Source of the DNA: Nitrospirota bacterium
Lineage (GTDB): Bacteria > Nitrospirota > Thermodesulfovibrionia > Thermodesulfovibrionales > Dissulfurispiraceae
NCBI GenBank assembly: GCA_009773415.1
Contig: WSNO01000032.1
Location: forward strand, 1 to 35,641
Reading direction: 5' to 3'
Length of the DNA: 35,641 bases
The notes beneath the pieces are model-generated. The model saw only the letters and a list, made by a program, of their open reading frames with translations. It did no database searches and was not told the DNA's origin. Numbering within the stretch: the first letter of the stretch is position 1; every line of letters begins with the position of its first letter. Positions 1 to 35,641 of this stretch are shown in pieces. Both the position numbers and the translations under genes were made by a program.

Positions 1-284
1 AGGGTCGGGCCAAAGCCGATATATCGTTGGCGGTAGATGCTTATTGCCTGTGCTCGTTGCTCTGGACTCAAACCATGGTTGGAACTGCGTCCCCGCAGTC
101 GGTGTACTAAACCGCTCGCTCCCTCTGCCTGATATCGCTTGCCTAATCGCCGAACCTGTCGCATACTTAGTTTTAACAATTCCGCCGCACGGTGCTGATC
201 TATCTGTCCCTCTAAATATCGCTCTATAACATGAAGCCGCTTGAAGTCCTGATGACTCATTGTTACTCTGTCCTCTCTTGCCAT
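1..284 (-). CDS. ISNCY-family transposase, N-terminal fragment (partial)
   Basis: An open minus-strand frame begins at ATG 284-282 behind a purine-rich GGGGGCGTC leader and runs off the window without a stop. The ~94 visible residues begin MAREDRVTMS and contain a helix-turn-helix (AAELLKLSMRQVRRLGKRY) followed by EGASGLVHRLRGR and a FGPT stretch at the edge. This order (HTH, 'GLVHR.RGR.SN', 'FGPT') is typical of the start of IS1202/ISNCY-type DDE transposases, whose catalytic core would lie outside the window. It is partial by truncation at the window edge, so intactness cannot be judged. Confidence 0.75.
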   Translation of the reverse strand, partial: MAREDRVTMSHQDFKRLHVIERYLEGQIDQHRAAELLKLSMRQVRRLGKRYQAEGASGLVHRLRGRSSNHGLSPEQRAQAISIYRQRYIGFGPT

Positions 285-326
285 GACGCCCCCTCTCTCT
301 CAAGAGGTCATCCTAGCAGCTTATGA

Positions 327-367
327 GGACATTTCTACTTTGCCCACTTCGGACATTATCACTTTGC
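327..367. repeat. Two 17-bp direct repeats in the IS terminal region
   Basis: GGACATTTCTACTTTGC (327-343) and GGACATTATCACTTTGC (351-367) match at 14 of 17 positions with starts 24 bp apart. They lie between the transposase start and the presumed outer end of the element. Repeated motifs in this position are usually transposase-binding sites; that role is inferred. Confidence 0.6.
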
Positions 368-436
368 TGTTACACCCGGAATTGTCATCAGAGAACAGGC
401 AGGAATTGCACCTCTCTGTTTTCCCGCTTTTTTTTC

Positions 437-480
437 ATTCCGGACTTCGGCGTGAGCTCAGTCGAACGTACGTCCGGAAT
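437..480. repeat. REP-like inverted repeat with nested dyad
   Basis: ATTCCGGAC (437-445) is exactly repeated in inverse as GTCCGGAAT (472-480). The 26-bp interior is itself partly palindromic around TGAGCTCA, flanked by TTCG and CGAA. It lies between the IS end and the stop of the GH108 gene. No T-run follows on either strand, so it is not a canonical terminator. It resembles dispersed intergenic palindromes found in many genomes. Confidence 0.55.
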
Positions 481-487
481 CTTTCCC

Positions 488-1513
488 CTACACCCTCTTT
501 CTGATCTCGCTTCCGACCGGAGACCCGGCGAGCATCGCCAGATTACCTATTCTCCGCTCCCAGCCGACGCCAAACGTGCGGTAGCTTTTCAGTCCGCGCA
601 GCGAGGTTTGCCGCGTTTCGAGGTACTTCATTGGGTCGCCGCCGGACGCGTTCATCGCCTCCATCGCAGTCCGGGGACGGTGCAGGTAGGTGTCGAAATG
701 AATGATATTCAAAGGATACGGAAGGTTGCCGCTGCCGGAACGCTGCCATATTTTCGCATACATCTGCTTTGCCTTTTCGTCGTCGAGCTGCTCGACGCTC
801 TGTGCAATCTCACCCTTCGGGTCGTACTCCTGAAGCGTGCTCTGCAGGATGCCGTATTTGGAAGGTCCCATGCCGTTGTCGTTTCTGACGAGCGTCCTGC
901 CCTCGTGCTTCATGATGATACGGGCCGCTGCCTCAAAATCTCTGCCGCCGCCCCGTGCCGCAGAAACTGATGACGCCATGACGGGAGCGGCAGTCTGCCC
1001 GCCCTGACCGATCTGATCGGACCGGAGCGGCATTTTTTTCCCACCGGCAAGCAGTGCGCTGCTGATAGCCGCATAGGCGTCCGCCGCCCCTGCCGACTGC
1101 TGAAGCGCGCTGCGCGCCGCCTGCGGGCGGCGGATATAGGTTTCGAAGTGAAGAGCCTGCAGTTCAGAAGGCAGTTCGGCGGCGGCGGAACGATCCCAAA
1201 TCCTCTGATATATAAGCCGCGCCTTTGCGGGAGTAAGCTGACTGACATGTTCCGAGACCTTGCCATGGGGGTCGTAATCACGGAGGGTTGCCTGATGAAT
1301 GCCGAATCTTGACGGACTGTCGCCCTGAACATACCGGCTGCGCTTGAGCAGGATTGGGTCGACAACGGAATCAAACGCGCCCGGAGCGGTTTGCATCTGC
1401 TCGCCCAGCATACCCGCAAAGTTATTTCCATTTGATAAAGAAGGATTTTTTCGAACGGACGTATAGTTGACGAATATGGCACCCGACGCACTGCGACAGA
1501 TCTCTTCCCGCAC
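488..1513 (-). CDS. GH108-type muramidase-like protein with two domain copies
   Basis: A 341-residue protein built from two tandem copies of a glycoside hydrolase 108-like (phage/secretion lysozyme, ZliS/TtsA-type) domain, about residues 46-150 and 190-300, followed by a C-terminal tail of the peptidoglycan-binding type. Copy 2 keeps the expected KHEG segment with the likely catalytic Glu204 and a PSKYGILQSTL segment. Copy 1 aligns (PSRFGIHQATL, LHFETYIRRP) but has KRSR where KHEG should be, so it has lost the acid and is probably non-catalytic. The start chosen is GTG 1513, seven bases after a GGAGG. An ATG 42 bases upstream has no ribosome site, and an ATG six bases upstream sits directly on the GGAGG. 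No clear signal peptide is seen. It is the last gene of the AOR/moeA run and may be transcribed with it or separately. The first 45 residues are unrecognised. Confidence 0.7.
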   Translation of the reverse strand: MREEICRSASGAIFVNYTSVRKNPSLSNGNNFAGMLGEQMQTAPGAFDSVVDPILLKRSRYVQGDSPSRFGIHQATLRDYDPHGKVSEHVSQLTPAKARLIYQRIWDRSAAAELPSELQALHFETYIRRPQAARSALQQSAGAADAYAAISSALLAGGKKMPLRSDQIGQGGQTAAPVMASSVSAARGGGRDFEAAARIIMKHEGRTLVRNDNGMGPSKYGILQSTLQEYDPKGEIAQSVEQLDDEKAKQMYAKIWQRSGSGNLPYPLNIIHFDTYLHRPRTAMEAMNASGGDPMKYLETRQTSLRGLKSYRTFGVGWERRIGNLAMLAGSPVGSEIRKRV

Positions 1514-1702
1514 CAGCATACCTCCGGAATGGTTATGTGGTAGTACCAAGCACAATACATGCCTGACCGGAATGCCTGAACATTGATGCGCTTGGTTGGG
1601 AACTGTTATGAGAACGTGCGTCTGTATTGTAAATGATTATTTCGTTGCTGATTTTTTCATCCCGGGAATTGTCAACGCCGGCAAAAAAACATGCAAAACG
1701 GC

Positions 1703-3631
1703 TCAGCCTCTGAACAGAACTTCCCCCATATCCCTCGTGTCGTACCCGCCAAGATTTTCGACCCCCGCTTTGAACTCCGCATCTTCACCGATAATGTTCA
1801 ATAGAATCCGAATCTTTTCGCTCTCAAAAATGTCGGCAGGTATGGCAATGTCGTACCGCTCGTCCGCAACCGGGATGAAATCAAGTCCGAGCGCCTGTGC
1901 GGAGGAATACACAGCAAGCCCGGCATCGGCAAGACCGGTGAGAACCGCTGAGGCGACTGCCATGTGCGTGTACTCTTCCCGTTCGTATCCGGCAATATCC
2001 GCCGTCCTGATTCCGAGATCGCGGAGATGCTTGTCCAGGAGCATGCGTGTGCCGGACCCGGACTGCCGGTTGACAAAAACAACGTCTTGTCGTGCAAGAT
2101 CGGCAAAGTCCGCGATGTTTTTCGGATTTCCCGGCTTCACCAGCAACCCCTGCCTGCGGTAGACAAGATTGACCAGCACAGTCGGGCGATCGGAAAGAAG
2201 CCTCTTCAGGTACGGCACATTGTAATCGCCGGTCTCTTCATCGAGAAGATGCGTGCCGGCAATGTGCGCTTCGCCGCGCTTCAGAGCCATGAGCCCTCCC
2301 ATGGAGCCGACATGCGCCGACGAAAGCGACAGATGCGGACACCGCTGTTTTATCCTGTTTGCGAGCAGGTCGAGCGCGTTGTCATGGCTGCCGATGCAGA
2401 CGATGGTGTTCCGTATCGCCTCGCGGCTGCGCAAAAGCTGAATCGTAACCGGAGCCCCTGCCGGAACGCCTTCTGACTCTGCCGGGACTTTCAGAAATCC
2501 GTCTGCGCGCACAACCGACATGAGAAGCCCCGCGCCGCGACCGACCGGAGTTGCGATAAGCTTATCGCCGACCGCGCCGACCTTGACGCGCACGAATTCA
2601 TCAACCCCGAGCGGCGAAGAGAGCTGACGCGAAAGTACTGCCGGGACAGACTCCTCTTCCTCAACGGCCGTTCCAAGCAGATGGGATAGTACGGGTCGCA
2701 CGAAAAGCCGCATGGTCAGATATGCCGAAACCGGATACCCCGGTATGCCGAATACCGGCTTGCCCTGCACAATGCCGAACATAACCGGCTTGCCGGGCTT
2801 GATGGCAACGCTGTGAATAATCAGCTCGCCGAGCTCTGCTATCACCGCTGCGGTATAGTCTTCAGTGCCTTTTCCAGATCCGGCATTGAGAATGACAAGG
2901 TCAGCCTTGCCGAGCGCATCCGTCAGCGCCTGCCGGATGGATGCGGCGTCATCTCTGACAATCGGCATGATTATCGGCTCTGCACCGTATTCAACAGCCA
3001 TGCCGCCAAGAAGCGTGGCGTTGTATTCGATGATTTCGGGCGCTTCAGGAGCACGGTCGCGAACCGTTTCGGCATCGATCAGTTCCGTGCCCGTCGGAAT
3101 TACCGCAACACGCGGCGTGCGCCGCACCAGAATATCAAGCCGCCCGCTCGCAAGAAGCGCTCCGGCATCAACAGGACGCACCGCGTGGTTCTCCGGAATG
3201 ATCAGCTCTGTGGCAACGATGTCTTCCCCGATGACCCGGACGTGCTGGTAGGGCGTCACCGGGGCGTAAATCTCGATGCCGTTTCCCGCAACATTTACGT
3301 CCTCAATCATTATGACAGCGTCAAACCCAGGCGGAAGCGGATCGCCCGTGTCTGCGGAGACTGCGCCGCTCCCTATCTCCAGATGAAGGGGCTTTGTTTC
3401 GGAAGCGCCGAACGTATCGCGAAACCGGACGGCATACCCGTCCATTGCGGATGAATGATAGGCGGGAGAAGAGCATCGGGCAAAAACGGCCTCGGCGGTT
3501 ATGCGGCCAAGGGCTTGCTTCACCGCAACGGACTCAGAGTCGGTGCGGCCGATATTATGGTCATGCAAGCTCTGCCTGAGCAGGCTCAGTGCATCAACAA
3601 GGGTGAGGCTTTCGCGAAACACCTTTTTCAT
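1703..3631 (-). CDS. moeA: Molybdopterin molybdenumtransferase MoeA fused to periplasmic-binding-like domain
   Basis: The enzyme inserts molybdate or tungstate into adenylylated molybdopterin in the cytoplasm. Residues ~1-400 are MoeA: SSPAYHSSAMDGYAVR near residue 60, the molybdopterin-binding fold with PTGTELI and NAGSGKGTEDYT, and KPGKPVMFG/GIPGYPVSA. Residues ~412-642 form a PBP_like domain related to LysR-substrate and molybdate-binding proteins (GSHDNALDLL, NRQSGSGTRMLLD, HMAVASAV). It has no signal peptide, so it is probably an intracellular oxyanion- or ligand-sensing domain. Such fusions are known in archaea and anaerobic bacteria. The gene starts 42 bp after the ThiF-like gene and completes the AOR/MoaD/ThiF cofactor run. 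Start ATG 3631 follows a GAAAGG. Whether the metal is Mo or W cannot be told; the AOR neighbour favours W. Confidence 0.88.
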   Translation of the reverse strand: MKKVFRESLTLVDALSLLRQSLHDHNIGRTDSESVAVKQALGRITAEAVFARCSSPAYHSSAMDGYAVRFRDTFGASETKPLHLEIGSGAVSADTGDPLPPGFDAVIMIEDVNVAGNGIEIYAPVTPYQHVRVIGEDIVATELIIPENHAVRPVDAGALLASGRLDILVRRTPRVAVIPTGTELIDAETVRDRAPEAPEIIEYNATLLGGMAVEYGAEPIIMPIVRDDAASIRQALTDALGKADLVILNAGSGKGTEDYTAAVIAELGELIIHSVAIKPGKPVMFGIVQGKPVFGIPGYPVSAYLTMRLFVRPVLSHLLGTAVEEEESVPAVLSRQLSSPLGVDEFVRVKVGAVGDKLIATPVGRGAGLLMSVVRADGFLKVPAESEGVPAGAPVTIQLLRSREAIRNTIVCIGSHDNALDLLANRIKQRCPHLSLSSAHVGSMGGLMALKRGEAHIAGTHLLDEETGDYNVPYLKRLLSDRPTVLVNLVYRRQGLLVKPGNPKNIADFADLARQDVVFVNRQSGSGTRMLLDKHLRDLGIRTADIAGYEREEYTHMAVASAVLTGLADAGLAVYSSAQALGLDFIPVADERYDIAIPADIFESEKIRILLNIIGEDAEFKAGVENLGGYDTRDMGEVLFRG

Positions 3632-3673
3632 GGGGCAGCACCTTTCGTCGTCATAAACGTAGTCTGACTATAC

Positions 3674-4501
3674 TCAGCCCAGAGAACCGGCGTCAAACGA
3701 CATCTGCCGGAGATCGCAGAAGAATACGTTTCCCCAGGCCATATCGTCCTTGCCGAGCAAAATTCTGATTGTCCCGGCAACTTGCAGAGATGCAATAAAG
3801 GCGGGCGTAAACGAAGGATTGCCGAGCTGTTCATCTATTCCGGATTTCCCGCGACAGGCGCTCAGCCACTGCCCAAGACTGTTGCTGCCGGCGGCCTGCA
3901 TTGCGAACTGGCCGTACCAGCCGCCGATGGCGCCGTGGACAAACGGACGGCCAAGTGCGCTGCAGGCGGCAGCAAGCTCCGCTCTGGCGTCAAATGAATC
4001 GAGCGCATCAACGACGACGTCCGCCGGGCCGAGCAGTTCTGCCGCACGGCTCAGGCGGAACGCCTCGACATGCGCTGACACCAGCGTGGAGGGATTGATA
4101 TTTCGCAGCTCTTCAGCGATTACCTGCGCTTTCGGCAATCCAAGCGAACTGATGGTGCAGAAACGCTGACGATTCAGGTTGTGTTCGGCGAAGCTGTCGG
4201 GATCAATGCAAATCAGGCGTCCGACGCCGCAGCGGGCGAGCATTTCTGCACCATGGCCGCCCAGCCCCCCGCACCCGACGACAGCGACGCAGGAGCGGTG
4301 CAGCTTCAGCTGATCTTCAAGAGAAAGAAGATTCCGGTTCCGCTCGTAGCGCCGGGGGAGATACCCTGCGGCGAGAGCGGCGTCTTCAACCTCATGCAGG
4401 GAACATCCTCCTGCCATCATGGCCTGCTCTGCTGCGGCAAGCGAAATGAGTCCGCCGGACTGGTGCAGTTCGAAGAATTCACGAAGCGTGTCTCTTTCCA
4501 T
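3674..4501 (-). CDS. ThiF/MoeB/HesA-family adenylyltransferase
   Basis: A 275-residue E1-like enzyme expected to adenylate the C-terminal glycine of the MoaD-like protein encoded just upstream, activating it for sulfuration during molybdopterin synthesis. The nucleotide-binding loop VVGCGGLGG lies at residues ~75-82, Asp100 ends the next strand, the Arg-finger region is NLNRQ (108-112), and DALDSFDAR (165-173) matches the family. The CXXC pairs that bind zinc in E. coli MoeB are not seen, as in many HesA-like relatives. The first ~55 residues form an N-terminal extension before the Rossmann fold. The frame is open upstream of ATG 4501, but those codons lie inside moaD; 4501 leaves a 16-bp gap and is preferred. 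Confidence 0.85.
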   Translation of the reverse strand: MERDTLREFFELHQSGGLISLAAAEQAMMAGGCSLHEVEDAALAAGYLPRRYERNRNLLSLEDQLKLHRSCVAVVGCGGLGGHGAEMLARCGVGRLICIDPDSFAEHNLNRQRFCTISSLGLPKAQVIAEELRNINPSTLVSAHVEAFRLSRAAELLGPADVVVDALDSFDARAELAAACSALGRPFVHGAIGGWYGQFAMQAAGSNSLGQWLSACRGKSGIDEQLGNPSFTPAFIASLQVAGTIRILLGKDDMAWGNVFFCDLRQMSFDAGSLG

Positions 4502-4517
4502 GCGGAATCCCTCGCTC

Positions 4518-4742
4518 TCAACCGCCGCCGATCGGCGGAAAAATGCTGAGAGTGTCTCCGTCCGAAAGAGCCGTGCGGAGATCGGCATGGCGGCCGTTGA
4601 CAAAAATGATTGCGGCTTCGTCCGGAGGAATCGTAAGCATATCAATCATCTGCTGAACAGAAGTTCCAGATTCGGCATGCAGAACATCCTGCTCGAAACG
4701 ATCGGTGCGAAGGGTGGCGAATAGTTTTACAGTGATTTTCAT
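4518..4742 (-). CDS. moaD: MoaD/ThiS-like sulfur carrier protein
   Basis: A 74-residue ubiquitin-fold protein beginning MKITVKLFATLR and ending IFPPIGGG. The terminal Gly-Gly is the site of adenylation and thiocarboxylation, so it is the sulfur donor for molybdopterin or tungstopterin formation. It lies between AOR and the ThiF-like enzyme, the usual order in AOR-linked cofactor clusters. The start is fixed by the conserved N-terminus. Unusually, no Shine-Dalgarno precedes it; a GC-rich hairpin (4743-4764) abuts the start codon. Final gene symbol is by family; a dedicated AOR-specific paralogue is possible. Confidence 0.85.
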   Translation of the reverse strand: MKITVKLFATLRTDRFEQDVLHAESGTSVQQMIDMLTIPPDEAAIIFVNGRHADLRTALSDGDTLSIFPPIGGG

Positions 4743-4764
4743 GCGGGCACGGGGGGCAGCCCGC
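4743..4764 (-). other. GC-rich hairpin directly upstream of moaD start
   Basis: GCGGGC (4743-4748) pairs with GCCCGC (4759-4764), enclosing a G-rich loop, and touches the ATG. No AGGAGG-like site is present in the 58-bp AOR-moaD gap. The hairpin could restrict independent initiation so that moaD depends on coupling or a special initiation mode. That role is inference. Confidence 0.4.
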
Positions 4765-4800
4765 GACAGAATAATCCGGCGCGGACTGCCTCGGTCTGCT

Positions 4801-6537
4801 TTACCAGTTGAATACCCTGTCGAGGTCTTCGTCTTTTACATCAAAGGTCACCTGATGCGGCGCGAGCTTCTCGGTGGAAAAGAATCGCGGTAGCCGGTCG
4901 TGATCCTTCGTGAATCCGGCCCGGGCATTGAAATCGCGCTCCATGCTCAGGACGTTCTTTCCGAGATCCACTACGCCGTCGGCCGTAATGCTGACACCAT
5001 GGCATGCGCTGAGCATGTCCAGAAGCGACTGGAATGTTTCAGGCTGATCGAGTATCGCAAACGCAATGAATATGCACATGCCGGTAGAGTCGACCGCGGC
5101 GGTCGCGATCTGCAGATCGCGGGAAAGCTCAATCTGCCCGTCGCTTTTGAGGGGATCAACATATCCGCCGACTTTCAGAATGTTCGCCGTAACGGCATAC
5201 CCTGCGGTATGATCTGCGCCCATCGGCGAAGTCGCATACGTCACTCCGATGCCCTTGACTGCGCGCGGGTCATACGCCGGCATGGCCTGCCCCTTAACGA
5301 CCGGAACCCGCTCCACACCGAACACCTTTCCGGCTACCGCTGCGCCGCCGCCAAGGATGCGTCCGAGATAGGTTCCCTGTCCGACTTCCTTCACCATGGC
5401 GATTGCAGCCTCGGCGTCCCCGAATTTCGCGATGCCCGCCTCCATCGCAACCCCTATGGTCGCGCCCATCTCGATGGTATCGACCCCGATGTTGTCGTCG
5501 AGGAAATCAAGCATCGCTATCGCGTCAAGATCGTCAATGCCGCAGTTGCCGCCGTGAGACCAGACGGTTTCATACTCCGGCTGCTTGGTCAGAAAGTTTC
5601 CGTTTTTGTCATTATATGTTCCGGAGCAGCGGATGACACAGCCGCGATGGCAGCCGTGCGTAGGATTGGCGCCCCGCTTTTTTTCGAGTTCTGCAAGGGT
5701 TTCGCCGCTTATTTTCGACGCTCCGTCAAAGCTTCCCTGCTGAAAATTGAAGGTCGGATAGCCGCCCGCTTCGCTCATGATATTGGTCAGAACATTCGTG
5801 CCGTACGTCGGCAGGCCCTGTCCGGTGACCGGATGCTTCATCAGTCCTTCGACAAAACGTTTGTTGGCGTCTCTGAATTTTTCCGGATCTCTCGGTGTTC
5901 TGACCGGCATGCCGGTGTCGTCCAGAACTATCGCTTTTACGCCTTTTGCCCCCATGACCGCGCCGACGCCGCCCCTGCCGCAATGGCGTGTCGGACGCTG
6001 TTCCATGTCGGTGCAGGCTATGGACGCCGCATTCATCTTCATTTCTCCGGCAGGACCGATCGAAATGCAGCAGATCTTCTCGCCGAACTCCTGCTTCATC
6101 TTTGCGACGAGATCGTAATTGAGCATCATTTTAAGGCTGTTGTCGGCAGTTATGGCTACACCGTCTTTATGTATCAGAATCTTGTACAGATCGTCTCCGG
6201 CAGGCTTGCCTTCAATGACAATCGCCGCATACCCGAGCCGGGCAAGCACCTGCGCGGGCTGGCCCCCGGCGTTGGATTCCTTGATGCCGCCGGTCAGCGG
6301 GCTCTTGCAGCCGATTGACAGTCGCCCCGACATGGCGGCTATCGTGCCGCTCAGCAAACCGGGAGCGATGACCAATTTGTTCTCCGCGCCAAGCGGATGG
6401 CAGAGCGGCGGAACCTCTTGTGCAACAATCGCTGAAGTCATGGCGCGCCCGCCGAATCCCGCATATCCGCCCAGATCTGAAACAGTGCATTTCGGGCCGC
6501 CGGAAGAGCCCATATCGATGCGCAGAATCTTGTCCAC
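4801..6537 (-). CDS. Aldehyde:ferredoxin oxidoreductase (tungsten/molybdopterin AOR family)
   Basis: A 578-residue cytoplasmic enzyme that oxidises aldehydes to acids and reduces ferredoxin using a bis-pterin W (or Mo) cofactor and one [4Fe-4S] cluster. The N-terminus MDKILRIDMG, a GGYAGFGGRA stretch near residue 22-31, and RHCGRGGVGAVMGAKGVKAI (184-203) are typical pterin-binding segments. Candidate cluster ligands are Cys296, Cys300 and Cys304 (CX3CX3C), with a further Cys late in the chain (DSTGMC). Many characterised AORs have CX2CX3C, so the first spacing is one residue longer. The start is GTG 6537, six bases after a clear GGAGG; the frame continues upstream to 6666 only through the terminator region. 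It heads the AOR-moaD-thiF-moeA run. Substrate cannot be deduced. Confidence 0.88.
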   Translation of the reverse strand: MDKILRIDMGSSGGPKCTVSDLGGYAGFGGRAMTSAIVAQEVPPLCHPLGAENKLVIAPGLLSGTIAAMSGRLSIGCKSPLTGGIKESNAGGQPAQVLARLGYAAIVIEGKPAGDDLYKILIHKDGVAITADNSLKMMLNYDLVAKMKQEFGEKICCISIGPAGEMKMNAASIACTDMEQRPTRHCGRGGVGAVMGAKGVKAIVLDDTGMPVRTPRDPEKFRDANKRFVEGLMKHPVTGQGLPTYGTNVLTNIMSEAGGYPTFNFQQGSFDGASKISGETLAELEKKRGANPTHGCHRGCVIRCSGTYNDKNGNFLTKQPEYETVWSHGGNCGIDDLDAIAMLDFLDDNIGVDTIEMGATIGVAMEAGIAKFGDAEAAIAMVKEVGQGTYLGRILGGGAAVAGKVFGVERVPVVKGQAMPAYDPRAVKGIGVTYATSPMGADHTAGYAVTANILKVGGYVDPLKSDGQIELSRDLQIATAAVDSTGMCIFIAFAILDQPETFQSLLDMLSACHGVSITADGVVDLGKNVLSMERDFNARAGFTKDHDRLPRFFSTEKLAPHQVTFDVKDEDLDRVFNW

Positions 6538-6576
6538 TATAAACCTCCGATGAAGAAATTCGCTCTGCTCCTGACA

Positions 6577-6605
6577 ATTATAAAGCAATAGTATCACATT
6601 GAAGG
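6577..6605 (-). promoter_or_regulatory. Candidate sigma70-type promoter for the AOR operon
   Basis: On the minus strand a perfect TATAAT lies at 6582-6577, about 40 bases before the GTG start and just downstream of the terminator of the preceding gene. A weak -35 (CTTCAA-like) sits ~16-17 bp further up. The perfect -10 and its position between a terminator and a start codon are the support; the -35 is poor. Confidence 0.5.
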
Positions 6606-6630
6606 GGAAAACGAAAGACGGCAGATTATC

Positions 6631-6664
6631 AAAAAAAGCCCCCCACGCTATACGCGCGGGGGGC
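6631..6664 (-). terminator. Rho-independent terminator after the small Cys-rich gene
   Basis: GCCCCCC (6638-6644) pairs with GGGGGGC (6658-6664), extended by three more pairs after one mismatch around a TATAC/GTATA loop. On the minus strand the stem is followed by seven T residues (6637-6631). It lies 20 bp after the stop of the gene at 6685-6927. Confidence 0.9.
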
Positions 6665-6684
6665 ATCTGGCTACAGAGATTTGC

Positions 6685-6927
6685 TTAGCGCCCTTTAGGG
6701 CAGTACTTCTTGCATTCGTGATAAGCCCGCCAGCACTCCTTATGCCCATCAGGAGTCACATACGCCGCTCCGCTGCGGGTGTCCGACTTGGTGTGCATGC
6801 CAAAGCATCCTTCTTTCTCTTTTTCACATCGATCCATACAACGTGCTGCCGGGTTCGTATTGGCTGCCATTGCAAGAGTGGTCAGCGAGAAGATCGCAAG
6901 GAAAACCACAGTCATGATAAGACGCAT
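6685..6927 (-). CDS. Small secreted twin-CX3C cysteine-rich protein (unknown)
   Basis: An 80-residue protein with a signal peptide (residues 1-21, ending LAMA/A) and a ~59-residue mature part. The six mature cysteines are mirror-symmetric: C30-X3-C34-X6-C41, then a 23-residue centre, then C65-X6-C72-X3-C76. The first and last segments look helical (CMDRCEKEKEGC and CWRAYHECKKYC), suggesting a disulfide-linked helical hairpin of the twin-CX3C kind; metal binding is an alternative. Start ATG 6927 has AGGAG seven bases upstream. It follows the 325-residue secreted protein by 66 bp and precedes a strong terminator. No family is recognised; function is unknown. Confidence 0.75.
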   Translation of the reverse strand: MRLIMTVVFLAIFSLTTLAMAANTNPAARCMDRCEKEKEGCFGMHTKSDTRSGAAYVTPDGHKECWRAYHECKKYCPKGR

Positions 6928-6993
6928 TTCAAGTCTCCTTTCAGAATAGAAACTTTAAAGGGTTAATAAAAGCAACCGGTCATTGCCCAGGCA

Positions 6994-7971
6994 TTAAAGC
7001 GGCGTTTTCCCCGGAGGGGTCAGTGCAAACTCGTCCATAAGGAAAGCCGCCGATGTGGTATTGGGCTTGAGAAAGACGATGCTGTTCTGCCCCTGCCTGA
7101 GGAATACTTCGCCGATTCTGATGTTCACCCATCCTTTGGTATCCTGACTCGTGTTGCCCCAGGCCAATGCCCTGGCGCCGTTTACCCAGACTTCGATCGC
7201 CCGTGCGCCATGCGCATGCAGGCCGTCATCATCGAACCGTATCCAGAGATGATACTGCCCTTCAGCGGCATTCACAGTGTAGCTTGCCCGCGCCCCGCCG
7301 TCACCAAGATACAGAAAACCGCCTCGAGCGCCGGGCCGCTGCGATGATGGGCCGATAAATGTCCAGCGTCCGGCCCCGGTGACGCTGGCGCTCTCGCCAG
7401 GAACGACAATGCTGGCGCCTGTCCCCGATACGGCCGGCGGAGTGACGGGCGGTGGAGTTACAGGCGGTGGCTCCCCTGGTCTCCGCCCGCCGCCTCCTGT
7501 CGCAGGCGGATTAGGAGGCAATGTGCCTCCCGTCGGAGGCTTGGTTATGACCACCGGCGGAGGCTGAGCGCCGCACTGAGTCACCTTCCCGTCGGGCGTG
7601 GCGGTGATAAGCGTGCCGCCTTTGCACTGAATTATCTGCCCGGCGGGATTCAATACACGGGGAACGTCCCGGGAGAGCGTACAATATTTTACCCTGAAGA
7701 CCCCCGGATGAAACTCAATCATCGAGCCGCCCTTGCAGCCGACGCCAAACGACCCCAAGACGAATTCGGTGTCTCTGGCAAGGATGCAGCCGGTGATGGT
7801 GGTGGGGTAGTTGCCCCATTTCTTGCCGGTAGCCAGCACGTTGCCGCTGCATGGGATTGTGCTGTTTCCGCCGTCGACGGGATAATCTTGCGCAGCGCCA
7901 GCCGGCGAAGACAAGCCCAATGCCGCCGCCAGCGCGACAAACAACAGCTTCTGCCAAACCGTTCTGTTCAC
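6994..7971 (-). CDS. Secreted protein with Pro-rich linker and C-terminal galactose-binding-like domain (unknown)
   Basis: A 325-residue exported protein starting at GTG 7971 behind a GGGAGG site. Residues 1-27 form a signal peptide ending SPAGAA. Residues ~28-135 are a Cys-containing N-terminal region with two similar CKGG segments, each in a short beta-like stretch (VGCKGGSMIEF and IQCKGGTLITA). Residues ~136-185 are a Pro/Gly/Thr-rich linker (PPPVTPPPVTPP). Residues ~190-320 look like a beta-sandwich of the carbohydrate-binding/galactose-binding type (AEGQYHLWIRFDDDG, IEVWVNGAR, RQGQNSIVFLKPN, FLMDEFAL). A role in binding a glycan or a surface is plausible, but no enzyme motif is seen. An overlapping ATG at 7973 is followed at once by a stop, so GTG is preferred. 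Confidence 0.7.
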   Translation of the reverse strand: MNRTVWQKLLFVALAAALGLSSPAGAAQDYPVDGGNSTIPCSGNVLATGKKWGNYPTTITGCILARDTEFVLGSFGVGCKGGSMIEFHPGVFRVKYCTLSRDVPRVLNPAGQIIQCKGGTLITATPDGKVTQCGAQPPPVVITKPPTGGTLPPNPPATGGGGRRPGEPPPVTPPPVTPPAVSGTGASIVVPGESASVTGAGRWTFIGPSSQRPGARGGFLYLGDGGARASYTVNAAEGQYHLWIRFDDDGLHAHGARAIEVWVNGARALAWGNTSQDTKGWVNIRIGEVFLRQGQNSIVFLKPNTTSAAFLMDEFALTPPGKTPL

Positions 7972-8026
7972 ATCGCCTCCCTGTGTGCAATGAATTTTTC
8001 TGAGACTATACAGAACTCGCTCTATT

Positions 8027-8044
8027 TGAGCACATCTGCGCTCA
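8027..8044. promoter_or_regulatory. Dyad symmetric site in the divergent intergenic region
   Basis: TGAGCAC (8027-8033) and GCGCTCA (8038-8044) form an inverted repeat matching at 6 of 7 positions with a 4-bp centre. It lies ~56 bp upstream of the GTG of the secreted protein and ~180 bp upstream of the channel gene. A regulator operator is possible. The rest of 7972-8225 shows AT-rich stretches, including the palindrome TTTACTTATGTAAA, but no convincing promoter pair. Confidence 0.3.
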
Positions 8045-8225
8045 TAGTATCATAATTACAGGAAAAGCGAAATGCCCGGATATGGCTTGTCTCGGCAATG
8101 TGTATTCACGCATTTTACTTATGTAAAAGTCCGGTATTCACAGGACGAGAAAAACTATAGATATGATTTGCTGTAATATATTTATGTGATGCTTGTTCGG
8201 AATTCTGCATGAAAGAAAAAATCGA

Positions 8226-9911
8226 ATGAAATACATGTTTTCTCAGATCTCCTACCTGCTCCATGGTCGTGCTGCGCGACGCAATGTGCGTATGCTTGCA
8301 CGCTATCTTTTTTTTCTTGTCGCACTCGTTACTTTTTACAGCACTGTCTTTCATTTCCTCATGGAATTCGAGGGAAGGACCTTTAGCTGGGTCACCGGCT
8401 TCTACTGGACTCTCACGGTAATGTCAACCCTCGGATTCGGCGACATTACCTTTACCAGCGATCAGGGACGTATATTTTCAATGGTAGTGCTCCTTTCGGG
8501 CGTGATATATCTGCTCGTCATGCTCCCGTTCACCTTTATCCAGTTTTTCTATGCCCCGTGGCTCGAGGCTCAGGAGAAATCGAGGGCACCCAATGAACTG
8601 CCTGTCGGAACATCGGGTCACGTCATTCTGACCAATACCGATCCGATATCTCTCACTCTCGTCAAAAGATTAAACAAGTATCGCATTGATTATGCGATCA
8701 TTGTGGAAGATCTGCAAAGCGCTCTGGACTTCCACGACAAGGATTTTCGGGTCGTTGTCGGCAGGCTCGATGATCCCGAGACCTTCCGACGGCTCAGGAC
8801 TGAAGCCGCGGCGCTCGTGGTGGTCAATAACAATGATATGATTAATTCAAACATTATTTTTACCATCCGTGAGTTGTCCGACAGCGTCCGGATTGTGACA
8901 AACGCAGACAGTGACGACTCCGTGGATATCCTCCAGCTTGCCGGCGCTACCTATGTTTTTCAGTTCACCAGAGAACTCGGTGAATCCCTTGCCCGCCGGG
9001 CGATTGGCGCGAGCATGCATGCAAATGTCATCGGAAGATTTGGGCAACTGCTCATCGCCGAGGCTCCCGCAATGAGGATGCCTTTTGAGGGAAAGACTCT
9101 CAAGGAAAGTAATCTGCGGCGACTGACCGGCGTCACTGTCGTCGGTATATGGGAGAGGGGGCGGTTTGAAATCCCGGCTCCCGACACGGTGATAAGCGGA
9201 ACCTCAGTATTGGTTCTTGCGGGCTCAGAGATTCATTTGAAAACCTATGACGAACTTTTTGAGATGCGGAGCGAGAAGTCCAGAAGGGTTCTCATTCTCG
9301 GGGGCGGCAGGGTCGGCCGCGCCGCTGCCGAGGCACTGAAGGAACAGAAAATCGCGTATTGCATTGTCGAGACCAACAAAGAGTTCATAGAGGATAATGA
9401 CAACTATATCCACGGCAGCGCAGCCGACATCAAAACGCTGGTCCGGGCCGGCATATATGAAGCGCCAACCGTCTTTGTCACTACCCACGACGATGATATC
9501 AATATCTATCTGACAATCTACTGCCGCAAGCTGCGGCCCGACATCCAGATCATAAGCCGGTCGACACTGGACCGAAACATCAGCAAATTGCACAGCGCCG
9601 GAGCCGACCTCGTCATGTCTTACGCTTCGCTCGGAGTCAATACGATTATCAATATTCTTCGTCCGGATGAGGTTCTCATGCTTACGGAAGGACTGAACGT
9701 CTTCAGGCTGCCGGTCCCGTCATCATTGGCGGGAGTTTCGCTCGGCGAGAGCGGCATCCGGCAGAGGACCGGATGCAGCGTTGTCGCCATTCACTCGGGA
9801 GGCTCGGACAGGATAAACCCGGACCCCGCGACCATCCTGCAGAAAAGCGACGAACTCATATTGATAGGCTCTGCGGACGCCGAGACCAGATTTATCGAGC
9901 TTTACACCTGA
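8226..9911 (+). CDS. Two-TM potassium channel with two RCK (TrkA-N/TrkA-C) modules
   Basis: A 561-residue membrane protein and the only clear plus-strand gene. TM1 is ~24-46, a pore helix follows, then the selectivity filter TLGFGD (68-73), and TM2 is ~82-108. The cytoplasmic part has two RCK units. The first Rossmann segment (HVILTNTDPISLTLVKRL, starting ~residue 132) lacks a glycine-rich loop. The second (VLILGGGRVGRAAAEALKE) has the canonical GGGRVG dinucleotide motif. Each is followed by a TrkA-C-like beta domain (FEGKTLKESNL... and LAGVSLGESGI...). This is the Kch/MthK-like layout with both RCKs on one chain, so a functional tetramer would carry eight RCK units. The frame opens 33 bases upstream at a TTG; ATG 8226 is preferred, although its ribosome site (GAAAGAA) is weak. 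The regulatory ligand (Ca2+, NAD(H), nucleotides) cannot be read. Confidence 0.88.
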   Translation: MKYMFSQISYLLHGRAARRNVRMLARYLFFLVALVTFYSTVFHFLMEFEGRTFSWVTGFYWTLTVMSTLGFGDITFTSDQGRIFSMVVLLSGVIYLLVMLPFTFIQFFYAPWLEAQEKSRAPNELPVGTSGHVILTNTDPISLTLVKRLNKYRIDYAIIVEDLQSALDFHDKDFRVVVGRLDDPETFRRLRTEAAALVVVNNNDMINSNIIFTIRELSDSVRIVTNADSDDSVDILQLAGATYVFQFTRELGESLARRAIGASMHANVIGRFGQLLIAEAPAMRMPFEGKTLKESNLRRLTGVTVVGIWERGRFEIPAPDTVISGTSVLVLAGSEIHLKTYDELFEMRSEKSRRVLILGGGRVGRAAAEALKEQKIAYCIVETNKEFIEDNDNYIHGSAADIKTLVRAGIYEAPTVFVTTHDDDINIYLTIYCRKLRPDIQIISRSTLDRNISKLHSAGADLVMSYASLGVNTIINILRPDEVLMLTEGLNVFRLPVPSSLAGVSLGESGIRQRTGCSVVAIHSGGSDRINPDPATILQKSDELILIGSADAETRFIELYT

Positions 9912-10027
9912 ACTCCTGTCACTCCGCACCGGCACGCAAACCTTCTCCGCCGTAACCGCGTGAATTTGAGGAAGCCGATTGGTTTCGTTTCAGCCGTTAT
10001 CGGATGCAGACTTCCAACCCGGCACTA

Positions 10028-11089
10028 TCACGGAACTTCGGGAACCCTGTCAGTCATGTCTTCGCCGGTCAGCGCCTCTGCCAGAAACGCTTTCAGGTCG
10101 GCTTTTTCATCCGGGGTTAACCCAATCGGCCTGATGGCTGTATTCCCCTTTCCTCCACCCTGATCAAAAAACTCGACAACCTCGTCAAGCGTGGAAAAAA
10201 TGCCGTTGTGCATGTAGGGCGCCGTTTTTGCCAACTCGCGAAGCGTCGGCGTGCGGAAAGCTTTCCAGTCCTTTTTCTCTTTTGTTATCAGGTAGCGGCC
10301 CGGATCTTCATTGAGCGTGCGGTAGTCTGCATAGTGATAGACCTTTGCGACAAATCTGCGGGTGGCAGTAATTCTGGGGTCGCTCTGGTGTTCCGGGTTT
10401 TCAGGGATATTGAGAGCATGAAACTTGTCATCCGACAACAGCACCCCGTCATGACATTCAGAGCATTTCCCCTTGCCGGTAAACAGCTGATATCCTTTCC
10501 GGGCAGACGGCGACAGAGCGGCGAGATCTCCCTTCAGGTAGCGGTCAATCGGGGCGTTGATTGAAACAAGTGTGCGCTGGTATGACGCAAGCGCCATCGC
10601 GATGCGCTCACGGCTGACGTCTCCGCCGAAGATGTTCTGAAATGCCTGTGAGTACTGAGGAACAACCCGGATCTTTTCTTCCAGATAATCGAGGTTCAGG
10701 TTCATCTCAAATGCAGACATCACCGGAAAGAGCGCCTGATCTTCCAGGCTTGCCGACCTGCCGTCATAGAAGAGGTTTTTAAAGAGCCCGATATTCACAA
10801 GGGTCGGCGCGTTCCGCCAGTTGCGCGTCGTGGGGTAGCTCAGGGATATCTCCTGACCGTCGGTAAATGCCATGTCGGGGATATGACAGGTCGCGCAGCT
10901 CATGGTGCCGTCTCCCGAAAGCCGCCGGTCGAAGAAGAGCTGTTTGCCGAGTTCTATCTTTTCCGGCGTCTGCGGATTGGACTGCGGAACCGGAATACCC
11001 CTGAACGGCTCCAGAGAACCGGCAAAAGCCGATAGAGCGACACATGTCCCCAACACAGCGGTCAATAGCAAGAAAACGATTTTTCTCAT
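10028..11089 (-). CDS. Di-heme cytochrome c peroxidase (CcpA/MauG family)
   Basis: A 353-residue periplasmic protein that would reduce H2O2 with electrons from small c-type cytochromes. A signal peptide covers residues 1-23 (to SAFA). Two haem-binding CXXCH sites are present, CATCH in the N-terminal half and CSECH in the C-terminal half, with the family segments FFDRRLSGDGTMSCATCH, FYDGRSASLEDQALFPV and YMHNGIFSTLDEVVEFF around them. Length matches the family. Start ATG 11089 follows GGAGGGG. It lies 42 bp downstream of the selenocysteine DsbA-like gene, and the two look co-transcribed. It may act as a peroxide scavenger or, as in MauG relatives, oxidise another protein. Confidence 0.9.
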   Translation of the reverse strand: MRKIVFLLLTAVLGTCVALSAFAGSLEPFRGIPVPQSNPQTPEKIELGKQLFFDRRLSGDGTMSCATCHIPDMAFTDGQEISLSYPTTRNWRNAPTLVNIGLFKNLFYDGRSASLEDQALFPVMSAFEMNLNLDYLEEKIRVVPQYSQAFQNIFGGDVSRERIAMALASYQRTLVSINAPIDRYLKGDLAALSPSARKGYQLFTGKGKCSECHDGVLLSDDKFHALNIPENPEHQSDPRITATRRFVAKVYHYADYRTLNEDPGRYLITKEKKDWKAFRTPTLRELAKTAPYMHNGIFSTLDEVVEFFDQGGGKGNTAIRPIGLTPDEKADLKAFLAEALTGEDMTDRVPEVP

Positions 11090-11131
11090 GACAACCCCTC
11101 CGATCTCCTGACGTCCCTCTGCCCTTGAATT

Positions 11132-11716
11132 CTATCTTTTCAACTCATCGGTCACGATTTTCTTCAAATACTCATACGGCACATTACCGACTACCCTGCG
11201 GCCGTTGATGAAAAAGCTCGGCGTATTGTAGAGATCGAGATCCGTTCCGAGCTTCAGGTCGCGATTGATATGAACGGCATGCTTCTTCGTCTCGAGTGCC
11301 TGCTGAAATTTCCCGGCGTCAAGCCCGAGCTCCTGCGCATAGCGGAGGAGACTGGGCCGGTCAAGCTGCGGCGAGCGCTTCAGCAGAAGATGATGCATTT
11401 CATAAAACTTGCCCTGCTCATGAGCCGCCAGCGCCGCTTCCGCGGAGACAAATGCAAAATCCCGATATTTGTAGGGAAGAAATTTAACGACAAGGCGAAC
11501 TTTCCCCCTATACTCTTTCATGATGCGCTCGACAGCCGGACTGGCCGCCACGCAATGCGGTCATTGATAGTCGATAAACTCTACAATTGTGACAGGGGCT
11601 TTCTCAGGACCGACGGACGGAGAATTCTCAAGAGGAATTGCGAATCGTTTCACTTCGGCAAATGCTCCCCCGACAAAGAGAAACAGCAGGCAGAGAATGC
11701 AGGATACGTGTCTCAT
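11132..11716 (-). CDS. DsbA-like selenoprotein, active site U-P-H-C (TGA read as Sec52)
   Basis: A single 194-residue periplasmic thioredoxin-fold protein interrupted by an in-frame TGA at 11563-11561. Upstream of it is a signal peptide (MRHVSCILCL...GGAFA) and a DsbA-type N-terminus ending VTIVEFIDYQ. Immediately after it is P-H-C-V, so the TGA stands exactly where the first Cys of the CPHC active site belongs. The frame continues without shift through a normal DsbA-like helical domain to the cis-Pro segment YNTPSFFINGR and a proper C-terminus. A 7-bp hairpin with an AGUCC loop (11531-11549) follows the TGA at SECIS distance. The neighbouring formate dehydrogenase is a second selenoprotein, so the host decodes UGA as Sec. 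Conventional calls would split this into an upstream 90-codon ORF (ending at the TGA) and a 139-residue ORF. ATG 11716 is chosen as start because the signal peptide begins there. Expected role: thiol oxidation, reduction or isomerisation in the periplasm. Confidence 0.85.
11531..11549 (-). promoter_or_regulatory. SECIS-like hairpin in the DsbA-like selenoprotein mRNA
   Basis: Minus strand GGCGGCC pairs with GGCTGTC (7 bp, two G-U) around the loop AGUCC. The stem starts 11 nt after the UGA, placing the loop ~18 nt downstream, within the range for bacterial SELB-binding elements. The AGUC loop resembles that of E. coli fdnG as recalled. Folding was done by eye. Confidence 0.65.
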
Positions 11717-11774
11717 TGGCAGCCTTGTCCTTTCCTGCCGAGTGGAATGGAGACCACTTGGCAACCATAGTGAT

Positions 11775-11813
11775 AAAAGACGGGGCATCGAGCCTCCTGA
11801 AGCTCGATGCCCC
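11775..11813 (-). terminator. Rho-independent terminator after fdnI
   Basis: A perfect 12-bp stem, GGGGCATCGAGC (11782-11793) with GCTCGATGCCCC (11802-11813), has an 8-nt loop. On the minus strand it is followed by GTCTTTTAT. It lies 26 bp past the stop of the cytochrome b subunit and ends the formate dehydrogenase operon, separating it from the DsbA-like gene, which then needs read-through or its own promoter in the ~60 bp left. No good promoter is seen there. Confidence 0.85.
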
Positions 11814-11839
11814 CCGAGGAGGTGCGCATTCAATGAATT

Positions 11840-12469
11840 TTAAGCTGAATGTCCACCTTTGCCTGATTCAAGTTCGGCAATCCACTTCGGATGTTTCTTT
11901 TTTGCCATCCAGTACGGAACCTTCCCGCCGATCATGATCTGAAGAGTTCCTGGATTTGCTATCGTGCCGAGATAGAGGTGAAGCGGAATGAATATCCCGA
12001 TCATGATAAAGCTCACGTTATGGATGAAAAACGACAGGAGAACCCATTGCTTGTTTTCAGGGATAAGCCACATCACGAATCCTGTGACAGAAATGGCGAT
12101 TCCTGCCGTAAGAACCATCAGGTACGCGAACTTCTGGCCGGTATTCAGCTTGCCCATCGGCGGCACTTTCACTTTATGACTTAGGTATCCGCCGCCGACA
12201 CTGAGCCAGCGAACGTCATCTCCGTCAAACCGCAGTGCATGTTTCAGCCAATGCGCGGCGCTCAGGAAAAGCGCAGCAATAAAAACTACTCCGAGCCAGT
12301 TATGAATGGTTTTCATGCTGTTGAAGCCGCCAAAGGCTGCGCCGATCGCCTCTATCTTGAAGAGAAATCCGAAGCCGGAGATGATCAGCAGAATACAGCT
12401 TATGGCGAGCGACCAGTGACAGAGGCGCTCAAAACCGGTGGCCATGGTAATCATGTCGTTTTTATTCAT
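11840..12469 (-). CDS. fdnI: Formate dehydrogenase gamma subunit, cytochrome b556-type
   Basis: A 209-residue integral membrane di-haem cytochrome b that takes electrons from the FdnH-like subunit to the quinone pool. Four hydrophobic helices are visible. Likely haem-ligand histidines occur in ERLCHWSLAIS, TIHNWLGVVF, SAAHWLKHAL and PLHLYLG. Its start overlaps the end of the Fe-S subunit gene by 8 bp, and it is the last gene before a strong terminator. Length agrees with FdnI/FdoI. Confident at family level; the exact electron acceptor is inferred. Confidence 0.9.
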   Translation of the reverse strand: MNKNDMITMATGFERLCHWSLAISCILLIISGFGFLFKIEAIGAAFGGFNSMKTIHNWLGVVFIAALFLSAAHWLKHALRFDGDDVRWLSVGGGYLSHKVKVPPMGKLNTGQKFAYLMVLTAGIAISVTGFVMWLIPENKQWVLLSFFIHNVSFIMIGIFIPLHLYLGTIANPGTLQIMIGGKVPYWMAKKKHPKWIAELESGKGGHSA

Positions 12470-13223
12470 GGTCGTCGTCCTCCTTCACTTTGTGCGGCCC
12501 CACAGCGACATAATGAACAACGGCTGCAGCGGCAACGCCGCCGATACCGATATACGACAGCGGCTTCAGCACCTTGTGCCAGAAGACCAGCATTTCGCTG
12601 ATCTGCGGCTTCTCATCGTAGCCATAAAGCTTCGGCCCGTCCTTGAAGGCATAGAGAGCGCCGAGACCGCCGAGGTCCGCCTGCCCGTAAACCTTTTGAT
12701 AACCGGCCTTCTGCGCCTTCGCGATCATCTCGGTCCTGTCGCCGTACGAAATCGCACCGGTAGGGCATGTTTTTGCACAAGCAGGGGCCATTTTATTGGC
12801 GATACGGTCAACGCAGAGATTACATTTTGAACATTTGCCCTTGTCGTCATAGCGCGGCACATTGAACGGACAAGCCGCAAGGCAGAGCTTGCAGCCGATG
12901 CACTTGTCCTTATTGGACGCCACGGCGCCTTCCGGTGTCCGGTAGAGCGCTCCGGGGGACGGGCATATCTGCATGCAGCCAGCCTCTTCGCAGTGCATGC
13001 AGCGCTGATTCACAAACAGCCACCGCAACGGTTCCTTGTCTGAGGGCGCTTCGACAAAGCGAATCCGGTTGTACAGACTCGGTGTCAGGTCGCCCGGATT
13101 TTCATAGCCGCCCCGGTTTTTCGTCTTTTCGCCGGGAAGCTGGTTCCATGACTTGCATGCCACCTGGCAGGCCCGGCATCCGATACATAATTCAGGAGAT
13201 ACCAATAATCCCATTCGTGCCAT
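12462..13223 (-). CDS. fdnH: Formate dehydrogenase beta subunit, four-cluster Fe-S protein
   Basis: A 253-residue electron-transfer subunit. Four ferredoxin-type cysteine groups are seen in order: CIGCRACQVAC, CMHCEEAGCMQIC, CIGCKLCLAAC and CSKCNLC with a later C-X3-C (ACAKTC). A C-terminal hydrophobic segment (PLSYIGIGGVAAAAVVHYVAV, residues ~220-240) would anchor it in the membrane, as in FdnH. It starts 4 bp after the catalytic subunit stop, so the pair is translationally coupled, and it overlaps fdnI. It passes electrons from the catalytic subunit to the cytochrome b. Confidence 0.92.
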   Translation of the reverse strand: MARMGLLVSPELCIGCRACQVACKSWNQLPGEKTKNRGGYENPGDLTPSLYNRIRFVEAPSDKEPLRWLFVNQRCMHCEEAGCMQICPSPGALYRTPEGAVASNKDKCIGCKLCLAACPFNVPRYDDKGKCSKCNLCVDRIANKMAPACAKTCPTGAISYGDRTEMIAKAQKAGYQKVYGQADLGGLGALYAFKDGPKLYGYDEKPQISEMLVFWHKVLKPLSYIGIGGVAAAAVVHYVAVGPHKVKEDDDHE

Positions 13224-13227
13224 GGTC

Positions 13228-16200
13228 TTACCCCCTCGCCTTTTCGATATTGACCATAAACGCCTTGGACTCCGGAATCATGACGTTCGGATCTCCAATG
13301 GTCGGCGTAAGCAGATTTGCGCTCTCGCCGCCGCTGCCGTCGGCCGGGTATTGCCAGCCGAAGTGCCACGGGATGCCGACCTGATGAATAGTGGTGTTCA
13401 TGACTTTAAACGGTTTGTATCGATCGGTGACAACGGCGACCGCCCAGAGGCTGCCCCGCGCCGACGATACAGTCACCTTTTCGCCGTTGCCGATGCCTTT
13501 TTCCTTCGCAAGTTCCTTGCTCAACTCCACAAACATCTGCGGCTGCGTTTCCAGAAGCCACGACTTGTGGCGCGTCATGACGCCCGTCTGCCAGTGCTCG
13601 GTCACGCGATATGTCGAGCAGACATACGGGAAGCGGGTGTCGCACGACTTGAATACATCCTCTTCGAGGCTTCCCTCTTTACCGTAAAAGAGCTTGATCG
13701 TCGGATTAATCCGGTGCTTTGCCTGCATCGGGTTTTCCTGAAGGGGACATTCCAGCGGTTCATAGTGCTCGGGGAACGGCCCGTCGGCCAGACCCGGTCC
13801 GAACAGAGCACCTACACCGTCAGGTCTCATGATAAACGGCAGTTTGCCCGCTTTTTCATCAGCGAGCGGAGGTGCCGGTCCGTCAGGCACATCGCCTTCC
13901 CAGACGCCGGGCTTGTTTGTCGCGGGATTCAGTTTGGTCGGATTCCACTTGATGAGCGCCCGCTTCGGATCCCACGGCTGACCCTGCGGATTTACGGATG
14001 CGCGGTTGTAGACGATGCGGCGGTTTAACGGCCAGGTCCAGGCCCAGTTTGCATACAGGCCGAGACCGGTCGGGTCATCTTTGCCGCGCCGCGCCATCAT
14101 GTTGATGATCTTGCCGTCTTTCTGCGTATAGCTTCCGGAATAGATCCAGTTGCCGCAGGATGTTGTTCCGTCAGCCTGCAGGCTGACGAAGTTCACGCAC
14201 AACTCACCCTTCTTGCCGATTAGTTTCGGAGGAGTCTGCGTTTTGTCGTACACGTCGGCAAGATAATAGCCGTTAATTTCGCGGGCAACAAGGTGCGGAT
14301 TCACATGCTTGATCTTGCCGTCCTTGTCCTTTTCTCCATAGTTCCAGGTAAGGTTGACTATCGGCGCCGGGAATTTACCGCCCTCTTTCTGATAGAGTCT
14401 TTTGACCCGGAAGTATAGCTCGTTGAGGATTTCCATATCCGCCAAGGATTGTCCAACCGGTTCTATCGCCTTGTAGCGCCACTGGACGAGGCGTCCTGAG
14501 TTTGAAACACTTCCCTCTTTTTCGACCGATGAACAGCACGGCAGCAGGAAGACCTCGGTCTGAATGTCAGCCGGCTTCATGCCGGGGCCTTTCCAGAACG
14601 ATCCGGTTTCATTGTCGTACAGGTTGACGTTCACCATCCACTTTAGTTTGCTGAGCGCTGTGCGCGTCTTGTTGGAGTTCGCCCCCGAACATGCCGGGTT
14701 CTGTCCCCACGCAAAAAAGCCTTCGAACTTGCCCTTGTACATTTCATCGAACATATTCAGCCATGAACAGTTCATGCCCTCGTCGAGTTTCGGCATCCAT
14801 GCATAGGCAAAATCGTTCTCTTTGTGTGCTGCATCACCGTATCGTGCCTTGAGATGACTGACGAGATACTTCGGCCGGTTGCCCCACCAGTTCACACTTC
14901 TCGGTTCCTTGGTCTTCGGAGTCATCTTGTCGATATACGCTGCGAGATCGACGAGAGAAGCGGTCGGAACCGGCATATAGCCGGGAATAATGTGGAAAAG
15001 CAGTCCGGCGTCGGTGGAGCCCTGAACATTGGATTCACCGCGGAGTGCATTGACGCCTCCTCCGGCCATGCCGACATTGCCGAGCATAAGCTGAATCATG
15101 GAGAATGCGCGGACGTTCTGAACGCCGACGGTATGCTGGGTCCAGCCCATTGCATAACATACGGTCGCAACTTTGTTCGGCTTTCCGGTGGAGCCGATAG
15201 CCTTGTATACCTCAAGCAGACTCTCTTTCGGCGTTCCGGTGATAGCTGAAACCTTATCGACAGTATAGCGATTGAAATGCTTGCGCATGAGCTGAAATAC
15301 GCAGTTCGGATCCTTCAGCGTAAGATCCCTCTTCGGAACGCCCTGCTCGTCCATCTGGAACGTCCAGGTCTTTTTGTCATACTTGCGGGTCTTTGCATCG
15401 TAGCCCGAAAATACGCCTTCAAGCTGTCCGGGCATTTTAAATTCAGGATTGACGAGAAACGATGCGTTCGTATAGGTGACTACATACTCGCGGAAATACA
15501 GATTGTTGTCATAAATATACTTGATCATGCCGCCCAGAAAGGCGATGTCGGTGCCGGAGCGGAGCGGAGCATAGATGTCGGCTTTTGCTGCTGTTTGTGT
15601 ATAACGGGGATCAACGACAACCAGCTTTGCTCCGCGCTGCTCTTTCGCTCTCATGATCCATTTCATCGACAGTGGGTGATTTGCTGCGGGGTTTCCTCCC
15701 ATGCAGAGGATAACGTCAGAATTCTTCAGGTCGATCCAGTGATTCGTCATTGCGCCGCGTCCGTACGACTCTGCCAGAGCCGCTACAGTAGCGCTGTGTC
15801 ATATTCGGGCCTGATGTTCTATCCAGGTCAGCCCCCACGAACGCATCAGCTTCTGCGTGAGGTAGCATTCCTCATTGTCCATGGCAGCGCTGCCGATGTG
15901 GGCAATGCCGTCGCACCGGTTGACGGTAAATTCCTTCAGGATTTCTGTTTCGCTGCCGTCAGGCTGTTTTTCCTTGATCTTCGATTTTGAGACGGTCTTG
16001 AATGACCGATCACGGGAGTCCTTCACCTTGCGGGCGATCTGATCAAATGCCCAGTCCCATTCGACCTCTTTCCACTCAGACGCACCCGCTGCCCGGTACT
16101 TCGGCTTGGTAAGTCTGGCCGGATTGTTCGCCATCTGAAAGAGAGACGCCCCTTTGGGACAAAGAGCTCCTTCATTGATGGGGTGCTCCGCATCTCCTTC

Positions 16201-16410
16201 TACGTTAATGACCTTGCCGTCCTTGGTGTAGACGAGGATACCGCAACCTACAGAACAATAGGGGCAGACGGTCGTCGTAACCTTGGCGTTTTTGATTCTC
16301 AGTTCGGTGGCTTTGGCATCGGCATCCGCCGATTTTACGCCGCCTGCCACAGAACTCAGTGCGAGGGTGCCTCCCGTGAATTTCAGGAAGTCTCGTCTCG
16401 ATACATCCAT
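13228..16410 (-). CDS. fdnG: Formate dehydrogenase catalytic subunit, selenoprotein (TGA read as Sec204)
   Basis: A 1060-residue molybdopterin (Mo or W) formate dehydrogenase. The N-terminus SRRDFLKFTGG is a twin-arginine export signal, so the enzyme works on the periplasmic side. A [4Fe-4S] site is formed by Cys49, Cys52, Cys56 and Cys84. The in-frame TGA at 15801-15799 lies in EHQARI-U-HSATVA, exactly where the metal-ligating selenocysteine of FdnG/FdoG belongs. The frame continues uninterrupted into GRGAMTNHWIDLKNSDV and on to a normal C-terminus. A SECIS-like hairpin (15766-15782) follows. Standard calling would split it into 203- and 840-residue ORFs. Start ATG 16410 has AGGAGG. It heads fdnGHI, behind a sigma54-like promoter and next to an NtrC-type two-component system. 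Confidence 0.95.
15766..15782 (-). promoter_or_regulatory. SECIS-like hairpin in fdnG
   Basis: Minus strand CGGCTCT pairs with AGAGTCG (7 bp, one G-U) around GGC, starting 16 nt after the UGA. Distance and position fit a bacterial SECIS. The loop differs from that in the DsbA-like gene. By-eye folding. Confidence 0.55.
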
Positions 16411-16458
16411 GCTTGCCTCCTTGCGTGATAGGTATTCACATTACTGGAGGCGTAGTAC

Positions 16459-16475
16459 TGCATGAATGATACCAG
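16459..16475 (-). promoter_or_regulatory. Candidate sigma54 (-24/-12) promoter of fdnGHI
   Basis: Minus strand CTGGTATCATTCATGCA has the invariant GG and GC separated by exactly 10 bases, as sigma54-RNA polymerase requires. The flanking match to TGGCAC/TTGCA is only partial. Transcription would start ~38 bp before the fdnG ATG. The gene immediately upstream encodes a regulator carrying the sigma54-contact motif GAFTGA, which strengthens the call. Confidence 0.6.
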
Positions 16476-16622
16476 CAGAAACATTGGACTAAAAGCCTGA
16501 TAATTCAATGCGCTATGAACATACTCATCTGTTCCTTCGGGAGAAATCATGGCTGACGTTCATTGACACTGAAAAGAAGATATAAAGCTATCATACTGAA
16601 TTGTTTATTGTATTTTTTGATC

Positions 16623-16654
16623 TGCAATAAATGTCGCATGCAATGAATGTCGCA
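16623..16654. repeat. Tandem 16-bp repeat, candidate upstream activator sequence
   Basis: TGCAATAAATGTCGCA (16623-16638) is followed without gap by TGCAATGAATGTCGCA (16639-16654), with 15 of 16 positions identical. Each unit is itself an imperfect dyad (TGCAAT...GTCGCA, halves of the form TGCRAY). The array lies ~165-190 bp upstream of the sigma54-like promoter, a typical enhancer distance, and beside the sigma54 activator gene. Function is inferred. A run of nine G follows at 16655-16663. Confidence 0.6.
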
Positions 16655-16671
16655 GGGGGGGGGTGATACGG

Positions 16672-18096
16672 TTACGGTTTTTGCCGGCGCGATAGCCGCT
16701 TGTTCAATGCCTGCCGGGAAATTCCGAGCATCGATGCTGCAACGCCCTGATTACCGTTTGCCCTTCTGAGCGTTTCTTGCATGAGATATTCTTCAGCTTC
16801 TTTCAGGGTGGGCAATCCGGCAGACTCCTCGTTCAGCAAATCCGGCTTCCATCCGTATCCACCAGACGACTTCCGGCAAACGACCTGATGCTCTCCGATT
16901 ACGTCCCGGAAGCTTTTCTGGGAAACCATGCCGCCCTTGCTTTGAACTACGGCGTCGAATACCATGAGCTGCAGCTCCCGCACGTTTCCGGGGAAGCGGT
17001 AACTCTGCAGCAGCGAGATAAGCTCGGGAGGAAAACGCGGCGGTTTCTTTTGCAAAAGCTTCGCGGATGTATCAAGAAAATGCTGCAGCAGAAGCGGAAT
17101 GTCGTCAGCCCTTTCTCTGAGCGGAGGCACATGTATGTGATGGGCGCGGAGACGATAGTAGAGGTCTTTTCTGAACTGCCCGGATGCGATGAGCGCCTGA
17201 ATGTCGCGATTCGTGGCAACAAGGACGCGCGCATCACTCTGGCGCGGAATATCCGATCCGAGAGGATGATAGGTGCGCTCCTGCATGAGACGAAGAATTT
17301 TCACCTGGGATGACTCGCACATGTCGCCTATTTCGTCCAGAAAAAGAGTGCCCCCCGCTGCCTGGGCAATCATTCCGTCCCGCGCCGCTTCAGCGCCGGT
17401 GAATGCCCCTTTCTTATGTCCGAAGAGCGCATCGGAAAACATAGTGTCATCAAGTCCGGCGCTGTTGACCGGTATGAATGAACCCTGCAATCCGCTGGCA
17501 GCATGAATGGACCGTGCGATAAGCTCCTTGCCGACGCCGGTTTCTCCCGTTATGAGAACAGGCCGGTGCGAGCCGGCAATGACTTCCACATACTGGAAAA
17601 TGGCGCGCATTTTTTTGTTCCGTGTGATAATGCCCTCAAAAGCGGAAGAGTTATCGAGTTCATCGCTACTCAGGAGCCGGTTTTTCAGCGAGAGCAGTTC
17701 TGACTGCAACAGACGCACCTCAAGCGCCCGCCGGACTGCGGTGACAAATCTGCTTTTTTCGACCGGTTTCAGCAGATAGTCGAACGCGCCGCCGCGCATG
17801 CAGGAGACTGCGGTATCGAGGTCGTTCATCGCGGTCATGAAAATAACCGGAACATGCGGATAATCTTTCGTCATGTCAACCAGCAGGTCACAGCCGGATA
17901 ACCCCGGCATTCCGATATCGAGCACCACCGCGCCTATTTCCTGTTCAGCCAGCATCGGCAAAACTGCCCGGCTGTCGCTCAGCGTGAGAACAGTGCTGAA
18001 CCCCGCAGCGCGAAGCAACGTCTGAGCGCTGAGCAGTATCTGCTCTTCGTCATCAACCAGCAATATCGGCAGCAAGCGGTTCTCCGTCGTCATCAT
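16672..18096 (-). CDS. NtrC-family sigma54-dependent response regulator
   Basis: A 474-residue activator with three parts: receiver (residues ~10-125; DDEEQ acidic patch, phospho-acceptor in VVLDIGMPG, Lys in LLKPVEK); AAA+ sigma54-interaction domain (~150-385; Walker A GETGVGKE, GAFTGA loop, Walker B GGTLFLDEIGD, FPGNVREL); and a Fis-type helix-turn-helix at the C-terminus (NQGVAASMLGISRQALNKRL). All key residues look intact. Its start lies 44 bp inside the end of the histidine kinase gene, so the two are coupled. ATG codons at 18096 and 18093 are both possible. It sits directly upstream of fdnGHI, its probable target. Confidence 0.93.
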   Translation of the reverse strand: MMTTENRLLPILLVDDEEQILLSAQTLLRAAGFSTVLTLSDSRAVLPMLAEQEIGAVVLDIGMPGLSGCDLLVDMTKDYPHVPVIFMTAMNDLDTAVSCMRGGAFDYLLKPVEKSRFVTAVRRALEVRLLQSELLSLKNRLLSSDELDNSSAFEGIITRNKKMRAIFQYVEVIAGSHRPVLITGETGVGKELIARSIHAASGLQGSFIPVNSAGLDDTMFSDALFGHKKGAFTGAEAARDGMIAQAAGGTLFLDEIGDMCESSQVKILRLMQERTYHPLGSDIPRQSDARVLVATNRDIQALIASGQFRKDLYYRLRAHHIHVPPLRERADDIPLLLQHFLDTSAKLLQKKPPRFPPELISLLQSYRFPGNVRELQLMVFDAVVQSKGGMVSQKSFRDVIGEHQVVCRKSSGGYGWKPDLLNEESAGLPTLKEAEEYLMQETLRRANGNQGVAASMLGISRQALNKRLSRRQKP

Positions 18097-19630
18097 AATC
18101 GGCTTTCCTGCGGGCCGCCGGGAGCCTCACCGTAACCGTAGTGCCGACGCCGGGCTCTGAAGTGAATACAACGGAGCCTTTGTGCTCGCGAATAATCGCA
18201 TGGGTAATGTACAGTCCGAGCCCGGTGCCCCCCCGTTCCAGTTTGGTGGAGTAAAAGGGTTCCAGAATATGCGTCTTTACCTGCTCAGTCATGCCGGTAC
18301 CCTCATCGCTGACGCTGAGGACGACCTGCTCACGGTCTGCATCACAGAAAACCGCGATGCAGACTCGCTGCCCGCGATGCGACAAAGACTGGAGCGAATT
18401 CATGACGAGATTGATGACGACCTGTTCAAGCTTCTGTGCGCTTCCCCTGACGAACGGCGTGTTCTCCGCACAGGCAACCTCAAATGCGCTGGTGTGCCGG
18501 GCAATTTCAGACTGCATCAGTGCAACGGCGCTTGCGACAACCGCGGGAAGGTCGATACTGTCGTCAAACCGGGATCGATCGCTTCTGACAAATTCCCTGA
18601 GATTTTCGACAATAAGGCGGATACGCTCCGAGCCGTCATGAATGCCGTATGCGAGCCTCGGTATGACCTCTTCGAATTCCGACAGCGGAATGCCTCCAAG
18701 ATAATAATCACCGTGTTCCTGATAATACTCTCGCATGATCGGCAACGCATCCTTCCAGGCTCCGGTGAGAATCTGTATGTTATGCATGATGAAATTATTG
18801 GGGTTGCTGATTTCATGGGCAACACTCGACACGAGCATGCCAAGAGCGCCCATTTTATTGGCATGAATAAGCTGCGCCTGACGAAAGCGCATCTCTTCTT
18901 TCAGGCGTATCTCATCGCCGATATCCCTGAACGAGCAATAAATGAGGTTGCCGTCATTCATCGTAATTCCATGTGCATGAAATCTGAGAATGCTTTTCGA
19001 GCCGTCGGCTCTGTAATAGGTCATAACATAGGATCGCTCGGAAGGAGGAACCGTGCAGATGAGCTGCTTCAGATTGTCGAATTCATTCGGTTCCGAAAAC
19101 AGCCCGAGCCCACGCTCAATCAGTGTCTCACGGCTATGCCCGAAAAGCCGGGATGCGGCAAGATTTGCATCGACAACCCGGCAGTTCGCCGGATCGAACA
19201 GCAGAATTGCGGCATCGTTCTTATCAATAAATTGCCTGAACTGCTGCCGGTTCGCATCGGATGCTTCGGCAGTTTCCGGAGGCTTCAGGCGCAGGATGAG
19301 CAGCCGAGCCGTTGTGGCGGGAAGAGCGTATGCCGTGGTCTCAAAGCATGAAGCACAGCCAGAGCGATCGCAAAAGGTGATGTCGGCTCCGGCTTGCTTT
19401 CTTTTTCCGGATTTCGCAGAGAGTGAAGTTTTCATGGCAAGGATGGTCTCAACCTCTCCGGGTGAAACAAACGATGCCAGCTTTCTCTTTTCTTCGAGGA
19501 GCGACTTCCGCCAGCCCGAGATGCCGGCAAATGCATCGTTTACCAGGAGGAGCATGCCGTCCTTACGTATGACAGCAGCCGGGGTGTCGGCAGCGTCAAA
19601 GATTGTCTGTGCAAGCATACTCAGCTTCAT
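18053..19630 (-). CDS. Soluble PAS-domain sensor histidine kinase (NtrB-like)
   Basis: A 525-residue kinase with no transmembrane segment, so the signal is cytoplasmic. A first PAS lies at ~10-60 (AAVIRKDGMLLLVNDAFAGISGW) and a second at ~145-255 (AAILLFDPANCRVVDANLAASRLFG). The phospho-acceptor box is SSVAHEISNPNNFI, the variant of HEINNPL seen in NtrB-type kinases. The ATPase part has N-box EQVVINLVMNSLQSL, DEGTGM and GGTGLGLYI. ATG 19630 follows AGGA. It partners the overlapping NtrC-type regulator. The signal (formate, redox or molybdate) is unknown. Confidence 0.92.
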   Translation of the reverse strand: MKLSMLAQTIFDAADTPAAVIRKDGMLLLVNDAFAGISGWRKSLLEEKRKLASFVSPGEVETILAMKTSLSAKSGKRKQAGADITFCDRSGCASCFETTAYALPATTARLLILRLKPPETAEASDANRQQFRQFIDKNDAAILLFDPANCRVVDANLAASRLFGHSRETLIERGLGLFSEPNEFDNLKQLICTVPPSERSYVMTYYRADGSKSILRFHAHGITMNDGNLIYCSFRDIGDEIRLKEEMRFRQAQLIHANKMGALGMLVSSVAHEISNPNNFIMHNIQILTGAWKDALPIMREYYQEHGDYYLGGIPLSEFEEVIPRLAYGIHDGSERIRLIVENLREFVRSDRSRFDDSIDLPAVVASAVALMQSEIARHTSAFEVACAENTPFVRGSAQKLEQVVINLVMNSLQSLSHRGQRVCIAVFCDADREQVVLSVSDEGTGMTEQVKTHILEPFYSTKLERGGTGLGLYITHAIIREHKGSVVFTSEPGVGTTVTVRLPAARRKADYDDDGEPLAADIAG

Positions 19631-19736
19631 ATAGTCCTATTGTATGTTATGCCGTCCGAAAAAAGAACTCTCTTTTGCCATGGATCTCTCGTGGCTGGAA
19701 AGACCGGATGCGCGACGCTTTTATCCGGATCAACTG

Positions 19737-20117
19737 CTACATCCGTATCTTCAGCACTGCCTTGACCCGGTCGGCAACCTCCACGATACTGAACGGCTTG
19801 GTGATGAACTCATCAGTACCTGCTTCTATCGCCTTCAGCCTGTCCTGCTCCTGCCCCTTTGCCGTCAGCATGATGATATAGACTTCTTTCAGTTGAAGCT
19901 GCTGTTTGACGATACTGCAGACTTCAAAGCCGTTCATTTTCGGCATCATGACGTCAAGAAGAACCAGTTCCGGCCGTTCAGCCTTGATCTTCTCAACCGC
20001 ATCAATGCCGTTGTCGGCAGCACACACCTCGACACCGCATGATTCAAGCCCCTCCAGTGTCTGCTCAAGAAGCAGACGAATAAGCGGTTCATCTTCCACG
20101 ATCAGCACTTTCGGCAT
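19737..20117 (-). CDS. Stand-alone CheY-like response regulator receiver
   Basis: A 126-residue single receiver domain: acidic pair in VEDE, phospho-Asp in LLDVMMPKMNG, Thr in MLTAKG, and Lys in TKPFS. There is no output domain. It starts 15 bp after the membrane histidine kinase (20133-22001) and is probably its target, either as a phosphorelay intermediate or acting by protein contact. About 106 bp without a gene separate it from the next kinase; only a weak interrupted hairpin (GATCCGGAT/ATCCGGTC on the minus strand) is seen there. Confidence 0.9.
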   Translation of the reverse strand: MPKVLIVEDEPLIRLLLEQTLEGLESCGVEVCAADNGIDAVEKIKAERPELVLLDVMMPKMNGFEVCSIVKQQLQLKEVYIIMLTAKGQEQDRLKAIEAGTDEFITKPFSIVEVADRVKAVLKIRM

Positions 20118-20132
20118 AACAGTTTTATCTCC

Positions 20133-22001
20133 TTACGGCTTACTTGCTGACAGCTCAGCATGCTCAACTTTTGACAACGGCAGGGCGAAGGAAAAAACGC
20201 TTCCTTTTCCGGGCCGGCTTTCTACCCAGATTCTTCCTCCATGATGCTCTATTATCTGCCTGCATATAGGTAGTCCGAGGCCGGTGCCCCGCGGTTTGTC
20301 GGTCAGCGTATCTCCCGCCTGCTTGAACTTCTCGAATATGCTTGCCTGGTTTCCCTCGGAAATGCCGATGCCTGAATCAATGACGCTTACGACAACCTCT
20401 CCGTTGGAGCGCCTGGCAGCGCATGTTACGAAGCCTGCCGGTGTAAACTTCACGGCGTTGGAGAGCAGATTGATGACGACCTGCATCAGTTTGTCAGAGT
20501 CTCCGGAAAGTTCAGGCAACGAGTCATCTATGGTCTTCGTAAACACAAGCCCCTTTTTCTCAAACAGCGCTGAAGTGGCATCCTGAGCACGGCTGATAAC
20601 CTCCGCCATGGAGACAGGCTCCGTTTTCCACTCCACTTTGCCGGATTCGAGCTTGGCAATATCAAGCAGGTCATCGATGAGCTTCGTCAGCCGTTCACTC
20701 TCCGACAGGATGATAGTAATGTTGTCGCGCACGCGCATAATCGCCTTTTCGGATTTTCTGTCGTGTATCTGCACCAGCTTCAGAATGTCTTCCTCAAGCT
20801 TCATTTTGATGATTTCGGTAAAACCCTTGACTGCGGTAAGAGGCGTTCTCAGCTCGTGCGATACAGTAGAAATAAAGTCGGTCTTCATGCGATCGACTTC
20901 CTTCTCCGAGGTAATATCACGGATAATCACAACCGACCCGATGCCCTTTTCGGTGCCTTCAAGCGGGAAATATTCCTGCTGGATGCCGGTCGCTACCGCC
21001 TTGCCAGTTCTGCTTTCGGCAAGGGCGATTTCGGTCGTAAAGACCGCCTTGGGGTCGTGCCTGCTCCGAAACACAATCTCGGCAAGGTCGTCACCGAATA
21101 TATCACGGCAGCTTTTGCCCATGAGGTCGCTTTCCCGCATGCCGAACATTGCGGACAGCGCGGGATTCACATGAGTGATGATGCCGTCGATGTCGAGAAC
21201 CAGCAGGCCGTCCGCCATATGATCGATGACAGTCGTCAGATAAGCAAGCGTGTTCTGCAGCTCGATAATTGCATCTTTGAGCGCCAGTTCATAGCGCTCA
21301 AAAACCTCCGAAAGCTCAATTGCCATTGATTGCATGGTATGCGCCAGCAGGCCGACTTCGTCCTTGGAGTGGATTTCGACCTGCGCCGTAAATTCATGCT
21401 GCGCAAGCTTCCGGGAATATTCCGTCAGATTGTTCAGCGGCTGAGAGACGCGGTTGACCAAAACATACGCAGCGGCAACGCTTGCAATAAAAATCAGGGA
21501 CAGCAGATACATCTGGCGAATCATGGCAGCCTTGAGCTGAGCCATGATAATGCCTTTGTCCATCCCTACATGAACGTATCCGACCGCGCCTTCGACGATC
21601 GGAGCAGAAATGTCAATGAAATCGCCGCGCCCCTTGATGAAAATGTCCGTCGGCTCGACATTCCTGGACGTCTGCAGGTTCAGGATTTCCGCCGGAACAT
21701 TCGGAATGAAGGTGTGAGAAATCAGCTCGCCCTGCGCGTCAACGACAAAAACATAGGAGACGCCTATAATCTCGGTAAACTGATCGATCATGGCCTGAAC
21801 AGTAGACACATCGCGGTTCAGGAGCGTATCAACGCTTGAGCCCGCAATGCTCCGCGCTATGGCGGTTCCCTTGCTTTTATACTCTTGTGTCAGGTCCTGG
21901 TAGAGGTTCCATCCGGACGAAAAAAGCGTTGTCAGGGCAATGACAGCGAAGAGAACGATGATGATAAGAAGCGTCTTTTTGAAGAGCTTCGACACAATCA
22001 T
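20133..22001 (-). CDS. Membrane sensor histidine kinase (periplasmic sensor-HAMP-PAS-HisKA-HATPase)
   Basis: A 622-residue kinase. TM1 is ~10-30 (LLIIIVLFAVIALTTLF) and is followed by a ~130-residue periplasmic domain. TM2 is ~165-187, then HAMP (SQPLNNLTEYSRKLAQHEF), a coiled stretch and PAS (~255-360, VIDHMADGLLVLDIDG). The H-box is STVSHELRTPLTAVKGF, the N-box DKLMQVVINLLSNAVKF, and the G-boxes DSGIGI and GTGLGLPICR. The start at ATG 22001 overlaps the stop of the binding-protein gene as ATGA; the frame opens 9 bases upstream at a GTG. Coupling to a solute-binding protein and a receiver suggests a three-part sensor, with the binding protein presenting ligand to the periplasmic domain. Confidence 0.92.
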   Translation of the reverse strand: MIVSKLFKKTLLIIIVLFAVIALTTLFSSGWNLYQDLTQEYKSKGTAIARSIAGSSVDTLLNRDVSTVQAMIDQFTEIIGVSYVFVVDAQGELISHTFIPNVPAEILNLQTSRNVEPTDIFIKGRGDFIDISAPIVEGAVGYVHVGMDKGIIMAQLKAAMIRQMYLLSLIFIASVAAAYVLVNRVSQPLNNLTEYSRKLAQHEFTAQVEIHSKDEVGLLAHTMQSMAIELSEVFERYELALKDAIIELQNTLAYLTTVIDHMADGLLVLDIDGIITHVNPALSAMFGMRESDLMGKSCRDIFGDDLAEIVFRSRHDPKAVFTTEIALAESRTGKAVATGIQQEYFPLEGTEKGIGSVVIIRDITSEKEVDRMKTDFISTVSHELRTPLTAVKGFTEIIKMKLEEDILKLVQIHDRKSEKAIMRVRDNITIILSESERLTKLIDDLLDIAKLESGKVEWKTEPVSMAEVISRAQDATSALFEKKGLVFTKTIDDSLPELSGDSDKLMQVVINLLSNAVKFTPAGFVTCAARRSNGEVVVSVIDSGIGISEGNQASIFEKFKQAGDTLTDKPRGTGLGLPICRQIIEHHGGRIWVESRPGKGSVFSFALPLSKVEHAELSASKP

Positions 22002-23233
22002 TGCTGCCACCTGCTCCAGTCTTTGATCGGGACAAAGCGCCCTTCGCTGTATGTTGTATAGTAGACGCGATCAAGTCCCTGATGCCGTGTCGGGCTGAAC
22101 GAAACCCTGGTATCGATGCCGATGTCCAGATTGCGAAAGCTTTCCACAACCGGCCTGATGCGTTCTTTTTCAAAGCGGGGCCCCGCTTTTTTGAGCACCT
22201 CGACCAGAAGCTTGGCATTCAGAAAGCCCTCAAAACTCACAAAACTGTACCGGAGCGGTGTGTAGTTCGGCTCAACGAGATGCGCAGGAGGCAACTGGCT
22301 GTAAGAATCCATATATTCGCGGTACTGACGCACGGCAACCAGCGACGTGTCCTCATAGCTCGGAACAACCTGCGAATTAATAAGATTGGTCGTGTAATCG
22401 CGCCCTTTTGCCTGTCCTGCTTCAAGAAGCAGATTGATCATGAATTCGCTGCCCACAAACGATACGTTTGCGATCGGAACGTCCCAACCGGCATCGCGCG
22501 CGTCTCTGATAAAAGCGGCACACGCGGCATACGCGCCAATCGAGACGACCGCATCAGCTCCGGAGTTCTTGAGCAGGGCAACCTGCTGAGCGAGACTGTC
22601 GCTGAAATTTGTTCCCCGGCGATAGGTCGCCTCTGCGACCGCCTTCAGTCGGTATTTTGCGAGCGTTGTCCGCACGCCGTTCCATCCGCTTCGTCCGTAC
22701 GCGTCCGCCTGATAAAAGACCGCAATCTTCTTGCGGCCGACTTTCAGGAAGTTTTCGACGAGTCCGCTCGTTTCCTGATGATATGACGCGCGAAGGTTGA
22801 AGACATACTCCTCATACGGGGGGAGGCGATGCGGCTCCGCGCCGGTAAAGGGGAAGAAAAGAAAGATGTTCTTGTCACTGTTGATTTTGAGAAGGGGCAG
22901 CACGCGGGCAACCGTAGGAGTTCCCACATAATTGAAGAGCAGAAAAACCTTGTCCTTTTCGATGAGCTGAATGGTGTTGTTAATAGCAGGGATCGGATTA
23001 TACCCATCATCATAGGCGATAATGCGAATCTGCCTGCCGTTGATCCCCCCCGCTTCATTGATTTTTTTGATATATGCCATTGACCCGCGATAGAGTTCAC
23101 TGCCGATACCGCCTGTCGGCCCCTTGAATGCCGCGGACATGCCGATATCAATCGTCTCGGAAGCGGATGCAGACAGAATACAGGTGTGAAAAAACAGCAG
23201 CAAGGCAATTGCGACAGTCCGGAGCATCGTCAT
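21998..23233 (-). CDS. Leu/Ile/Val-type periplasmic substrate-binding protein
   Basis: A 411-residue exported protein. The signal peptide is ~1-25 (LLLFFHTCILSASA) and the mature part starts ETIDIGMSAAFKGPTGGIGSELYRG, the typical N-terminus of Peripla_BP_6 proteins (LivJ/AmiC/UrtA type). Two-lobe hallmarks include INEAGGINGRQIRIIAYDDGY, IAVFYQADAYGRSGWNG and GADAVVSIGAYAACAAFIRDARDAGW. No permease or ATPase of a Liv transporter is nearby. Instead the gene is fused by ATGA overlap to a membrane histidine kinase. It therefore probably serves as the ligand-sensing partner of that kinase rather than in uptake. Ligand unknown (amino acid, amide or short acid). Confidence 0.88.
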   Translation of the reverse strand: MTMLRTVAIALLLFFHTCILSASASETIDIGMSAAFKGPTGGIGSELYRGSMAYIKKINEAGGINGRQIRIIAYDDGYNPIPAINNTIQLIEKDKVFLLFNYVGTPTVARVLPLLKINSDKNIFLFFPFTGAEPHRLPPYEEYVFNLRASYHQETSGLVENFLKVGRKKIAVFYQADAYGRSGWNGVRTTLAKYRLKAVAEATYRRGTNFSDSLAQQVALLKNSGADAVVSIGAYAACAAFIRDARDAGWDVPIANVSFVGSEFMINLLLEAGQAKGRDYTTNLINSQVVPSYEDTSLVAVRQYREYMDSYSQLPPAHLVEPNYTPLRYSFVSFEGFLNAKLLVEVLKKAGPRFEKERIRPVVESFRNLDIGIDTRVSFSPTRHQGLDRVYYTTYSEGRFVPIKDWSRWQQ

Positions 23234-23276
23234 GGCTTAAACCACCCCTCGCGTATGCGGTTAAAAGCGAACTATT

Positions 23277-23501
23277 TTAGAACTGCACCTGGCAACGCTT
23301 CACCCCGTTGCCTTCGTCATTAAGCCAGAGCAACGGCCGGTTGTTCCGGCGGCACCAGTTTTTCACGTCATTTTCAAACGTCATGCAGTCAGCCACAACC
23401 TCAAGGATATCACCCTTCTTCATCTTGAGAGCCTTTATCGTCATCTGTATCGTCGGCTGGGGGCATTTCAGCCCTTTTGCATCTATCAGGACAACCGCCA
23501 T
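23277..23501 (-). CDS. TusA/SirA/YedF-family sulfur-carrier-like protein
   Basis: A 74-residue two-layer protein with the family motif DAKGLKCPQPTIQM; the Cys of CPQP (Cys13) is the persulfide-carrying residue in TusA. It has extra cysteines (ADCMTF, NWCRR, VKRCQ). It starts 21 bp after mvhD with a strong AAGGAGG, in line with the Mvh-Hdr genes. TusA-like proteins often accompany Hdr-like complexes, where they pass sulfane sulfur, so a link to the HdrA here is plausible but unproven. Alternatively it is a YedF-type partner of selenium or sulfur metabolism. Confidence 0.88.
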   Translation of the reverse strand: MAVVLIDAKGLKCPQPTIQMTIKALKMKKGDILEVVADCMTFENDVKNWCRRNNRPLLWLNDEGNGVKRCQVQF

Positions 23502-23522
23502 GAGCCTCTTCCTCCTTAGGTT

Positions 23523-23951
23523 TCACTTCTGCGAGAGCGGCCCAAGCCGCTTCAACCGCACAACCATCTCTTTAACAAGCCCGGCAAAGCGCTTGCCTTC
23601 AGTCGCGGACACGAAATCGAATCGGCATCTCTCTTCCGGTATGCCAAGCTGCTTCAGACTCGAGAGCAGTATGCGATGGCGCTTCATCGCAATCAGGTTT
23701 CCGCTCCGGTAGTGGCAGTCACCGGGATGACACGCAAGTATTATAACGCCATCGGCGCCTTTTTTATACGCGTCGAGAACGAGGGCCGGATCAACGCGGC
23801 CGCTGCACATAACCTTTACAATCAAAATGCCTGACGGATATTCCTCACGCTCCAAGCCGGCATGATCAGCGCCTGCGTATGAACACCATTGACACAGGAA
23901 TGCCACAACCAAAGGCTCAAACGCTTTCGGCTTACTCTTCAAGGCTCTCAA
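23523..23951 (-). CDS. mvhD: MvhD/FlpD-family [2Fe-2S] electron-transfer subunit
   Basis: A 142-residue protein that links the hydrogenase to HdrA. Its cysteine motifs match MvhD: FLCQWCSYAGAD (~20-30), VMCSGRVDP (~48), and LACHPGDCHYRSGN (~73-86). Position 1 of the cluster is Cys, not selenocysteine as in some methanogens. The apparent start is TTG 23951, 20 bp inside the end of hdrA and behind AAAGGGG; a second TTG lies 9 bases further on. It is encoded separately rather than fused to HdrA. Confidence 0.9.
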   Translation of the reverse strand: MRALKSKPKAFEPLVVAFLCQWCSYAGADHAGLEREEYPSGILIVKVMCSGRVDPALVLDAYKKGADGVIILACHPGDCHYRSGNLIAMKRHRILLSSLKQLGIPEERCRFDFVSATEGKRFAGLVKEMVVRLKRLGPLSQK

Positions 23952-25890
23952 GCGCCCCTTTCATTTCGGCCTTCAACGCCTCGGAAGAAAAAATTCCTCC
24001 ATGCACAGCACCCGCCGGACATGCGGCCACGCAGATGCCGCATCCGGTGCAGAGCAGTTCACGAAGCACTGTTTTCTTTCCATTTACGCTTGGCTCTATC
24101 GCCTGCGCCGGACAGAGCCGGACGCAGAGCATGCAGCCGGAGCATCGCACCGGATCAATCCGCACTCCCGCAGGCAGGACGTCAAGAGCAGCGCCTTCGC
24201 GAAGGTCTGCAAGCAAGCGGCCTGCGGCCGCCCGTCCCTGTTCTATCGCTGTTGCGATATCGACGGGAGCGCGGCAGGCGCCGGCAGTCGCAATGCCGCG
24301 ACCGGCAGGCTCATTGCCGCAGGCGTCCATTCCCCCGTCGCGAAAAAACCCGAATTCGTCGGTTCCGACACTGAACGCTTCTGCGAGCGCCATCGCGTCA
24401 TCCCCGGGAACAATAGCCGGGCAGAGAACCACCATATCAACCGGCATCCGGCGAACCGTGCCGGCGGCGTCCTCAAAAGAAAGCTTTTTGACAGTGCCCG
24501 ACGAAACGATTTTCAGTGACGACAGTGAGCGATATCTGTATGATTTGGCGTTCCGATCATGAACGGCCTGCTGATAGAGGCGCTGCGCTGACTGTCCGGG
24601 CAGGCACCACTCTTTCACAAGGTGGATGATTTTCACCTCCGGCAGGCGGTCACGAATCATCGCCCGGTATTTCAGCGCATACCGGCAGCAGATCGTTGAG
24701 CAATAAGGCTTGTGCATTTCATCAAGGCTGCCGACGCAATGAACGATTGCAATACGTGCGGGAATCCTGCGTGACGTTGTCCGGATTTTGCCTTTCAGCG
24801 GTCCATCACTCGCCAGCATCCGTTCAAATGCCTGACTCGTCAGCACGTCCGGCAGCTTTCCCTGCCCAAGTCCCGGCAGAGAAGAATGATCCAGCACCGA
24901 TGCCCCGGTCGCAAGAATGACAGCTCCGGCTTTTCGCTGATGCATCTTGGCAGAGTCATCGAATAGTATGGCGCCGTCCGCAGGACAGACATCGCGACAT
25001 GCACTGCATGATCTGCCTTTCCCGCGCAGGCAGGCTTTTTCTTCAATATGAGGGACGTGCGGCAGCGCTCCGGGAGATGCGAAATCAATAGCCTTTCGTC
25101 TGCCGAGGCCGCAATTGAATACTGACGGGGCAGACGCAGGGCAGGCGTTCACGCATTCACCGCAGCCGATGCAGCGAGAACTGTCGACAAATCGCGGCGA
25201 CTGCTCCACAGTTATCTCGTAGTTCCCGAACGAACCCCGCACCGAACGGACCTCAGCCATGGTGAGCAGTTCGACCGTGCCCGGCAGTTCGCCGAAAAGA
25301 ATTGCATCAAGAAACGGCTGCATCAGGCAGGGTCCGCAGGATCTGTCCGGAAAGATTTCATCGAACATCATCGGCTTGCCGCCGGGCGACGCTGATTTCT
25401 CCACAAGAACAACGTTCCGACCTGCCTGAGCAAGCGTAAATGCGGCGCTCAGGCCGGCAGGCCCTGCTCCGACAACCATGACATCGGCGCAGACAGGAAC
25501 CGTCATTCTCTCCATCGGCTGGTGATGCGCCGCCCGAATAAGTGCCAGAGCCTTCCGTGTTGCAGCCGTTCGCTCAGACGTCACCCACGCAACCTGCTCC
25601 CGTATGTTCGCGATGTGCATAAGGTAGGGGTTTATGCCTGCTGCCAGAAGCGCTTTTTGAAATACCTGTTCGTGGTCACGAGGAGAACACCCCGCAAAAA
25701 CAATGCGTTCCGGGTGCTCGTGCATGAGATCCTGAGCAATCATGGCAACGCCTTCTTCGCTGCAACTCATCGGAAACGTCTTCACATAGGCAACGTCGGG
25801 CGCCCCGTCGAGCGCTCTGCTGATGCCGGCAAAGTTCAGCCTGGCCGACAAAAGATCGTTACAGGAGCAGAGGTAAACCCCGGTTTTCAT
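23932..25890 (-). CDS. hdrA: HdrA-like flavin/iron-sulfur subunit of heterodisulfide reductase-type complex
   Basis: A 652-residue cytoplasmic FAD protein. The N-terminal part has paired Cys segments (LCSCN near 8-10, MSCSEEG near 43, FAGCSPRDHEQ near 68). The FAD-binding fold VMVVGAGPAGLSAAFTLAQAG is near 138-158. [4Fe-4S] motifs follow: CIGCGECVNACP, CSACRDVCP, and a C-terminal 2x[4Fe-4S] ferredoxin (CSGCMLCVRLCP and CTGCGICVAACP). This is the HdrA that performs flavin-based electron bifurcation or confurcation in methanogens. ATG 25890 overlaps the hydrogenase stop as ATGA. No hdrB or hdrC is present nearby, so its partner for the second electron branch must lie elsewhere or differ. Confidence 0.92.
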   Translation of the reverse strand: MKTGVYLCSCNDLLSARLNFAGISRALDGAPDVAYVKTFPMSCSEEGVAMIAQDLMHEHPERIVFAGCSPRDHEQVFQKALLAAGINPYLMHIANIREQVAWVTSERTAATRKALALIRAAHHQPMERMTVPVCADVMVVGAGPAGLSAAFTLAQAGRNVVLVEKSASPGGKPMMFDEIFPDRSCGPCLMQPFLDAILFGELPGTVELLTMAEVRSVRGSFGNYEITVEQSPRFVDSSRCIGCGECVNACPASAPSVFNCGLGRRKAIDFASPGALPHVPHIEEKACLRGKGRSCSACRDVCPADGAILFDDSAKMHQRKAGAVILATGASVLDHSSLPGLGQGKLPDVLTSQAFERMLASDGPLKGKIRTTSRRIPARIAIVHCVGSLDEMHKPYCSTICCRYALKYRAMIRDRLPEVKIIHLVKEWCLPGQSAQRLYQQAVHDRNAKSYRYRSLSSLKIVSSGTVKKLSFEDAAGTVRRMPVDMVVLCPAIVPGDDAMALAEAFSVGTDEFGFFRDGGMDACGNEPAGRGIATAGACRAPVDIATAIEQGRAAAGRLLADLREGAALDVLPAGVRIDPVRCSGCMLCVRLCPAQAIEPSVNGKKTVLRELLCTGCGICVAACPAGAVHGGIFSSEALKAEMKGALESLEE

Positions 25891-27365
25891 CGCCGGATCT
25901 CCCGGATCGCCCTGCCGTCTCCTGCCCTGATAACCACACTGACCATGCTGCCGTCGGCATGCGTGGCACATGCAAGACAGGGATCGTACAGCCGGAATGC
26001 CATCTCAATCCTGTTCAGAAGCCCTTCCTCTACTATCACGCCGCGCCTTATGTAGCGCTGAGCCGCGCGTTTGACGGACATGGCGATAGGTGCGTGATTG
26101 TTTGTTGTGCCTGAGATAATATTTACCCGTGTTATCACGCCCTTTTCATCAACCGAATAATCATGGATCAGTGTCCCGCGCGGGGCTTCCACACAGCCGA
26201 CGCCTGCCTGAAGCAGTTTTTTTCGGGGAATGTTTCTGATATCGGACGACATGATGTCATCGTCAGACGCAAGTTCATGCATGCGCTCCGCGGCATACAG
26301 AAGCTCTATCAGACGGGCCCAATGTGTTGCAAGCCGGTGGTGAACGGGCTGATATCGTCCGCCGCGCCGCCGTGAACCGAAATACGCATGGAGGCTTTCG
26401 TACTGCTCCTGGGCACGCGGCGTAGCCATGCCGTCCGCGACATTCAGGCGGGCAAGAGGCGTCGCGCAATAGACGCCGCTTGCAGCGCCGTCTATCAGTC
26501 CTTTCCAGCCGACAGCACGAAGGTACGGAAACTTGAGATACGTCCACGGCTCGGCGTGTTCGGCGATGTGGTCAACGTAATCCTTCGGCTGATAGCGCGC
26601 AAATTCCGCACCGTCAGGGTCGACGATTCGCAACGTCCCGTCATACAGGCTCACCGTATTGCGCGCATCAACCGTTCCCATCGAATAGGTTCGATGAATG
26701 AAGCATTCATCATGCAGCATCTCCGAGAAGCGGCTGTCCCGCAGCACCAGCCGTTCAAAAAGGTCGAGCGCAAAGCGGGCAAACTCAACATTCTGCAGTG
26801 CAGTATCGCGAACGAGTTCAGCATCCTCCTTCGTTACCTGCCGGCTCCATCCGCCCGGCAATCCGGCGACGAGATGAATCCCGCGTCCGCCCAGACGTTC
26901 GAGTACCTGGTGATTGCGCTTTCTGCACGCAATGAACCGCATGACGGCCTTGCGGCCAAGTTTCGCCATCACGCCGAACAGATTCCGCTCTTCCGGCGAT
27001 GCGTCCGCGCCGACAATCAAATCAGGACCGCCAAGGGCAAAGAAATGGGTAGCATGATCGTTCACAAAAAATGCCGTATAGACAAGTTCCCGGATTTTTT
27101 GCGCGGTCTCTGTCGGCATCACGCCGAAAATGACATCGAGCGCCTTGACGGAGGCAAGATGATGCGCCTCCGGACAGATGCCGCAGATCCTGCTCGTGAG
27201 AATCGGCATTTCCTCTGCAAGACGACCGACGCAAAAGCGTTCAAACCCTCGGAATTCGGGCACCTGAAAATACGCGTTTGCAACATCTCCGCTGTCATCC
27301 AGGAAGATCTCGATGCGGCCGTGCCCTTCCAGCCGCGTGATGGGATCAATCGATATACGCTTCAC
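25887..27365 (-). CDS. mvhA: [NiFe]-hydrogenase large subunit, MvhA-like (group 3c type)
   Basis: A 492-residue catalytic subunit with both pairs of nickel ligands intact: SRICGICPEAHH near residue 58-70 and DPCLACATH near the C-terminus. It should activate H2 in the cytoplasm and pass electrons through the small subunit and MvhD to HdrA. After the H of DPCLACATH there are only ~25 residues, ending AIREIRR, so the usual C-terminal peptide removed at maturation is not obvious. The start is GTG 27365, overlapping the small-subunit stop as GTGA. Assignment to group 3c rests on the mvhD/hdrA neighbours. Confidence 0.92.
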   Translation of the reverse strand: MKRISIDPITRLEGHGRIEIFLDDSGDVANAYFQVPEFRGFERFCVGRLAEEMPILTSRICGICPEAHHLASVKALDVIFGVMPTETAQKIRELVYTAFFVNDHATHFFALGGPDLIVGADASPEERNLFGVMAKLGRKAVMRFIACRKRNHQVLERLGGRGIHLVAGLPGGWSRQVTKEDAELVRDTALQNVEFARFALDLFERLVLRDSRFSEMLHDECFIHRTYSMGTVDARNTVSLYDGTLRIVDPDGAEFARYQPKDYVDHIAEHAEPWTYLKFPYLRAVGWKGLIDGAASGVYCATPLARLNVADGMATPRAQEQYESLHAYFGSRRRGGRYQPVHHRLATHWARLIELLYAAERMHELASDDDIMSSDIRNIPRKKLLQAGVGCVEAPRGTLIHDYSVDEKGVITRVNIISGTTNNHAPIAMSVKRAAQRYIRRGVIVEEGLLNRIEMAFRLYDPCLACATHADGSMVSVVIRAGDGRAIREIRR

Positions 27366-28369
27366 CGCTGTCTCACAAGCAGACCGGCAAGCAGGGAGTC
27401 GGCGAGGCTGTATTTCCAGAAGGTTCCGACATAATCAGGCAGCGTATTGATTACAGCATCGATTCGGTCGTATATTTCCCTTGAAGATAAGCCCTCGGCA
27501 TGCCCGATATCGATCACTGAAGCAAGAGCCGAAATCATGGCCGCCCCCTGGTCTGATACCCCTTCAGGTCTGCCGTAACAGCCTGAACACGGAATATTCG
27601 CCGCCGGGCAGCGACAACCGCAGCCGTCCCGTGTCGCAATCCCCATGCAGAGGATGCCCTGCTCAATGAGGCAAAGTGAGGGGTCAGTCGTTTTTTCATG
27701 GATGCGGTAAAACCTGCTTGCGTTTTTTCTGCCGCGCTCCCGCGGACACTCAGCGCAGACCGTTGACGAGCCCGCACCAATAACGCTGCCGGCCGGCGGC
27801 ATTTCATCCTCTCCCGAAATCATCCGAAAGAGTTCAGCGACGCGGTGCGGCTCAGGAGGGCAGCCGGGAAGAAAGTACTCTACCGGCACGTTCTGCGCGA
27901 GCGTTGTCAGACGATCATTCCAAAGAGGCAGGTGCAGAGTTCCTTCTTTGACCTGTGTCGACGATTTTGGAGTGATGCGACGCGCATTTGCGGTGGTACT
28001 GTTTTCGAGAAAACTGCTCCGGATATGTTCTTGCGGAGACCGGAGATTTGCCAGGCCCGGAATGCAGCCTTCGTGGGCGCAGGAGCCGAATGCTATTAGC
28101 GTACGCGACTTTTGCCGCAGCAGAGACGCCATTGCTCTGTCGTCGTTCGTTCGGATGCCTCCGTTAAAGAGTGCGACGGCGATGTCCCCGTCCGGCAACG
28201 CTTCGAGGTCGGCTATTTTGGCATCGACAAGGCAGGGGCAGAAAGCGACTTCAAAAGAGTCGTTCAGCGCAAAGAGACGTTCATCGAGAGAGAGGATGGC
28301 CATTTCGCAGCCGCCGCAGGATGCGGCCCAATACATGGCAAGTTTCGGTCTGGCTGAACCTCGGCGCAT
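27362..28369 (-). CDS. mvhG: [NiFe]-hydrogenase small subunit, MvhG-like
   Basis: A 335-residue Fe-S subunit. It has the proximal-cluster motif SCGGCEMAIL (~17-26), GSCAHEGC, and LPGCPPEP, then an Fe-S-rich C-terminal part (CAECPRERG, CLIEQGILCMGIATRDGCGCRCP, CSGCYG). It lacks a twin-arginine signal, so the enzyme is cytoplasmic. ATG 28369 is chosen because homology begins there (RPKLAMYWAASCGGCE). The open frame runs a further 147 bases upstream toward phoR without homology. No clear ribosome site or promoter was found in the 79 bp after phoR, so read-through from the pho genes is possible. Confidence 0.88.
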   Translation of the reverse strand: MRRGSARPKLAMYWAASCGGCEMAILSLDERLFALNDSFEVAFCPCLVDAKIADLEALPDGDIAVALFNGGIRTNDDRAMASLLRQKSRTLIAFGSCAHEGCIPGLANLRSPQEHIRSSFLENSTTANARRITPKSSTQVKEGTLHLPLWNDRLTTLAQNVPVEYFLPGCPPEPHRVAELFRMISGEDEMPPAGSVIGAGSSTVCAECPRERGRKNASRFYRIHEKTTDPSLCLIEQGILCMGIATRDGCGCRCPAANIPCSGCYGRPEGVSDQGAAMISALASVIDIGHAEGLSSREIYDRIDAVINTLPDYVGTFWKYSLADSLLAGLLVRQR

Positions 28370-28448
28370 GACTGATGATACCACCGAAATCGTTTTTTTT
28401 GCCAAAATATCAAAGCCGTCGGTCCCAAGGCACTTCCCCTTAAAAATA

Positions 28449-30188
28449 CTACTGCACGAGAATCGATACTGTCGTGCCCTTTGCAGGTTCGCTCTGGATG
28501 GACATTTCCCAGCCATGTGCCCTCACGAGGTGCTTCACTATGGCAAGACCGAGACCTGTGCTGCCGAGTTCGCGGGAACGCGCAGCATCTACGCGGTAAA
28601 AACGCTCGCCGAGACGATCAATATGCTCTTTCGCAATGCCCACGCCGGTATCCTGCACGGAAAATTCCGGAGTGTCGTTCACAATCCTGAAACGGACGAT
28701 GACACCGCCCTTCTCGGTAAACTTTATGGCATTGTCCGTCAGGTTCAGGAGTATCTGAATAAGCCTGTTCTTGTCCGCCGAAATCATGGTATCGGCCTCG
28801 GCGACATCACTCCTCAGCAAAAGCCCCTTCTGCCGCGCCCTGTCCTTCAGTGCCATAATCGCCGCATCAATCGCATCGGCAGGCGACACCTCATTCTTTA
28901 CGACCGAGATGTCGCCGAATTCAATACGGGAGAGCGTCATCAGGTCGTCAACAATGTTGTCTAGACGCTCCGCATGGTTCTTGATCGCAGTCAAAAAACG
29001 AAGTGCATGGTCGCGATCGTCAAGCGCCCCGTCAAGCAGTGTTTCGGAAAATCCCCTGATTGCAGTCAACGGGGTGCGCAATTCGTGCGAGACATTCGCC
29101 ACAAAGTCTGTTTTCATCTGCTCCAGCTTGCGTATCTTGGTCATATCGTGGAATGCGACGACAAAACCGGCAAGTTCGCGGTCCTTATAGCACAAAGACG
29201 ACACCAGAACCGAAAAGACGCCTTCCACCGGAGATTGCACAGCAAACTCAGATTCGCCTGTAATGCGTGTTTCGCCTACCTGCTTTATCAAAGACGCAAG
29301 TTCGCTGCTTCTGACAACTTCAAAATATGACTTGCCAATAATCTGTTCTCCAAACAGTGTCTTTGCAGAAGAGCTCACCATCTGAATCATGCCTTTTGCA
29401 TCAATAAGTATCAGCGGATCGGGATTGCTGCGGAAGATAACGCTTAGCCGCTCGTTTTCTTCAATGCTTCTTGCAGTTGAGCGCTGCAGTTCGTCAGACA
29501 TGGCATTGAGGTTCTCGGCAATACCGGCAAACTCTCCGGTCGCTGTCCTGTCCATCAACATTTTCCTGCCGAAGGCGCCCCGCACCAGAGAGGTCGAAAA
29601 TTCGGTCAGCTGACCGAGGAGATGGCGCAGCCGGTTTGCCTGAAGGAGCGAGAAAAGTGAGGTGACAAGCAGCACACCGCCAAGAAGCGCAAATATCTGA
29701 ATGCGAAGAGAGCTAACCATTGCATCAGCTCCGGTCAGAGGCAACGCCATCCGGATAACACCGGCGACCCTTCCGTTGCGATCAATCCGCTTGGCAACAT
29801 GCGCCATCTCGTAGTCGAGCGTATCGCTCGTGCGCACCATCATGCCGAAGCCAGAAAAAAGCGCCTGCTGGATTTCGGGAAGATCCCCGTAATTTTTTAT
29901 CGACAGTGAATCATGATCCGAATCGCCGATTACCAGCCCGTCAGGAGCAACAATCGTGACACTGACTCCGCTTTTTTCCTTGATTGATCGGCAGAGAGCA
30001 TCCTGATTTCCCCGGTCAAACGGGACAGAATCTGATACAAGGAGGATCTGCCCGAGGAGTCCCGATGCAAGTTTCGACTCAAAATGACTGCGCACTGCAG
30101 AGAGAATCAGGAACTCAGAAATTGCAGCAGTGAAAATGATGACAGCGATATACAGAAAAAGGATACTGCGAAAGATGGTGGTTTTCAT
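28449..30188 (-). CDS. phoR: Phosphate-regulon sensor histidine kinase PhoR
   Basis: A 579-residue membrane kinase. TM1 is ~8-28, then a ~135-residue periplasmic domain, TM2 (~165-185), HAMP-like linker and PAS (VIFRSNPDPLILIDAKGMIQMV). The H-box is FVANVSHELRTPLTAIRGF, the N-box NRLIQILLNLTDNAIKF, and the G-boxes DTGVGI and STGLGLAIVKHLV. It follows phoB with a 3-bp gap. The periplasmic domain makes it longer than E. coli PhoR, as is usual in many non-enteric phyla. It phosphorylates PhoB under phosphate limitation; Pst/PhoU silence it when phosphate is ample. Confidence 0.92.
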   Translation of the reverse strand: MKTTIFRSILFLYIAVIIFTAAISEFLILSAVRSHFESKLASGLLGQILLVSDSVPFDRGNQDALCRSIKEKSGVSVTIVAPDGLVIGDSDHDSLSIKNYGDLPEIQQALFSGFGMMVRTSDTLDYEMAHVAKRIDRNGRVAGVIRMALPLTGADAMVSSLRIQIFALLGGVLLVTSLFSLLQANRLRHLLGQLTEFSTSLVRGAFGRKMLMDRTATGEFAGIAENLNAMSDELQRSTARSIEENERLSVIFRSNPDPLILIDAKGMIQMVSSSAKTLFGEQIIGKSYFEVVRSSELASLIKQVGETRITGESEFAVQSPVEGVFSVLVSSLCYKDRELAGFVVAFHDMTKIRKLEQMKTDFVANVSHELRTPLTAIRGFSETLLDGALDDRDHALRFLTAIKNHAERLDNIVDDLMTLSRIEFGDISVVKNEVSPADAIDAAIMALKDRARQKGLLLRSDVAEADTMISADKNRLIQILLNLTDNAIKFTEKGGVIVRFRIVNDTPEFSVQDTGVGIAKEHIDRLGERFYRVDAARSRELGSTGLGLAIVKHLVRAHGWEMSIQSEPAKGTTVSILVQ

Positions 30189-30191
30189 AGG

Positions 30192-30899
30192 CTACGCGTC
30201 AAAAAAATACCCGACCCCGCGCATGGTTTTGATATGGACAGGATTGTTTGGGTCGTCCTCAACTTTTGCCCGCAAACGGCGGATATGCACATCGACCGTG
30301 CGAGGCTCGACATACACATCAGTTCCCCAGACCGCGTCGAGCAGATGCTCGCGGCTGAATATTTTCTTCGGTCGTTCGGCGAGATAGAGCAGGAGCTTGA
30401 ATTCAGTGGCACTCAGACGCACTGACTTGCCGGCAACGACGAGAGAATACTCGCCTCTATCAATGACCAGATCCCCGACAGTCAGCACCCCTCCGTATTC
30501 CGTCTCATTCTTTGGCGCAGGGGAAATTGAGCCGCTACGGCGCAGAATGGCCTTTACCCTCGCGGAAAGTTCCCGTGGACTAAATGGTTTAGTCATATAA
30601 TCGTCCGCGCCAACCTCCAACCCGACGATCTTGTCCACCTCTTCTCCTTTAGCCGTCAGCATGATGATCGGAAGGGCAGCTATTGACCGATCGCTCCGGA
30701 CAATGCGGCAAAACTCAATGCCGTGAATGCCGGGCAGCATCAGGTCGAGCACAATGAGGGCATATCCTCCCGCTCGGACCTTTTCAAGTGCTGCGGTTCC
30801 GTCGGCGGCTGTATCGACCTCAAAGCCTTCTTTCCTGAGGTTATAGGAGATGAGATCAAGAATGTCAGACTCATCATCGACAACAAGAATGCGCTGCAT
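30192..30899 (-). CDS. phoB: Phosphate-regulon response regulator PhoB
   Basis: A 235-residue OmpR-type regulator. The receiver (1-122) has DDES, phospho-Asp in LIVLDLMLPG, MLTAKGEE and TKPFSPRE. The winged-helix DNA-binding domain (~135-233) includes LSATEFKLLLYLAERP, SREHLLDAVWG and VDVHIRRLRAKVEDDP. Gene order pst-phoU-phoB-phoR and two Pho boxes in the window (34255-34294 and 35418-35456) identify it as PhoB. It would bind 11-bp direct repeats upstream of pstS and pstC. Confidence 0.94.
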   Translation of the reverse strand: MQRILVVDDESDILDLISYNLRKEGFEVDTAADGTAALEKVRAGGYALIVLDLMLPGIHGIEFCRIVRSDRSIAALPIIMLTAKGEEVDKIVGLEVGADDYMTKPFSPRELSARVKAILRRSGSISPAPKNETEYGGVLTVGDLVIDRGEYSLVVAGKSVRLSATEFKLLLYLAERPKKIFSREHLLDAVWGTDVYVEPRTVDVHIRRLRAKVEDDPNNPVHIKTMRGVGYFFDA

Positions 30900-30958
30900 C
30901 GCCCCTCCCCGAAAAAAACGAAGGACAAAGGCGGGAAGCGGCTATCAGATGCTGCTGT

Positions 30959-31631
30959 TTACCGTCTGCTTTCGCAGCCTCTGACTTTTTCATATCCCTC
31001 ATCATGACGATCATCTTTCCCGTGACGAATGATTTTACCCTCGGCGAGATAGATGGCCATCTCGGCAATATTGGTAGCATGGTCTGCAATCCTCTCAAGG
31101 TAGGTTGCAATGAATATTATCCTCATTGCACGGCAGACCAGAGCGGGGTCTTCAGTCATGAAGATCATGAGTTCGCTGATAACCATACGCTTCAGCTCGT
31201 CTATCTCGTCATCGCGCATTATTACATCGCGCGCCAGCTTCGGACATACCCTGCGCAAGATCCCGCATGCGCGGAATATCTATATACTGCTTGATAAGCG
31301 GTTCCTTGTTCAGTTCAAGCGCCCGCTGGGCAATATTGACCGACAAATCCCCCATGCGCTCCAGATCTGCCGTAATCTTCATCGCAGTGGTAATGAACCG
31401 AAGATCAACGGCTCTCGGCTGACGCAGCGCAATCAGACGAATGGAATCTTCATCAATTTCCACGTCAAGCGCGTTCACCTTACGGTCATTCTTGATAACT
31501 GCGCGCGCATCCGCATCATTGCGGTCGACCAATGCGTGAACAGAATCACGAATGGATGCTTCAACCATCGCACCCATGCGCAGGACCTTTTCGTTCAGCG
31601 CCTGAAGCTCATCATCAAATGGACGTATCAT
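30959..31631 (-). pseudogene. phoU: phoU, apparently frameshifted by a small deletion
   Basis: Two ORFs in different frames together make PhoU, the adaptor that links Pst activity to PhoR. The first (31631-31209) carries the first three-helix repeat (DLRFITTAMKITADLERMGDLSVNIA) and runs to YIDIPRMRDLAQGM before an aberrant tail SEAGARCNNAR and stop. The second frame resumes at about 31245 with KLARDVIMRDDEIDEL and contains the intact second repeat (IATYLERIADHATNIAEMAIYL...GKIIRHG). About 12-13 residues normally between LAQGM and KLARDV are missing, so an out-of-frame deletion of ~35-38 bp fits best. Start ATG 31631 overlaps the pstB stop as ATGA. It may be a true mutation, which would be expected to derepress the regulon, or a sequencing/assembly error. 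Confidence 0.75.
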
Positions 31632-32410
31632 CCGAACCTCCCGGTAATATACTCCTCTGTCAACCTCTGAGACGGTGCAGTAAATATCTTGTCTGTCTTA
31701 TCATACTCTACAATCTCGCCAAGATACATGAATGCCGTCGAATCAGATACCCGGGCCGCCTGCTGCATATTGTGGGTAACGATAAGAATAGTTACCTCTT
31801 TCTTCAGTTCAATGATCAGTTCTTCTATCTTCGTTGTTGCAGTAGGATCCAGTGCAGACGTAGGCTCATCGAAGAGCAGAATGCGGGGATCCGTTGCCAG
31901 TGCACGCGCAATGCAGAGGCGCTGCTGCTGACCTCCTGAGAGATCGAAGGCGGATTTCTGCAGCCGGTCCTTCGCCTCTTCCCACAGCGCAGCACCACGC
32001 AATGATTTTTCGACTTTCTCATCGAGGACCGCTTTTTTGCTGATGCCGCGAATCCTGAGGCCATAGGCGACATTCTCGTAGATCGACTTCGGAAACGGAT
32101 TCGGCTTCTGGAAGACCATGCTGATCGACATGCGGATTTCAATGGGGTCAGCTTCCGGTGAGACGATATTCCTGCCTTCCGGATAGAGCAGTATCTCCCC
32201 GGCGTACCGATTGCCGGGATAGAGATCATGCATCCGGTTAAAGCAGCGGAGAAACGTCGTCTTTCCACATCCGGACGGCCCGATAAGCGCCGTAACCTTG
32301 CGCCGCATAATCGGCAGGTCGATGTTCTTGAGCGCGTGAACGGCTGAATAGAAAAAATTCAGATTTTTTGCCTCTGCCTTTGGTGTCTGTAATGCCGGTT
32401 CGTTTACCAT
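31628..32410 (-). CDS. pstB: Phosphate ABC transporter ATP-binding protein PstB
   Basis: A 260-residue ABC ATPase. It has Walker [11 protein letters not shown]-loop [21 protein letters not shown], signature [16 protein letters not shown], Walker [14 protein letters not shown] and switch His in [13 protein letters not shown]. The [10 protein letters not shown] and QKPNPFP stretches are specific to PstB. ATG 32410 overlaps the end of pstA by 7 bp, and the stop overlaps phoU. The frame remains open well upstream but only through pstA. Confidence 0.95.
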
Positions 32411-33315
32411 TTGATTTTCTTCCTGAATTGGTATCTGATGTAGATTGCCAGCCCGTTCATCAGAAGGGTCATAAGCATGAGAATAACACCTGCCGCGGCT
32501 GCGTTTATCTGAAACTCCGGCTGGGGTCGGGATACCCAGTTGAACATCTGTATCGGAAGAACCGTAAACGGCGCGCTCAGCCACTTGAGAGAAATAAAGG
32601 GAAACTCTCCGGAAATCGGCGATTCCGGCAGAAACGCTATAAATGTGAGCGAGCCGATGGTAATAAGCGGAGCTGTTTCTCCGATAGCGCGGGAAAGTCC
32701 AATGATGATGCCGGTCAATATGCCCCCGGTTGAGTATGGCAAAATATGATACTGAACCGTCTGCCATTTCGTGGCGCCGACGGCATAGGATCCCTCCCGG
32801 ATGGCAGTCGGAATCGCCCGGATAGCCTCACGCGTTGCCATAATGACCATGGGAAGGATAAGCAGGGCAAGCGTAAGTCCTCCCGTCAGAATGCTCTGTC
32901 CGAGCTTGAGCGCATAGACAAACAGACCGAGCGCCAGCAACCCGTACACTATCGACGGAACGCCGGCAAGATTTGCTATATTTATTTCGACAATATCGGT
33001 AAACCAGTTTTTCGGTGCATATTCTTCAAGATAAATGCCGGCGGCAATGCCCAATGGGATGGCAGCAGCGGCTGTAACGACCAAGATAAGGAACGAACCG
33101 ACCAATGCCGAGAGAATGCCGGCTTCTTCCGCAAAGCGTGATGGGAATGAGGTCAGGAATGAGTATGTCAGGCGCTCACGCCCGTCCATGAATAGGTCCA
33201 GCAGGAGGGTTCCGAGCAATATCAAGCCTACAAAGGTTGATACCAGCCCCAGGACGGCGAAGCCGTAATTCATCGCCTTCATGAAGCGTATTCGTTTTTT
33301 TATGCCGCCGTTCAT
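32404..33315 (-). CDS. pstA: Phosphate ABC transporter permease PstA
   Basis: A 303-residue inner-membrane permease with about six hydrophobic helices. It has the BPD-type EAA loop in [27 protein letters not shown] followed by [16 protein letters not shown], both typical of PstA. The N-terminal TM (~18-40) precedes a periplasmic segment. It starts 2 bp after the pstC stop and overlaps pstB, so pstCAB is one translational unit. Confidence 0.95.
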
Positions 33316-33317
33316 GG

Positions 33318-34205
33318 CTAATATGCCTCCCTGATTTTTTTTCTGAGCCAGAATCCGACAACATTAAAGAAAAGGGTCATGAAAAACAGCGTCAGACCGG
33401 CCGCAAAGATAGTTGAGTACTCAAGCGTGCCGTGCGGCAGGTCGCCCTGACTGACCTGAACAATGTAAGCGGTAAGGGTTTGAACAGATTCGGTCGGGTT
33501 GGCGGTCAGATTCGGCATCATGCCGGCGGCAACGGCAACCACCATGGTTTCGCCGATAGCACGGGATATTCCCATGATGAACGCAGCCGCAATTCCGGAA
33601 AAAGAAGCCGGAATCACGACTTTCAACGAAGTCTGCAACTTCGTAGCACCTGTTGCGTATGAACCCTCCCGAATATGCATTGGGACGGCCCGCATGGCAT
33701 CTTCGCTGACCGAGCTGACATAGGGAATAATCATGATACCAATGATAATGCCCGGACTCAGCGCATTGAAGCCCGACAGGTCGGCATAGATTTCCTGCAG
33801 AAGGGGTGTCAGAAAAAGGAGCGCAAAATAACCATAGACTACGGTCGGCACTGCTGCCAGCAATTCAAGAATAGGCTTGATTATCTCCCGGAGGCGGTGC
33901 GGCGCATATTCGCTCAGGTAGATGGCAACGATAAGTCCCAACGGCAGCGCAACAGAAAGCGCAATAAATGTCGTAAGAAGTGTTCCGGCCACAAGTGGCA
34001 GAATCCCGTATTTCGGCTCTGCAAAAAGAGGTGTCCATTCTGTCCCGGTCAGAAAATCGAGAATCGGAATCTCCTGGAAAAAGCCGTATGACTCATAAAG
34101 AAGGATGCCTACGATGCTCATCGTTATCAGTACGGAAGCCAGAGCGCTGAGAAACAGAAATGATTCGATGATGCGCTCTTTTATTTTCTGTGCTGCTCGT
34201 GCCAT
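33318..34205 (-). CDS. pstC: Phosphate ABC transporter permease PstC
   Basis: A 295-residue permease with TM1 at ~14-40, the EAA loop AVPMHIREGSYATGATKLQTSLKVVIP, and SGIAAAFIMGISRAIGETMVVAVAAG, the PstC signature. ATG 34205 is preferred over the ATG 12 bases upstream because GGGAG lies five bases before it. The gene has its own Pho box (34255-34294) and follows a terminator placed at the end of pstS, so it can be transcribed separately from pstS. Confidence 0.95.
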   Translation of the reverse strand: MARAAQKIKERIIESFLFLSALASVLITMSIVGILLYESYGFFQEIPILDFLTGTEWTPLFAEPKYGILPLVAGTLLTTFIALSVALPLGLIVAIYLSEYAPHRLREIIKPILELLAAVPTVVYGYFALLFLTPLLQEIYADLSGFNALSPGIIIGIMIIPYVSSVSEDAMRAVPMHIREGSYATGATKLQTSLKVVIPASFSGIAAAFIMGISRAIGETMVVAVAAGMMPNLTANPTESVQTLTAYIVQVSQGDLPHGTLEYSTIFAAGLTLFFMTLFFNVVGFWLRKKIREAY

Positions 34206-34254
34206 GCATGCTCCCATAATGTCATCATTGTTTTTGCTACTTTACCAGCATCAT

Positions 34255-34294
34255 TGTTACAGGAATATTACAACGCGGTGACAGTAATGTGACG
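34255..34294 (-). promoter_or_regulatory. Pho box upstream of pstC (four 11-bp half-sites)
   Basis: On the minus strand CGTCAC, TGTCAC, TGTAAT and TGTAAC begin at 34294, 34283, 34272 and 34261, a strict 11-bp period, matching the PhoB direct-repeat consensus. A TAAAGT -10-like hexamer follows after ~17 bases, then the pstC start. It overlaps the last codon and stop of the pstS frame. Confidence 0.75.
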
Positions 34295-35282
34295 GAAAAA
34301 GGCGCGGAAGGTAGTTTGTTGCCTTCCGCGCCTGCCGACCGACAAACATCGAGCCGGTCTTTTTCTTTGCAAAGCGCTCCTGAGCAAGCTTGTAACCATT
34401 GGCGGGAAGCTCCACATATTTAACCTGCCTGGCCAACATGCCGCCATTTTTCAAATAGTACTCAACGAATTCCCTCACTTCAGGCTTGGCATCAGCGGCC
34501 TTCTTGCTTACATAAATGAAGATGGGGCGCGACAGCGGGGAATAGGTGCCGTCCATTACAGTCTTGGATGACGGACTCACGACTCCCTTGCCGCCATCAA
34601 TTCCGACCAGCTTCAGCTTTTTCTTGTTTGTTTCATAATAAGCAAGTCCAAAGTAACCAAGTCCCCCCTTATCTCCGGCTACTCCGTTGACCAGGACATT
34701 GTCATCTTCACTCGCGGTAAAGTCGCTGCGCGACGACTTTGACTTCCCGTTGACCGCCTCAGTGAAGTAGTCGAACGTGCCGGAATCAGCACCCGGTCCA
34801 TACAGCTTCAGCTTCACATCAGGCCATTCCGGTCGGACATCCCTCCATGTTTTCACCTTGCCCTGCGCAGCAGGCTCCCACATCTTCTTAAGATCCGCAA
34901 CCGTCAGGAACTTTATCCAGTCGTTTTTCTGGTTGACGACGACAGAAATTGCATCATATGCAATCGGCAGTTCGATAAACTCAATGCCTGTTATTGCGCA
35001 TTCATCAGTTTCCTTCTTGGCAATTGGTCGGGAAGCATTGGAGATATCTGTTTCGCCGCGGCAGAACTTCTTGAACCCACCCCCGGTGCCCGCTATGCCG
35101 ACCGTGACCCTTACCACACCCTTCTTCGCCTTCTGAAACTCCTCAGCAACCGCCTCCGTTATCGGATAGACCGTACTGGATCCATCGATCTTGATAATCT
35201 TGTCAGCTGCCGCTGCCGGAGCAGGTGCGACCATACATGCCATGGCTAATGCCATGCCTGCTGCAACTAACTGCTTAATCAT
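34257..35282 (-). CDS. pstS: Phosphate-binding protein PstS, with atypical read-through C-terminus
   Basis: A 341-residue periplasmic phosphate receptor. The signal peptide is ~1-25 (AACMVAPAPAAAA region). The mature protein begins KIIKIDGSSTVYPITEAVAEEF. Phosphate-contacting segments include GTGGGFKKFCRGETDISNASRPI and GPGADSGTFDYFTEAV, and all look intact. ATG 35282 has GGAGG seven bases upstream; the frame stays open to 35396 but without homology. The usual end after FAKKKTGSMF is replaced by ~25 residues encoded across a perfect terminator hairpin and a Pho box, so the ancestral stop was probably lost or a frameshift exists. The fold should survive. Confidence 0.92.
   Translation of the reverse strand: MIKQLVAAGMALAMACMVAPAPAAAADKIIKIDGSSTVYPITEAVAEEFQKAKKGVVRVTVGIAGTGGGFKKFCRGETDISNASRPIAKKETDECAITGIEFIELPIAYDAISVVVNQKNDWIKFLTVADLKKMWEPAAQGKVKTWRDVRPEWPDVKLKLYGPGADSGTFDYFTEAVNGKSKSSRSDFTASEDDNVLVNGVAGDKGGLGYFGLAYYETNKKKLKLVGIDGGKGVVSPSSKTVMDGTYSPLSRPIFIYVSKKAADAKPEVREFVEYYLKNGGMLARQVKYVELPANGYKLAQERFAKKKTGSMFVGRQARKATNYLPRLFPSHYCHRVVIFL
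34296..34332 (-). terminator. Rho-independent terminator within the 3' end of the pstS frame
   Basis: GGCGCGGAAGG (34301-34311) pairs perfectly with CCTTCCGCGCC (34322-34332), 11 bp. On the minus strand TTTTT (34300-34296) follows. It lies before the annotated pstS stop (34259-34257), inside the coding frame. It would limit transcription from pstS into pstCAB. Confidence 0.85.
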
Positions 35283-35401
35283 TCTTCGTCCTCCATGTTT
35301 TGCGAGTTTACTATAATTGGCATGCAATAATTGCACGCTTGCGACCTTCTCATCTGCATTGTATGCTCTTTTCATCATCTCATCCAACCGTTTCATCTAA
35401 A

Positions 35402-35456
35402 ATGATACCTGCGGGATGTTACAAAAATATTACGATGAGATGACACAACAATGAAA
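35402..35456 (-). promoter_or_regulatory. PhoB-dependent promoter of pstS (Pho box plus -10)
   Basis: On the minus strand four half-sites TTTCAT, TGTCAT, CGTAAT and TGTAAC start at 35456, 35445, 35434 and 35423, an exact 11-bp period. A -10 hexamer TATCAT (35407-35402) lies 16 bases after the start of the last half-site, replacing a normal -35, as at PhoB-activated promoters. The leader to the pstS ATG is ~110 bp. Confidence 0.8.
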
Positions 35457-35597
35457 AATGGGGAACAATTATGATTATGAAACGCAATGTATAAATTAAC
35501 TATTTGTTTTCTATAGTTTATTTTAATCGCCTGACGCTTAGCCGGTCACGTCCAGTCAAGTGGTGTACGAACGATCGTGCAATCTCCTGTTTCTGCT

Positions 35598-35627
35598 AAG
35601 CTGCCACCAGTAGATCTGGTGCAGCTT
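35598..35627. repeat. Inverted repeat near the right window edge
   Basis: AAGCTGCCACCAG and CTGGTGCAGCTT pair over 12 bp with one bulged C and a TAGAT loop. There is no clear T-run after it on either strand. The surrounding 35457-35641 shows an AT-rich block (35470-35530) and a palindrome ACGATCGT, but no gene I can support. Confidence 0.4.
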
Positions 35628-35641
35628 GGGTTGTTTCCTGT

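Follow-up and report, generated by a model that had tools for sequence, protein, structure and literature searches.

Reports of selenoproteins of the DsbA-like UxxC type date from 2005 and 2006, and current inventories include them (PMC1088965, PMC1794560, PMC9312934, PMC13188914); in the accessible part of one of these sources, the functions of such selenoprotein groups are called largely uncharacterised (PMC13188914). An independent line of work concerns the formate dehydrogenase (FDH) FdhAB of Desulfovibrio vulgaris. According to the accessible sections of the papers on this enzyme, it has an allosteric surface disulfide, C845–C872, with M405 being part of the mechanism; when the disulfide is closed, FdhAB is nearly inactive and air-stable, and when it is reduced, the enzyme is active and air-sensitive (PMC11134731, PMC13397495, PMC11323313). 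In the same sections, the C872A variant is described as the active form (PMC11134731, PMC11323313), and reduction of the switch is achieved in vitro by DTT, the cellular reductant being unnamed (PMC11134731, PMC13397495, PMC11323313).

We analyzed a stretch of 35,641 nucleotides (hereafter, the window) from the genome of a Nitrospirota bacterium. The gene dsbA(U), encoding a DsbA-like selenoprotein of 194 aa, was located at 11132..11716 on the minus strand. Translation from 11716 to 11132 with TGA read as selenocysteine (Sec, U) gave 194 residues with a single in-frame TGA, codon 52 (11561..11563, minus strand), in the motif D-Y-Q-U-P-H-C-V. The protein possessed a signal peptide (MRHVSCILCLLFLFVGGAFA/EV), the active site U52-P-H-C55, and the Thr-Pro segment N-T165-P166-S-F-F-I-N-G. 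The Pfam domain Thioredoxin_4 spanned residues 31–189 of the joined protein with 96.7 bits (cut-off of 23.2, E-value of 2e-27), and DSBA was also detected (75.6 bits, cut-off of 25.6, E-value of 5.6e-21). A sequence-only reading had placed a DsbA-like selenoprotein at 11132–11716 without naming the strand; the coordinates were correct and the gene belongs to the minus strand, while the plus-strand reading of this interval was meaningless. Its description of the gene was borne out as well: a single Pfam domain across the joined residues makes both sides of the TGA one DsbA-like protein, a signal peptide lies upstream of the TGA and a Thr-Pro segment downstream, and the gene is split by gene callers, as mechanical ORF calling broke it into 11833–11561 and 11551–11132.

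A search of 60 related genomes returned 22 close matches to DsbA(U) with 54–67% identity (the window aside), each with one in-frame TGA. When each species was represented by one genome, a scan yielded 80 loci with 81 homologous places, mostly from Nitrospirota and Desulfobulbales; cultivated carriers among them were Desulfoprunum benzoelyticum DSM 28570 (L096) and Desulfopila aestuarii DSM 18488 (L111). The codon aligned with U52 was TGA in all 81 places, well outside what chance would give, and Cys was not found at this codon in any of the 81 places of the orthologue group, which shared the motif [LIV]-D-[YF]-Q-U-[PTA]-H-C. Within the order, 63 of 176 genomes had a DsbA(U) match at E ≤ 1e-60, with the TGA in-frame in all matches listed. 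The next nearest relatives, with 25–47% identity, belonged to other subfamilies and had U-P-[YF]-C or C-P-[YF]-C; in Cys homologues, the first Cys of CXXC aligned with U52. Thus, the claim that the TGA replaces the first Cys of a CPHC-type motif was correct, and the proposed comparison at position 52 revealed aligned residues, the orthologues themselves having Sec (81/81). Misreading of TGC as TGA, which had been named as a possible refutation, is excluded by the conservation of the TGA among orthologues; the group was always Sec in our sample, and, therefore, both read errors and pseudogenes are excluded.

Several further genes of this kind were observed. Tandem DsbA(U) genes, the second with U-T-H-C in place of U-P-H-C, were found at locus L067 (8001–9263) and also at L044. 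A second subfamily of DsbA-like selenoproteins, of about 290 aa and with U-P-Y-C, was present in Nitrospirota (loci L281, L282, L288, L292–L295, L297, L299, and L300), its Cys relatives (C-P-Y-C) being encoded in other genomes; at L281, two U-P-Y-C copies were located near each other.

The window's own genome assembly was 2.46 Mb in length, consisted of 61 contigs, and was 100% complete. It encoded tRNA-Sec (selC, anticodon tca), selA (614 bits), selB (345 bits), and selD (333 bits), the last of which itself contained an in-frame TGA. All four genes for which a check had been suggested were therefore found, and, together with the Sec TGA of the FDH alpha subunit upstream of dsbA(U), they lead to the expectation that UGA is decoded as Sec in this organism.

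A bacterial SECIS hairpin was predicted at 11524..11554 (minus strand; UGCGU-GGCGGCC-[AGUCC]-GGCUGUC-GA-GCGCA) with the apical loop at 11542–11538. Among 89 distinct sequences, the hairpin extended over positions of approximately +12 to +30 counted from the UGA, with the loop 18 nt after the UGA. The loop was GGUCC, and the G at loop position 2 was invariant in the 89 sequences; the window, with AGUCC, was the sole sequence in which the loop began with A. Codons +5 to +9 after the UGA showed almost no variation of their third bases in DsbA(U) sequences: fourfold third positions of these codons deviated from background by 1.0–2.1 bits, the maximum being 0.57 among the tested positions that lie beyond the hairpin. 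Gly at codon +7 was GGT in 83 of 88 cases, while GGT made up approximately 22% of the Gly codons counted in the same genes. Compensatory changes were evident at stem pair 15–27, both members of which are third codon positions (GC 82, GU 2, AU 2, CG 1, UA 1). Two stem pairs were weak (17–25 paired in 64% of sequences and 14–28 in 72%). In 37% of sequences, the real 21-nt hairpin ranked among the top 5% of its synonymous variants, compared to 2–7% for six control windows in the same genes. The minimum free energy of the 45 nt after the UGA alone gave a weak signal (mean z of -1.1), and an Rfam scan of the window at gathering scores detected no match. SelB would read the UGA of dsbA(U) as Sec, directed by this hairpin a few bases downstream.

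We conclude that dsbA(U) almost certainly encodes a selenoprotein. The alternatives, namely a pseudogene, an error of sequencing, or a pair of genes divided by a true stop, would account for the split of the open frame, the only observation in their favor, and we regard them as extremely improbable in view of the TGA in all homologous places, the SECIS with frozen third positions, the complete set of sel genes, and the conservation of the protein on both sides of the TGA.

An AlphaFold2 model of DsbA(U), built with 14 sequences, had a mean pLDDT of 92.5. The model represented a thioredoxin fold with a helical insert, in which a helix starts at residue 53, T165-P166 precedes a strand, and Sec occupies the place of the nucleophilic Cys. 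T165-P166 matches the usual cis-Pro loop of the family, and the cis form is expected. The nearest solved folds were BdbD (Z of 23.8), Wolbachia alpha-DsbA2, 3gyk from Silicibacter pomeroyi, and ScsC, all with Z values of 22–24; on the basis of the model, DsbA(U) is, therefore, a DsbA-type protein. These four proteins share the DsbA fold and the place of the active site with DsbA(U) at 22–34% identity; however, they are thiol (Cys) proteins, and we know of no FDH link for any of them. The nearest NCBIfam model was NF041057, the Rcas_1661 family thioredoxin-like (seleno)lipoprotein, with 80.3 bits; this falls far short of the 190 bits set as cut-off, so DsbA(U), of 194 aa and with no evident lipobox, is not a member.

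The genes surrounding dsbA(U) form a conserved operon of FDH alpha, beta, and membrane subunits, DsbA(U), a di-haem peroxidase, and often FdhE. In the window, the minus strand encodes the FDH-N type alpha subunit (13228..16410), the 4Fe-4S beta subunit (12462..13223), the cytochrome b gamma subunit (TIGR01583; 11840..12469), and, as the next gene downstream of dsbA(U), a di-haem cytochrome c peroxidase/CCP_MauG family protein (10028..11089). The placement beside formate dehydrogenase and a cytochrome c peroxidase, noted from the sequence, proved to be a feature of an operon conserved in two phyla. A CCP_MauG di-haem gene was located directly downstream of dsbA(U) in 76 of 81 loci (the window and 80 others); FDH alpha was found on the same strand in 60, FDH beta in 55, and an FdhE-like gene in 35 of the 81 loci, the genes missing from these counts being partly explained by contig ends. 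A MoeA-like gene followed FdhE in several loci. Next to DsbA(U), the membrane subunit of FDH was a cytochrome b (FdnI type) in some loci and of the NrfD type in others; thus, DsbA(U) and the peroxidase remain paired beside either of two FDH kinds. The peroxidase was present in 63 of 68 FDH loci linked to DsbA(U) and in none of 59 unlinked ones. At L082, L131, and L145, the DsbA(U)–peroxidase pair was located apart from FDH; the apparent neighbors at L082 and L131 (chemotaxis protein, diguanylate cyclase, leucyl-tRNA synthetase, and holA) are unrelated genes. A strong terminator-like hairpin with a 14 bp stem and a T-rich tail was identified in the gap between FDH gamma and dsbA(U) (11782..11813, minus strand), so that, judging from the sequence, the pair may be transcribed separately from FDH in the window.

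The neighboring peroxidase contained a CCP_MauG domain, in common with MauG, MbnH, and bacterial cytochrome c peroxidase, and two CXXCH motifs. It scored 235 bits with the MauG model (TIGR03791, cut-off of 444) and 219 bits with the MbnH model (TIGR04039, cut-off of 363); being below both cut-offs, it can be named to the superfamily only.

The FDH alpha subunit had a Tat-type signal and was itself a selenoprotein: U204 (TGA at 15801–15799) corresponds to the known Sec position, and the ORF list splits the gene at 15799. A strong hairpin followed this UGA too. Alignment with the structurally solved D. vulgaris sequence showed that C888 (13747..13749, minus strand), C923 (13642..13644, minus strand), and M421 are the equivalents of C845, C872, and M405, respectively. 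By this alignment, the window FDH is a member of the subclass with redox-switch residues. None of the 80 DsbA(U)-linked FDHs tested at first lacked either switch Cys, and E. coli FdnG had neither of them. The hypothesis connecting DsbA(U) with the FDH switch was written down ahead of control testing.

The core set for the control comparison included 128 distinct FDHs with at least 55% identity to the window FDH, mainly from Nitrospirota, together with the Desulfobulbales loci of the per-species scan, many of them in draft MAGs; the 55% limit excluded divergent FDH paralogues (below approximately 47% identity), which lack the Cys pair and occur in genomes with DsbA(U). Both Cys were retained in 87 of 87 FDHs from genomes with DsbA(U), linked or not, and in 22 of 41 FDHs from genomes without it, 19 of the 41 having lost one or both (Fisher test, 1.1e-11, kinship ignored). 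Every FDH with lost Cys came from a genome without a DsbA(U) match. When mapped onto the tree of FDHs, the loss corresponded to between 7 (supported branches) and 11 changes, and a kinship-aware comparison of independent pairs gave 5.6 pairs changing the same way versus 0 opposite, with a median p of 0.03. A first test with 122 FDHs had given p of about 0.06; genomes were then added, a choice made after that result. The unbiased scan of alignment columns, run after this addition, is the better evidence. Here, C923 was ranked first of 1013 FDH columns for association with DsbA(U) (p of 5e-11, kinship ignored) and kept this place when the ranking took phylogeny into account (5.5 pairs the same way versus 0 opposite); C888 deviated in 0 of 87 FDHs with DsbA(U) versus 9 of 41 without it. 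At the level of sequences, the link between DsbA(U) and the switch Cys is a correlation only, and, since 22 of 41 FDHs keep the pair without DsbA(U), the pair does not need it. Two FDHs of the window's genus, in its nearest genome (L177 and L178; 90% and 77% identical), had the Cys pair and no DsbA(U) match; both are on short contigs, and, therefore, an assembly gap is possible.

Periplasmic DsbA(U) and the di-haem peroxidase would thus make up a two-gene module on the operon of a respiratory, periplasm-facing FDH. In the reading that we prefer, DsbA(U) would perform thiol/selenol–disulfide exchange with the surface pair C888/C923 of FDH, most likely reducing the disulfide so that the resting, O2-protected enzyme becomes active again; electrons would be supplied by a CcdA-type membrane reductase, and the peroxidase would remove H2O2 nearby. 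That DsbA(U) is the selenol–disulfide partner of the switch, probably its reductant, is in our estimation about as probable as the opposite. The proposal that this Sec-only protein, whose gene accompanies those of FDH and a di-haem peroxidase in Nitrospirota and Desulfobulbales, is a dedicated operator of the FDH redox switch is more tentative, its probability falling slightly short of even. A CcdA-type membrane reductase was encoded in the genome; we failed to find a match to DsbB in the genome, where a divergent oxidase could be missed, and a match to VKOR was spurious, being located inside a fumarate/succinate dehydrogenase-like membrane subunit. For these reasons, reduction is preferred, and the gene content leans towards this direction. 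The view taken in the sequence-only reading, that Sec may suit reductase or peroxide chemistry more than plain oxidation, is likewise tentative. Reduction is also preferred because the loss of a reductant would favor FDHs without the second Cys, comparable to the active C872A variant of D. vulgaris. A dipeptide of the C-P-H-C type, which U-P-H-C resembles, is characteristic of DsbA proteins that act as oxidants, and this counts against a reductase role. Selenols react fast with peroxide. In view of these two properties and of the peroxidase next door, it is conceivable that peroxide or O2 oxidises the selenol of DsbA(U), which in turn oxidises the FDH Cys pair to give the protected state; the co-loss evidence applies to this direction too. 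We nevertheless consider it rather improbable, as DsbB was not found, the sole VKOR match was spurious, and FDH would be under no pressure to drop a Cys once an oxidant is lost, but would be so once a reductant is lost.

The main competitor to a role on the FDH switch is that DsbA(U) serves the adjacent di-haem peroxidase and not FDH, either by reducing the CXXCH thiols for haem attachment (CcmG/ResA-like) or in joint peroxide defence of the oxygen-sensitive FDH. The two genes are adjacent in most loci and stay together even where FDH is elsewhere; since the peroxidase tracks DsbA(U) more strictly than FDH does and loci free of FDH exist, the actual partner may be the peroxidase. By itself, however, this explanation gives no account of an FDH cysteine as the best DsbA(U)-tracking column, and haem attachment is needed by all c-type cytochromes, not by one; we hold it to be unlikely, though less so than the oxidising direction. 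Sec-decoding bacteria commonly possess thioredoxin-fold selenoproteins with UxxC, and DsbA(U) could also be a general periplasmic thiol–disulfide oxidoreductase that lacks a particular partner in FDH, the grouping merely reflecting selenium-dependent anaerobic metabolism. The Sec-only orthologue group, the operon conserved across two phyla, and the specific co-variation with one FDH residue all argue against this, and it appears quite improbable.

Two other regions of the minus strand were inspected by sequence look only. The presence in the region 1703–6666 of genes for a MoeA-like protein with an extra domain, a ThiF/MoeB-like protein, and an aldehyde ferredoxin oxidoreductase-like protein suggests a molybdenum/tungsten cofactor neighborhood. 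The region 23523–28516 encoded an HdrA-like iron-sulfur flavoprotein and NiFe hydrogenase-like subunits, a possible electron-bifurcating cluster.

If DsbA(U) is indeed a dedicated operator of the switch, it sets the disulfide state of FDH and couples periplasmic redox stress to formate/CO2 metabolism. Owing to its switch, FdhAB of D. vulgaris, an oxygen-sensitive CO2 reductase of very high activity, can withstand air; with a conserved, operon-encoded selenoprotein that tracks the switch Cys, the question of what sets the switch in cells becomes directly testable. Such a role would also give a biological function to one of the listed, uncharacterised DsbA-like selenoproteins and make DsbA(U) a practical candidate activator for FDHs used in CO2 reduction. 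The open-access literature yielded no description of a Sec-only, FDH-linked DsbA group and none of a protein that reduces the FDH switch in cells, an absence that is weak evidence.

DsbA(U) belongs to an already listed selenoprotein family and is no new kind of protein; the novelty appears to be in its operon context. The DsbA-like selenoprotein (form 1, PF01323, UxxC) and the DsbG-like one (pfam13462, UxxC) share with DsbA(U) the Sec in the first position of the CXXC-type motif, and DSBA and Thioredoxin_4 are over the Pfam cut-offs in DsbA(U) as in these listed proteins, the criteria of prediction being of a similar kind. In their accessible parts, the selenoproteome lists give no operon, partner, or substrate, whereas the DsbA(U) group, always Sec in our sample, is located in an FDH operon. 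The closely related and structurally solved FdhAB of D. vulgaris has all three switch residues in common with the window FDH alpha; in contrast to its reduction by DTT in vitro, as given in the accessible text on that enzyme, the operon of the window itself encodes a candidate reductant of the switch.
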